DNA of 64,000 bases from Brachyhypopomus gauderio. Its lineage: Eukaryota > Chordata > Actinopteri > Gymnotiformes > Hypopomidae. Positions 1 to 64,000 of this stretch are shown in pieces. The stretch is from NCBI RefSeq assembly GCF_052324685.1, contig NC_135225.1, positions 4,050,201-4,114,200 of the forward strand, in the 5' to 3' direction. How positions within the stretch are numbered: position 1 is the stretch's first letter; the number at the start of each line of letters is the position of its first letter. The notes under the pieces were generated by a model. The model ran no database searches. It was not told the DNA's origin and saw nothing but the letters and a program-made list of their open reading frames with translations. The position numbers and the translations under genes were made by a program.

Positions 1-1125
1 CAACTGGACCTGTGGACATGTATAGAGACAGGGAGAAGGACCAGAATCAAGCAACAGGTGTAGAGAGTGTGTTTGTAGGACGTGACTGGGAGCGAGGGAG
101 TGATGTAACAGGTGGGTGGGTGTGTGTGTGTGTGTGTGGGTGTCTCCCTTGAGCCAAGGAGCAGGCTCACCGTGACAGATGCATTTATTAACACAGATTA
201 CTTTTAAGACAACAGTCAATATACATGTGTGTGGTGAGAATGAATGTGTGCATGTGCGTACACTTGTGTAATTGTGTACACTTGCGTGATTGCAAGGGGG
301 TGGGATTTGCTCTCGTGGTTCTTCTGTGGAGAACAAGTGGCAAGTTGTGACAGCAGAGGAACGTGGCTGTATGTTAATGGGCTGGTTTTGTTCGAGCGTG
401 ATGACAGAACAAAGGACAATGGCGGAGGTTTTAACAACTAACAAAGTGAGGGGTGTGTCTGAACCTGGGGAAGGCAAGATTATAATGAGATGTCGTGTTG
501 GTTAGTAAAGAGGCAGAGTGAGTGTGTGAGATTGCATGCAAAGAGGAGAGATAACTTTGTACACAAATATTGAATTTAAGATTATATTAAAGATGGTTTG
601 AATACAAAGCACACATACATTAAAATAATATTTTACTCCTCAAACTAGGTTTGTTAATAAAACTGTGATTGAGATGAACTTTGCTCTTGTAATGTGTATT
701 TCCACATGTTAATTTGGGTAGTTACCCACACTTGCTGGATTCTTCTGAAATTAGGGATTTCTACTGCTGGTTCCTTGGTGATGAAGAACTTCCTGGTCCC
801 TCTGATACTTCTGTCAGGGACAGGGTTCTGGGGTTTTGACAGATGCTTAATAAACGGGATTGATCGCCTTCGTTACAGGCCACATGACCATGTTTACAAG
901 CTTGCTGTTGCCGTGGTAATGGTAATCATCAGCTGGTCTTGAGTTAACTCAAAGGTACCCTGTCTGGCTGTTGCCATTATTAAAAGGTTCACCTGGTGCT
1001 GAACGAAAAGACCAAAGAGGTGAAGAATCAAAGTTTCTCTTTGAGATCTAACCTGCGTTGAAGTGAAATCCACAGAGAACAAATCTCTGTGGGTCAAAGG
1101 TATTTAAACATGTGAGCGCGGCGTG
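1..1125. other. No gene seen
   Basis: A (GT)n run lies at about 118-138. The rest is AT-rich with only short chance frames. Confidence 0.5.
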
Positions 1126-1890
1126 CTATCGAACACACCCCTTTTTCTCCATAGCAACAAGATTTCTCTGTGTGTTTCTGTTGATGCTGCAGCATGCCGG
1201 GATCAAGTAAAATTTAATGGCTGCCAACAAAATCAACCTTGTGTGCCTCTCGGCGAAACATTTGAAGGAGATCGCCCTGTTGCTGAAGGGGCTCTTCAAC
1301 TTAACAAGCCCATCGTGAAGGGGATACGAGGCGATGTTTAGAATGCTCATCACCTTGTTATGTCTCTTCCTTTGTGCATCGTACGCATAAGGTCTACCTT
1401 CTGATCTGGCTTTTCTCACAAGCTTGTTCACTCTGTTAGCATCTCTTCCTTTTAGACCACAGCTCCTGCAAACCATTGCTTACTGTCCGACAGAACATCT
1501 GCAGAATCTTGTTGAAGACATTGGAGGAACGTTGTCTCCACAGGAAGTAGGAGCGAGTCTGGCCATATTTGTAGAGGGTCTCCTTGCTCTTGGTCCTCGC
1601 CAGTTGGCTGTCTAGGTGCACTAAAGGCAATATGTAGGAGTGGACCATCTCACAAACTTCTCAATGGAGATGGGGGTCAGAATGGGCATGTGTGACCAGT
1701 TCCTTCCTCATATTGTTTACTTTCCAGTTAGTAGCCTCGAAAGATCCTCTCAGAGCCTCACCCGAAGTGGACCAGGTTATGATCCAATCTCTCAAGTCGG
1801 GGGGAAGGCTGGGAATGCATGCATCTTTGATGTCGTGTCTGGTTGGAGAGTCAACAAACCGCGTGAAGTTCATCATTTAGGGACTGGGAT
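1126..1890 (-). pseudogene. LINE reverse transcriptase C-terminal remnant
   Basis: Minus-strand pieces in several frames give the order typical of the end of fish jockey/L2/Rex1-type LINE ORF2. YKYGQTRSYFLWRQRSSNVF then LQMFCRTVSNGL lies at about 1600-1450, GRDANRVNKLVRKA at about 1440, and YPLHDGLVKLKSPFSNR then ERHTRLILLAAIKFY at about 1320-1200. Stops and frame changes show it is dead. It ends where the 3' end would be, with no clear tail. Confidence 0.65.
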
Positions 1891-2510
1891 ATCCCCGCAT
1901 GATAATGATTGAGCCGCGGCCATTTTTCTCCGGTCGCACTGTCTAAGCGAAATCAGTTATCGCAAGTGCGCAAAAAAAATATATAAAAATAATAATAATA
2001 AAATTTTTTTTTGCTGTTTTCATCGGTTTGTAGGAGGTTCTTTCCAGAGATTTGGTAATATGATGAAATTGAATGTCCGCTTTCTCTCATCCCGTTAGAA
2101 GAATTCGCATTTTTGAGCCTTCTTGAAATTTTACTTCGCGTTCGGACCGTTCAAAAACATCGTGGGACTGTTCAAAAGATATTAATAGATAACTGGACCG
2201 TTACGTTATATTCTTCTTTATTGTTTCCTTAAGTTTTATCCCAATCTGTACAGTTTAAGATTCTTGAGTTTTTTAAGGGTCTCAAGACAACGTGTTGGTC
2301 CGATGAACCATGATAACGGCGGGCACGGACTAGCCACATGCTAAAACTAGCGCACATTTCTTGATCACAAGATTTCCTTTCGTTTTAGGTTAAAAAAATA
2401 GGGCCGATTTAAATGTGAATATCTTTGGACTGGCTTGATCAAATTTGACAATTAAGGCATCTTTTTGTAGTTACATTGTGCTGCATCTAATAAAACTATT
2501 TTAAATTTGA

Positions 2511-3057
2511 TTGCCCGTCAAAGATAATGACAGAGGAGATGAAGTCTGTGAAATCATGATGGAGCCAAAAACTCCCTCTGACTTCTCACTAATGCCATTT
2601 GTTCATCTTATTCCTTATGATGGAAGAGAGATGTGGCTTGCATCACTTCTGCTAACATTACAGCGTAATCCCCACCCTACAGCCGTGGTGTTTGCTCCTT
2701 ATTTCACCAGGAATATGTTGTTGGTATACCATGGGAGCAGGCCAGGAGTTTCTCTTGAGCGTTCCTTTGAGAACATGTTCACAGTGGACTCTTAAGAGAC
2801 TAAAGAAGAAAACAAAAATTAAGGAAGTAAGATAAGTCAAAATTATTAGCAATACATACAAGATGGAACAGTTGCCATGGGCAGTCATTAAAATCATTAC
2901 TTTTTACAGTCTGCCAAATCATCTGCCTGAGTTTATGAATGAAACTGTCAAATACTGGTTTGACAGCCACTGGTCAAGCATCACAAGGGACCAGTGGCTG
3001 TTTTATACCACCATCAGTGACATTATTGTTTCTCTGTTGATCAAAATGGATCTTTGA
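2511..3057 (+). other. Unrecognised pair of short frames
   Basis: One frame (2511-2795) reads MPVKDNDRGDEVCEIMMEPK and includes LMPFVHLIPYDGREMWLASL; a second (2863-3057) includes LPNHLPEFMNETVKYWFDSH. Their composition is protein-like, with few rare residues and good hydrophobic spacing, and both lie on the same strand 68 bases apart. I do not recognise the family. They may be fragments of one decayed coding sequence, mobile or host, or chance frames. Confidence 0.2.
2964..3000. repeat. Perfect hairpin
   Basis: cagccactggt and accagtggctg form an 11-bp perfect stem with a loop of about 15 bases, inside the second unrecognised frame at 2863-3057. Confidence 0.6.
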
Positions 3058-3060
3058 TAA

Positions 3061-6000
3061 ATGGAGGGGCCAGATGCTACTGCTATGTTTATAAACATGA
3101 GGGACACATGGAAGCTGTTTAGTCTTTTATGGAGAAGTTTGGAGGCATTTCACTGGCACAGTCTCTGAATATATAGTACCTGGGGAAAAATGTACAACCC
3201 CGACCATAATCTGAAACAATGAAACATTTTACACAATACTTAAAGCAAGTTAACGCAAATTATTTCCTCAACAGTAGGAAACTAAGACCTTGTTTCCTAA
3301 CTGAACACATTGCAGATGTATACCATAACATGCATTTACATTTTCTCTCACAAAACCCACACACACTCTTCTGTTGACCCCTTTCAAGCCTACAGAAAAG
3401 GGCAATACACACATCACCTTCATCATCAGTCAGGAGTCCTGATTTGCTGATGTCTTTGATGTGAATCTGATTGAGTTGACATTTAAGAGGCACACAGAAA
3501 GGTTAGAAAAATGCATTTAATATCTTTTTAGCATAATTCATAGAGAGAGAGACACTGTGAATAAGTAAATATTTTTATATAGCCTTTTTAGAACTCCAGT
3601 TACAAAATCTCTCAGAATAAAAGTACTAAGGATTAAACACTCCCCCACACACACACAAAAAAACAAAACCACACAATTAAAACAATATAGAAACAAAGGT
3701 TAGGAAAAGTACCAGTTTAAGACCCACAAGGGTCTTAATATATTTCCTAAATTTGCTTGAATTGAATTCCAGAAGGTATGCTGTTCCAAAGGTGGGACAG
3801 TCAGAAAAAGCATAAATTGCTTTTCCCTCTTTACATAGTTATTGCAACAACCAGGAGTCCCAAAGACAGTGACGACAGAGACAGAGTAGCAGACAGGAAA
3901 GCCATTCAGTGCACCTATCAAAAACATCTGGTCCTGTGTCAAATTACTGTGTTCACATTAGAGAAAAGAGAAAAACTGGGAACAGGGAAGAACTGGAGAT
4001 CAGAGGCAACAGTAACACCGATGTAGTACTAGACCTAAACTAGTACTAGACCAAACTAAATAGATTTGATTTGCCATGAGTACCTAAACCTCGAGTTTAA
4101 TTAATGTTCTAAGCATGTCCCCTTAAACATCTCAGTGATCAATAAGAACATTGCTTGTAGTTTTAGAAGCATTCGATAAATCGTTTACCAACTTTCTCCC
4201 TCTCTCGCTCTCTCTCTCTACCTCTCTTTCTGTACATGCTTTTATCCTCATGCATGTGTATTATGCATGTCTGTCCTCATGTGGCGATAACGGAGTTTCC
4301 ACTTCACTACACGGGCCAGCTTTGAAATCATGTGTTTGAAGTTGGTGGGGACAGGGGAGATTAAAGCTGATCTACCAAACAAAAAGCAGCTTTAAACTGC
4401 CAAGAGAAAGACATTACAGCAAATGCACTTCATTCCACTTCACAGTGCAGCTCAGGCAGCAACACCTGTACGTGACTGTCTTTGTGCTCACCATTAGAGC
4501 AGAACACACAGATTGAATCAGAAGGACTTGCACATGAGCTGAGTGCACAATTCTGATGATAATATTAATGATAATCAGGCAGTCTGGTTCTGATGGCTGT
4601 ATGGATAATCAGCCTCCAGACTCTTGCCAAACTGGGGCATGTACCACATTGTGTGTCCAACATGATCCTGAGGTGACACTGAGGGGCAAAATGATCACAC
4701 AGGTGACTCTATAGACTATTGCTCTGCAATAGACCTATAAGAAATAGGCCTATTGCTTCTGTACTTCCTATCTCTTTTTAAGATTGTTAAGATTATTTTC
4801 ACGTTATAAAATATCATTTCTACTTAAAACAGACACAAACATATCTTCAGATTAGGGTCAGATTAGGGTCAAATGACGCTAGGACCTACCAGATATTACT
4901 CATGAATAAAATACATTTGTTTGGTGAACATGGGGCTGGCCCATCCGTATTCGGCTAAGGGAACGTTTGAAAACACCACGTACATACTTAATGCACTATG
5001 GGGCGAGATCACATCGGCCCCATGCAGAGATCAACAAATACAAAAAAACGTGTGTGTAGTTTTATTAACAAGACTGATGCTGCTCGGGCTTTTGGAAACT
5101 CGAAACTGACCACTAAATGTGTGTATTCCTCAGATAAATTCTCAAATGTCATGTTAAGCACACAGGCATCAATAAACGTCTGTGGAATACTGTGTGTACA
5201 TGGTGTCCCTTCATTCCTGTATAGGAAACCTGTGTGGGGAACCGGCCTATTCAGTAGAAATAGGTTTCATTTGTATCGTTAACAAATTTAGCAGCTCTAA
5301 ACATCTGTTTATCAATGTGTACCTTTTTATCTGTACTTAATTCATACATCGAGCTGTTATCATTTTGTCTTTGGGTGTTCTGAATTGTATTCATGGTAAA
5401 CATGCTTACACTCTAATCTTCTATCCATAAGCATCAGTCATCAGGAAGAATGTAAACATCCGCCATCCATCTGTCTTTCCCCTTCTCTCTTCCTCCCCCT
5501 CTCTAGGTTCTTTGTTTAGACTCAGTTTTCCTTATTGTCTTTTCCCACTCCCCCCCCCCCCCCCCCCACCCCCCCGCTGTCAACGGAAGCTTAAAGAAAT
5601 GTGTAACAGTGCAAAACAGAGTACAGATTTAAAGGGAGCAAGTTGTTCTGAATTTTGTACGAAACTGTGATTATGAGGTTAAAGTTCAGAAGGCTAGCTT
5701 TAAAAGGTACTTAAATATATGCTGACTATGATGAATATTTTTTTTATCCAGTTGTACATGGTGACATTGTTAATTTAAGCACACTTAAACACACTGAAAA
5801 TGCATTGGATCATAAAAAACAACAGGTAAACAGCCACGATGCAGGCGTAGATGAGAGAGACTAGCACAAAGGTGTGCAGCACACTTCAGAGGGTGAGGTT
5901 ACAGTTCAGGTGAAGATGAACTTGTACCAACACAGTGGAATAAAGATAAATTAAAAGGGAAAAAGATAGATAACTCATGATAAAAATGATGCTACTTAAC

Positions 6001-6185
6001 CTATTAAACATGAAGGAAACGGGATCGTGAGCATGTATGACTTCAGTAGATCTGGGCTTCATTGATGATAGGACTTCAGTGGATCCACAGCCCAACCCCA
6101 GAAACTCCAACACTTCTCCATATACACACCTGAGACCTAGTAACATTAACAAGTCACATGACATTTTGGAGAGAAAATGACAAGC
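3061..6185. other. No gene seen
   Basis: AT-rich intergenic sequence with a CT-rich run near 4200 and a poly-C run at 5550. A Cys-rich minus-strand frame at 3260-3493 and a small frame at 3778-4026 show no recognisable family. Confidence 0.5.
5550..5575. repeat. Poly-C run
   Basis: About 26 bases of C with one A. Similar runs occur at 24584-24605 and 27133-27148 (inside MITEs) and at about 51086-51100. Confidence 0.9.
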
Positions 6186-6460
6186 AGTGCTCAATTTGGA
6201 CATTTAGGGGTGTAGTCTCTTAGGGGTGTGGTCTGTTGGGGGTGTAGTCTCTTAGGGGTGTACTCACTTTTGTTGCTGGTGGTTTAGACATTAATGGCTG
6301 TATATTGAGTTATTTTGGGGCAAGAATAAATTTACACTGTCATATAAGCTACATACAGACTACTTTTCAGTGTGTCAAACTGTCATTTTGTCAGTGTTGT
6401 CCCATGAAAAGATATACTTAAATAATATCTGCACAAACGTGAGGGGTGTACTCACTTTCG
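6186..6460. repeat. Dispersed fish repeat ending in a microsatellite
   Basis: Several aggggtgta-type direct repeats and phrases such as ggggtgtactcacttttgtt belong to a repeat common in fish genomes, possibly a Tc1/mariner-type non-autonomous element. Only one end is clear; the compound microsatellite at 6471 adjoins the other. Confidence 0.5.
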
Positions 6461-6470
6461 TCGTGATGAA

Positions 6471-6577
<107 letters not shown>

Positions 6578-8688
6578 ATGAGCAACTCTCAATCCTTCTT
6601 GTAGCTTTATAAAACCTGCTATCTGTGCTATCTGACTCAGAGTATTTGTGTTGATGCTATACTTATTCTGTGACCCTGTCACAATATATGAAGTCAAAAG
6701 TTTCAGTACAAATATTGAAATCCTTTTCAGAAAGGTTTTGCATTGCAGAGGTTTCTACAAGTACTTGAAAATTATATACAATATACAAACAAAAAACCCT
6801 TACTTTGACTATTCAGACCATTTTAAGCCTTTATAAGACAGGTCTCTAAAACGGGCAGCGCAAATCCTTAGTTTGAGCTGATACTTTCTCCTTGCTGGTT
6901 TGGCAGGCTTGCGTTGCTTTAGAAAGAAGCAGTTCTGCCCATAATCCTCGTGCAACAACATGCCTTTGAAGTATGCTATGGCAGTCACATAGTTGTGGTT
7001 GCCATGGGCTTGATAAAGATAAATTCTGAAGCAGTGCTTCCTTAACACCAGGACACTGCGTAATCTTCCACTGACAGATGAGGCCAAAAAAGCAGAGCTC
7101 ATTCTCTTCCACTGCCACATCCTTAGTTAGTTATGCTGCTATGGATTAGCCTGCTGGAGCCATATGCTAATCACTGGCACGTGAGCTATGTACATTTAAA
7201 TCAATGGTGGTTTAAACTGATGTCCACACACTCAGTCTGTATTGTCTATCTTTTTGCATGCTTCTACCCAAGACAATTGCATGCAAGCACCTACAAGCAC
7301 CTGGGAGATGCCGGGTTGGATGTGCCATTGCCGCAAGAGGACGTGCTGATGCTAGCTCCTACCTGAGGCTCACCATCTGCACTGAAGAGACTGTGGCTAC
7401 TTGGCTGGGGAACTTGAACCTTAACTATAACTGTAGAACCACCTTTTGTCCACAAATACGGACTTGTGCTAACGGGCCGCCCAATGGAGGATGGGTTCCC
7501 TTTTGAGTCTTGGTCCTCCCGAGGTTTCTTCCTAATCCCCACCATCATAGGGAGTTTTTCCTTGCCACTGTTGCCTATGGTTTGCTCATTAGGGATCTGG
7601 ACCCATACTATTGTAAAGCTGCTTTGTGACATGTGTTGTAAAAAGAGCTATATAAATACATTTGACTTGACTTGACATTCTACTAGTACCACAGCTCTGT
7701 ACCATCAACAATAGTTTCCTTACAACTTCTACTTTGGTAAATTTCATGCAAACTCTCCCGAGCAGCTGGTATATATACTTCAGTATGTTCACTGACTTCT
7801 AAGTGTTATATTTTAGAAGCAGTTAATTGGCGGTTTTATTTAACTTGTTTTCTAATTCTGAAGTTATGTAATGCCTGACACTCGTTAGTCATCATGAGAG
7901 CACATTTCTTACATTTATTTGACAGTCTTGGTTACAACATTTACAGACACGATTTGTTAAAGGATTTACCTTAATTTTTAATTCTCAGTCATAGTTTTTT
8001 TTTTTTTGCTTAATAGTTGCAGTCTTGCAATTAAAATATGACAAACCTGTGCCTAGGCATCTTATATTCACAGTATGCATAGACCATCAATAGACCGTCA
8101 CCTGTTAACAATTGCTGACAAATGTTAGATTACATACTAGTTAATTCAGCATGTGGTCTGATGCTAGATGACATACACTTTACAAACATATGACCACATT
8201 ACACTTTGTAATGACATTTGAAGTGATATTAAATCAATATTTTGCAAGTGTTTTCTATTTAAAAAATTGATTATGAGATGAAAACATTAACAGAATACAT
8301 ACTGAACAGCTACTTAAACTAAAACTTTATTAAAGTTCTTACACTATTCCAATCAATAACATTTACACATGAAGACCAAAATATTTTTGTTTTTGTTAGT
8401 GTTACTGAACCCATCTAAGGTTTCAAAGCAAAACTTCACCTTACAGTGAAGTATAGATTCATTATATATTACAATCATTTTACATACCAAAATAAATAGA
8501 ACCACATGTTCTATGAACTCTGTGACTTTGAAGACCTCTATTGTAAAAAGCCTTTATTGAGCTTTTTTGTGATTAACACAAAATATTGGGTTTTATCGTC
8601 TTAATCCTTAAGGAAAGTATACATAGTGTAAAATTATTTGTCAAGATAAAAGGTGAATAAGCTATATAAAACAATAAAATACCAATTA
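6578..8688. other. No gene seen outside the listed repeat
   Basis: Apart from the dispersed repeat at 7466-7678 this holds AT-rich sequence. Overlapping minus-strand frames at 6809-7120 (two frames over the same bases) match no family I know. Confidence 0.5.
7466..7678 (+). repeat. Dispersed fish repeat, 3' portion
   Basis: It carries gaggtttcttcctaatcccc, gagtttttccttgccactgt and aaagctgctttgtgacatgt and ends in a (TTGACTTGAC)-type tail. This arrangement occurs in very many copies in teleost genomes; the class is not known to me. The open frames across it on either strand are not genes. Confidence 0.6.
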
Positions 8689-9285
8689 CACAGGTCTGCA
8701 AAAAAATATTTTTAAAAAGTTGTTTGAAATTTGATAACTGTTTTTTATGTATTTCTCAGTGCTGATTTCAAAAATGCAATCCATTTTTTTCTATCACGTC
8801 AGGTTTTCTCACAAAAAAGGGATTATTTTTGGGCAAAATAACAAAATTTGACCAATTTTTCACATTTTTCAAGCCCAAAAAGCCCAAGACTTATCTTGAT
8901 CACCTAACTTTTTACCAAAATAGGCAAAATATACCTTTTCAACAAAATCGGAGATGTTTCTTGGTCGCTTTTTAATGGTATAGTTACCACAAATGTAGCA
9001 GAAGCAATCTGGTGAGTTTATACATCCTCTGGTAGCCATTGTCCATAAAACACCTTGTACTTTAGGCTAAATAACAGTTTGTGGAGATCTTAAAAACCAA
9101 AATTCAAACTTACTAGAGTACTGAACTATTTATAAAAAATATTGAAAAAGCTAAAACTAGACAAGCAGTTTGTGAAATAACTGCACATGATGGAATTTTT
9201 TCACTATTTTTCCCAAAATCAGCGTTGAAAATACTATAAAAATCACTTATTAAATTTGAAACAATTTTTATGTCGCAGACCTGTG
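8689..9285 (-). mobile_element. Short TIR element carrying the N-terminus of an orphan transposase-like family
   Basis: A 597-bp element with perfect 11-bp terminal repeats (CACAGGTCTGC) that continue as imperfect repeats for about 45 bp, flanked by TTA on both sides (8686-8688 and 9286-9288). The 3-bp duplication and CAC-A-G ends recall CACTA/EnSpm-type elements; Harbinger is the alternative. Inside is a short minus-strand frame related to the element at 17502-19037. It looks like an internally deleted, non-autonomous derivative. Confidence 0.75.
8869..9039 (-). pseudogene. Truncated N-terminal module of an orphan transposon protein
   Basis: A 56-codon frame starts MATRGCINSPDCFCYICGNY and ends with AYFGKKLGDQDKSWA and then a stop. 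The cysteine spacing (C6, C12, C14, C17) and the GDQDKSWA signature belong, from memory, to a widespread family of uncharacterised proteins in hydra, arthropods and fish whose N-terminus is a zinc-binding module. The family normally continues with His/Cys pairs; here the frame ends at once, at the deletion point of the element. Confidence 0.7.
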
Positions 9286-9523
9286 TTATTATTCTCTTAA
9301 TTTTCTATAATGTAGTTCATGATAAACCATTCTCTACATGTGTTGATAAGTTAAAAACGTTTACAGTGTATGTACTAAAATATGATTTAATATGTACATT
9401 TTAGGTTTTTATGAATGTATGAATTTACGAGTGCATGCTATTGCAATGCACATGTGCAGATTTTGCACCATAACACAACATTTGAGAAGATTTTGATAAG
9501 GAAATAAAACTGGACTTGACCAG

Positions 9524-10095
9524 TGTTGTGATTTTCATCTTAATCCCTTCATAGTTTGTTTACATTACAGTATAGAATCAACAGCTTATCATAATTTATA
9601 TATTTTGACAAGTCAAAGTATTAATCAAATCTCTAATATTAATCACTATATGTTTTGCTTACATTATATTATTGCTCAAGTTGTTTATTAGTAAGAATGT
9701 CGGTATAAGCGCTTGTGTGCCTTCCAATACTCTATGCGTTTGCAGTAGGCTAAAAATGGGATGTGTGAGAGGAGGCTCACTGTGACCTTATGTGGTAAGG
9801 CCAGGTAGTAAGACCTCGCTTCCAGAATAGAGACAGCTGTAGGTTGAACAATGGAATGTGCAGTTCCTATGTTTAGGAAGGAAAGCATATATAATGGTGA
9901 AGAGAGCAGACAGCTTCAGAGCTGCACATGGGGTGACATGATTAGGTAATGTGAGCTCTCCAGAGATCTCTGTATTAAATTAATTAATAGGCCTATGTGT
10001 ATTTTTTAATAAAAGGATAAAGACAAGACTGGTAATGTTTTCTTTTGCAATCAACGAACACGCTGCGCTAAGGTAAGAGAAGGTTAAGCGCGACA
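9524..10095 (+). repeat. 5' LTR of the retrovirus-like element
   Basis: 572 bp, TG...CA ends. TATATAAT at 9888-9895 and AATAAA at 10008-10013 are placed as a promoter and poly(A) signal would be, giving a short R region between them. Confidence 0.92.
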
Positions 10096-10098
10096 TTT

Positions 10099-10116
10099 TG
10101 GTGACCCCGACGTGAT
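10099..10116 (+). other. Primer binding site, tRNA-Trp type
   Basis: TGGTGACCCCGACGTGAT begins three bases after the 5' LTR. It is the complement of the 3' end of vertebrate tRNA-Trp, the primer also used by avian alpharetroviruses. Confidence 0.85.
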
Positions 10117-10325
10117 TGCAAAATAATTTGGAACTTTTTTCTTTTCATCTAATGACTGACAGTTTGACCGTGCCGGCACAACAATAGTGGTAAAGCAGAA
10201 CCTGTTAAAACAAATCTGCAAAATTTGAATTGCAACTAAATTGTGGTGAACTGACAGTACTTGGATGATTCTAAATTAAATCCAGTCTTGTCTAAAAAGG
10301 TAAAAGTATAAGTATACTATGGAAA

Positions 10326-10507
10326 ATGGGTTTGAGTCCCATAAAGGTGATTTTAGGGTTCGAGTCCCTACCGGCAAAATGAAAGCTAACAAGTTTTTGT
10401 GTAATAATGAAAACTAACAAGTTTTTATTTAAGGTTTATTCCGTGGTGTGGCGGCCGATCCGTTCCTTTGACGAGAGGAACGAGACCTACGCAAGTTCGA
10501 GTCTTGC
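10326..10507 (+). other. Three tRNA T-arm-like hairpins in the element's leader
   Basis: Each is an exact 5-bp stem with a 7-base loop: 10326-10342 (loop TTTGAGT), 10354-10370 (loop TTCGAGT) and 10491-10507 (loop TTCGAGT). The last two carry the GTTCGAGTC-type sequence of a tRNA T-arm and B box. A further hairpin (CGTTCCT...AGGAACG) lies at 10461-10482. No full tRNA cloverleaf was found around them. Confidence 0.7.
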
Positions 10508-11766
10508 TAGCTAGGTATTGATATTAACCTTTGGATCTTGAGGAGTCCATAAATTAATATTATTTCGATAAAGCAAAAAGCCGGATAATGCACCTGAATT
10601 GATTGAGGATGGTAAAACCTCACGGTGTCAGAACGGAACTCTCGTTCTATATTTAGAACTTCTGGGTGAGTATCTGTTTTTATCAACGTATGTAACTGGT
10701 GAGGAAAATGCAAGTTTTATAAATGGTTTTAAGTAGAATATAATGTTAGTTTTAAGGGTATGGAGTACCTTAGTGGAACAGATGAGTGTGACTAGTAAAG
10801 TGATTCATACTATTGAAGAATATCATAAGCAGTGTGATATTTGAAGGGCTGGCTGTTATGTGACAGTATGGGTGACCAACACAGAATCGTGTGTCCTCAG
10901 ATGTAATTAATTGATCAAAATAAAACATTAGAGTCTCGTATGTAATATGTGACTCCTCCCTCATTTGTATTTAATTTATTCAGGTTTCCCCTTTGGTTTG
11001 GTCCTGCATATATTTAGTATCAGCTGTACCTTGTGTCTTTGGCGATTACGTTGAGTATTCATTTGCATAGTAAGTAAGGCGTGCTGTGGGTCATGTTGTA
11101 TAATTAAGTCTATTGCATCTGTTTCTGTTCCATGCATTGTTTGCATATTGTATATAAGTTCTCCTTGTGTCTGGTCGGTAAAGCTTAGTGATCGTGCGTG
11201 GATATTTTCTCGTCCTGAGATTACTTGTGTTTTACTTCTGAGTTAAATTTCTCAATTTCGCACCCTCCCCTAGTCTCAGACTATACTTTGTGGGTTCATA
11301 TATTGTCATTGTTTGAGTGTTGAATATGTTTCAGGCCAACCCATAGTCTAAAACTATACTTTAGGGATCATAAAACAAGTCCGGTTGTTAATAAGTTCGT
11401 GTGTCGTTTATTGTGTTGAATAAGTTGGGTTCGCTATGCTGACGGTCTTTGTTATACTTTAAATGGTTGCTGGGTTTGTCCTGTTAATGACAGTTGTTTC
11501 TCTGTATCCCATATATATATTGGCTATAAGTCATCGGATAAATTTCTTCCTTCGTTGTTTAACAAATAGCATAGTATGTGCTTTGTCTGAGGTGTTATAG
11601 TTTTGATTGTAAGTGGGTGTATTTAATTTCCTCATAATTTCTTATATCTTAACGCTAGGTTATGTCATTTAGTATTGAAATCAGGATTGTTTGTACACAG
11701 TATGGGTTTTGTCCCTCCTCTGTATTTAGTAACTAAGTAATCAATCTTAGTTGAACGTCTAGAGAA

Positions 11767-12090
11767 ATGCCTCAGCGCGCGCACCTGTTGCGTAGGGACA
11801 GTGTGCCTAGACAAGCGGACAAGCGAGCAAAAAGTAAAATTTCATTCGTGTATTTGCCTCCGCCTCTTAACCAAGAATTGTTACATCGCCGCAAAATAGA
11901 CCAACTGGCTAAAGTGCACACGTTTAACTCGCAAAATTATCAAACGCTGAGAAGATTTAGCTCTGTGACACATGTACAAATACTGTTTGCTGGGGGTTGT
12001 TCATAACCAACTAGAATGAGCGGGGTCTGCACAACAGATATTCAGGAAGATACACCACAGCCACCGTATGAGTTAAACTCGGTAATGCCC
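11767..12090 (+). pseudogene. Possible gag remnant of the retrovirus-like element
   Basis: A 79-codon frame starting at 11767 is basic and lies where gag is expected. A short frame after it contains QPPYEL near 12060, which fits the PPxY late-domain pattern of retroviral gag. No matrix or capsid signature is visible, so this is a weak call based on position and one motif. Confidence 0.3.
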
Positions 12091-12607
12091 ACTAACTAAG
12101 TTATCCAGGAATTAATGTAAAAACAGGAATCGTACAAATGGATAAAATCGACGACGTGGAGTTTAAAACGCGCGAGTTACCCTTGACATTGAATATTAGT
12201 ATTTAATGCTAAAAAAGGGAACGCATGCCGTGGGGTGAAGGGTAAACTGCGTTTTAAAAGAGACTTGGATGGAGTAGTTATAAATAGCACACACACACAG
12301 CGAAGTGACTTGAGTGAGGTAGACATGTCAGTGAAACGGTGAGGTATTTGGATAGCTAAAACTGGACAAGCTGACAGCAGCTAGAGAGCTTGGCTCTGGG
12401 ACACTTAGAGGAGTGGTGGTAATTATAATAATAATAAAAATAAATACTTGAAATCGTTTACACTGTGGGCCTTGAAAATATAATCCAGGAAAGTAGCTTT
12501 TTGAATAATAATCAATGTTTCTATGTTTTTCTAATTGTTGGAATAGGTCTGTATGTTGTCAGTTTAATATGAGAAACCTGGTGCCAGGTAAAGTGACTAG
12601 GAAATGT

Positions 12608-12975
12608 TAAATAATAATAATAATAATAATACTTTGTATTGGTATAGCACCTTTCAAACATACATGCAACTCAAAGTGTTTTATAGAATAGACAAAAAAG
12701 AAAAATGTTAAAAGAAATTAAAGATAAAAGAAATCAAACATAATAAAAGAATGTAATAGAGTGACAAATTATAAAATAATATTGCAATAAAGAAAGTAAG
12801 ATGGCAATTAGAATAAAGTTGGAGTTTCTTAATTAAAAGCAGATCTAAACAGGAAGGTGTTGAGACTCTTCTTGAAGCTGGGCAGAGATAAAATGTCTCT
12901 GAGCAAGCTGTTGCAATCTAAAAGATCTCAGAGCACAGGGGATCCGCCCCAGAGACCTCAATATGTCCCCTAAGT
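12608..12975. repeat. Dispersed repeat nested in the retrovirus-like element
   Basis: An (AAT)n run is followed by ttggtatagcacctttcaaa, an A-rich stretch and a segment on clusters of agatct. This type of sequence is scattered widely in fish genomes. It interrupts the middle of the element, so it arrived after the ancestor of this lineage had begun to decay. Class unknown. Confidence 0.5.
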
Positions 12976-14744
12976 GTATTATTTTATGCAGTAGTATTAA
13001 CAGTATGGGTTTAACCTAAATTTTAGAAGAAGGGGTTTTGGGAAGGGGCAAGGAAGGTCACAGTGATCCTGGCAACTTCGTTGTGGCAGGTGGGGTGGAT
13101 GCTTTCTCTTTGTGTTCAGGAGAGTCATTGGGTGAAAGAGAGTCCCCACAGAACCGTAGGATGAAGGAGGGCCAGAAGTCAGAGGTCCAGCACCAAACCC
13201 TTCTGCAGTACCAGGGCAATGGCGGGGCCCTGATGAGAACTTGGACAGCAAAGCTACGGCAAACCCTATGTTGTCCCTCACTGGCGGTACTCAAAGACTA
13301 TCATTTCTGGCTGGAGAATATCAAAGTCTGCACAGAACTGTTCAAATGACTGTACAATGTGGCCAGCAGGCCACTAAACACAGGTTCCTGAGATCAAAGA
13401 CTGCACCTGTTAACCTGTGGAAGAGACATTACAAATGCACTGTTTACAGACAGCAGACACCTGATGCACCTGAAGTCCACAGACTGGCCTCCACGGTTGC
13501 TATCTACAGGGGTTTCCTGAAGTCTCACTCATGAGCCGCGAGGGGCGTCCACTCCCAGTTCATTTCCTGGAAGCCAGATCACTTTGATTGAACCTTTGTC
13601 CTGCCACCCGACCCAGTTTGTTATATTGTTGTATGACATAGGAGGGGATCCAATTCATGGGAGGAATTTGAAGAACAGCTACAGGATCAGGTAACCTAGG
13701 TTACTGGGGCCTGAGGGGCGGCAACCCTGCAAAGCTGAGACATGCGCAACAGTGCTGGTAGATAATGGGAGATTCCGCCACTCCACAAATCTAATTATCT
13801 TCACACCCTGGTCACATGGGTAAGGAGTAGGTAAACATGATAGGAAACCAGTACAACAAGGCATCGGGTAACAACTAACTTTCTGAGTGGGAGCTAATTT
13901 AAATCTTGTAATAACTAGTGTATTAAAATAACTTCATTTGACTAGTATTTTCCATCTCAAAGAAGGACTTATTTTAAGTTTAAGGACTTAAAGTTTAATT
14001 TATTAAACAAAAACAGACATTGGCATAGGCTGTGGACTTAGCAAATTACTGATTAAAACTTATTACTCTTTTTAGAAGTTTCTGAAATACATTCCTGAAT
14101 GATATTTCAGTAAAGGGGGAGATACACCTGTTAGACAACACCATGCACACAGCATAGGTTGTACGTACAGAGTGACAAGATAACAAAAGGGGGTAAGCTT
14201 AGAGACAGAGGCAAATAGGAGCACATTAGATGGTTTGCAAGGCAGACCACAGGACTTAGAGCTATGTAAAGTACAGGAGAATTGACCCCAGAGAAAAAAT
14301 TTAAGAAATAGAGTACTTAAATAAAATTTTATTATTAAAATAAAATAGCATTGCTGAGTAAATATGGTAAGAAATAAGGAAGTCTGGAAAGGACAAAATG
14401 GGAAACCAATTTTATAGAATCTATTGATCAATCCAGTGTTAACTGAGGCACACAGGGTAGCACGTGGGTAGAAATAAATGAAGAAAAATTTTGGTTAACT
14501 GATGGCACCTATACTGACGTAATAGCAGTCTGGACAGAGTAATGTGATATTTGAGACATGCATAACAGCTGTCATGCTTTAAGGAAAGGTCTAAGCAGGC
14601 TCCCTGGACCAAAGGAGCTAAGATAGGATATTATAATTCTTTGTTAATCACTCAGTGGGGAAATTTGCATTGTTACAGCAGCAGAGAATTGTGTAAGGAA
14701 ATACACATATCTAAGACTATGTACAAATGCAATGAAAATAGGAG

Positions 14745-15480
14745 ATGAAGTTCAGATTGACTACATGGGTATGGAAATACCAATACGGGGATTAAGCTAT
14801 TTGTTAGTGGCTGAGGATAAATTCTCAGGTTGGGTAGAAGCATTTCCACCAGGGCAGATGACTCGAGGTCAGTCTGCAGAATGTTGATAAAAATTACTGG
14901 ATACTGCACCATTGTTTACTAAATTAAGTATGCTCAGATAATGGGATGCACTTCACTAGCTGGGAGCTAAAATTTGTGGAACAAAATTTGGGTTTGAGAC
15001 ACAAATGTGGGTTGGTTTATCATTCTCAATCTCAGGCTAAAATGGAGATTATAAATGGTAAGTATAATGGTAAAGGTAAAGGAAAAGGTATGTGCACAAA
15101 GGTATTTATATGGTTGGCCAGAAGATCTTCAGTGAATTTTGTTGCAGGATTCACTTTGTTTGAGCTCATGACAGTGAGAAGTTTTCGGGGGTCCCCCAAT
15201 GCGCTTGCGAAACCTGACAGGTACACTCGGGGTCGTACAAGGAAGGTTACAGTGAACTAAAAAAAGTAATTTGTGAAGCTTATTCTGTCCAGGTACCAGG
15301 AGAGGAGTTAGAACCAACGGACCTGCCGGTAACCAAATGGGTCCTGCTTAAGGTCATCAAAAGAAAGTGGTCAGAGCCCAGGTGGACCAGTTCATTCAAG
15401 GTCACTAAAGAGAACATCACACGCTGTCCGATTGAAGGGCAAAGGAGAAACGTGGTACCACCTCAGCCGGTGCTGAGCAT
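14745..15480 (+). pseudogene. Broken integrase region (retroviral pol)
   Basis: Short matches in shifting frames give the order of a retroviral integrase. A catalytic-core start (QIDYMG, then LVAEDKFSGWVEAFP) lies at about 14751-14850, a second core block (SDNGMHFTS, then YHSQSQAKME) at about 14936-15045, a FELMT-type block at about 15160 and a C-terminal block (WVLLKVIKRKWSEPRW) at 15338-15385. In-frame stops and frame changes separate the blocks, so no active enzyme can be made. The type points to class I retrovirus-like pol. Confidence 0.75.
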
Positions 15481-16488
15481 CAGAACCAGCGCGCCGAGAT
15501 ACGGAGCTCTCAAACGACAGGTCAAAATAACACCTGAGAGCGGAGGTTCAACAATCAGGTAGTCCACCCTGACCTCCTTCGCGGGATAAGAAGATAATCT
15601 TGCCTCCAACAGGGCGGAAGAATAGATGATGCTGCAGTAAAAGTTTTGTGATGTATTTGGATGTTTAGTAATATTGTCTAATGTTGTTTTACAGGCCTTG
15701 TGTAACATTGTTTTTTGTCTATATGTTTTTATATTATCATTGAAAGTAGTAGCATTGTGATTGTTAGTATTTAACAACATGTTAAAGGACCTTACAGGGG
15801 ACTGCCCCCTGTGCATATGGATCCATGGTGGGTCAAGGCCAATATTGTTGTAATAGTAGCTGCATAACTGAGATCCCTTGGAGAGTTTCACATAAAGCTT
15901 TAGGAGTTGATAATCATACTACTGGCCGGCTGGGACGGCCATTTAGCAATAATAAAGTTCAAAGGTAAGCATTATTGTTCAGAGAGACGCACATCGTACC
16001 AAGAACCTAGTTATTCTATCAATAGAATTGGGATGTTTTCATCTGGAGTACTGGCACATCTCTAGTGTAGGTCGTGTACTGTATATCTAGTAATAGGAGT
16101 GGGCCAATTGGGTTAAGACCCCTTAGGCCTAATTAGGATAAACATAGTATGGTTTAGACCTGCCCCAACACTGGGACCATCACTGGAAAATACGTCAGAA
16201 ATTAAGATATAAGGCATTCATGGATCAGATTATACTAAATGGACACGACAGCAGATAATTGAATTGACTGTCTTATTATGTCTGTGTTAACTTCTGTGGG
16301 AATACTTTTGACTTATGATTACAGGTGAATGTTGTTGTCCAATGTAGAAGAAGCTTAGTGGGAAGCTTAATCAGCAGTAAGATTGAGAAGCAGGAACCAC
16401 AAAGATGTTTGGGTATGATGTCATAGTTGGAGTCAGAAGATGAAAAGGTAGTTTTGGATTAACTTAAAGTTTGATCTATTTAGAGATC

Positions 16489-16500
16489 AAAAAGGGGGAA
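16489..16500 (+). other. Polypurine tract
   Basis: AAAAAGGGGGAA one base before the 3' LTR, as expected for plus-strand priming. Confidence 0.85.
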
Positions 16501-16501
16501 T

Positions 16502-17073
16502 TGTTGTGATTTTCATCTTAATCCCTTCATAGTTTGTTTACATTACAGTATAGAATCAACAGCTTATCATAATTTATATATTTTGACAAGTCAAAGTATT
16601 AATCAAATCTCTAATATTAATCACTATATGTTTTGCTTACATTATATTATTGCTCAAGTTGTTTATTAGTAAGAATGTCGGTATAAGCGCTTGTGTGCCT
16701 TCCAATACTCTATGCGTTTGCAGTAGGCTAAAAATGGGATGTGTGAGAGGAGGCTCACTGTGACCTTATGTGGTAAGGCCAGGTAGTAAGACCTCGCTTC
16801 CAGAATAGAGACAGCTGTAGGTTGAACAATGGAATGTGCAGTTCCTATGTTTAGGAAGGAAAGCATATATAATGGTGAAGAGAGCAGACAGCTTCAGAGC
16901 TGCACATGGGGTGACATGATTAGGTAATGTGAGCTCTCCAGAGATCTCTGTATTAAATTAATTAATAGGCCTATGTGTATTTTTTAATAAAAGGATAAAG
17001 ACAAGACTGGTAATGTTTTCTTTTGCAATCAACGAACACGCTGCGCTAAGGTAAGAGAAGGTTAAGCGCGACA
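16502..17073 (+). repeat. 3' LTR of the retrovirus-like element
   Basis: 572 bp, base-for-base the same as the 5' copy by eye. It follows the polypurine tract directly and is followed by the ccag target duplication. Confidence 0.92.
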
Positions 17074-17501
17074 CCAGCGATCAACAGGTGGACTTTGCTG
17101 GCATTCTATAGCAGCCAGTACACACATATGCCTGCCAGATGGTGCAGAGAGAGGATGGTGTCTCCTCACATAAAGTTTTCACTTGTGCTTGTGATGAATA
17201 ATTTTCACACAGAGATGGTGCTCAGAGGCCAAATGTTCAGCTGATTATAGATGGCATATTCTCTGGATCCTTACTATTTTTGGCCTGGGTGTCAACATAA
17301 AATATTCAACTTGCTTTAAATGAATGTGTATATGTGCCTTTACACACATGTGCTTTTTGAATGATCAATAGCATTTAGAAATTTCACATATTTTCAGTAT
17401 GTGTGATTATATTGGGATGTTGTGCTAGTAATATATCCCATTCAATTTAATAGCACTGCAATTAAGTTGAAAAACAAGCTAAAATCTGGCACCTAAGATA
17501 A

Positions 17502-19037
17502 CACTGCACAACAAATTTTTTGCTTCTTGAACACTGTTAGGTGTTTCTCATAGATTTTTGGGTGCTGATCACGAATATCACATCAAAATGTATGTAGAAA
17601 TCTTCAGCTTTATCATAATTTTTGCTTACATTTTTATCCAAACATCTCACTCCAATAAGTGACTTATCAGCAACAGTTTGTGCAATTTGGGCATGTCCAG
17701 GCATGTATATCCTAATCTGCCTTCAGCAATGAGACCTGTGCCACATGACAACAGTCTCCCAATTCTGAAACCGCCCAAGGATTGGATCTTAGACAAACCA
17801 GAAAACTCTAGTGCAGGGTAATGACAGTGACATTGACCCAGATTTTGAACCTTGCTCATAAGGTGATCCACATCTGATAACACAGACAGAATTGAACGAT
17901 TTGGTCAGAGATTTGGGTCTGTCAAAAGCAAAAGCCGAGTTGCTGGGTTCCAGACTGCAGGGATGGTGTCTGCTGTCACCAGGTACGAAAATTTCTGTGT
18001 TTAGAAGCCGACATCATGATATCACCAAACTTTTTTGCACAAGTCAACAATCTCTGTTGTAACATTGAAGGATTGTTCTCGGCCTTGCGTTGTGATCACA
18101 ATCCGGAAGAGTGGCGTCTCTTCATTGATTCGTCAATGCTAAGCCCGAAAGCTGTTCTGCTACACGATGGCCACGTTTATCGGTCAGTACCTGTTGGCTA
18201 CGCAGCACACATGAAGGAAACATATGAGAATATTGAACTGTTGCTCAAGCACATCCAGTATCGCAGGTACAACTGGAATATCTGTGGAGATCTGAAAGTC
18301 GTTGCTCTGTTACTGGCACTGCAGCTCGGCTACACCAAGTACTGTTGTTTCATCTGTGAATGGGACAGCCATGCTAAAGAGTCACATTATTGTCGACAGA
18401 GCTGGCCACTACGCAAAAAGTTAGTTTTGCCTCCTCTACACATAAAACTTGGACTCATGAAGAATTTTGTGAAAGCACTGAACAAGGAAGGCGAAGGTTT
18501 TCGCTCTTTAAGACAGATGTTTCCAAGAATAAGTGATGTGAAGATCAAAGAAGGCATTTTTGTTGGTCTCCAGATCAGACATGTTATGTGTGACATACCA
18601 GAAAATGAAGTGCAACATGTCACTCAAGATTCACTTCCTTCACTAACACTTGTGACTTCTTCCCTGTGACTCTCGGTGCAGTCAGTGACGAACACGGTCA
18701 GCTGTTTCACCAGGACATTGCTACAATGAAGAAACGTTACCAGGGCAACTGGAATCCATCAATGCTTGCTGACTACTGTTGGACACTGCAACGCGATGCA
18801 CCAGAAGTTGAATACAAAAGAAAATCAGTAGCAAAACATTTTTAATTCTGTTGAACTTAATGGCTCATGCGGAACATAAACGTGATTAAATAGGTAAACA
18901 TATAAATGTCAGTTTCTTAGAGTTCCTACGTGATGCAGTAAAACAAAAACTATATTTGTGCATACCCTATACGTACCTGTCACAATCACCTAAAAGTTTT
19001 CAGGAAGCAAGACTTAAAAAAAAATTGTTGTGCAGTG
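17502..19037 (+). mobile_element. CACTG-ended TIR transposon with transposase-like pseudogene
   Basis: 1536 bp between inverted ends that read CACTGCACAACAA and then a T-run, GCTTC-TGAA and TTAGGTG, about 45-50 bp in all with small gaps. The flanks are TAA on both sides (17499-17501 and 19038-19040). The ends and 3-bp duplication fit a CACTA/EnSpm-like DNA transposon. It encodes the decayed protein at 17703-18845. It is a different family from the 8689-9285 element but shares the CAC(T/A)G start, the duplication type and the protein family. Confidence 0.8.
17703..18845 (+). pseudogene. Orphan-family transposase-like protein, frameshifted
   Basis: Recognisable blocks in order: YPNLPSAMRPVPH (17703), ELNDLVRDLGLSKAKAELLG then PGTKISVFRSRHHDI (about 17891-18030), EEWRLFIDSS (about 18107), HMKETYENIELLLKHIQY, WNICGDLKV then LQLGYTKYCCFICEWDS (about 18274-18370), PPLHIKLGLMKNFVKALNKE (about 18430) and LGAVSDEHGQLFHQD then YQGNWNPSMLADYCWTL (18672-18800), ending in TAA at 18845. 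The longest open piece is 217 codons from 18016. Frames change near 18040 and 18660, an early stop precedes 17890, and about 70 family residues before LGAVSDEHG are missing. Conserved acids (LFIDSS, ICGDLK, SDEHG) would suit an RNase H-like transposase, but that is inference. Confidence 0.75.
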
Positions 19038-19040
19038 TAA

Positions 19041-20032
19041 TTACTATCACCTATGTATGTGTGCATGCATGGATGGGCTTGTGTGAAAATGAGAGAGACA
19101 GAGAAAGAGATGTGAAAACATCCTGTAACAATAACAGATGAGAGATTCTGTTTCCAAATGTGTTCATTTTGCCCAATATCTGTCCATGTTGTATCAGTCC
19201 TCTTCTTCCTGGATCTCATCTATGAGAAAATAACGTTGTTTAAACAGCATCTATTCATACACATAGACACAGATAATTCAGTCTACAATTCATTCAGGAA
19301 ATATGAGGGTGTAGAATTGGGAGGACCGAGAGTCTAAGAACTAGCAAAGTAAACTTTAGGATCTGTTTCTGTCTGAATACACGTTATTTACACCACAAAG
19401 CCATGAACACTTACAAAAGGGCCTGGCCAAATTTTCTCTGTGTCCCCCAAGCAAAAAACAAGCAAAGGTTATTGTTCTTTAACTTGTGTCATTCTCTCTG
19501 AACCAATCACAATGTATTTTAGCTGTTTACTTATTTCTGATTGGCTCTTTGAGTCATAAAAGTGCAGACTGCGTTGGGCAGCTCAGGAGAGTAGACAGAG
19601 TATACTTCTTCTGTGAACAGGAGAAGTTGCTAGCTATGTTTTAGTGCAATTTTAATACTTTTACAAGTTTAAACTCAAATCCACATGCTATATTTATAGC
19701 TTAATATGTTTTACTTTTAATATGTTTGTTGATTACTTAGAACTACCTTAGAACTTTTTAACTGTTAGTTGTTAGCTAGTGACAGCTAATCTCTGTTAGC
19801 TTGATAATTCATATATTTTCGCATATTTTTATTTTGTGTATTTTACATTGAATAAACCCACATAGTAAGAAAAGCTATAATGCATCATTATCTGATTTTA
19901 AACAACAGAAATGGATAATGCCACATGTGCTAGCCCAGTCTCTGCTTCATGCAGAAGCAGCTGACGGCGTGAACGTGCCTAGACCCACATAAACAAGTCT
20001 TTCTTCTATATTACTAATTTACAATGTTGTGG
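19041..20032. other. No gene seen
   Basis: Between the CACTG-ended transposon and the hAT MITE. A stretch with a TATA-like cataaaa near 19556 and gaataaaccc near 19850 might be an old LTR, but no ends or duplication were found. Confidence 0.4.
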
Positions 20033-20040
20033 ATACAAGG

Positions 20041-20218
20041 CAGAGATGGACATTCCAGGTTCAGAAAGTAAAAGTCCTCACCAAGATTTGGCTCAGGCTT
20101 CCTGGATTGTGTTGATTCCACTAAGTTTACCTGGCTTGCAGTAATTAGAAAATCCAGCAAGCTAGAGTAAAATCCTGGGAAGGAGTTTTACTTTCTGAAC
20201 CTGGAATGCCCATCTCTG
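20041..20218. mobile_element. hAT-type MITE
   Basis: 178 bp with 33-bp terminal inverted repeats starting CAGAGATGG (one mismatch) and a perfect 8-bp duplication, atacaagg, at 20033-20040 and 20219-20226. CAG ends and 8-bp duplications mark hAT elements. It has no coding capacity. Confidence 0.88.
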
Positions 20219-20486
20219 ATACAAGGCAGTCTGTTTTAGAAGAGCTGAGGCAACCTTTTAAAATTGTACTAAAGCATTCACAAAACAATGTAGTACTGAA
20301 CATACATTTAATTAAGGGGAGAACAATTAATCAGATCTCATACTGCAATCAGACTCATTTGTTATAATATACATAAGCAAACTATATTCCTAACTAATTA
20401 TTTTCATAAAGATTTTATTGCAGCTTTGACACATGCACATTTGTTATTTGTTTTACTTTACCTCATATTGAAATGAAATGAAAAAA

Positions 20487-20769
20487 AATGAAATGTGCCA
20501 TATTTTGTCAATTGTGATTTTTACACCCCAATCGAAATTTGTCCTCCGCTTTTAACCCATCTGTGCAGTCAGAACACACACACTAGTGATTACTAGGGGG
20601 CTGTGGATCACACATGCCCAGAGCGGTGGGCAACCCTAGCCCTGGCGCCCGGGGAGCAGTTGGGGTTAGGTGCCTTGCTCAAGGGCACCTCAGTCATGGC
20701 CTGTCTGGGAATCGAACCCACAACCCTCCGGTCACAAGACCAGTTCCCTACCACCAGGCCATGACTGCC
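20487..20769 (-). mobile_element. tRNA-derived SINE, second copy
   Basis: Same family as 48330-48638 in the opposite orientation: B box complement gaatcgaacccacaaccc and head complement ggccatgactgcc at the right end. The tail is at the left. No clear target duplication was found. Confidence 0.85.
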
Positions 20770-20770
20770 C

Positions 20771-20847
20771 CTATGATTGTCTGTACTGCCCCATGATCGT
20801 CTGTACTGCCCCTATAGTTGTCTGTACTGCCTCTATGGTTGTCTGAC
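20771..20847. repeat. Short minisatellite next to the SINE head
   Basis: Three and a half copies of a 20-21 base unit (ctatgattgtctgtactgcc) directly after the SINE 5' end. The unit's end resembles the SINE head (tgactgcccc), so it may have grown from the insertion junction. Confidence 0.75.
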
Positions 20848-21159
20848 ATGAAGAATTCCTGATATGCCCAAGGCAACTGAGTGTATAGCCTAATTCTATC
20901 TATGGTTAGAGTGAAAATATCAACATCACAAACATCACGTTAATCCTAAGGGGGTTGAAAGGGAGATGACACAGAGGGGCTTTCTGCCCATGTCTCTTTT
21001 TAACTGGGGGGTTAGGATTTCTTTGCATTCTCAAATCAAACCTTAAAAGATGTGCCCACCCATTATGTTTCCTCAAATATATATTTGAGTTTCATTGCTG
21101 ACTCCAAAAGAAACTACTGAAAGCTCCTGTCAACAAATAAAACTTTGCAAAGCCTCTCA

Positions 21160-21423
<264 letters not shown>

Positions 21424-21518
21424 TTACCTTGCTAGGGAATTGGGCAATACTGTATTCATTAGCAGAACCTCTCCTCTTTATTAAATCCTCAATTGGTGAC
21501 ACCTCTTAGAGGATTTAC

Positions 21519-21606
21519 CTGAAAGGAGACACCTTCATCTTCAGAAGGTCCGCCCATGGCTAGGTCATCTTTTGTGTGTTCTGGTGTAGTTATTATATCT
21601 GTCATT
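21519..21606 (-). CDS. lbh-like: LBH-family transcription cofactor, coding exon 1
   Basis: ATG at 21603-21605 opens MTDIITTPEHTKDDLAMGGP followed by SEDEGVSFQ and a GT donor (gtaaat). Coding is 29 codons, phase 0. A TAG acceptor sits one base before the ATG, so the 5' UTR lies in a separate upstream exon. The join reads SFQ-IFPD, equivalent to SYQ-IFPD in LBH. The layout (short N-terminal exon, then the LBH-domain exon) agrees with the family as I know it. Confidence 0.88.
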
Positions 21607-23345
21607 CTATGGAGGGAATCCATGTATACAAACAGTCACATTTTCAATCTCACTTAGCAAAGACTTCTGTATTTCTGTACTCAGCTCACAGAGGAACCAG
21701 CAGGCCTTTGTCATTAATAATTACACAAACACTAGTGATGCTGTGAAGCTACAGAGTGGAGTTTGGAGGTATGTTTCTATTATCAGATGTGTTGACAGAA
21801 CTAGGTGCAAGAACCAGCAGTAAACTGAAGCCAAGTAGGTCTACAACAGAGTCACAGCCACTAATATTTGGGCCTAATATTATAAGAATCTTTTAGGATA
21901 ACTATATTTACCTATAATGTTGTGTTTGTACAGAAGAAGAACCAGGGAGTGCAATGTATGCTCAATTATCGGTCTTTTATTGCAAAGCGAAGTCTTTAAA
22001 AAGACTCACATATAGCAAACAAGCAGAGAAGGGAACAGGGGAATCGAATGGAAGCTAAATAAGACCTAGACCCCACAAAGGCAGTGGAACACATCACTGT
22101 GATAACTGTAAAAGGAGACGATCAAGCCAAATCAAAATCAGACACACAATTCAACTATATAACAAACAGATTTAAACTAGTACTGTAGAGAGGCGTGTGA
22201 TGTTCCAGAAGCCCTCACGGTGTTCCTCTCCGCTCTACCACTTTGCTCTTAGGCCCACGCACTAACTCTGTGGCAGACACCATTATATGTATATAAACAA
22301 ATATGTATATAAGCAAATAAAGCCAACACAATACTGTATATACATCTTCTACTGATCCAAATACCATCTCTGACAAAACATGTATCCCAGAAGCATTGCA
22401 ATAATATTGAAGCATCTGCTACTGAACTTTTGAGAGTGGACCAGTGGTAGAGAGGGGAGGAGCATGGCAAGGACTCCCAGAATGCTGTGCATCTCTCTTC
22501 AGACTTTATTTAGCTCACATCTAATGTCTAGTTTTTTTTTTTTTTTTAAGTTGGGCTGTGTGTGTGTGTGTTTGGTATGGCTCTACCTTCATTGTGGTGT
22601 GTATTTCTGTTGTTAACTCTCCCCCACTATGCATTAATTCATTTGGCCCTTTGTTTGTTTACGGTGTATGACCCTTTTAAAGATTTCATGTTGCAGCAAA
22701 AGAGCTTTTCCTTGAGCAGAAAATGACATTCTCTGGTTTTTCTTCAATTTATTCACTACAATATAGAGCTATTTGGGTTTCCTTGATGTGCTTAAAGATG
22801 GGCTTATTAGACTGCCATTGAAAGCTATTTCAATAGTCAACAGAAAGCGAACGTGACACTGACTTCTCCCAACCTTACCCTACTTTGCTTCTTCTTTCCT
22901 TTTTTTGGACAAGCTTCATCCCCCCCCCTCTCTCTCTCTCTTTCTCTCTCCCTTTTTTGCCTTTGCTCCTGGGTGTGACAGTACTTTGACTGGGAAATCA
23001 AGACTGCAGTCTTGGCCGCATGTACAAGACAAGTATGCAAATAGATAAACAGATCCCCACAGACATGCCGGCTGAAATAATGACCTTTAGCAAAGTAGTC
23101 TCACACACTTTGATGGATAAGTCCAAATCATGTAAAAAAAAGACCATGAATCAAGTCCATATATTTGTGAATATAAATGTGTTTTTTTTTCTTCTTTTCA
23201 AATTGTCATTAAATATTTGCTGACCTGCAGAACATGGGAGACTGGTGTTGGAGACGGAGTGGGAGGAGATAAGGAGAGTTAAATAAGTGATGGGGGGATT
23301 CGGCCAACATTAACGCAGCCTCTCTGAGCGTTGCCTGGAAACCAG

Positions 23346-23371
23346 AGATCAAAGCGTGGTGGCTTTGATGG
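23346..23371. promoter_or_regulatory. Paired inverted TCF/LEF-like sites in the LBH-like intron
   Basis: AGATCAAAG at 23346-23354 and CTTTGATGG at 23363-23371 are two ATCAAAG cores in opposite orientation, 8 bases apart, inside a GC-richer island between the presumed first exon and the coding exons. LBH genes are reported Wnt/beta-catenin targets, so this could be an enhancer; the function is inference. Confidence 0.35.
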
Positions 23372-23717
23372 AGCGGCGTTCTTAAAGAGGTGAACCGTGT
23401 AGACGTGTTCACATTGACTAGAAAGCTACTGACTACAACTTTTCCCTCTTTTATAACATATCCGCTCTAGACATCATTGTGAGACGCTTTATATAGATAA
23501 TACCGAATACTGGATTTCGACAGTAGTAGTAGTTCTAGAGATTTCAACAGTAGTCTGTGTATCCTGCGCAAATCCATTTAATCAAACTAGTTCTCCAAGA
23601 GAACTGTACAGGCGGTTCTCCGGCCGCATGTAAAACGCTAATCATAAATATATATGCATATATATTTTTTATGAATAAATTCGCTTTATTTTGATTTTAG
23701 AAGGGACTAAGTCACAC

Positions 23718-23739
23718 TAAGTTGAAATATTTCAACTTA
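23718..23739. repeat. 22-bp perfect palindrome
   Basis: taagttgaaat followed directly by its reverse complement, without a loop, in the intron of the LBH-like gene. Function unknown. Confidence 0.7.
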
Positions 23740-24043
23740 AACGTTAAGCGGGATAAAGTTTAGATCATTACACCAGCATTCAACACTAGCAAATACATAC
23801 ACAGAGGTACATAATATATATCATTTAAGCGTCAAAGACTTGGGATAATTGCAGGGAATCAAATTATTTGTTAGACCACGACGAAACACCAGCAACTCAA
23901 ATACTAAAGCCTATAGTGACTCAATTTATCACAATTTATGAATCAAATTAGCCACATAGAAACGTTGAAATGTATTTATGTCACTTTCGTAAACTACCTC
24001 AGCATGTTCTTTTAAATGTAGGCTGGCTTATGTGATTACTTAC

Positions 24044-24250
24044 CTCCTCTGTCTAAAGCGATCGTATTTCCTCCACAAAATCTTTTCTACCTTTTACCGC
24101 GAGGCTGTCAGTCTGGTATCCACAGCTAGAAGGCACGAAGTTCTTCAGACCAACCCACCTGGTAAATATTCTGAAGTGCACATCTGACCTGTAATGTGAT
24201 GGCAGGTCTGACTGCCATTAACTCGGACCGTTTGTCTCGGTTGTTTCTCG
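24044..24250 (-). other. lbh-like: Probable non-coding first exon of the LBH-like gene
   Basis: The minus strand carries a perfect donor (GAG then gtaagt) at 24042-24044, and no other matching exon is seen downstream until the coding exon at 21606. The upper boundary is a guess: the pyrimidine/CT-rich and mixed-GC stretch at about 24110-24320 could hold the start site. The intron would be 2.4 kb. Confidence 0.4.
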
Positions 24251-24464
24251 TGCTGTCTCACTCTCTCTCTCTTCTCCGTCCTCGTTCTCTCTCAATCTCT
24301 CAATTACACACACCCATAGCTGAAGGGACTGAACATATTTAGACTAGTCTGCATTTAGGCAAACAGGACCAAGAAAAAAAGCCCAAAAACAGAATAAAAA
24401 TGTATTACAACAAGGAAAATTCCATTTTTTAAAAATCATTCATTCATTATTATATATTTTGTAG

Positions 24465-24618
24465 CATGGACGTAATTTTGATTTCAAAAGTGGGGGGGCA
24501 TGGATTCGTCGCTATTTAAATATTTGGTTTTAACCGTAAAAACTGGGGGGGACCACAACCGGCTTTTGAAAAAGTGTCGTGTCCCCCCCCCCCCCCCCCC
24601 CCCCCAATTACGTCCGTG
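24465..24618. mobile_element. MITE with G/C homopolymer runs, copy 1
   Basis: 154 bp with inverted ends CA-x-GGACGTAATT and an 8-bp duplication, ttttgtag (24457-24464 and 24619-24626). It holds two G-runs and one C-run of more than 20. The 8-bp duplication suggests the hAT superfamily. Confidence 0.82.
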
Positions 24619-25599
24619 TTTTGTAGTGACTATAAAGTAAATTTTGTCGCCTTGCTGTCCAGCAATTCATCTCCATCAACGTCACCTACTTATCAGTCCT
24701 AATAAGAAGGATCTCAGTATAAGTGAAGCTTTGGTGCCCCCTAGTGTCAGTTCTGTTACAAGAGGGAATGGTTCATATACCAAAAGTATTTAGTTTTACA
24801 ATTTACAATTTGACGATGAACACAACTATTTACAGTGGTGAATAGAAGTCTGTATATTGTTATATGAATATATTAGCCGTTTGTTTATGGGCGAAGTTGG
24901 AAAATACATGTGTTCGTGAAAACTACTTAACTATAGGTAAGGGCTGTGATTTTGTTCAGTATCGAGTTCAGTACTGTGTAATCATTTTTCATGAATAGTA
25001 CTGTGTAAATCAGTTTTCATGAATAGTCTACTATCTAATGATCATACATGTCCTATACAAGTAACCTGTAGCTTCATCTTTTATGTGAATAGCAGAGGGC
25101 AATTCCTGTACTCAAGTACAGTATTAAATATGCACTGTATGGCTTTATTTATACACTTGCTCTTTCATGATTTGAGCTTCTATGTAAATTAGAAACATGA
25201 TCCAGGGCCTGTATAAAAAAAAAAAAAAAACAGCTACCAAATATGTGGGGTTTTTGCGTGCGATATTTTGTGCACTGTGTGGGGTATTTGTGTGCATAGT
25301 ACGATCAAGGAGAAACATCCAATGAAAGTGCATCATGTGGATGAAAATAACTCGTAGATGAAAGGGCTGGAATAGGATGTCAAGAATTGCTCTGATGCAC
25401 CGTCAAGCAAATTACAGCCAAATACAAAGCCAACGCACAACATGTCAAAATACACAACTCTGTTCCTTAGCATAGATGGGCAAATGGCCATTTTAAGTGT
25501 GACTGCTGTCTAAAGGAAACAAAAAGACACTAGTGGGCATAAGAGCACAAAACTTGAATCACTAAGCAGTGTAAAATTCACTAATTCACCTGAGCAGAT

Positions 25600-25970
25600 G
25601 AATACAGATTTGTGTCATCATACTGATTGGAGGATCAGAATTTGTGTAAGCAGCATGAATCAGTGAGCCCCACTGGGTGTCAACAGTTCAGGCTGATGGA
25701 GCTTTTGTAATATTCTGGAGAATGTTTTCTTGGTACATGGGTCCTGTGATAATTGCGTATGGACATTTGGACTGTAGGGGCTGTTGAGGCTGACCAAGAT
25801 CATCCCTTCTTGACAGCCATTTACCTTGTGGCAGAAGGACACTTCAGACAATGCACCATGCCAAAAGATGTCATGTTCTTGGATCCATTTTCCATGGATT
25901 TCCTTGCTTCCCTGGCCTGCACAGCCCTCAAATCCTAAAGCATTCATCTTTGTCAGCTTGTACATTATGT
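25600..25970 (+). pseudogene. Tc1/mariner-like transposase remnant
   Basis: Plus-strand translation in mixed frames gives a piece like the middle of a Tc1-type transposase: a tryptophan/glycine segment near 25710, then DHPFLTAIY and a degenerate DNAP-CHKA-like site near 25850. The catalytic context is destroyed. Weak, based on order and a few residues. Confidence 0.35.
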
Positions 25971-26321
25971 TAATTTAGCCAGTATGACAATTACATACTC
26001 TTGAGATAAATGGATCTACTCCTTGTGATGGTTACACAACAACATATGGCAGCTTTGGAAATTAACATCAATTGTAAAGCTGGTGTGTTGGAGGCTGCAG
26101 ACAGGTAAGCAGTTTAAACACAAACCAATTCTCAGAACCGTAACCAAAAATAGTCTCAACCAGAATATCCTAATCGAATAGCGATGAAGGAGGAAGTCCC
26201 CCAGACCAGGCTCCCGTGGTACACTACGAATGGAGGGATTTGGAGGATCACTGGGCTGATGAGTGACAGGCCAATGCACTTGCAACATGCTTAACCTTGA
26301 GGCAGTGCCCCTTTCACTTGG

Positions 26322-26326
<5 letters not shown>

Positions 26327-26420
<94 letters not shown>

Positions 26421-26441
26421 TACACACACACACACACACAC
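26327..26441. repeat. Compound microsatellite (TA)n(CA)n
   Basis: About 84 bp of TA followed by about 30 bp of CA with two TA interruptions. Apparent YIYIYI proteins here are artefacts. Confidence 0.95.
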
Positions 26442-27007
26442 CTCTCAGTTTCTTCTGTTTGGCATCTGTTAATGTCTGGTTGTTTGCATGTTTGGAAGTT
26501 CCAACTGGTACCTTGTGTGTGTCTTTGAAAGTTGATTTACATTACTACTCATTTATATGTGCAAAGCTTTTGTTTTCATTCAATTGTTAACAACACACCT
26601 GACCTACATTTGCATCCTGCCTTGCATCACCACAGAATAATCCACAGAATAATCCTGTTTATCTGGAAACCTCGTGTTCGTTGTAATTTTGATTACCTCA
26701 AGATGTTTTACCACGGTACACTGCAGTTACCCCCTGGCTTCTTCATGTATATATGGAAATATGGGACACACGTACATGAGCAATATGATGTTTTATTGAC
26801 AGAAAGCAAGTACCAAAAAGGACAATGGAAAACATGTCAAACCATATACAAGTAAAAACAGAGAGACAAACGTGACACGACAACAGCAAAGACCGAATAA
26901 GAAGAGGTTTAAATACACACAATGACAATACAATAATTGACAGAAAATAATCCAAACCCAAATAAACCCGTACAGCACATATGCCACTGTGACCCCAGAG
27001 GAACAGT

Positions 27008-27162
27008 CATGGACGTAATTTTGATTTCAAAAGTGGGGGGGACATGGATTCGTCGCTATTTAAATATTTGGTTTTAACTGTAAAAACTGGGGGGGACCAA
27101 AACCAGCTTTTGAAAAAGTTGGGGGGACATGACCCCCCCCCCCCCCCCAAATTACGTCAGTG
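27008..27162. mobile_element. MITE with G/C homopolymer runs, copy 2
   Basis: 155 bp, nearly the same as the copy at 24465, with its own 8-bp duplication, ggaacagt (27000-27007 and 27163-27170). The different target duplications prove two separate insertions. Confidence 0.84.
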
Positions 27163-27908
27163 GGAACAGTATGCCTTTGGATAGAAGTCTTTCATCAGCT
27201 TTGTAAGCAAGCAAAGTTGCCATTTTCTCTTACTTCAAAATCACCTCCAGTACTTCTACAATGCAGCAGGACACCAGTCCATAATGAAATTGGTTCAGTC
27301 AGCATTGATTCCTGAATTTCAAAAGTGTTCTAGTTCGACAGTACCTTGAACTCTAAACTACAGTACTGGCTAGGATACAATATATGAGCAAATGACAAAA
27401 CTTTTGTAAGTGGATAAGAGAATATGCTAAATGTTGAAAATGTAAAATGTCAATGCATGAACCATCGCCACTCAACTCTAATTTTCTGCCACTCAACTCC
27501 ACTCAAATCCTCTGGTCAAAAGGTGCTTTAGATTTGATGTACATTTGCAATAATTCATGATTAGTGTTAGCAGAATTCGCCTAAAAAATAATGGAAAAGC
27601 ATTTGCTTCCTTACTCATGTAATTAGATTATTATAGTTGATGGAGTAAGGAAAAAATAAAGTAGTATGTGATTATAAATGTAAAGACATTAAGAAGTGTG
27701 GATTAAAAATAATGGAACCATTTTTATCTTAAAAGATTTATTTGTTTGAATATAGCATTTAATAAGTAGAACAAATATATTGCCTTATGCGTTAAGACAA
27801 TGTAAGAGTGTAGGGCCGAAACTTAACTGAGCGAAAATATACTTGCATAATTTTGTTTATACTGATGTTTACATTTTTTTCTTTTTACATATAGGAAAAT
27901 TTTATATG

Positions 27909-27914
27909 TTTATT
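27909..27914 (-). terminator. Candidate poly(A) signal of ahnak2
   Basis: AATAAA on the minus strand about 450 bases past the ahnak2 stop codon. A weaker ATTAAA lies closer, at 28126-28131. Which one is used cannot be told from sequence alone. Confidence 0.35.
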
Positions 27915-28364
27915 TTAATTCAATTCTTACTTTTGACAACGCCAGGTTCAAAACAACCAAAATATTCACCTCAATGTATTATGGATAATAATCTGTCACA
28001 CTGGTTTTCTATGCTTTTTCTATGATAATTTATAATTCTCATCCAGTCTATCTTGTATTTGCATGTATATTACAGAGACATCACTGCAAAAAATTTCCAC
28101 AAAGAAAAAAATCCTCTTCGCAAAATTTAATGGTTGTAACATTTATCTAGATTATCTTGGTTTGTTTTTAAATCATGTTTACAATTCAATTTTATCTAAC
28201 CCTATTTTTTGTTATATTGATATATGTCATACCTGGCCCTTTCTTGTATAATGGGCACCTGGTTATACACAAAATGCATCCAGAAGCATAATATCTAATT
28301 ATCTAATTTTATAACAGCCATGAATCAAGTTCTGCTAAAGAGTAATTTAAGTAATGTCACAAAC

Positions 28365-31300
28365 TTATTTCCCCTCATTTTCATCTGTAGAGGAATCTGC
28401 ATGCCTTAAAGATGTTTCAGAGATCATTATAATTTTTTCACCTGACTCTGCACCCTCAAAAAATCTCATTTTCTCAGTGTGTACAATATCTTTAAGTTTT
28501 TGAATTGAGGAAGCTGTGTCATCAGTGATAGGCTCTGCAACACCTCCCTCAAAAACTTGTGTTCTTGATGTCACAAGCACTTTCTCATCACTTAAGATTT
28601 CTTCCATAACATGCTTTTCTATTAATGTGTGTTCCTCCTTTAAAACTCTGTGTGTCTCAACTGATAACACTGAGTCAGATGTTATTGTCATTTCTTCTGC
28701 AGGTAATGTTTGAATAACTTGAGAACCTAAATAAGTTAGAATTGTAGCATGCTGTGTGTCTGGTACTGTTTGTACATTTGATTTTATTATGTGAACTTCT
28801 CCTGACATCTGCTTCAGTGTGTTCAATGAAGAAGAAGAACTTTCATCAGAGAATGGAATGTTCACTTTCTCTGGCTGGTGGGGCTCCATGAAAATTAGTT
28901 CAGTACTTGTTGTTGAAGTAATAACGTCACCATGCAAGTCACTCACCTCAATAGTTGGTTCGGAATATTTTACTTTGATCTTTGTAGGGGAGGCCAGTGA
29001 AAGGCCAACCTGTTCAGTTGTCGGTGCACTTAGATCAGCAAAAGCTTCAGATGACCTAAGTGACAATGTTGGACTGACATTATCCTCTTCAACCTCTACT
29101 GTGGAACTCTTCTCAGCCCCTTTTGCCTTAATGTCAACCTCTGGACACTCATGACCTTTTCTGGGTGATTGAGAGTCTTCCTGCTCATTGACCTTTGCTG
29201 TATTGGTTGGAGAGGATAACTTGTTTTCAAGAACAGCCTCTGAATTCACAATATTATCACTCTCATCTGAAGGGTGGTTGAATCGCAGTTTGGGAATTGT
29301 AAACCTAAGCATAGATTTTTCTTGAGCTCCTCCTTTATTTGTTGTTACGCCTTCTTTAGAATCCTCACCTTTCACTCCAGTTACATGTTCCTGTTTTGTG
29401 GGAGTTTCCTTCTTTGTTTGTTCAATTTCATCTAATTTTGGCACAGTGAATTCAACATCAAAGCCCCTCAGAACATCAGCAAATTTGGGTATGGTAAATT
29501 TGGAGGACTTTTCTTGTCCTTGTGTGATTTCTTTATGTTTGGGTTCTGGAGCACCACTCATGACTGCATCATCTTGTCCATCCTGCAACTGTGATTTTGA
29601 AACAGTAATTATTGGCATTTTCATGGTGAGAGGTTTGAATCTACTTGGAGAGCCTTCTTTGTGTTTAACAGCTGCTTCTGGAGATTGTTGAACTTTGTCT
29701 TTAATTTCAGCTTCTGCTTTAGAATCTTTCCATTTAATATGATCATTTATTTCAGGTTTTATATCTGCTATATCCATTTCCATGCAAGATTTTCCTTCTT
29801 TATCTACACCAGGCCCTTTTGGGTCAACAGATAGCAGCTCGTATGAAACTTTTAACTCTGCTTCGGGTTGACTTATTTCAGGTCTTGGAACTTCAACATG
29901 CACAGCAGAGACGTCTAATGCTGCCTTTGAAGTTTTAGTTCTGAATTTTGGGAAAGACATTGAGGGAAGTTTAAATTTTGTTGGAGATTCAAACTTTGTT
30001 TCATCTGTTTGTCTAGTATCATCAATTGAAAGTGCAACATCTGAACCTTCCATTTTTCCATTTTCGTCTGGTAAAGATACATCAACTGGTGGGACGCTCA
30101 CATCAGCTTCAGGGGCCTTAGTTTCAGGTTTAGAGAAACCAAACTTGGGAAATGAAAAACCGGATTTCTTCATTTTTATTTCAATATCCTTAGAATCTAC
30201 TTCTGGTAAATTGACTTCCACTTCAGATTTTATGTTTGGTATTTCAAGATCAGATGCATGCACTTCTCCCTTTCCTTCTGGGAGAGCAATGTCCGTCTGA
30301 GTCTTGCTTGCATGCAAGTCAATTTTTGTTCCTTTTACTTCTGGAATACTTATTCCAAATTTTGGCAATTTGGACTTCTTTTCTTTTTCTACAGTTTGAG
30401 TTTTTGTCTCAACACTGAGAGATTTTCCCTCTTTGTCTCTTTCAGGCACTTTTATATCAACAGGTAGGGGCACAGCTGACACAGACATCTCTACTTCCGG
30501 AAGATGTATTTCAGATCTTTGAATTTGTTCATCCACAGCAGCAGAAATATCTACTGATTCCTTTGTAGATTTAGCTCCAAATTTTGGAAGGGAAATTGAA
30601 GGAAGTTTAAACTTTGTTGGAGAGCCAAACTTCATTTTGTCCTCTTGTCCAGTATCACCAATTGAAAGTGAAACATCTGTGTTTGTTTCTTCGATTTTTA
30701 CATTTTCTTTGGTTAAAGACACATCAACTTTTGGAAGAGTAATGTCAGCTTTGGGAGCTTTAGTTTCTGCTTTAGAAAAGCCAAACCAGGGGAAGGAAAA
30801 GCCTGTTTTCTTTGCTTTTACTTCAAGACCTTTAGGATCCACTTCTGGCAAGTTTCCCTTCTCTTCAGATTTGACATCTTTCATTTCACCAGCAGACACA
30901 TGCACCTCTGCTTTTACCTCTGGAAGAGCAATGTCAGTCTGAGTCTTGCTTGCAGGTAACTCTATTTTTGGTCCTTTTACGTCTGGAAAGCTTATTGCAA
31001 ATTTGGGCAATTTGAACTTGCTCTCTTGCCCTTCAAATTGGTCATCTTGTGGTTTCACTTTAAGAGATTTCCCCTGTTTGTCTGTGTGAGGCCCTTTTAT
31101 CTCAACTGCTATTGCATCGGCTGGCACCTTTAACTCTGTTTGCTGAAGAGTTATGTCAGGACCTTTCATATGCGCACTCACAGAAGAAATGTCTTCGGCC
31201 TCCTTTGTAACTTTAGCTCCAAATTTTGGGAAGGAGATTGTGGGCAGTTTAAACTTTGTTGGAGAACCAAACTTTGGTTTATCTTCTTTTCCTGTATCAC

Positions 31301-34300
31301 CCATTGCAAGTTTAATGTCTTCTATTTTCACATCTTCTTCTGCTAAAGATGCATCAACCTGTGGGAGACTCACATCAGCTTCAGTTGTCTTTGTTTCTGA
31401 TTTAGACAATCCAATCTTGGGCAATGAAAAACCTGATTTCTTCATTTCTACTTGAACACCTTGAGTTTCACCTTTTGGTAAATCTAATTTCACTTCAGTT
31501 TTTACATCTGGCCCTTCAACATCAGGTGCATGCACTTCTCCCTTTCCCTCTGGTAGAGAAATGTCTGTCGTTTTGCCTCCATGTAAGTCTATTTTTGGTC
31601 CTTTAACTTCTGGAAAGCTTATCCCAAATTTTGGCATTTTGAATTTGCTCTCTTGCCCCTCAATTTTCATGTCTTCTGCTTTTATATCAGCAGTTAGAGA
31701 CTTTATTTCTTTGTCTATGTCAGGTGTTTTTATGTTCAATGACATGGGCTCACTTGACACTGCTACCTCAGTTTGGGGTAGACTTATTTCAGGTGCTTTA
31801 ATTTGCACATCCACTCCAGAAATGTCTACTGACTCCTTTTTAGCTTTAGATCCAAATTTTGGGAGAGAGATTGTGGGCAGTGTAAACTTAGTTGGAGAGC
31901 CAAACTTCAGTTTATCTTGTTCTCCAATATCACCCATGGTGAGATTAACATTTGCATCTGGTCCTTCTACTTTTACATCTTGTCCTGGTAAAGATACATC
32001 CACCTGTGGGAGACTCACATCAGTGTCAGGTGCTTTTGTTTCTGATTTAGACAATCCAATCTTGGGCAAGGAAAACCCTGATTTCTTCATTTCTACTTGA
32101 ACACCTTGAGTTTCTCCTTTAGGTAAATCTAATTTCACTTCAGTTTTTACATCTGGCATTTCAACATCAGGTACATGCACTTCTCCCTTTCCCTCTGGTA
32201 GAGAAATGTCAGTCGTTGTTTTGCTTCCATGTAAGTCTATTTTTGGTCCTTTAACATCTGGAAAACTTATCCCAAATTTTGGCATTTTGAATTTGCTCTC
32301 TTGCCCATCAATTTTCATGTCTTCTGCTTTTATATCAGCAGTTACAGACTTTACTTCTTTGTCAATGTCAGGTGTTTTTATGTTCAATGACATGGGCTCA
32401 CTTGACACTGCTACTTCAGTTTGGGGTAGACTTATTTCAGGTGCTTTAATTTGCACATCCACTCCAGACATGTCAACTGACTCCTTTTTAGCTTTAGATC
32501 CAAATTTTGGGAAAGAGATTGTGGGCAGTTTAAACTTAGTTGGAGAGCCAAACTTCAGTTTATCTTGTTCTCCAATATCACCCATTGCAAGATTAACATT
32601 TGCATCTGGTCCTTCTACTTTTACATCTTGTCCTTGTAAAGATACATCCACCTGTGGGAGACTCACATCAGTGTCAGGTGCTTTTGTTTCTGATTTAGAC
32701 AATCCAATCTTGGGCAAGGAAAACCCTGATTTCTTAATTTCTACCTGAACACCTTGAGTTTCTCCTTTAGGTAAATCTAATTTCACTTCAGTTTTTACAT
32801 CTGGCATTTCAACATCAGGTACATGCACTTCTCCCTTCCCCTCTGGTAGAGAAATGTCAGTCGTTGTTTTGCTTCCATGTAAGTCTATTTTTGGTCCTTT
32901 AACATCTGGAAAGCTTATCCCAAATTTTGGCATTTTGAATTTGCTCTCTTGCCCATCAATTTTCATGTCTTCTGCTTTTATATCAGCAGTTACAGACTTT
33001 ACTTCTTTGTCTATGTCACTTGTTTTTATGTTCAATGACATGGGCTCACTTGACACTGCTACTTCAGTTTGGGGTAGACTTATTTCAGGTGCTTTGATTT
33101 GCACATCCACTCCAGAAATGTCTACTGACTCCTTTTTAGCTTTAGATCCAAATTTTGGGAAAGAGATTGTGGGCAGTTTAAACTTAGTTGGAGAGCCAAA
33201 CTTCAGTTTATCTTGTTCTCCAATATCACCCATTGCGAGATTAACTTCTACATCTGGTCCTTCTACTTTTACATCTTGTCCTGGTAAAGATACATCCACC
33301 TGTGGGAGACTCACATCAGTGTCAGGTGCTTTTGTTTCTGATTTAGACAATCCAATCTTGGGCAAGGAAAACCCTGATTTCTTCATTTCTACTTGAACAC
33401 CTTGAGTTTCTCCTTTAGGTAAATCTAATTTCACTTCAGTTTTTACATCTGGCATCTCAACATCAGGTACATGCACTTCTCCCTTTCCCTCTGGTAGAGA
33501 AATGTCAGTCGTTGTTTTGCTTCCATGTAAGTCTATTTTTGGTCCTTTAACTTCTGGAAAGCTTATCCCAAATTTTGGCATTTTGAATTTGCTCTCTTGC
33601 CCCTCAATTTTCATATCTTCTGCTTTTATATCAGCAGTTACAGACTTTACTTCTTTGTCTATGTCAGGTGTTTTTATGTTCAATGACATGGGCTCACTTG
33701 ACACTGCTACCTCAGTTTGGGGTAGACTTATTTCAGGTGCTTTGATTTGCACATCCACTCCAGAAATGTCTACTGACTCCTTTTTAGCTTTAGATCCAAA
33801 TTTTGGGAGAGAGATTGTGGGCAGTTTAAACTTAGTTGGAGAGCCAAACTTCAGTTTATCTTGTTCTCCAATATCACCCATTGCGAGATTAACATTTGCA
33901 TCTGGTCCTTCTACTTTTACATCTTGTCCTGGTAAAGATACATCCACCTGTGGGAGACTCACATCAGTGTCAGGTGCTTTTGTTTCTGATTTAGACAATC
34001 CAATCTTGGGCGAGGAAAACCCTGATTTCTTCATTTCTACTTGAACACCTTGAGTTTCTCCTTTAGGTAAATCTAATTTCACTTCAGTTTTTACATCTGG
34101 CATCTCAACATCAGGTACATGCACTTCTCCCTTTCCCTCTGGTAGAGAAATGTCAGTTGTTGTTTTGCTTCCATGTAAGTCTATTCTTGGTCCTTTAACT
34201 TCTGGAAAGCTTATCCCAAATTTTGGTATTTTGAATTTGCTCTCTTGCCCCTCAATTTTCATATCTTCTGCTTTTATATCAGCAGTTACAGACTTTACTT

Positions 34301-37300
34301 CTTTGTCTATGTCAGGTGTTTTTATGTTCAATGGCATGGGCTCACTTGACACTGCTACCTCAGTTTGGGGTAGACTTATTTCAGGTGCTTTAATTTGCAC
34401 ATCCACTCCAGACATGTCTACTGACTCCTTTTTAGCTTTAGATCCAAATTTTGGGAGAGAGATTGTGGGCAGTTTAAACTTAGTCGGAGAGCCAAACTTC
34501 AGTTTATCTTGTTCTCCAATATCACCCATTGCGAGATTAACATTTGCATCTGGTCCTTCTACTTTTACATCTTGTCTTGGTAAAGATACATCCACCTGTG
34601 GGAGACTCACATCAGTGTCAGGTCCCTTTGATTCTGAAATAGACAGTCCAATCTTGGGCAAGGAAAACCCTGATTTCTTCATTTCTACTTGAACACCTTG
34701 AGTTTCTCCTTTAGGTAAATCTAATTTCACTTCAGTTTTTACATCTGGCATCTCAACATCAGGTACATGCACTTCACCCTTTCCCTCTGGTAGAGAAATG
34801 TCAGTCATTGTTTTGCTTCCATGTAAGTCTATTTTTGGTCCTTTAACATCTGGAAAGCTTATCCCAAATTTTGGCATTTTGAATTTGCTCTCTTGCCCCT
34901 CAATTTTCATGTCTTCTGCTTTTATATCAGCAGTTGGAGACTTTACTTCTTTGTCTATGTCAGGTGTTTTTATGTACAATGACATGGGCTCACTTGACAC
35001 TGCTACTTCTTTTTGGGGTAGACTTATTTCAGGTCCTTTCATTTGCACATCATCTCCAAAGATGTCTACCTCTGCCTTTGGTGCTTTACCTCCAATTTTT
35101 GGGTGAGAAATTGTGGGCAATGTAAACTTTGTTGTAGATCCAGGCTTCATTTTGTTGTCTTCTTCTGTAAAACACATTGCAAGTTTAATGCTTGATTCTG
35201 GACCTTCTATTTTTACATCTTGTCCTGGTAAAGATACATCAACCTGTGGGAGACTCAATTCAGCATCAGATGCTTCTGTTGATTTAGAAAATCCAACTGT
35301 GGGCAATGAACCACCTGGTTTCTTCATTTCTACTTTAAGACCTTTTGAATCTCCTTTTGGTAAATGTAAATTGAGTTCTGTTTTTACATCTGACATCTCA
35401 ACATCAGGTACATGCACTTTTCCCTTTCCCTCTGGTAGAGAAATGTCAGTCGTTTTGCTTCCATGTAAGTCTATTTTTGGTCCTTTTACTTCTGGGAAGC
35501 TTATCCCAAATTTTGGCATTTTGAATTTGCTCTCTTGCCCCTCAATTTTCATGTCTTCTGCTTTTATGTCAACATTTAGAGACTTTGCGTCTTTGTCTAT
35601 GTCTGGTTTTTTAATATTCAATAACAGGGGCTCAGTTGACACTACTACCTCTGATTGCGGTAGACTTATTTCAGAACCTTTCATTTGTGCATCTTCTCCA
35701 GAGATGTCTACTGACACATTTGGAGCTTTAGCTCCAAATCTTGGCAGGGAGATTGTGGGCAATTTAAATTTTGTTGCAGATCCAACCTTTATTTTGTCTT
35801 CTTCTCCAGAATCACACATTGTAAGTTTAATGTCTGCATCTGGTCCTTCTATTTGTTCATCTTGTCCTTGTAAAGATACATCCACCTGTGGGAGACTCAC
35901 ATCAGTGTCAGGTGCCTTTGATTCTGATTTAGACAGTCCAATCTTGGGCAAGGAAAAACCTGATTTCTTCATTTCTACTTGAACACCTTGAGTTTCTCCT
36001 TTAGGTAAATCTAATTTCACTTCAGTTTTTACATCTGGCATTTCAACATCAGGTACATGCACTTCTGCCTTTCCCTCTGGTAGAGAAATGTCAGTCATTG
36101 TTTTGCTTCCATATAAGTCTATTTTTGGTCCTTTTACTTCTGGAAAGCTTATCCCAAATTTTGGCATTTTGAATTTGCTCTCTTGCCCCTCAATTTTCAT
36201 ATCTTCTGCTTTTATATCAGCAGTTACAGACTTTACTTCTTTGTCTATGTCAGGTGTTTTTATGCTCAATGACATGGGCTCACTTGACACTGCTACCTCA
36301 GTTTGGGGTAGACTTATTTCAGGTGCTTTAATTTGTGCATCATCTCTAGAGATGTCTACCTCCACCTTTGGAGCTTTCGCTCCAAATTTTGGTAGGGAGA
36401 TTGTGGGCAATTTAAACTTTGTTGCAGATCCAACCTTCATTTTGTCTTCTTCTTTAGTATCATGCATTGCACTTTTAATTTCTACATCTGGTCCTTCTAT
36501 TTTTACATCTTGTCCTTGTAAAGATACATCCACCTGTGGGAGACTCACATCAGCTTCAGTTGTCTTTGTTTCTGATCTAGACAATCCAATCTTGGGCAAT
36601 GAAAAACCTGATTTCTTCATTTCTACTTGAACACCTTGAGTTTCTCCTTTTGGTAAATCTAATTTCACTTCAGTTTTTACATCTGGCCCTTCAACATCAG
36701 GTGCATTCAGTTCTCCCTTTCCCTCTGGTAGAGAAATTTCTGTTGTTTGGCATCCATTTAAGTCTATTTTTGGTCCTTTAACTTCTGAAAAGCTTATCGC
36801 AAATTTTGGCATTTTGATTTTGCTCTCTTGTCCCTCAATTTTTATGTCCTCTGCATTTATGTCGACATTTACAGACTTTGATTCTTTGCCTACCTCAGGT
36901 GTTTTTACATCCACTGATAAGGGCTGACTTGACACTAATACCTCTGTTTGGGGTAGATTAATTTCAGGACCTTTCATTTGCACTTCTGCTTCAGAGATTT
37001 CTACTGCTGCCTTTGGAGCTTTAGTTCCAAATTTTGGAAGGGATATTGTGGGCAGTTTATACTTTGTTGATGATCCAACCTTCCTTGTGTCTTCTTCTCC
37101 TGTATAGCCCATTGCAAGTTTAATGTTTGCATCTTGTTTTTCTATTTTTACATCTTCTTCTGGTAAAGATACATCAACTTGTGGAAGACTCACATCACTT
37201 TCAGCATCCCGAGTTTCTGATTTAGAAAAGCTAAACCTAGGGAATGAAAAAACTGGTTTCTTTATTTCTGCATCTTGACATTTAGAATCTACTTTTGGTT

Positions 37301-40300
37301 TTTCTGATTTTACTTCAGTTTTTAAACATGACACTTCCACATCAGATTCGTGCACTTCTTCCTTTCCTTCTTGTGCAGAAATATCAGCCTCTGTTTTGCC
37401 TGCATGTAAGTTTATTTGTGGTCCTTTTACTTCTCGAAAACTTATGTCAAATTTTGGCAATCTGAATTTACTCTCTTGTCCATCGATTTGGATGTCTTTG
37501 TGAAATTTTCCTTTTTTGTCGTCATCAGGACCTTTAATGTTAAGTGATAATGGCTCATCTGACACTGTTACTTCTGCTTGTTTTAGACCTGTTTCAGGAG
37601 CAGGAACCTGTGATTCTACTCCCGAGACGTCTACTGCCACTTTTGACGTTTTGGCTCCAAATTTTGGCAAGGAAATTGAGGGTATTTTAAATTTTGTTGG
37701 AGAGCCAAACTTTGTTTCATCTTCTTGTTTTTTATCACCCATTGAAGGTGTAATCTCTGTATTCTCAACTTCCACATCTACATTTCTTTCTGGTAAAGAC
37801 CCCTCAGCATTTTTAAGAGTCACATCAGCTTCTGTGATTTTAGTGTCAGACTTAGAAAATCCGAATTTAGGAAATGAAAAGCTTGAGCGCTTTGTTTTCA
37901 TTTCATGATCTTTGCAATCTTCTTCTGGTACATCTTCTTTTATATTTGCCTTTGCATCTGGCATTTCAACCTCAGCTGCATACGTTGCTGGCATATCTGT
38001 TATAGAAATCTCAGTATCTTTTTTGGAAGGACTAAAATGCATCTTTGGCACTTTTACTTCTGGAAAACTGATCTCAAATTTTGGTAGCTTGAACTTGCTT
38101 CCCTGTCCTGCCATTTCAGTACTTTGAGTCTTCTCATCAACATTATACAACTGTACTTCTTTGGCCAAATCAGGACCTTTCTTGTCTGGAAGACTTTTTC
38201 CTATTCCAAACTGTTCATGTATAGGTATATCTGCCTCCTTTTTTTCATACTTTGTATATGACTTTGAGCGTATGTTCTCTATTGTATGTAGTTTTAGGTC
38301 TTTGTCTTCAGGAAGATAAACATCTTTCAAGCTGGTATCAGTTTGAGGTACATCCACTTCAAATTTCTTAATCTTTATTTCTCCAGCATCATTTTTATGG
38401 ACTTCTGTTTTTGGAAAATCAGTTCCAATATCTGGGAACCGAATGTCAGGTTTGGTGATTCCAAAGCTTGGCATGGTTATTTTTGCTTTCTTTGATTTCT
38501 TTTCCTGTCCTTTCTGGTTCCCATATTTCTTCGTTTTGGTCTTTTCACCAGGTTGTATATCTTTGTCTGCTTTGATTTTTGTCTTTTGTATATTTGATTT
38601 CTTTATGGCTTCCATCCCTGGTATTTCAATGTCTTCTCGCTTTGGAAGTTTGAATGTAACCTCTGACATTTTCTCATCATCTGTGATTAGCATTGTATCA
38701 GTGTTTGGTTTTGAAATGTTTGGCTTTGTATAATCTAATTTTTTTATAGCTACTGAAATTTGTTCAGGATCATAATGTAGCTCAACATTTGGTATTTTGG
38801 TCCCAAGGTCTTTATCTGCAATATCAGAAGCTGATGACTTTTCTTTACCCATTTGGCTTTTAGTTAATGTAGTGCTACTGTCTGCACTAGTCACAGATAT
38901 TTTACGAGGAGAACCTCTAGGGGTTATGTTAGACTTATCTCCCTTCATTTCCATAATTGTGACTTCCCTTTGTACAAGCACGCCTGTAACATCACCCTCA
39001 GGTAGTTTAAAAGCTGGAAATTTGGAGACAGCCACTTTAACATCCTCAACACTGAACTGTTCATCTGTTTGGTGAGCCTGGATTTTCACCTCTTTAGTAA
39101 TATTAGTAATCTTCTCTATTTTGGGTACCTTAATTACAGGAGCCTGAAGACATGGTTTAGCTTCTATCCCTGGAATCTCAATGTCTTCTCTTTTTGGGAG
39201 AGAGGTCTTCATTTGCTCTTGTTTTGTCATTTTTATTGGGTCTTGTGTTGCAAATTTGGAGAAATCAACATTTGGCAATTTAAACTTTGATTCAGATTTT
39301 TTGTCTACATCTGCTATTAAGTGGTCAGTATATGTCACTGTGGGTAGCATAAACTTTTTTATTTCCAAATCCTTCATGTCTAAAGCAGAAACTGAAGTGT
39401 CTGTTTTAGATTTTGCTTGGGAAATATCAGGTATGACAAAACTTGCTTCCTGTGTGTCAGTGATAGCGCTCTCTTGTTTCTTGTCAGAACACTCTGGTAG
39501 CAAGAACTGAAACCCATCCATTGCACTAGCAAAGTGAGGCTTTGTTGTAGCCATGTCAGCCAATGGACCTCTGATTCGAATCCCATAACTCTCATTTTCA
39601 AATACGTTTCTTTCCTTCAACTCTTTTTCACCACCTGTCGTCTGTGGTTTTTTCAGTTCTCCTACACTAAATAATTCTAGAGAATCATCTAATTTTGGTG
39701 TGGTCATTTTTGTATTTATGGATACTAAGTCTTCCTCTGAACTGCCCTTGATGACCACCTGTGTGTTTAAGTCAGGGTTAAGCTGAAATCTTTCAGACTC
39801 TGCCTGTGATATTACAACAGGACTTACTCCATCATTGTCAGAAGCACATATATCTGAAATTATATTTTCACCTGATTGGTTACCTATTCCTGCATCCGTT
39901 TTCTCTTTCTGATGAATGTTAACTTTCATTTCAGATCTCTCCACCTTTCCTTCCTCCAGGGTCCTCATAATACCTGCAGAACCCTCTGCAAATGTAACTG
40001 AAATATCTGTAGTCTTTAATGTATTGCCCAAACTAATATAATGAACCTTATGTTGCTGTTCCATTTCTGACAAACTTGAGAGTGCATGGTCTTGCTTGAT
40101 CTTGGAAGATATCTCACTCTCAGTTTCTTCTGCTACATGTGCAGTGTCTTCCAATTTTGCTGTAACTTCTTCAGGCAACTTTTCTTCCACACTATCAACT
40201 TGTAGATTTTCACAAACTGCCATGTTCTCTGTTATTAACTCCTTCCCCTTTCTCTGAGGTTCCTCAACAGATTTGCTCCTGTAGCCTTTCGTCTTGCCAC

Positions 40301-40559
40301 TTGACTGCATTTTTTGTTTCTTTTTCTGTTCTTTTTCATCTGGAAATTTTAATGGTGACTTGAATGGGGATTCTGTATCACTTGTTGGTGGGCTCATTTC
40401 TAATTTCCTGTGTTCTTCTGCTTCTGATGTACTGTGAGATCTCTTGAATTGGGCTCTGCGTCCCCTGCCAAAAGAAGGAAATTTTGGCCATGATATGCGG
40501 TCTTGCTGTTTCTTCATTTTTCTCTGAGTTCTCATCTCTGGTGAGCTCTCCACATTGCC
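28365..40559 (-). CDS. ahnak2: AHNAK2, giant last coding exon (repeat-bearing scaffold)
   Basis: This exon runs uninterrupted from an AG acceptor just above 40559 to a TAA at 28365-28367 and gives 4064 of about 4265 residues. The first codons read GNVESSPEMR, in phase 0 with the PDZ exon upstream. A basic linker follows (SWPKFPSF, then RSHSTSEAEE, then SPPTSDTESPF), which resembles the linker of mammalian AHNAK2. The bulk is about a dozen units of roughly 216 residues with motifs such as KMPKFGISFPEVKGPKIDL, DISLPEGKGEVHVPDVEMP, VSLPQVDVSLPGQDVKVEG and KFKLPTISLPKFG; the outer units are more diverged. The last ~600 residues are non-repetitive, acidic and Ser/Thr-rich. AHNAK proteins are very large scaffolds at the plasma membrane and Z-band. 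The intact frame over 12 kb argues for a functional gene and good local sequence quality. AHNAK or periaxin are the alternatives, but the N-terminal exons favour AHNAK2. Confidence 0.93.
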   Translation of the reverse strand, partial: GNVESSPEMRTQRKMKKQQDRISWPKFPSFGRGRRAQFKRSHSTSEAEEHRKLEMSPPTSDTESPFKSPLKFPDEKEQKKKQKMQSSGKTKGYRSKSVEEPQRKGKELITENMAVCENLQVDSVEEKLPEEVTAKLEDTAHVAEETESEISSKIKQDHALSSLSEMEQQHKVHYISLGNTLKTTDISVTFAEGSAGIMRTLEEGKVERSEMKVNIHQKEKTDAGIGNQSGENIISDICASDNDGVSPVVISQAESERFQLNPDLNTQVVIKGSSEEDLVSINTKMTTPKLDDSLELFSVGELKKPQTTGGEKELKERNVFENESYGIRIRGPLADMATTKPHFASAMDGFQFLLPECSDKKQESAITDTQEASFVIPDISQAKSKTDTSVSALDMKDLEIKKFMLPTVTYTDHLIADVDKKSESKFKLPNVDFSKFATQDPIKMTKQEQMKTSLPKREDIEIPGIEAKPCLQAPVIKVPKIEKITNITKEVKIQAHQTDEQFSVEDVKVAVSKFPAFKLPEGDVTGVLVQREVTIMEMKGDKSNITPRGSPRKISVTSADSSTTLTKSQMGKEKSSASDIADKDLGTKIPNVELHYDPEQISVAIKKLDYTKPNISKPNTDTMLITDDEKMSEVTFKLPKREDIEIPGMEAIKKSNIQKTKIKADKDIQPGEKTKTKKYGNQKGQEKKSKKAKITMPSFGITKPDIRFPDIGTDFPKTEVHKNDAGEIKIKKFEVDVPQTDTSLKDVYLPEDKDLKLHTIENIRSKSYTKYEKKEADIPIHEQFGIGKSLPDKKGPDLAKEVQLYNVDEKTQSTEMAGQGSKFKLPKFEISFPEVKVPKMHFSPSKKDTEISITDMPATYAAEVEMPDAKANIKEDVPEEDCKDHEMKTKRSSFSFPKFGFSKSDTKITEADVTLKNAEGSLPERNVDVEVENTEITPSMGDKKQEDETKFGSPTKFKIPSISLPKFGAKTSKVAVDVSGVESQVPAPETGLKQAEVTVSDEPLSLNIKGPDDDKKGKFHKDIQIDGQESKFRLPKFDISFREVKGPQINLHAGKTEADISAQEGKEEVHESDVEVSCLKTEVKSEKPKVDSKCQDAEIKKPVFSFPRFSFSKSETRDAESDVSLPQVDVSLPEEDVKIEKQDANIKLAMGYTGEEDTRKVGSSTKYKLPTISLPKFGTKAPKAAVEISEAEVQMKGPEINLPQTEVLVSSQPLSVDVKTPEVGKESKSVNVDINAEDIKIEGQESKIKMPKFAISFSEVKGPKIDLNGCQTTEISLPEGKGELNAPDVEGPDVKTEVKLDLPKGETQGVQVEMKKSGFSLPKIGLSRSETKTTEADVSLPQVDVSLQGQDVKIEGPDVEIKSAMHDTKEEDKMKVGSATKFKLPTISLPKFGAKAPKVEVDISRDDAQIKAPEISLPQTEVAVSSEPMSLSIKTPDIDKEVKSVTADIKAEDMKIEGQESKFKMPKFGISFPEVKGPKIDLYGSKTMTDISLPEGKAEVHVPDVEMPDVKTEVKLDLPKGETQGVQVEMKKSGFSLPKIGLSKSESKAPDTDVSLPQVDVSLQGQDEQIEGPDADIKLTMCDSGEEDKIKVGSATKFKLPTISLPRFGAKAPNVSVDISGEDAQMKGSEISLPQSEVVVSTEPLLLNIKKPDIDKDAKSLNVDIKAEDMKIEGQESKFKMPKFGISFPEVKGPKIDLHGSKTTDISLPEGKGKVHVPDVEMSDVKTELNLHLPKGDSKGLKVEMKKPGGSLPTVGFSKSTEASDAELSLPQVDVSLPGQDVKIEGPESSIKLAMCFTEEDNKMKPGSTTKFTLPTISHPKIGGKAPKAEVDIFGDDVQMKGPEISLPQKEVAVSSEPMSLYIKTPDIDKEVKSPTADIKAEDMKIEGQESKFKMPKFGISFPDVKGPKIDLHGSKTMTDISLPEGKGEVHVPDVEMPDVKTEVKLDLPKGETQGVQVEMKKSGFSLPKIGLSISESKGPDTDVSLPQVDVSLPRQDVKVEGPDANVNLAMGDIGEQDKLKFGSPTKFKLPTISLPKFGSKAKKESVDMSGVDVQIKAPEISLPQTEVAVSSEPMPLNIKTPDIDKEVKSVTADIKAEDMKIEGQESKFKIPKFGISFPEVKGPRIDLHGSKTTTDISLPEGKGEVHVPDVEMPDVKTEVKLDLPKGETQGVQVEMKKSGFSSPKIGLSKSETKAPDTDVSLPQVDVSLPGQDVKVEGPDANVNLAMGDIGEQDKLKFGSPTKFKLPTISLPKFGSKAKKESVDISGVDVQIKAPEISLPQTEVAVSSEPMSLNIKTPDIDKEVKSVTADIKAEDMKIEGQESKFKMPKFGISFPEVKGPKIDLHGSKTTTDISLPEGKGEVHVPDVEMPDVKTEVKLDLPKGETQGVQVEMKKSGFSLPKIGLSKSETKAPDTDVSLPQVDVSLPGQDVKVEGPDVEVNLAMGDIGEQDKLKFGSPTKFKLPTISFPKFGSKAKKESVDISGVDVQIKAPEISLPQTEVAVSSEPMSLNIKTSDIDKEVKSVTADIKAEDMKIDGQESKFKMPKFGISFPDVKGPKIDLHGSKTTTDISLPEGKGEVHVPDVEMPDVKTEVKLDLPKGETQGVQVEIKKSGFSLPKIGLSKSETKAPDTDVSLPQVDVSLQGQDVKVEGPDANVNLAMGDIGEQDKLKFGSPTKFKLPTISFPKFGSKAKKESVDMSGVDVQIKAPEISLPQTEVAVSSEPMSLNIKTPDIDKEVKSVTADIKAEDMKIDGQESKFKMPKFGISFPDVKGPKIDLHGSKTTTDISLPEGKGEVHVPDVEMPDVKTEVKLDLPKGETQGVQVEMKKSGFSLPKIGLSKSETKAPDTDVSLPQVDVSLPGQDVKVEGPDANVNLTMGDIGEQDKLKFGSPTKFTLPTISLPKFGSKAKKESVDISGVDVQIKAPEISLPQTEVAVSSEPMSLNIKTPDIDKEIKSLTADIKAEDMKIEGQESKFKMPKFGISFPEVKGPKIDLHGGKTTDISLPEGKGEVHAPDVEGPDVKTEVKLDLPKGETQGVQVEMKKSGFSLPKIGLSKSETKTTEADVSLPQVDASLAEEDVKIEDIKLAMGDTGKEDKPKFGSPTKFKLPTISFPKFGAKVTKEAEDISSVSAHMKGPDITLQQTELKVPADAIAVEIKGPHTDKQGKSLKVKPQDDQFEGQESKFKLPKFAISFPDVKGPKIELPASKTQTDIALPEVKAEVHVSAGEMKDVKSEEKGNLPEVDPKGLEVKAKKTGFSFPWFGFSKAETKAPKADITLPKVDVSLTKENVKIEETNTDVSLSIGDTGQEDKMKFGSPTKFKLPSISLPKFGAKSTKESVDISAAVDEQIQRSEIHLPEVEMSVSAVPLPVDIKVPERDKEGKSLSVETKTQTVEKEKKSKLPKFGISIPEVKGTKIDLHASKTQTDIALPEGKGEVHASDLEIPNIKSEVEVNLPEVDSKDIEIKMKKSGFSFPKFGFSKPETKAPEADVSVPPVDVSLPDENGKMEGSDVALSIDDTRQTDETKFESPTKFKLPSMSFPKFRTKTSKAALDVSAVHVEVPRPEISQPEAELKVSYELLSVDPKGPGVDKEGKSCMEMDIADIKPEINDHIKWKDSKAEAEIKDKVQQSPEAAVKHKEGSPSRFKPLTMKMPIITVSKSQLQDGQDDAVMSGAPEPKHKEITQGQEKSSKFTIPKFADVLRGFDVEFTVPKLDEIEQTKKETPTKQEHVTGVKGEDSKEGVTTNKGGAQEKSMLRFTIPKLRFNHPSDESDNIVNSEAVLENKLSSPTNTAKVNEQEDSQSPRKGHECPEVDIKAKGAEKSSTVEVEEDNVSPTLSLRSSEAFADLSAPTTEQVGLSLASPTKIKVKYSEPTIEVSDLHGDVITSTTSTELIFMEPHQPEKVNIPFSDESSSSSLNTLKQMSGEVHIIKSNVQTVPDTQHATILTYLGSQVIQTLPAEEMTITSDSVLSVETHRVLKEEHTLIEKHVMEEILSDEKVLVTSRTQVFEGGVAEPITDDTASSIQKLKDIVHTEKMRFFEGAESGEKIIMISETSLRHADSSTDENEGK

Positions 40560-40648
40560 CTAGAATAATTAAAGGGAATCTTAAGTGGTTTGTCAACATT
40601 TGTGAATGTGAAGAAATGTTTGAAAGAGAAGAACAGTGTAGTCACCAC

Positions 40649-40806
40649 CTCTGGGTGTACAATGTCAGCATCTTCTGGCATTGTTGAATCCACTTTGCGT
40701 TTGAGACAAATCTCCATTTTATATGGCTGAGCATGCTCAAGAATTTGCAGCGCATCTTCATACGACACATTATCAAAGTATACCGTGGCACTAAGTATCT
40801 GATCAC
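40649..40806 (-). CDS. ahnak2: AHNAK2 coding exon 6 (PDZ domain, second half)
   Basis: One hundred and fifty-eight bases with AG acceptor and GT donor (gtggtg), phase 1 in and phase 0 out. It encodes DQILSATVYFDNVSYEDALQ, ILEHAQPYKMEICLKRKV and an acidic tail ending DIVHPE. The YEDAL-x-x-L-x-x-A-x-PYK helix is the pattern of AHNAK2 and periaxin rather than AHNAK. It joins in frame to the giant exon across an intron of only 89 bases. Confidence 0.92.
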
Positions 40807-40952
40807 CTGAAGGGATACAAATGAGGATGAAAACTTGTGTTCAATGTTTAAATTAAAACGATAATCAATAACTAAAATGCAATCACTATCCTTTATAACA
40901 CACTCAGGTCAAAGTATAACTAGTGACCATGTTTTGTTTGCTCTGTACATAC

Positions 40953-41106
40953 CCTCTTTCATACTCAGGTGCTTTGAAGCAGGTGAGTCAGGTTTCACTT
41001 CTTTGATGAAGATTCCCTCTCTTCCTCCACCAGTCAACACTAAGCCCTCAGCACACGCTTCTTTCACTGTTTTCATAACCACTCCAGACTCTCCACTCTG
41101 TATGTC
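40953..41106 (-). CDS. ahnak2: AHNAK2 coding exon 5 (PDZ domain, first half)
   Basis: One hundred and fifty-four bases with AG acceptor and consensus donor (gtatgt), phase 0 in and phase 1 out. It encodes the first PDZ strands, with the carboxylate-binding loop as LTGGGREGIFIKEV and then DSPASKHLSMKEG. The GGG-x-x-GIF loop and the DSPA turn are typical of the AHNAK/periaxin PDZ class, which is known to mediate homodimerisation. The domain spans about residues 112-192 of the full protein together with the next exon. Confidence 0.92.
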
Positions 41107-42321
41107 CTAAAGACATAGATGGTGAGATATTGATATATATGAGCAGAATATCTGTAACATTTCACATATGTTTTATTTAACAACAACAAATCGAAGAGTG
41201 GCCATAGTGATAATTTTACGAACCACTGAGGGAAGCAATAACAGCAGGGGTGTGATGCACAGTCTCACACAACCATGATGAGCACTGAACACTAACCAGA
41301 TACAACAAAGGAGTGTGGCAGACACACAAACTTCTCTGCTACTGTCAACGCATCAGTGAATCTGTGTCCCTTATGATTGTATCCACATACAGCCCTCTTT
41401 CTCATTTCGTAAAGTGTATTGTGCACTGCCATTGGCATATTTGAAGTAGTGACCCATGGATACCCACTTTTTAAAGGACTATGTAGTTTGTGCTCAGTTT
41501 TTTAGATTCCTGATGGAAATGCTAAGTGCTGTAATTGTGTCTTGTGCAACTATATGCTGACTCAATATGCTGTTGTACATGCACACAAAAAATGTAACAA
41601 TTGGGGAAGAATATTGTTTGTTTACGTTTATGGTATACTTGCTAGTTTGTCCCTGTGGCATTTTTAAGTAGGCAAAACAAAATGTCAATTAAGAACAGAG
41701 GCAGAGGCAGGGCATTAAGTTAATTCTTTACATTTTATGGAGCTAGAAATTGTTAATCAGTCCAATACAGGTGAGACCTTGAAAATCAGCTCTCACAGAG
41801 GAAGGCTTGGTACATTTTTAATCTTAACACTGTCTTCTCATGGGATGAAGATTATTCTTTTTCTGCTTATTCTGTTTTATGTAATTAAATATATTCATAT
41901 ATCCAAAATGCTTATTTATAGTTATATGCCTCTGTTCTGTTAGAACATCCATACATTTATTGTATAATTTGAATATATTTTTCCATTGCTCTTCATCCCT
42001 TGAATACATTATGCATACTGGCATATTATCATAGACATTTCCCTCATTTTTTAAAAACTGTGTATAAGTTGGTTTATTGGCTTGTTGCTTTGAATCCCAC
42101 TAGGATGCTGATGAAGGTTTAACGGCTGAAACTTTCATATTTATGTCCTAGCATTTATAATAAATATTTGTACACTATACGAGAGTTGTCTGCTTGTTTT
42201 CAACTGTTTTAAACATATTCCGGGCATTACAGCTGATTTGGAAAATGTATTCTAAAAAGTTTTTTTATATTGTAAAATTTAAATCAAAACAAATGATGAT
42301 GACTGTTTTAATTTGTCAGAC

Positions 42322-42423
42322 CTCACTCATTTTTGCAGTGGAGCGCTTGTCAAACAGAGATCCAAAACCAATTCTTCTGGTTTTTTTGCTCTTGTGTGGT
42401 GAGTCATATAGGTCCTCCTCTAC
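42322..42423 (-). CDS. ahnak2: AHNAK2 coding exon 4 (basic linker)
   Basis: One hundred and two bases (34 codons, phase 0 to 0) with AG acceptor and GT donor (gtctga). It encodes a lysine/arginine-rich segment, VEEDLYDSPHKSKKTRRIGF followed by GSLFDKRSTAKMSE, just before the PDZ domain. No domain is recognisable; a similar basic linker stands in this place in mammalian AHNAK2. Confidence 0.85.
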
Positions 42424-42532
42424 CTTAAAGAAGAAAAAATGTATATAAGGCAAAAACCACATTTAAAATTAGTCAGACTGATAAACCCAGACTTTGACCT
42501 AACTGATGTTGTGGTAGATATGTGGTAATGAC

Positions 42533-42619
42533 CTGTTTTTCGGCTGGAAACTCCTCTACAGGAGAAGAGCCCTGAGGCCGAGGTCTTTCCCCCTCTAAAA
42601 TCTCAGGCTCCTCAAATAC
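42533..42619 (-). CDS. ahnak2: AHNAK2 coding exon 3
   Basis: Eighty-seven bases (29 codons, phase 0 to 0) between AG and GT (gtcatt). It encodes an acidic stretch containing ERPRPQGSSPVEEF. The RPRPQGSSPV core is the clearest AHNAK2-specific match in the gene and separates it from AHNAK and periaxin. Confidence 0.88.
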
Positions 42620-42706
42620 CTAATGATAGAAATTCATTAGACGTTTTTATGTTAGCAAAAATGTGGGAGTGGAGTTTTTCTGCAGTCTTTTTGTGGAATC
42701 ACTTAC

Positions 42707-42756
42707 TGAATCGTCCTCTAAGTCTTGCTCTGGCCCCCTCAGCCTACGTCCAGGAC
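42707..42756 (-). CDS. ahnak2: AHNAK2 coding exon 2
   Basis: Fifty bases bounded by an AG acceptor and a consensus donor (gtaagtg). It completes the Gly codon of exon 1 and encodes PGRRLRGPEQDLEDDS, ending in phase 0. The GR-x-L then acidic ED-D-S pattern matches the corresponding part of mammalian AHNAK2 as remembered. The phase fit on both sides is the main support. Confidence 0.85.
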
Positions 42757-44975
42757 CTATTTAAAAAATGCAGCATAAGCAGATATTTAATTATTCAGTT
42801 AGCACAATACTCAGTACACTATGTTTTTGTGATATAATGCATGAATTGTTGAGGAATGTCAGACGATCTGGAAGCAGCAATATGAAACAATAAATCATTA
42901 TTTCTGATAAATCGAAAAACAAAAAAAAAAACAAATGATTTACTCTTATTTACTTTGTATTATGCATTACATGTTATAATTTACTCTTTAATAATATTTT
43001 CCATATTAAAAATTTGCTTAGACCACAGCTCTGAGCCCCCAACCCCCGCCTTCGAAACTATTTCCTGGAAAATATTCTCAAGAGGATCCATGTAGTCTCT
43101 GTCTTCCAGTTCTGTCTGTAATGTGAGCAGACTGAAGCACATTATTGATCTGTAGGGCTCAGGCTGCTAGCAGAGACCAAGTTGTATGGAGGAATGGAGG
43201 AAACCAACTACATAATCAAAATGAGACTTGACTGTCTAGTTATACTGGAATCCTGTCAACTTGGTTTGACGTGGTTAAAAGTTGTTGTCAAAAAGTTGTA
43301 AATAGTTAAGATATGGATTGGAATAAGCCTTTACTATAAGTATGTTAAAGAAAAAAATAAGTAAGAAACACCAAGATTTTCACATGAAAATATTCCACCA
43401 TTTTGCTATAACATTTGTAAGTGCATTCAAAATGGTAGTGCATTAAAAAAAGGTTGGTTATCTGCAACAAAGCAGAATTTGTCTGTGATTTAACATGTAT
43501 CTTGGAGCAGAATTATTTTTAAACCACAAAAAGCCTTGTTTGTGTCCTTGCCCACCGCATTCATATACCCACCCATTTTTAGACTATTCTCTCCTAAAAC
43601 ATGACACATGATGAAAGAAGATACAATTTCCAGTATTGAAATAATCAGAGCCTGTGAAATACAAGAGTTGCCCGAATGCGGTAGGTAGGTGATATAAACA
43701 TTTTTGTCCGGCTGAAATCTAACAGAAAAAAAAAATCTCACAACAAAAAATCTCAACATTATTCAGTGTCTTCTAGGTCACTGTAAAATACCCACAAAAC
43801 TATATAGTTAGAAGATGATAATCAAAATGAGTATACAGGGGTTTTAACATTATTATTATTATTATAAGCTATTATTAAACTTATGTGTTTGCATAAGATC
43901 ACTGCTTGGCATCCTCATTTTCTGACCTGTTGGCATTGTACACATATGCGCACACACAACACCCATGACAATCTGTAGTCAACTCATGAAGATGAATTGC
44001 TTTATTGCTGAGTAATTGGTGCAGCATGTTTCTGCTTGCTGAGTAAAAGTCATGTGACACCAGCATTTCATCGTGGAAGAAATACACACATATGCTCTCA
44101 TGACCCACTCGTAAATATGCTAATAATAGAGACATTGTAGCTATGTAGTGTAATGATATTGTAGTAATGCTAATGTAGTAATGTAGCCATGTAGTAATGC
44201 TAGCAATGTGTGTTACCTCCAAGTTTTCAGAAACACCACTGTGGCTGACATACTATTAATGGTTTGTAGGCCATTAATATGTTGGTGGGTAAAGTACAGT
44301 GATCTATACTACAGCCATGTATCATGTCTCTTAATGTGACGCTCTTAGCACTATGAAACTGTTTTCACATGATCAGGAAGCTCACCTTGCTAAAGGCCTA
44401 TACCCCACAGCTCCTTAAAGTCTAGCTGCATTATACTGATTGAACTTGTGACACAAATGTTACATACCCTGGTATTTTATGCACACAGTTTATGCACATT
44501 TGAAGAGTCTTTGTATTTTACTATGTTAAATACAATAATATCTATGCTCGAGTATATCAAGGGTTAAGTGTCAGAAATGTAAATGCACCACCAATAGTAA
44601 CAAAACTCAAATTGTGTAAGCTTATAACGACCACTGTAAACAGATGTTCTTCTGCGGAATTCAGAACTAGCCCTTTTTAGAGACACATAAATTTGAGCTG
44701 ATGCAGTCTTGTCTTGTCTTGGTGCTTTGTCCAATAAGCATCATCAGTGCACCTGCTGCTGCAGTCTAATGACTAAGCAGAGGGGTATTTACTTACAGAT
44801 TAACTTAATAGTGACCTGGCGTTAAGAACAATCAGCCGAGGACAAACATCCTGGTTAGTGTATCATCTACGACAGGACTTCAAGACCTTTTACTGGAATT
44901 TGAGTGCATGACTTGGTGAACGTAATAGACCCCCAATTATAGATAGAGCAATTGTGTTTTAGTATGTAAGTGTAG

Positions 44976-44979
<4 letters not shown>

Positions 44980-45032
<53 letters not shown>
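44980..45032. repeat. (TG)n microsatellite in ahnak2 intron 1
   Basis: About 26 uninterrupted TG units. Confidence 0.95.
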
Positions 45033-45034
<2 letters not shown>

Positions 45035-46682
45035 TGTGTGAATTAATTTGTTCCAATAAATGTATAAAAGGTCAAAGTGTTCAGATGTATTAACAAGAGC
45101 AAGCAGAAACTGAACACAGGAAATGTATTATTACTATCAGCTTACTCCAGATGTTTGTCAATTTCGGCAGAAAATTACTAAAATTAGATATTTAAATGAA
45201 ATTATTATATGATTAAATAATTCACTGTGTGAAGACAGCAGTATGTTTTTTTATGTGATGCCCAAATGCAATCAACAAAAAAGTAGACTGTTGCATCAGT
45301 TTTTTCAATCAGATTCTCCTCAAAACAATTGCACATTTTAGCTCAGAAATTGCAGATTGCACTCACCTGGGTTGTTTGTCTATCTAGATTTATATGTCAT
45401 GGTACTGTCCCTGTATGTCCTGTGTGACTGCAACCAATTCATTAAACACTCTTGCTTTGAAACAGCTTGTATTTGAGTTCGGGAGGAGTCACACTGCCCT
45501 GCCCCTTACAGGGAACACTTGTTAGGCAGCACAGGCAACAACATGCATACTTCTCAGAAATAAAATCCAGAATTTGAATGTGTTTAATGTGCTATTGTCC
45601 ATTTCATTGTAAGTGTACGTGCGCAAATGGATGAATGAATGTACATTAAACCTAGTGGGGAATATGTTGTTCTTGGTGCGCGTGTTTCCTAATTGTCAAA
45701 GGAATGCAGATATTTAACAATAAAAATACATTCAAATAAATAATAGTTGAGATGGTCACATGGTTGAACGCTCTTTCTGCAATTTATTTTGCTTTTGGGA
45801 GGGGGGTGGGGTTAAACATTTTTTATAAAAGCAGTCAGTCATGGATACAGTAAATGAGGTATCCAAAACCAAACAACCCCTATCCCCCACAAAGCACTTA
45901 ACATATCTCTTCCCACATCAACCAATCATGATTTTGCAGTTCCTGCAATCACTTGCTTGTGATTTTGTGTAGTCTGAGAAATGCAACACTTGTAAATTCA
46001 TAATAAAGTTCCTCCCTAATCAAATATTTACTTTCAGGGTGCTGTTTAAAAGGTGATAAGAACATGACCTATACACTGAGTGTTTTTTTCAGACTGCCTA
46101 TGTATTGTCCATGACCACGTTAAATATACTATGATGTAGTGAAAAGTCTTTAAATATGATAATGTAAAGATATGATTTAACTGTGAAATTGTTAGCTTAA
46201 GTATATGTTACTTACTTCAATGACGGTTATATCTGATATGTAACATAAGAGATTTGTCCAAATGTGTACATGGACAATTAAGAATGCACAGTTGTTATTC
46301 CAAATTAAAAATCCATTTTTGAGCATGTGTTCATGGTCATGTGACTGTCTAGATGCACAGCTGAGTAGCTAAAATAAATATTTTACAATATATTTTGAAA
46401 CGTTTTCTTTATAGCTGCTAATATTAGTTGGCATTTTTTTGGCCTAAATCAACCTATTTTCTTTGACTACAGATTTCTTCTTGGGAGAAAATAGAAATAT
46501 ATAGAAATATATACTTGTTTTGGACTAAAGGCTTTGGATCATGGAATCTGCCAATCAGGTGTTGTGTTTGCTGCTTACAGTTGTTAAGCTGTTTTTGTGG
46601 TGTTGCTCCTCAACTTTTGGTACTGCATTATTTTTAGTTATTTATAATTCTTATAATATAAGGATATTTTTCATTTTATAGC

Positions 46683-47555
46683 TGTCACGGTGAGGCGGTC
46701 CCCTACCGGCCGCCTCTGTCCACAGCAGCTGTTGTTGTTGTTGTTGTGTGACGTCATGTGCGTCCCTCAGGTGGGCGGAGCCCGTGATCCGTCTCACCTG
46801 AGGGTCGTTTGTTTGCCTATATATGTCTTGTCTTTGTACCAGTTGACCGCTGGTCATTATATCCTTAATTTGGAGATATTGCACAGGTTTTAGGTTTGCA
46901 CACTTTCTATTAAACCATCCTTTTTCTACGGAGCCCGTAAGGTGACATCATGTAAAAAATAAAATAACGCGTGGCCACGACTTACTAACGCGTGCGAACG
47001 CCTTACTAACGCGTGGCCACGACTTACTAACGCGTGCGAACGAGATATTTAAGGCATGGGAACGAGATAATTAACGCGTGGGAACGAGATACTAATGTCG
47101 CCTTTCACGCGCGACAACAAAGTAAATTTTTTCACAGCAAAACAAGCAGATCCCAGGGTTGTTTGTGAACTGACTGCCAAGGAGGGGATGTACACTAACT
47201 GACTGCCCAAGGAAGATAAACCTGGCTTTATATAAAGTAATACTTAATTATCTCGTTCGCACGCGTTAATTATCTCGTTCGCACGCGTTAATTATCTCGT
47301 TCGCACGCGTTAGTAAGGCGTTCGCACGCGTTAGTAAGTCGTGGCCACGCGTTAGTAAGGCGTTCGCACGCGTTAGTAAGTCGTTCGCACGCGTTAGTAA
47401 GTTGTGGCCACGCGTTAGTAAGGCGTTCGCACGCGTTAGTAAGTCGTGGCCACGCGTTATTATTTTTTTACATGATGTCACTTTACGGGCTCCGTATTTT
47501 TCCCTGAGACTTGGCGTGATCGCTTCCTTTTTGTTGCTCACCCCCGCCCGTCACA
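46683..47555 (+). mobile_element. Solo LTR interrupted by a nested inverted-repeat element
   Basis: TGTCACGGTGAGG...CCCGTCACA flanked by atagc on both sides (46678-46682 and 47556-47560), the 5-bp duplication expected of an LTR retrotransposon. Without the nested insert and its duplication the LTR is about 297 bp. It has no internal element, so recombination between two LTRs probably removed it. Orientation is uncertain; ctattaaacc near 46910 may be its poly(A) region. Confidence 0.75.
46927..47496. mobile_element. CpG-rich MITE with long, internally repeated TIRs
   Basis: 570 bp starting TACGGAGCCCGTAA and ending with its complement, flanked by tttttc on both sides (46921-46926 and 47497-47502). 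Both arms are made of units of about 20 bases around ACGCGT, such as ttactaacgcgtgcgaacgc and a variant with gtggccacgac; the left arm is about 170 bp and the right about 250 bp. The middle (about 47110-47240) is unique. The TA-start and 6-bp duplication recall IS3EU-type transposons, a tentative link. No transposase is encoded. Confidence 0.78.
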
Positions 47556-48329
47556 ATAGCATAAGTATAAATGTTAATTTAACTTATCTTTTTGTTTTTA
47601 ATATTTCAATTTCAATCCTAATAAATTATGTAAAAGGTTTACTATATTTCTGTGTATGAAAGGTGCTATATAAGCCTTGCCAAGACATTTCTGCAGAAAT
47701 CTACACCAATGGACTATGGTGCATTCACTTTACATTTTAGGCACAGAGAACAATTATATTCAGAATAACACAGTTATGGCAAAGCTTACTAACTCACATG
47801 TTACCAACAAACATTAGTTTAATGTTTATTTTTAATAAGTTCTAGGTTTAAGAATCAGTCACATTACAAGAATTACATAGGTTAGTTTTAAGTTGTCCAT
47901 TCCTGACACAAGCTATAAGACTGTAAAACAGATGGAAATATTTGCACTTTCACAGAAGGGAGCTTGCATGTTTTGTGTTAAATTGACAGAAACCAAACAA
48001 GCATTTTGTAAGTTGGAACATTGTAATTTGAACATTGTAACATGACTTTTTAGCTCTCATTTCACCCAGTGGTATATGTGTGATAGCAAATTATCAGCAC
48101 GCAGTTCATGACTAGACAGTGTTGTGCTCGCTGTGGCCATTTTAGTTATATCCACTATTAGTATAATCGACATTGATTGTAGTCTCCACACCAGGTGCCA
48201 CAAGTTCCTCAAGTATGTCTGGTTACCCAGACTTTGGTCCTAGATTTGGTCCTAAAGGTATATGGCTACTTGCAATAGATTCCCTTACTTTTCTGTTGAC
48301 AGAAAACCTTGTCTTATGTTTAAGACTGG

Positions 48330-48513
48330 GGCAGTCATGGCCTAGTGGTAGGGAACTGGTCTTATGACTGGAGGATCGTGGGTTCGATTTCCAGACCTGA
48401 GGCCATGACTGAGATGCCCTTGAGCAAGGCACCTAACCCCAACTGCTCCCCGGGTGCCGGGCTAGGGCTGCCCACCGCTCTGGGCACGTGTGATCCACAG
48501 CCCCCTAGTAATC

Positions 48514-48552
<39 letters not shown>

Positions 48553-48638
48553 CTAACTGCACAGATGGGTTAAAAGCGGAGGACAAATTTCGATTGTGGT
48601 GTAAAAAATCAAAATTGACAAAATATGGCACATTTACA
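48330..48638 (+). mobile_element. tRNA-derived SINE, intact copy
   Basis: It starts ggcagtcatggcctagtgg and has a Pol III A box (tggcctagtgg, 48338-48348) and B box (ggttcgatttc, about 48381-48391), a body with cttgagcaaggcacctaacc, an internal (TG)n run and an A/T-rich 3' tail. Its 11-bp target duplication, tttaagactgg, is at 48319-48329 and 48639-48649. The (TG)n lies inside the body and makes this copy longer than the one at 20487. Confidence 0.88.
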
Positions 48639-51397
48639 TTTAAGACTGGCTCGGGACACTTGAATTTATGTATTGCAAACTGAAGATGCAAAAAAATGTC
48701 CTTGTCAGACTTATTTGAAAATAAGATCATCCTAGTAAACATAATAAATTATATATATATGCTTTGTTTTTTATATCATAAGCTAGGTGGTTGGTAGGGT
48801 CTATCAAAAAGGAAGGCATTGAATTATAGTGAGTCTATTGCCCTAGATTGTTGACTGTGGGATTTGTACTGGTTTTGACATAATTTAAGCATATATTTGT
48901 GTGTGGTCATTATATAAGCAATAAAGTTTATTACTGTTGTGTTTGGTTCTTGGTTGCAAAATACAATCTGCACAATACATAAGAGAAATTTCTGAACAAA
49001 GTTTATTAATAGCAAGTTCTATTTGTAGAGATTTTACTAAATTGAATTAAAGTCATATAATCATAATTTTTTGTTGTTTCTGTCATTGTAACAAACCAGT
49101 CATCCATGACTAAGATTACAGGTATTAGAGCTTGTTTTCCTGTATCTGTTGACCGTAGTCAGTAGTGGGGGGAAAGTGGATTTAGAGTTACGTCATTCTT
49201 CCAGTTACCCAGAAACATTTAACCAGGTGCCAGGAAACTTATCCTTGACTTACAAGTGGATAGTAAGAAAAATGTAGTGGACGGAAAGGCCATGATGACT
49301 GGATCATGGATGGACAACCTTAGAAAAGATGTTAATGTAAGTTACTCAAAGAAAGTACTTTTAGCTTATAAAACTCACCACCAGGCACTTGGTCCTGATC
49401 ACATTCTCAGTGCATGCACCCAAATGCGCAGTAAGCATCATTCATTATTCATAGGCAGGAAGACCATAAAAGAATGGGAGACACTTTTAGTCTACCTTTT
49501 AAATGGACACTAAGTACACATAACTAGTGGCTAATATATGAGCTTTGCCTGCTGTGCCAGTTTTTGACCGGCCACAATTTCTTCTCCTTTAGCATTTCTT
49601 GGTCTAAATTCAGCTTGGCAACAAAGGAACTGTTTGTGGTATCTTAGCATACATGTCACCGTGGTTCAAAAAGTGTTGAAAGTCTAATAAAGGTTTGACT
49701 AATTCCGATCATTTTCTAATTGCTTGACTAATTCAGTTACTTTTATATCTTCAATGTGCACTTTGGGGAATAAATGCATCATCATTTCTGGGAGTTGTTC
49801 ATAGCTCACAAGCTGAGTGACATTGTGACATCGCACTATTAACCTGAGACACACCATATGTCTATATATCTAAAAGTGCCGTTTAGATGTAATGCACACA
49901 TGAAGCAATACAAACTTTTAAATAGTTCAAATTCAGTTAAAATGTGGAAAAAACTGTTATCTAGGTTCTGTTAAAAATGACTTTATGCATTTCATTATAT
50001 TATTTATATTTGTAAATAGCAGCTTAGTTGATTTAATTTGAAGAGTTTTATGCCCCACTTTTTCATGTTGCATTTGGATATGTTGTAAACTGGAAGACTG
50101 AGCTTGTAAAGAAATCTAAAATGTCCTTGTCTGCTCAAATTTAATTTCTTCAAAGATTGTTTATGCCAAAAGGTTCCTGCAAACATCAAACCTAGGATGA
50201 TAAAGTTATAGTTTTATACACTATGAAAAGGGACAAAGAGTGTTTTTAGATTGATTACTGATACAATTGCAAACAAATAAAATATTCTGCATACGTTTCC
50301 TTACTAAGACCATTTCTTTAAAAAGGACATTTATGAATTTCAGAATTTGTGGAATTTCATACTTAAAGTGCTGTATGAATCATATTTTAGCCTGTTCTTG
50401 TCTGAGTATGAATTTCATCTGTCAGGTTCTGCAGTGATGATCCTGGCATAATGGATTAAAATATGTTTTAATTTTTGGGAGGCATGTGTGAAAGAAGGCA
50501 TCAAAAATATGAAAAGTGACTGTCATTTGATTTGGTAATACCTGCACAGTTATTGTTTAACATTCCCCGGGGGAAGGGCACGTCTCAGGTGCGGTTATGT
50601 TAGGTTGCATATTTAGGCTTACTGTGCACGCACACCCTTCTTACTCATAGAGTAGAATGCCATTGTTTACTTTGTAAAATGAAAAACCTGCCATATTGCC
50701 CTATACTGCAAATGGATTTTCTTCGCATATCGATAATGGAGAACTAAAGTAAGATGATATTAACCTGCCTAAAATCATTAATATATGCAATGCAAAATCT
50801 CATAAACATGTTGGCTCAAAACCTAGCAGAAAAAATTCAGGATTTGACCCATTGCTTAATTTAGTACTTTAGTAAATATTAAAGTGACTTTTACAAGAAC
50901 TTTTTTGCAGCTGTTGCTTCAGGTTGTAATAAGTATTCGTTCCTGCAAAGTGCGTGTGCAGTAGCTGTCCCAGTGGTGCTGCAGACACACTTACTCTAGA
51001 CTGCAGCTGCCTCCCGTCACATGGTGCTGTACACACCCACAACAACACGGCCACACCCACATTACTGCAGACACACCCAGATCACCCCCCCCCCCCCCCA
51101 CTGCAGAGTCAGTGTGTCAACAGAGCTGTGAAGTGATGCTGGTAGCAAGTGCAGCAGCAGATTTTCACATACGCACACACACACACATACACACACACAC
51201 AAGTCACTGCAGCACCCAAGAAACAGGATATACTACAAAGCAGGAGTGCTGAGTGATCAGGGCTAAAAATAGCAGACAGAGATGTAGGTAGGAGCATGCG
51301 ACTAAGACAGAGAGACCTGAAAAGAGAGAAACAGCGAAAGGTGCCAAAAGAGAGAGAGGGAGTGAGAGAATGAGAAAGAAAATGTGATGATGCCCAC

Positions 51398-51449
51398 CCG
51401 TAGCTGGCCCATGCCAGTTAGGGAACGCCAGATGAAAACAGTCACACAT
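51398..51449 (-). CDS. ahnak2: AHNAK2 coding exon 1 (start codon exon)
   Basis: This short exon encodes MCDCFHLAFPNWHGPAT plus one base of a Gly codon and ends at a GT donor (gtgggc). The start ATG has an A at -3. As I remember it, mammalian AHNAK2 also begins MCDCFH followed by a Pro/Trp/Gly-rich stretch, which is why I assign it although it lies 8.6 kb from the next exon. Exon phase 1 fits the next exon exactly. The paired cysteines at positions 2 and 4 could be lipidated, but that is inference. 5' UTR and promoter should lie above 51450; I see no clear TATA box there. Confidence 0.85.
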
Positions 51450-52847
51450 AGTGGCTGTCCTCTAGAGATCCTTTGATGGGTGTCCAATGAGGTCGTGTCC
51501 CAAAATATGCTGCTCCGGCACACGCAGCGTCTGTCCACTCCCCCTGGAGCTGCCGAACTCACAGGCTCCTCTTCCCTGTTAGACGCAGACAGAGGCACAC
51601 AGAGGGAGAACGGGAGAGCAGACGGTCTCTGGCAGAAGCAAGTTTAGTTAGCAATATTTTGCTGCATCCACAATAGTTAGAAGTGCACTGAAGGAGTGAT
51701 GCTGTCCTCTCGGTGCCTGTGAAGTAAACACAGGCTTCCATGCAGCACGCAAAACAGATTATAGGGGTGTAGGGAGAGGGGAGGTCTTGCTGTTGGGGGG
51801 GGGGAGTGGGAGTGGTTTGACTGTCCAGCTCCATTTCAGCCCCTCCCTCATTCCTCTTGAACTCCACCCTCCTCATTGATTAGACCAACCAGGGAAAGGA
51901 CATTTAGGACAATTTACCAGCCGATTTGTCTAGGACTTCAGAAAAACATTCTCTCTCTCTCTCTCTTTTTTTTTCAAAGCATCCAGATGGGGTGCATAAT
52001 TGAATTTGGCATCGCACCATACAACGTTTCATACGTCTAGGACAGGAAGAGAAGAATGAAGGATGCTGCCCATCAGGAGACTAAAATGGCATGAGCATGA
52101 AAGGTAATGACGGAAGCAAGACCTGGAAACTCTGTGCTGGAGCTATATAGCATTTCAAAGGTTCCGCGGCTTGTCATTGCATTTAGTTAAAATGCTATGA
52201 TAAAGTCAGTCTGTCGGGCTCATTTCATTTGAGCATGGGCTAAGATGGCCACAAAGGCTAAATGATTTAGGATTCAGGCCAAATAATAAAAGTGACCTCA
52301 CCAAAGAGTAGACAATGACGTCAGCTTCAGTCCAGCATTCTGCTTCTACACAGATGCAGTAATAACGCACCTGCTTTGGTCCATTACAGAATTTGCAGCA
52401 GTTTTATGAATTGCATATTTACTTCTATACATAGTCATCTAATGGATAAAATATGTATAATATATATATATACATACATGCTGTGTTTTTTGTATTACAA
52501 CCCATATAGCCCATTATAGCCCACAACGTATACAAACAATATCTTCGTTATATTTAGTATTAAGCATTATTTGGTAAAAGGTTCGGCCACTGATCAAAAC
52601 ATTCTAGGGTGTATCATTACAGGCTGCACGAGGACACGAGTGTAGGCTCTGACCTTCAATGTCTGTCCTCAAACAAACAACATTTGCGTTCATTTCTGCA
52701 TTTATCCATTTAACTTTGAAGTGTAATCAAGACACAAAACAGATTATTATCATACTAGTGAAATAAATATTAGGGAAATGTATTAAACATTAACTGACGC
52801 AAGTAGGCAGGCAGGCAACTAGATATATAGACAGACAGACATAAATA

Positions 52848-53027
52848 ATGGATGGATAGATGGATGGATGGATGGATGGATGGATGGATGGATGGATGGA
52901 TGGACGGACAGACAGACCGGTTTTGTCATTGGTAGGCAGGCAGACAGATAGACAGACAGATAGATGAATGGATGGATGGATGGATGGATGGATGGATGGA
53001 TAGACATACAGACAGATAGACAGACAT
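52848..53027. repeat. (GATG)n/(GACA)n array, duplicated block
   Basis: Two GATG arrays (about 52848-52907 and 52966-53001), each bordered by GACA/GATA runs and preceded by taggcaggcag. The phrase ggttttgtcattg follows each array, so a block of about 125 bp has been duplicated. Confidence 0.85.
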
Positions 53028-53546
53028 CATAGTGGAGTCCTAAGGTTTTGTCATTGACAGGCCTTGTAAATTTGTTTTGTATATTCAACAGTCCGTCAGT
53101 CTGGTCCGTTCCACTTGTCTCTGCATTACAGTCAGGGAGTGGCAAGATGATACTGCATTAGCCTCTGGCTCTGGCCCAAGAAAAAAGTCCACACTAAAAT
53201 CCATTTAGGTAATCGAGAAAAACAAGAGGCTGCACCTTTGCCACCGTCTTGCCTCTAACTGCCACATACGCCGAGATCTACCGCTAAGATTTATTGTTTA
53301 CACCTGTGTAGAAAGTGTTTAGATATGTGAAAGACTAAACCTTAATTTGGGTGACCATAGAAAACTAAATAACAAGACTGCTTAAATTCTATATTACTAA
53401 CATTTAGTAATATTTAGTATTACAGCAGCAAAAAAGTGTCAAACACATGTGCATATGCACACTTTCATTAGCATCCACATTTACCTATATCAGAACAAGT
53501 TACAGTATGGTGTGTGTACATATATACAGAAAGTGTTTGTGTATGC

Positions 53547-53652
<106 letters not shown>

Positions 53653-54419
53653 TGAAGTACATAAAGTTTTCAGAAAAACACAGCAAAGAACGTTTCAGTC
53701 AGAAGTCTCTCATGAGCTGTGCAAGCAAATTTTGAATATCTCTACATCTCTTAGTAAAGTGCAGTTCAGTTACTCAGCTGGAATCTATCTATATAATCTA
53801 ATATATCTAATATCTCTATATAGTGCATTATATTTATATATATTATAACATATATACATATGATATGTATTGCACATCTGAAGCTCCTGAAAAGCACTAA
53901 ACAGATGTGCAACACAGTAAAGCACCTATTTCCAAAGTCTGTAGACACATGGGTCAATTAGGAATTGAGAAATCCTAATTAGCCAGAAGTAGTGACCTCA
54001 CTACAAATTCATGTCACAGTATGAATTATGAACTCTGCCTCTTTGTGGAACAATGTAACCTCTGTACCTCAGGATTGATATGAAAGAAAAACCAAAAAGA
54101 TGTATGAATCAGTTCACTGTTGTGTTTTTGGGTTGAACTCTGAGGATAAAGTCAACATGCCAGAAACACTTGGTTTTCCAGAGACAGACAAGAGAGTTGT
54201 TTGTCAAGCCACAGAAACATAAACAACATAAATCCATTAAGTGGAATTTATAAATTACACAGTATTTAAGGGGGTATATTGTATAAAACAAAATGTAGGC
54301 CTGTGTACCAAAACAATGTTGCCACTAGGTAATGGTAATGATTCCTGTAGGTTATTAGTAGTCTGGCTCAAGGTTATCTTGATCTATCTGTGCTGCTATC
54401 TAGGATGAATTCTGTGAAC

Positions 54420-54485
54420 AGATGCAAAGCACTTTGTAAGTTGCTCTGGATACGAGCTCCTGCTAAATGGCCTAGATGTAAATGT
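54420..54485 (+). repeat. Fish SINE/LINE2-type 3' tail remnant
   Basis: gtaagttgctctggatacga followed by ctcctgctaaatggc and gtaaatgta matches the much-repeated 3' end shared by fish SINEs and L2-type LINEs. The rest of the element is not visible. Confidence 0.55.
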
Positions 54486-57277
54486 ATTTGTTGTCATTGT
54501 AAGAAAGACCTCTCAAAGTATTTTTGTAATACAAAACACATATATGCATGTTTAAGTATATAAACAAACACAAATTTTCAAAGCATCAGTGTTCTCTATG
54601 AAGATCTAAAAGGGGTTATTCTGAGTTAATTAAGTAGTAGTTATTATTTAAATAAACAAATTAGGTATATATTAGGTATATGGAATTGATGAAGTATTAC
54701 TGTTCTATATCAATACATGAGAATATTAAAATTTACATATCAGTGATTTGGGATGAAAAGCACAATGTATATTTATTTTAAAGTCTTACATGTGGTTTTG
54801 TCATCAGACACAGTGTTTGTTTATTTGGCACTGTTCTCATAGGAAAGATTATTTTGCATAAACACTTAATGATTGCTACGTTAATTCCTGTCGTTAATTA
54901 TATTGTACATAATTAATTTTATAGCAACTTGAGTTGCATTAACTGGAAATAACTGAGGGATAGTATGACCTGATGAAAATATAGAGAGAGTGTGAGATTA
55001 CATTAGGCTTAAAAATAAATAGTAGGAAAGTACAATATAAATAATTACAGTATTTTGATGTCCCAGGTGTCTACAAGGACCTTGAGCACTACCTAAGTAG
55101 AACTAGTTTAGCATTGCTCAGTTTGCCCCTAAGCAAACCATTTCCACAGGAAAGAGTTCTCAAATTCAATTCTGGTGACCAGCAGTCTTGCACCAGCACA
55201 TGTGATCCAACTTATGAAGGGCTTTATAATTATTTGATGAGCTAGGTCAATTTGCTACGGATCTGTATTAAATCATGTATTTGGGATGACATAAGGATAT
55301 CTGACTCATGCCCCAGTTAGTTCAAAGACCCCAAATGAATCTTTCACTGAACCCTTTTTCATGTTTAATAGTGTACATCACATCCAAACAAGAATAATTC
55401 CAATCAAGAACAGGGTTGCATGTTGATACTATGTCTATTATTGATGACTGACACAGTAATGATGTACCTTCTCCTGTGATTTGGAAAAGTAAAAATAGAA
55501 AAATTAATATATCATACATCACATTTTTAAAATGTACCTTCTGAAAATAAGTAATTTAGATTTGTTTACATAGTACTTTTGCATGCTTCTTTCATAAAAA
55601 TATGAGGTTTGAATTCTCTCAGATAATTTTTGTTGGGGTAATAGGACACAACGCAGGGCACATGAAACCATTTTTCTCCTTCGTCTTCTAGAGGCTTCAG
55701 TCCTTGTTTGTGGTTTCTCATCTTTAGCTCAACTTACAGGTTTGTGTGTGGGGTTTAGGTCACAGAACTGAGATCACCCTTAAAAAAACATCTTCATTTT
55801 GTGGTGAGAGCCATTTTTGTGCAGAGCTGGAGGAATGCGTTAGATCATTATCCTGGGGAAAGATCCAATAACAATCCAATTTTAACCTCCAAGCAGAGGA
55901 CAACAATTTTTTTGCTGTAATGTTAGTTATTTGATAGTTTGTTGGTTGTTATTAGCATTTCAGGTTGTTATTTAGCATTTTATTTTTAAGTATTGTTTAG
56001 AATTGCATGTGTACATTTTTTAGGTTTTAGTTTTTTTAAGCCTGGAAAAGGCAATTGCAGTTTTTCCTTGTCCGTTTCAGGCACCTTTTCATAAGGATGC
56101 TATTCCAGTTGACATTGCTTCAAAAATACTTTGTCCTATGACAGCAGGCCACTCAAACTTCTACAAAACATTTTGACTAAACAGCATACAGTACTCACTC
56201 AGAGGTCACATTGTTACATACACACACTGTAAATGTCATTAAAAAATCACATGCACACAGATCAGCTATAACCTTACACGTTAACCTTCATTAGCTGAGA
56301 CCAGGACCATTTTCAGTTTAGCGCTAAAAATAAAGGCCTTCAGGAGGCTAGTTCAACCTGTCACGTCTAGGCATCAGTGAATGTGCTTGCTGCCTTTTCA
56401 GTCCTCCAGTGTAGACTCGACCTGTGACTGCCATGTTGACCCCTAAACAAAAATATAAACAATAGCACATCAAATAATCTACTTAGTTAGCTTTGCTGAT
56501 GAATATTGGATATCACAAATGCTACATGGATTCTATGCACAAATACATGATGCTTATACCAAAACATGAAAGCCAAATGCATGACAGTGGTCCTGTTAAC
56601 TATTACAGCATAATTTGGACAATATGCAAGCAATACTTGTTTCTTTCCTACACCCCATGCTGTTGCCCTTAGCAGAGATGGGTTTCATGCATAAGGGATC
56701 TTAATGTGGGAATGTGAACGCATTGATCATATTCAAAGACCAAAAAATCAAATAGATGTTGGCACGGATTTGTTTTCCAGCCTTGTTGGCTGTGCAGCCC
56801 ATGTGCATGAAAAAAATGTGTGCTGCACAGTAAGCTTATAAGTGCTTATAATGAGCTTTTTGTTGTGTACATAGCAACCATACAAATCAACGGTTAAGTG
56901 ACCTTTTTTGCAAGCTGAAAGTTATGTATGAGGTCTACCACTTGGTTGATGGTGCCTTAGAGTTCTAAGTACTTAACATTTAGTTCATGCAAGACATTAT
57001 TTTGACCTATTAAAATAAAGGTGAAGTGAAGGTTAGGCAGCCACAACATTTTAATCTAATTTACAAAATTTAAATTATTGCCTTCTGAAATAACCAATAA
57101 AAGGCAAGACTGAAATACTCTAAATCATACCAGTATACAAAACTAAACCAATTAAGAGAAAATCAAATACAAGGCTTAACAAAATCAAATACATTGATTA
57201 ACAGGTAAACATGAAACCTGAAACTGAACAGGAAACATGATCAATAGGCTGACAGTGTGCCTAAAACAAGATATAAG

Positions 57278-58188
57278 TGTAACACAAGGTTCCGACACCA
57301 GTACGTTGACGACACCACAGAAGAGCAGTAAGACAGATCAAATGTAGTTGAGGGTTTATTAAAACAAATACATCAGACTCATGGGAGGATTGGAGGGGTA
57401 GCTGCTCACCTACAGGGGCAACACTACAAACAGGGAGCACAGCAATCATACAACCTAGCTACAAAACCACTACAAAACCACCCAACCATTTGGTGTGAAC
57501 AGGGGTAAAACTATTACAGCTCATCAGAGATAAACCTCTGCAAAACCTGGACTAAGCCTGTGGTGAACAGCTAGACTCCTCACCCCAGCCAGTGGCCCCA
57601 ATGCACAAGCTTAAACCCCACTAATAAAATAGAATTACCTTTATTAGCTTTAAAAGAAGATCTAAAAGACGTACATCAAACACATGGCCGAATCCGAACT
57701 ACTGCCCATGCTAAGCCACTGGCTAGAATAATTGGTGGCGCACAGTGTCCCAGTACCGGTTGGCCACCCAGTCGGAGACAAACAAAAAACAACTGAACAC
57801 ACACACACACACAACCATACACCAAACCACACGTTGAAACGGCACCCACTCATACACTCTCCCAAATCTCAGCGAAACCCAACCACAAAGATCAAGCAAG
57901 TCACTGATAAATTAACCAGACCAGTCAAACAGCCTCAACACACAACCACACCAATGATACCTCACACACCTACCACAGACACTCCAAAAAGAAATCAACC
58001 TGCATGCCACCAACCTTACCCCCTGCACAAAGGAGACCAAGAAAACCCTCCTCAGCACCTCCAACTTCCTGCTTTTATAGGTGAGCAATCATCTCAAACT
58101 GGGCACTTCCTGTCACTCAGCGCCACAGCTCCCCTATTGTCCCAGCCCAGGCATTACACCCACCCTGAACACAGTCCATTCTGTTACA
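57278..58188 (-). repeat. 3' LTR of the gypsy element
   Basis: 911 bp bounded by TGTAAC...GTTACA, a short inverted repeat typical of LTR ends. A pyrimidine run (polypurine tract on the coding strand) follows at 58189-58205. Confidence 0.88.
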
Positions 58189-58227
58189 TCCCCCTCCACT
58201 TTTCCACAGCCTGTCCTCAGGCTGACC

Positions 58228-58803
58228 TCAAGCATCCCCATATCTTCCTGGTGGGATGCCTTTGGTAGTCCGATGTGACCGACGGGGTCCCCCAGCATCA
58301 GGGGCCGCCCCATCCTCTATGGACGGTTGGGCAGGGGGAATGCAGGTTGTCAGAGGTGGTAGAAACCAGGTCGGTGGGAACAACCAAGGGTTTGAGGGCC
58401 CAGCCTCACTGGCAGCTTGGGTTAAGGGTCCAGATCCATCTGTGGCTGCCGCCGCTTCTTCCCCAGGAGCCTGTAAAGACAGAGGACATGGCCGCAGCAA
58501 CTTCCTATGCAAAACCCTTTCTTTCCCACTTCCCTTTTCAGGCTTAACAACATAAACAGGTATGTCAAGGTTCGGTTGTTTAATCACCACATAGGGCGTA
58601 CTGCTCCAGAAATTAGCCAATTTGCCCTGTCCCTTAGGACCAACATTTCGGACCAACACCCGTTCTCCCACCATTAAAGGACCCAAAAGACCCCGATTGT
58701 CATGTTGCTTCTTTTGATGTTGCCCTGCCCTGCCCGTCAACTCCCCAGCTCTCCTGTAGGCATAATGTAGGCGCTCATGGTGTCTTCTCACCCACTCCTC
58801 CAC
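58228..58803 (-). pseudogene. Gypsy integrase, C-terminal domain
   Basis: It begins EEWVRRHHERLHYAYRRAGE and contains the GPY/F-like module (VGERVLVRNVGPKGQGKLA, NFWSSTPYVVIKQ), then VYVVKPEKGSGKERVLHRKL and a Pro-rich tail ending just before the polypurine tract. No chromodomain is seen. One frame change separates it from the core. Confidence 0.82.
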
Positions 58804-59077
58804 AGTACTGTTCCTCCACAGGGTGTCCCAGCATCACATCCAAGGGGATCCTGACATGCCGGCCAAACATGAGATAGGATGGTGTATACCCTGTGGAACT
58901 ATGGACAGTGTTATTATAGGCATGCAGCATTTCGGGTAAGTAATCAGCCCACCTTTGTTTCTTTTCATCCACCAGGGTTCCCAACATTCCAAGTAGGGTC
59001 CGGTTGAAGCGCTCGGTGAGGCCATTACCCTCAGGATGGTAGGGAGTGGTATGACTCTTTACAGCCATATAGTTCAC
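58775..59077 (-). pseudogene. Gypsy integrase, second part of core
   Basis: PYHPEGNGLTERFNRTLLGM carries the third catalytic acid (Glu of the DDE triad); then HAYNNTVHSSTGYTPSYLMF and GRHVRIPLD, typical of the end of a gypsy integrase core. It is out of frame with both neighbours. Confidence 0.85.
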
Positions 59078-59705
59078 AGAGCTGCTTTACTACTGCCGCC
59101 TCAAAGTTTGGACCCTGGTCTGAATGGAACAAGGATGGACAACCAAAGTACTGTATGACCTGCTGCCACATAACCCTCACTGTGGTGGCCGCCGTTTGAT
59201 CGGTCAGCACCATAATATTTTGGAAGCCTCCGACGGCAGCTTCAAGAGACAAAAAGTCCATTGTGACCAGTTCGAGAGGGTAAGAAGCAGCAACAGGGGT
59301 CAACCCAACAGCTGAAGTGCCCGGCCTTTTCCTAAGGGTGCACTGTGGACATTCCGCACACCATTTCTGAACGTCAATAGCCATGTGTGGCCAATAGTAA
59401 TTTGTCTGCAGCATTTTCAAGGTTTTTTCAGTAGCGAAATGGCCCATCTTGTCATGGCAACAAGTAAATGCCTCCTTCTGAAGACTTTGAGGGAGGAGGA
59501 GCTGGTACCGTGGCATATTAGTGTTTGGGTCTTGGGTGCAGCGATATAGCACCCCCTCTTGAAGCTGCAAACAGGCATCTCCTTCAACAGCCTCAGTACA
59601 TTGGGAGCTTCCCTTTGTCGTTCGTCCCACAGCAACGGTCTCCTCCTCTGGAAGACATGCAATACGCGAGAGATTACAGAGTCCTGCTGCTGCACTTCTG
59701 CCCAC
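59077..59705 (-). pseudogene. Gypsy integrase, zinc-binding domain and first part of core
   Basis: The H-H-C-C domain reads HDKMGHFATEKTL then CAECPQC; the core starts at LVTMDFLSL and reaches HSDQGPNFEAAV with the second catalytic Asp. The frame runs out near 59065 at an A-run, where the following piece takes over. Real coding probably begins near 59580; the part above that is out of register with the polymerase. Confidence 0.85.
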
Positions 59706-61855
59706 CTTTCCATTGTCCAGTCCTGTCCTATTCTGGAACCCCCAGAAGGTTGTGGCCGGTCTGGTGCTGGTCCGCTACAGGCCACTGAGCTGGACCCCAA
59801 GAGGCAAGCTTGCACCACTTCGACGGCCACCTCTTGGAACCCGGGAACCTCCATACCATCGTCGTCCTCTGGCACCACTGCAGCACCTACTGGGTAGCGG
59901 GACAGAACATCAGCGTTTACATTTGCTTTGCCAGAGCGATGTTTGACCTGGAATCTGTAACTAGCCAGCCGAGCCACCCACCGCTGCTCCACCGCCCCTA
60001 ATCGTGCTGTGGCCAGATGTGCAAGGGGATTGTTGTCAGTATATACAGTGAAGTCTGAGCCGAGGAGGTACTCGTGGAATTTTTCAGTGATGGCCCATTT
60101 AAGAGCCAGTAGTTCCAGTTTGAAAGAGCTATAGTTAGCATCATTGCGTTCTGCACCCTGGAGACCCCTACTGGCATAAGCAATAACTTTCTCCTGTCCG
60201 TCCTGTCTTTGTGAGAGCACGGCCCCTAAGCCTCTGTGGCTTGCATCTGTATAAAGCAGAAAGGGTAGCGTAAAATCTGCAAATGCCAGGACTGGTGCCT
60301 GCACAAGACCTTGTTTAAGGGATTCAAAAGCTGCTCCACAGTCATTAGACCAATCCCAAGGAGGGCATAAGGCTTTGGCCTTAGATTTCTTAGTAGGGTG
60401 CCCCCCCAGTAGCTTATGCAGTGGTGTTGCTATTTGTGAGAACCCCTTCACAAACCTGCGATAGTACCCAGCCAGGCCAAGGAAGGCTCGCAACTCTGTA
60501 ATAGACTTTGGTACCTTCCACTGCTGAACAGCCATCACCTTATCGGGGTCTGGAGCTATACCAGCATCAGACACCACGTGACCCAGATATTGGACACTGC
60601 TTCTGAGAAGCTTGCATTTGTCTGGTTTCAACTTTAGGCCCTGCTGGGAAAGGCGAGAAAAAACAAAATCAAGGCGGTCAAGGTGGCTACTAAAGTCTGC
60701 AGCAAAAACGATCACATCATCCAAATAAATCAGCAGTGATTGATAGTTTTGATCCCCCAAGCAGCTCTCCATTAGGCGTTGGAAGCTTGCCGGTGCATTG
60801 CACAGACCAAACGGCATTCGTTGGAACTCGAATAGCCCCATAGGGGTGGTGAAAGCAGTTTTATCCATATCCTTTTGATGCATTTTGACTTGCCAGTAAC
60901 CAGATGCAAGGTCAAGAGTAGAGTACCAGCGGGCCTTCTTTAAGCTGGCTAACGCTTCTTCCACCCGAGGTAGGGGATAGGAGTCCTTTCTGGTTACCTG
61001 GTTCAGCTGCCTATAGTCTACACAAAACCGAATGGAGCCATCCTTCTTTCGTACTAGGACTATAGGGGAAGACCATGGGCTTGAACTAGGTTTGATTATA
61101 TCAGCATCCAACATTCGTTTTATCAGAGCTTTGACCTCACCATACAGATTAGGAGGGATCTGTCGATACCTCTGTCTGATTGGGGCTGCATCACCTGTTG
61201 GGATCTCATGTAAAATAGTCTCCGTACAGCCATAGTCCTCCTCATGCTGTGAAAAGACAGACTGGTGTTTGATCAACAGTGTGGCCAGTTTTTCTTTTTG
61301 CTCAGCTGACAGCTGAACCCCTTCTAGATCAAATTGAGGTGGTGAATTGGTGTTCACACTACCTACTCCCACGACCTTGACGGGCACCTCGCCAACATCA
61401 TTGGGGGCAAACTGCAAGTCAGGACAGTCATCAAACACTTCACACCCACTTAATGTCAGCAATTCTCCCAATTTTTGGTATGGATACACGGCCAATGGTG
61501 TAGCACTGATATTCCTAACACGCACCTGCATCTGGCCATTTTTCACCTTCACCAAAGTACGAGCCACCAGCAGGCCATCTCTGGTAGGTAGCGGCTCCAT
61601 GAGGGCTTCATAACTTCGACCACAAGGTCCGTTTCTAGCTCTGCAGCTCAACAGCACCTCGCAATTACCTGGCACTGTGACAGGGCGCCGACTAGCCAGA
61701 CGGGCATAGCCCACAAAGCCCTCTGGTGAAGTGAAGCGATGCTCTTTTTGGCAGATATGCATAGCTTTCTGCCACGTCACTTTTCCCAAGGCATTCAATG
61801 GTGGTGGATTCTTGACAACACGGGGGCCGCTCTTCTGAAACAAAACTTGCCACAC
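59417..61855 (-). CDS. Gypsy reverse transcriptase-RNase H
   Basis: 812 codons with the complete polymerase core: PSSSPWSSPIVLVRKKDGS, RFCVDYRQLN, STLDLASGYWQV, FQRMPFGLCNAPASFQ and the catalytic YLDD (residues 377-380, codons near 60716-60727), then the RT thumb (LGHVVSDAG, LRAFLGLAGYYRRF). RNase H follows with LYTDASHRGLGAVL, SSFKLELLALKWA, VYTDNNPL and ANVNADVLSR. It would copy element RNA into DNA. The true end of this frame is near 59580, where a shift passes the reading to the integrase frame; codons after that are out of register. The listed start is inside the polyprotein and is not a real initiation site. Confidence 0.92.
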   Translation of the reverse strand: MWQVLFQKSGPRVVKNPPPLNALGKVTWQKAMHICQKEHRFTSPEGFVGYARLASRRPVTVPGNCEVLLSCRARNGPCGRSYEALMEPLPTRDGLLVARTLVKVKNGQMQVRVRNISATPLAVYPYQKLGELLTLSGCEVFDDCPDLQFAPNDVGEVPVKVVGVGSVNTNSPPQFDLEGVQLSAEQKEKLATLLIKHQSVFSQHEEDYGCTETILHEIPTGDAAPIRQRYRQIPPNLYGEVKALIKRMLDADIIKPSSSPWSSPIVLVRKKDGSIRFCVDYRQLNQVTRKDSYPLPRVEEALASLKKARWYSTLDLASGYWQVKMHQKDMDKTAFTTPMGLFEFQRMPFGLCNAPASFQRLMESCLGDQNYQSLLIYLDDVIVFAADFSSHLDRLDFVFSRLSQQGLKLKPDKCKLLRSSVQYLGHVVSDAGIAPDPDKVMAVQQWKVPKSITELRAFLGLAGYYRRFVKGFSQIATPLHKLLGGHPTKKSKAKALCPPWDWSNDCGAAFESLKQGLVQAPVLAFADFTLPFLLYTDASHRGLGAVLSQRQDGQEKVIAYASRGLQGAERNDANYSSFKLELLALKWAITEKFHEYLLGSDFTVYTDNNPLAHLATARLGAVEQRWVARLASYRFQVKHRSGKANVNADVLSRYPVGAAVVPEDDDGMEVPGFQEVAVEVVQACLLGSSSVACSGPAPDRPQPSGGSRIGQDWTMERWAEVQQQDSVISRVLHVFQRRRPLLWDERQREAPNVLRLLKEMPVCSFKRGCYIAAPKTQTLICHGTSSSSLKVFRRRHLLVAMTRWAISLLKKP

Positions 61856-61859
61856 TTTG

Positions 61860-62285
61860 ATATATATTCATCCCCACTAGTGCAGAGACTGTCAGGCATG
61901 AATTCTTTACCACAATTACGCCCACATTCTCTAGCTCTACACCAGCAATGTCCACCTGAAGCGTTATGTAACCCAGATATGGTATCTCTTTGCCATTGGC
62001 TGCCCTCAACTTTAGCAAAGAAGTGGGATCCCTTAACCGCTGACCATTCTTTCCAAAGTGTTCTTCAAACCAGTCCTGACGCATCATGGATACTTGAGAG
62101 CCCTTATCCAGTAAGCATGAAACAGTCACTCCATCCATGGACACCTGAATCATTGGGCATTCTCCAACAAGATCGCATGGGGGCACACTAGTGCTTGAAG
62201 GGCCATTTACTACTGTGGAGTTAACTACTTGCAGTGACAGAGGGCTTGGATAGGATAGGTCAGGTGTTGGTGTAGACAGCGTCAA
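61860..62285 (-). pseudogene. Gypsy aspartic protease with altered active site
   Basis: The frame contains PMIQVSMDGVTVSCLLDKGS followed by QVSMM, then LRAANGKEIPYLGYITL and a VLVGMNI-like end (SALVGMNI). This is the fold pattern of a retropepsin-like protease, but the catalytic D-[ST]-G reads D-K-G (AAG codon at 62103-62105), one base from a threonine codon. A frame change near 61860 separates it from the polymerase. The frame itself continues to 61692 out of register. Confidence 0.8.
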
Positions 62286-62456
62286 GGGGGACGGGTTTAC
62301 TGGTGGAACGGAAACAATGTCCTGGGAGACTGATTTAAAAATTTGCAGGGTTTACTGCAGACACTACCTGGGAAGGAGTAGGGCATGAATTTTCCTCTGT
62401 ATGTAATGGATCATTTGCCAGTAGGCCTACTGTTCGATCCTCAACGGTAGGGGGCA

Positions 62457-63068
62457 CTAGTTTAAAGTGGGCTGTAGGTTCTGCTTAGGACACTGGCGGG
62501 CAATGTGACCAGGAGTCCTACAGTTAAAGCATATAGGGCGCCCTTGGTCATCATACTCACGGGGCCTAGGCTGTTGGCCTGCCCGTTGGTGTCTTGGGCC
62601 TGGGGAATAGCTGCGTGACCTTTGAGGGACCTCCAATGAGCCGTTGCTCTGGGGACTCCCCTGCTGTCTTGCCTTCTGGAACTCTTCCCTTATACCCTGC
62701 AAGAGGGTCTGGGAGAGAGTATTCACCTGGAGTTCGACTTCCTTTGCCAGCTCCACCTTCAATTCCCCTTTTAGTTTCTTAAGATCATCATCCCACGGTT
62801 GCTTTTGTGGGGCATTCCTCACTGTTCCACAATAAGCATGGCCCTGTTCCTCTAACCCTGCACGCAGTACAGCCTCAGTCTTCACATCTGAAAATGTAAG
62901 GGCATTACTCAATGTTACCTTCAACCTCAGGTCCCTCTTCAGCCCTTCATCTGAAAGTCCAGAGATTAACTGGTCTCGCATCAGCACCTCTGGATTCAGG
63001 ATATTTGCAGAGTCATTCACCATCATCTTCTGCCAACACTCCTGTAAACGGAGCGCGAAGCCTCTCAC
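62457..63068 (-). pseudogene. Gypsy gag, C-terminal part with zinc knuckle
   Basis: This continues the gag frame after the shift (RGFALRLQECW onward), with the end of the capsid region, a Gln/Arg-rich linker and one CCHC knuckle, CFNCRTPGHIARQC, encoded at about 62494-62535. The knuckle fits C-x2-C-x4-H-x4-C and would bind element RNA. Stop at 62457. Confidence 0.85.
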
Positions 63069-63436
63069 ACTCTCTTCTGAGTGTTGCCTACACTTGAAAA
63101 AAGTGAACGAGTGACTGAAGCACAGGCATGGCTAGCATATAAATCGTTAAGTTTTTGGAAAACTTTTGCCACTGTATCTTTGTCAGTGTTAGGCAGAATG
63201 GCCATCTCCCTCTTTGCTTCTCCATCTAAGCAGCTAAAAACCCAATCAATTTGATTTTCTTCAGGTATAGCATACATTCTAAACCACATTTCCAAATCAC
63301 CCTTCCATTGCTTAAAAGAAATATCATCTGCCCCTCGCCCCCCTGAGAATCTAGAGCAAGGCATCATATATGGAAAGAGGGATGGCATAGAAAAAGCTCT
63401 TGGTCTCCCAACTCCCTCATTCCGACTTTGAGACAT
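63065..63436 (-). pseudogene. Gypsy gag, N-terminal part
   Basis: ATG at 63434-63436 opens MSQSRNEGVG. A capsid-like region follows with FSGGRGADDISFKQWKGDLE and then WVFSCLDGEAKREM, the usual retrotransposon gag pattern. The frame ends at TGA by 63065, because a one-base shift in a T-run near 63105 separates it from the rest of gag. Upstream codons in the same frame fall in the primer site and LTR and are not part of gag. Confidence 0.75.
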
Positions 63437-63466
63437 CTTCAATGGTGTAACAACCTTAAAATACTG

Positions 63467-63484
63467 GTCCTGCCGGCTACGCCA
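63467..63484 (-). other. Primer binding site of the gypsy element
   Basis: On the minus strand TGGCGTAGCCGGCAGGAC starts three bases after the 5' LTR. It has the TGG start of a tRNA primer site; the tRNA was not identified. Confidence 0.65.
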
Positions 63485-63487
63485 AGA

Positions 63488-64000
63488 TGTAACACAAGGT
63501 TCCGACACCAGTAAGTTGACGACACCACAGAAGAGCAGTAAGACAGATCAAATGTAGTTGAGGGTTTATTAAAACAAATACATCAGACTCATGGGAGGAT
63601 TGGAGGGGTAGCTGCTCACCTACAGGGGCAACACTACAAACAGGGAGCACAGCAATCATACAACCTAGCTACAAAACCACTACAAAACCACCCAACCATT
63701 TGGTGTGAACAGGGGTAAAACTATTACAGCTCATCAGAGATAAACCTCTGCAAAACCTGGACTAAGCCTGTGGTGAACAGCTAGACTCCTCACCCCAGCC
63801 AGTGGCCCCAATGCACAAGCTTAAACCCCACTAATAAAATAGAATTACCTTTATTAGCTTTAAAAGAAGATCTAAAAGACGTACATCAAACACATGGCCG
63901 AATCCGAACTACTGCCCATGCTAAGCCACTGGCTAGAATAATTGGTGGCGCACAGTGTCCCAGTACCGGTTGGCCACCCAGTCGGAGACAAACAAAAAAC
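63488..64000 (-). repeat. 5' LTR of the gypsy element (partial)
   Basis: The first 513 bp match 57278-57790, with one substitution seen (gtac versus gtaa near the start). The rest lies beyond the window. Confidence 0.9.

Follow-up and report, generated by a model that had tools for sequence, protein, structure and literature searches.

Two decayed DNA transposons with the features of Chapaev3 in the genome of Brachyhypopomus gauderio

Two elements in the Brachyhypopomus gauderio genome, lying within a stretch of 64,000 nucleotides (the window; contig NC_135225.1, positions 4,050,201 to 4,114,200), are in our judgement decayed, non-autonomous members of two Chapaev3 families, a reading to which we assign a probability of about 0.9. 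Chapaev3 falls within the CMC/CMCT group of DDE cut-and-paste transposons, and the identity was reached through features shared with the published description rather than through alignment or a tree. We file the elements as Chapaev3 because the published features that can be tested fit in the main, with exceptions noted below; they represent a known kind of element and not a new one. The basis of this reading is observed and consists of the ends, the duplications, the family membership, the conservation of motifs, the predicted fold, the multicopy state, and copies bounded by terminal inverted repeats (TIRs), including one with an open frame.

Element 1 (8689..9285, 597 bp) is an internally deleted, non-autonomous, Chapaev3-type element whose remnant gene lies on the minus strand. 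Its TIRs, CACAGGTCTGC on the left (8689..8699, plus strand) and the reverse complement GCAGACCTGTG on the right (9275..9285, minus strand), match perfectly over 11 bp and are enclosed by TTA target-site duplications at 8686..8688, with A in front, and at 9286..9288, with T behind. The coding remnant is the N-terminal Cys module of a transposase with its GDQDKSWA block (8881..9030, minus strand), placed by alignment to residues 3-52 of the 555-residue protein P0122 (50 aligned residues, 56% identity).

Element 2 (17502..19037, plus strand, 1,536 bp) is also of Chapaev3 type and is both internally deleted and frame-broken. Its TIRs, CACTGCACAACAA (17502..17514, plus strand) and the reverse complement TTGTTGTGCAGTG (19025..19037, minus strand), are perfect over 13 bp, and the flanking duplication is TAA, found at 17499..17501 with A in front and at 19038..19040 with T behind. 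On the plus strand, pieces distributed over three frames fall on P0122 residues of about 106-136, 167-230, 221-429, 470-487 and 493-555. The first two begin YPNLPSAMRPVPH (17696..17812) and PHLITQTELNDLVRDLGL (17862..18059), and the catalytic core (18070..18594) carries D1 in LFIDSS (codon 18127-18129), D2 in ICGDLK (codon 18289-18291), C(2)C as CCFIC and LH as LPPLH, the latter two in frame. A further piece containing NMSLKIHFLH (18584..18637) provides the first part of H(4)H, a motif interrupted by a stop codon, and the C-terminus (18654..18842) holds the catalytic E in SDEHG (codon 18690-18692; all three catalytic codons by hand count). Between the two elements lies an LTR element (9524-17073), which by eye has its own CCAG duplication.

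These positions, inverted ends and TTA/TAA duplications agree with an earlier note made from the DNA alone, as judged by the window scan and shuffles described below. The protein blocks that it listed are also present: element 1 encodes GDQDKSWA on its minus strand, and element 2 encodes SAMRPVPH, LFIDSS, ICGDLKV, CCFICEWDS and LGAVSDEHG over three frames of its plus strand. The proposal that such blocks belong together in multicopy proteins holds, as full-length proteins such as P0122 carry all of them in one chain. The division into an N-terminal part in the first element and the rest in the second is right as to the blocks, but element 2 is itself deleted and frame-broken.

With respect to the protein family, the core query gave 2,176 relatives among 2,618 candidates (the query length restricts candidates to about 141-450 aa), and the P0028 query gave 3,014 among 5,266. 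Names and lengths were taken from the best 120 of each list. Among the best 120 P0028 homologues, 96 are 550-566 aa long, and the sources named in the two sets are fish, turtles, a frog, insects, a spider, a pseudoscorpion, crustaceans and a mollusc, along with one Klebsiella label that looks like contamination. Of the hosts given in the earlier note, fish and arthropods are represented, but Hydra is absent from the source names among the best 120 of each list. The top-scoring homologue among the matches listed is P0001, a hypothetical protein of Metynnis hypsauchen (82% identity over 68% of the query), and the annotations in the matches listed read uncharacterized or hypothetical, save one SAM domain-containing protein.

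Alignment of 77 family members revealed strong conservation of the catalytic acids (D in 77/77, D in 77/77 and E in 71/77, with 5 gaps and 1 Ala), of C(2)C and LH (77/77 each) and of H(4)H (74/77, with 3 gaps), as well as of the N-terminal Cys/His-rich module. In a structure model with an RNase H fold, the D, D and E are placed at strand and helix positions, so the acids of LFIDSS, ICGDLK and SDEHG do occupy the catalytic places suggested for them. The predicted fold matches Transib (HzTransib, PDB 6pqx) and RAG1, the matched stretch being confined to residues 186-551. Motifs and predicted fold together support assignment of the family to the DDE-type transposases, in line with the transposase nature previously proposed and with a favourable outcome of the structural check, and the enzyme looks like a distant relative of RAG1, which rearranges antibody genes. 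At the level of sequence, neither the five window pieces nor the seven homologues scanned against Pfam matched a family above its cut-off, PDB sequence searches with the family gave no relevant match, Transib included, and profile alignment of the family to RAG1 of this genome fell short of significance (probability 0.3%). Contigs of viral and prokaryote genomes yielded 4, 19 and 17 pattern-matched stretches, with no confirmed relatives among them.

A 193-residue core compared with the genome (796.5 Mb, 840 contigs) gave 112 matching stretches, where one copy may yield more than one, which bears out the multicopy nature of the gene. Four copies, L088, L071, L072 and L002, have TIRs and 3-bp duplications on both sides. 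L088 spans 2,288 bp with ends CACTGGTTTACAA/CACTGGTAAACAA (2 mismatches in 13) and a TGT duplication; its frame is uninterrupted for 560 codons from the first Met, with the first His of H(4)H replaced by Tyr. L071 (1,938 bp) has the element 1 TIR, the left one with one substitution, and a TTA duplication. Its coding remnant, spread over three frames, covers residues 3-549 except for a gap at about 293-354, and it gives a likeness of element 1 prior to internal deletion. For element 2, copies of about the same length and 95-96% identity occur on two further contigs (L002/L053 and L052/L085). The TIRs of L002 are identical to those of element 2 and its duplication is TAA, but C follows. Judged by alignment offsets, a 53-54 bp stretch is missing from the window copy of element 2, L002, L085 and L084, and is present in L082, L083, L086, L087 and L088. 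Since the flanks of the window copy are unique and unlike those of L002, it appears that a form already carrying the deletion went on to spread.

Element-1-type copies were examined in 12 instances (the window copy and 11 fetched), and both ends could be placed in 10. Six of these 10, window included, have a TWA duplication flanked by A and T; L073, L074, L076 and L081 do not. The flanks of L074 and L076 are identical and look like one duplicated insertion. L014 lies between A|TAA and TAA|T by eye, its ends being less symmetrical. Thirty core loci were also fetched, several of them overlapping and many copies being broken or truncated; a strict TIR scan was passed by 2, window copy included, and a relaxed scan found a pair with a duplication in 5, of which L005 and L026 are doubtful. 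The long, near-full-length copy L086 has no convincing TIR pair. The expectation that fuller copies would be bounded by TIRs is therefore borne out by L088 and L071, but in the core loci at large a pair was found in the stated minority. The search for empty sites, also suggested earlier, found none: joined-flank searches for elements 1 and 2 matched their own flanks only, and that for L088 involved one flank that is a common repeat and another little or not covered by the listed matches. One joined-flank search scored 40 of 561 candidates.

For Chapaev3, PMC4079192 reports CAC/GTG ends, a 3-bp TWA duplication that invariably has A before it and T after it, a transposase with DDE, C(2)C, LH and H(4)H motifs, and hosts among Hydra, arthropods, lampreys, fish and lizard. 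Published sizes are about 556-562 aa for the transposase and about 2.3-2.45 kb for the element; Garfield_BM, for example, has 2,289 bp and a 556-aa transposase, and Merrow copies in fishes measure 304-833 bp (PMC4079192). The likeness to Chapaev3 (Merrow, Garfield, Conan) is close: both window elements have CAC...GTG ends and A-TWA-T duplications, the family has the DDE, C(2)C, LH and H(4)H motifs and animal hosts, L088 has 560 codons in 2,288 bp, and short copies occur here as in fishes. L088 differs in its duplication, which is TGT and not TWA. Merrow and Garfield have two exons, whereas the L088 frame is uninterrupted; a single exon is reported for most other Chapaev3. Points against the Chapaev3 reading are the TGT duplication, the two TIR mismatches and the Tyr of L088, the 4 of 10 element-1-type copies that depart from the TWA rule, the small number of core loci with TIR pairs, the empty-site searches that found none, the non-significant RAG1 profile comparison, the Pfam scans with no family above the cut-off, and the absence of Hydra from the source names among the best 120 of each list. 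CMC-Chapaev-3 is also listed in a teleost repeat survey and in a Hydra repeat survey. The family, previously termed an orphan, is very probably not one, its features being those published for Chapaev3 (PMC4079192; Repbase Reports of 2007 and 2008, as cited in PMC4411706), and the two TIR families of the window may be unlisted Chapaev3 subfamilies.

A separate, unnamed CMC/CMCT lineage, with Chapaev3-like ends and target rule and a distinct transposase clade (an orphan near CACTA), would account for the lack of Pfam matches and for named homologues listed as uncharacterized or hypothetical (one as SAM domain-containing), and Chapaev3 proteins were compared by description only. Nonetheless, we regard such a lineage as quite unlikely: the printed Chapaev3 features (ends, A-TWA-T, C(2)C, LH, H(4)H and lengths) match in the main, and the named matches are animal, as for Chapaev3, save for the one bacterial label.

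Assignment to Chapaev3 also fits the placement near CACTA/EnSpm given in the earlier note, as the group includes CACTA/EnSpm. EnSpm/CACTA shares CAC ends, a 3-bp duplication, C(2)C and H(3-4)H with the family (PMC12730594), and the same source describes C(2)C and H(3-4)H as common to EnSpm, Mirage, Chapaev, Transib and RAG1. The ends here are CACAG or CACTG and the window duplications are TWA, which sets them apart from EnSpm/CACTA, and the protein features are nearer Chapaev3, with EnSpm compared by description only. The duplication range given in PMC4079192 is 3-4 bp. The RAG1 recombinase core differs in being a domesticated host enzyme that works with RAG2, and its profile alignment to the family is the non-significant one reported above. 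Among the relatives in question, Chapaev sensu stricto makes a 4-bp duplication and Transib a 5-bp duplication. Both were rejected on the 3-bp length of the duplications found here, the likeness to Transib being in predicted fold only.

In terms of the ends themselves, the window was scanned for CAC...GTG inverted pairs that match exactly over 11 nt, are separated by less than 4 kb and are flanked by equal 3-bp duplications. Elements 1 and 2 were the sole pairs to pass, compared with 18 pairs when the duplication rule was dropped. In 200 dinucleotide shuffles, 1.6 pairs per shuffle arose without the rule and 0.005 with it, and pairs flanked by TTA or TAA arose in 0/200. In each element an imperfect inverted repeat extends inward past the TIR with a score reached in 0/500 shuffles. 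Conceivably, the coding remnants derive from a family of host genes and the flanking inverted repeats are coincidental, given that some members have been annotated in animal genomes as uncharacterised genes and that most fetched genomic copies are missing a clear TIR pair. The absence of TWA-flanked pairs from the shuffles and the TIRs and 3-bp duplications of L088, L071, L072 and L002 led us to reject this explanation as extremely improbable; the 112 matching stretches in one genome and the predicted transposase fold also speak against it.

Comparison of the subterminal ends of elements 1 and 2 revealed weak similarity between the two left ends (2/500 shuffles), and the remaining three pairings were at chance level (185, 151 and 337 of 500 shuffles). 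Because the TIRs of the two elements differ, we consider them to represent two element families and not two halves of one element; the earlier view of one protein family in both elements stands. Their position on either side of the LTR insertion at 9524-17073 and their complementary protein parts might suggest that this insertion split a single larger element and left them as its ends. This has scarcely any probability and was rejected, as each has its own, different TIR pair and its own duplication, their genes run on opposite strands, relatives of each with the same boundaries occur separately elsewhere in the genome, and the LTR element has a CCAG duplication of its own.

Building from the Chapaev3 assignment, an intact copy would encode a transposase of about 555-560 residues. 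Its N-terminal Cys/His-rich module is probably the 'Chapa' zinc finger and likely binds the ends; PMC4411706 describes such a domain for Chapaev3 and places Chapaev and Chapaev3 together with Transib and RAG1. The RNase H-fold catalytic domain (D, D, E) would be interrupted by a putative zinc-binding insertion comprising C(2)C, LH and H(4)H. On the model of its structural neighbours Transib and RAG1, the transposase would bind the TIRs, pair the two ends and excise the element, possibly through RAG/Transib-like chemistry with any hairpin step that this includes, and insertion into a staggered cut at A-TWA-T would then create the 3-bp duplication. Deleted copies could be mobilised in trans by intact relatives. 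A Chapaev3 lineage that is still active in this genome, or was so recently, and whose RAG/Transib-type transposase also moves internally deleted copies, is a tentative idea that we consider rather unlikely.

Taken together, the result fills an annotation gap and opens no new kind of element. It is very probable that the thousands of database proteins with LFIDSS/ICGDLK/SDEHG blocks represent Chapaev3 transposases. The scanned members match no model in the Pfam copy searched, and adding one would make it easier to exclude such proteins from animal gene sets. The predicted fold match to RAG1 and Transib lends support to the published, motif-based view of kinship among these groups. If the active lineage proves true, it would offer a handy vertebrate test of a RAG-like hairpin pathway in Chapaev3, and of how a RAG-type core yields 3-bp rather than 5-bp duplications.

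The short copies that carry the ends of element 1, a decayed Chapaev3-type transposon of the window (8689–9285), differ in their middles (8873–8995 in the window; genomic copies L073–L081). Specifically, the matches of most break at ~184 and ~308 of element 1, although the gapped alignments of several continue across these breaks at 80–85%. An N-terminal coding bit is retained in L073, as in element 1 itself, and C-terminal coding bits are retained in L077 and L081; internal deletion has therefore produced derivatives of two kinds or more.

With respect to more complete copies, L088 (G000:C1:25364700-25367700) holds an open Chapaev3-type frame of 560 codons, in which Tyr replaces the first His of the conserved H(4)H motif, and is flanked by a TGT duplication rather than TWA. 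Several copies of the element 2 type lie within 280 kb of a single 1.5-Mb contig (G000:C53:385410-665940), a cluster that perhaps arose by local duplication. Among the homologues listed is a family member labelled Klebsiella pneumoniae (P0008; 58% identical, on a 716-bp contig), for which the likeliest source is contamination of a bacterial entry by animal DNA; a search of prokaryote species genomes, with contigs all of at least 3 kb, confirmed no relative.

Elsewhere in the window, a minus-strand open frame of 4,064 codons (28365–40559) consists of degenerate repeats (GPKIDLHGSK..., GFSLPKIGLSKSE...) and resembles AHNAK-type giant proteins. A Ty3/Gypsy-like element occupies 59031–63547 on the minus strand; in its overlapping frames, visual inspection recognises gag (including a zinc knuckle), protease, reverse transcriptase/RNase H and integrase. 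Between elements 1 and 2 lies an LTR retroelement (9524–17073), whose 572-bp LTRs (9524–10095 and 16502–17073) have TG...CA ends and which is flanked by a 4-bp duplication, CCAG, read from the sequence. Its LTRs are 100% identical and a frame scan of its interior found no sense-strand frame of at least 130 codons, which together suggest that a defective copy, mobilised in trans, inserted here recently.
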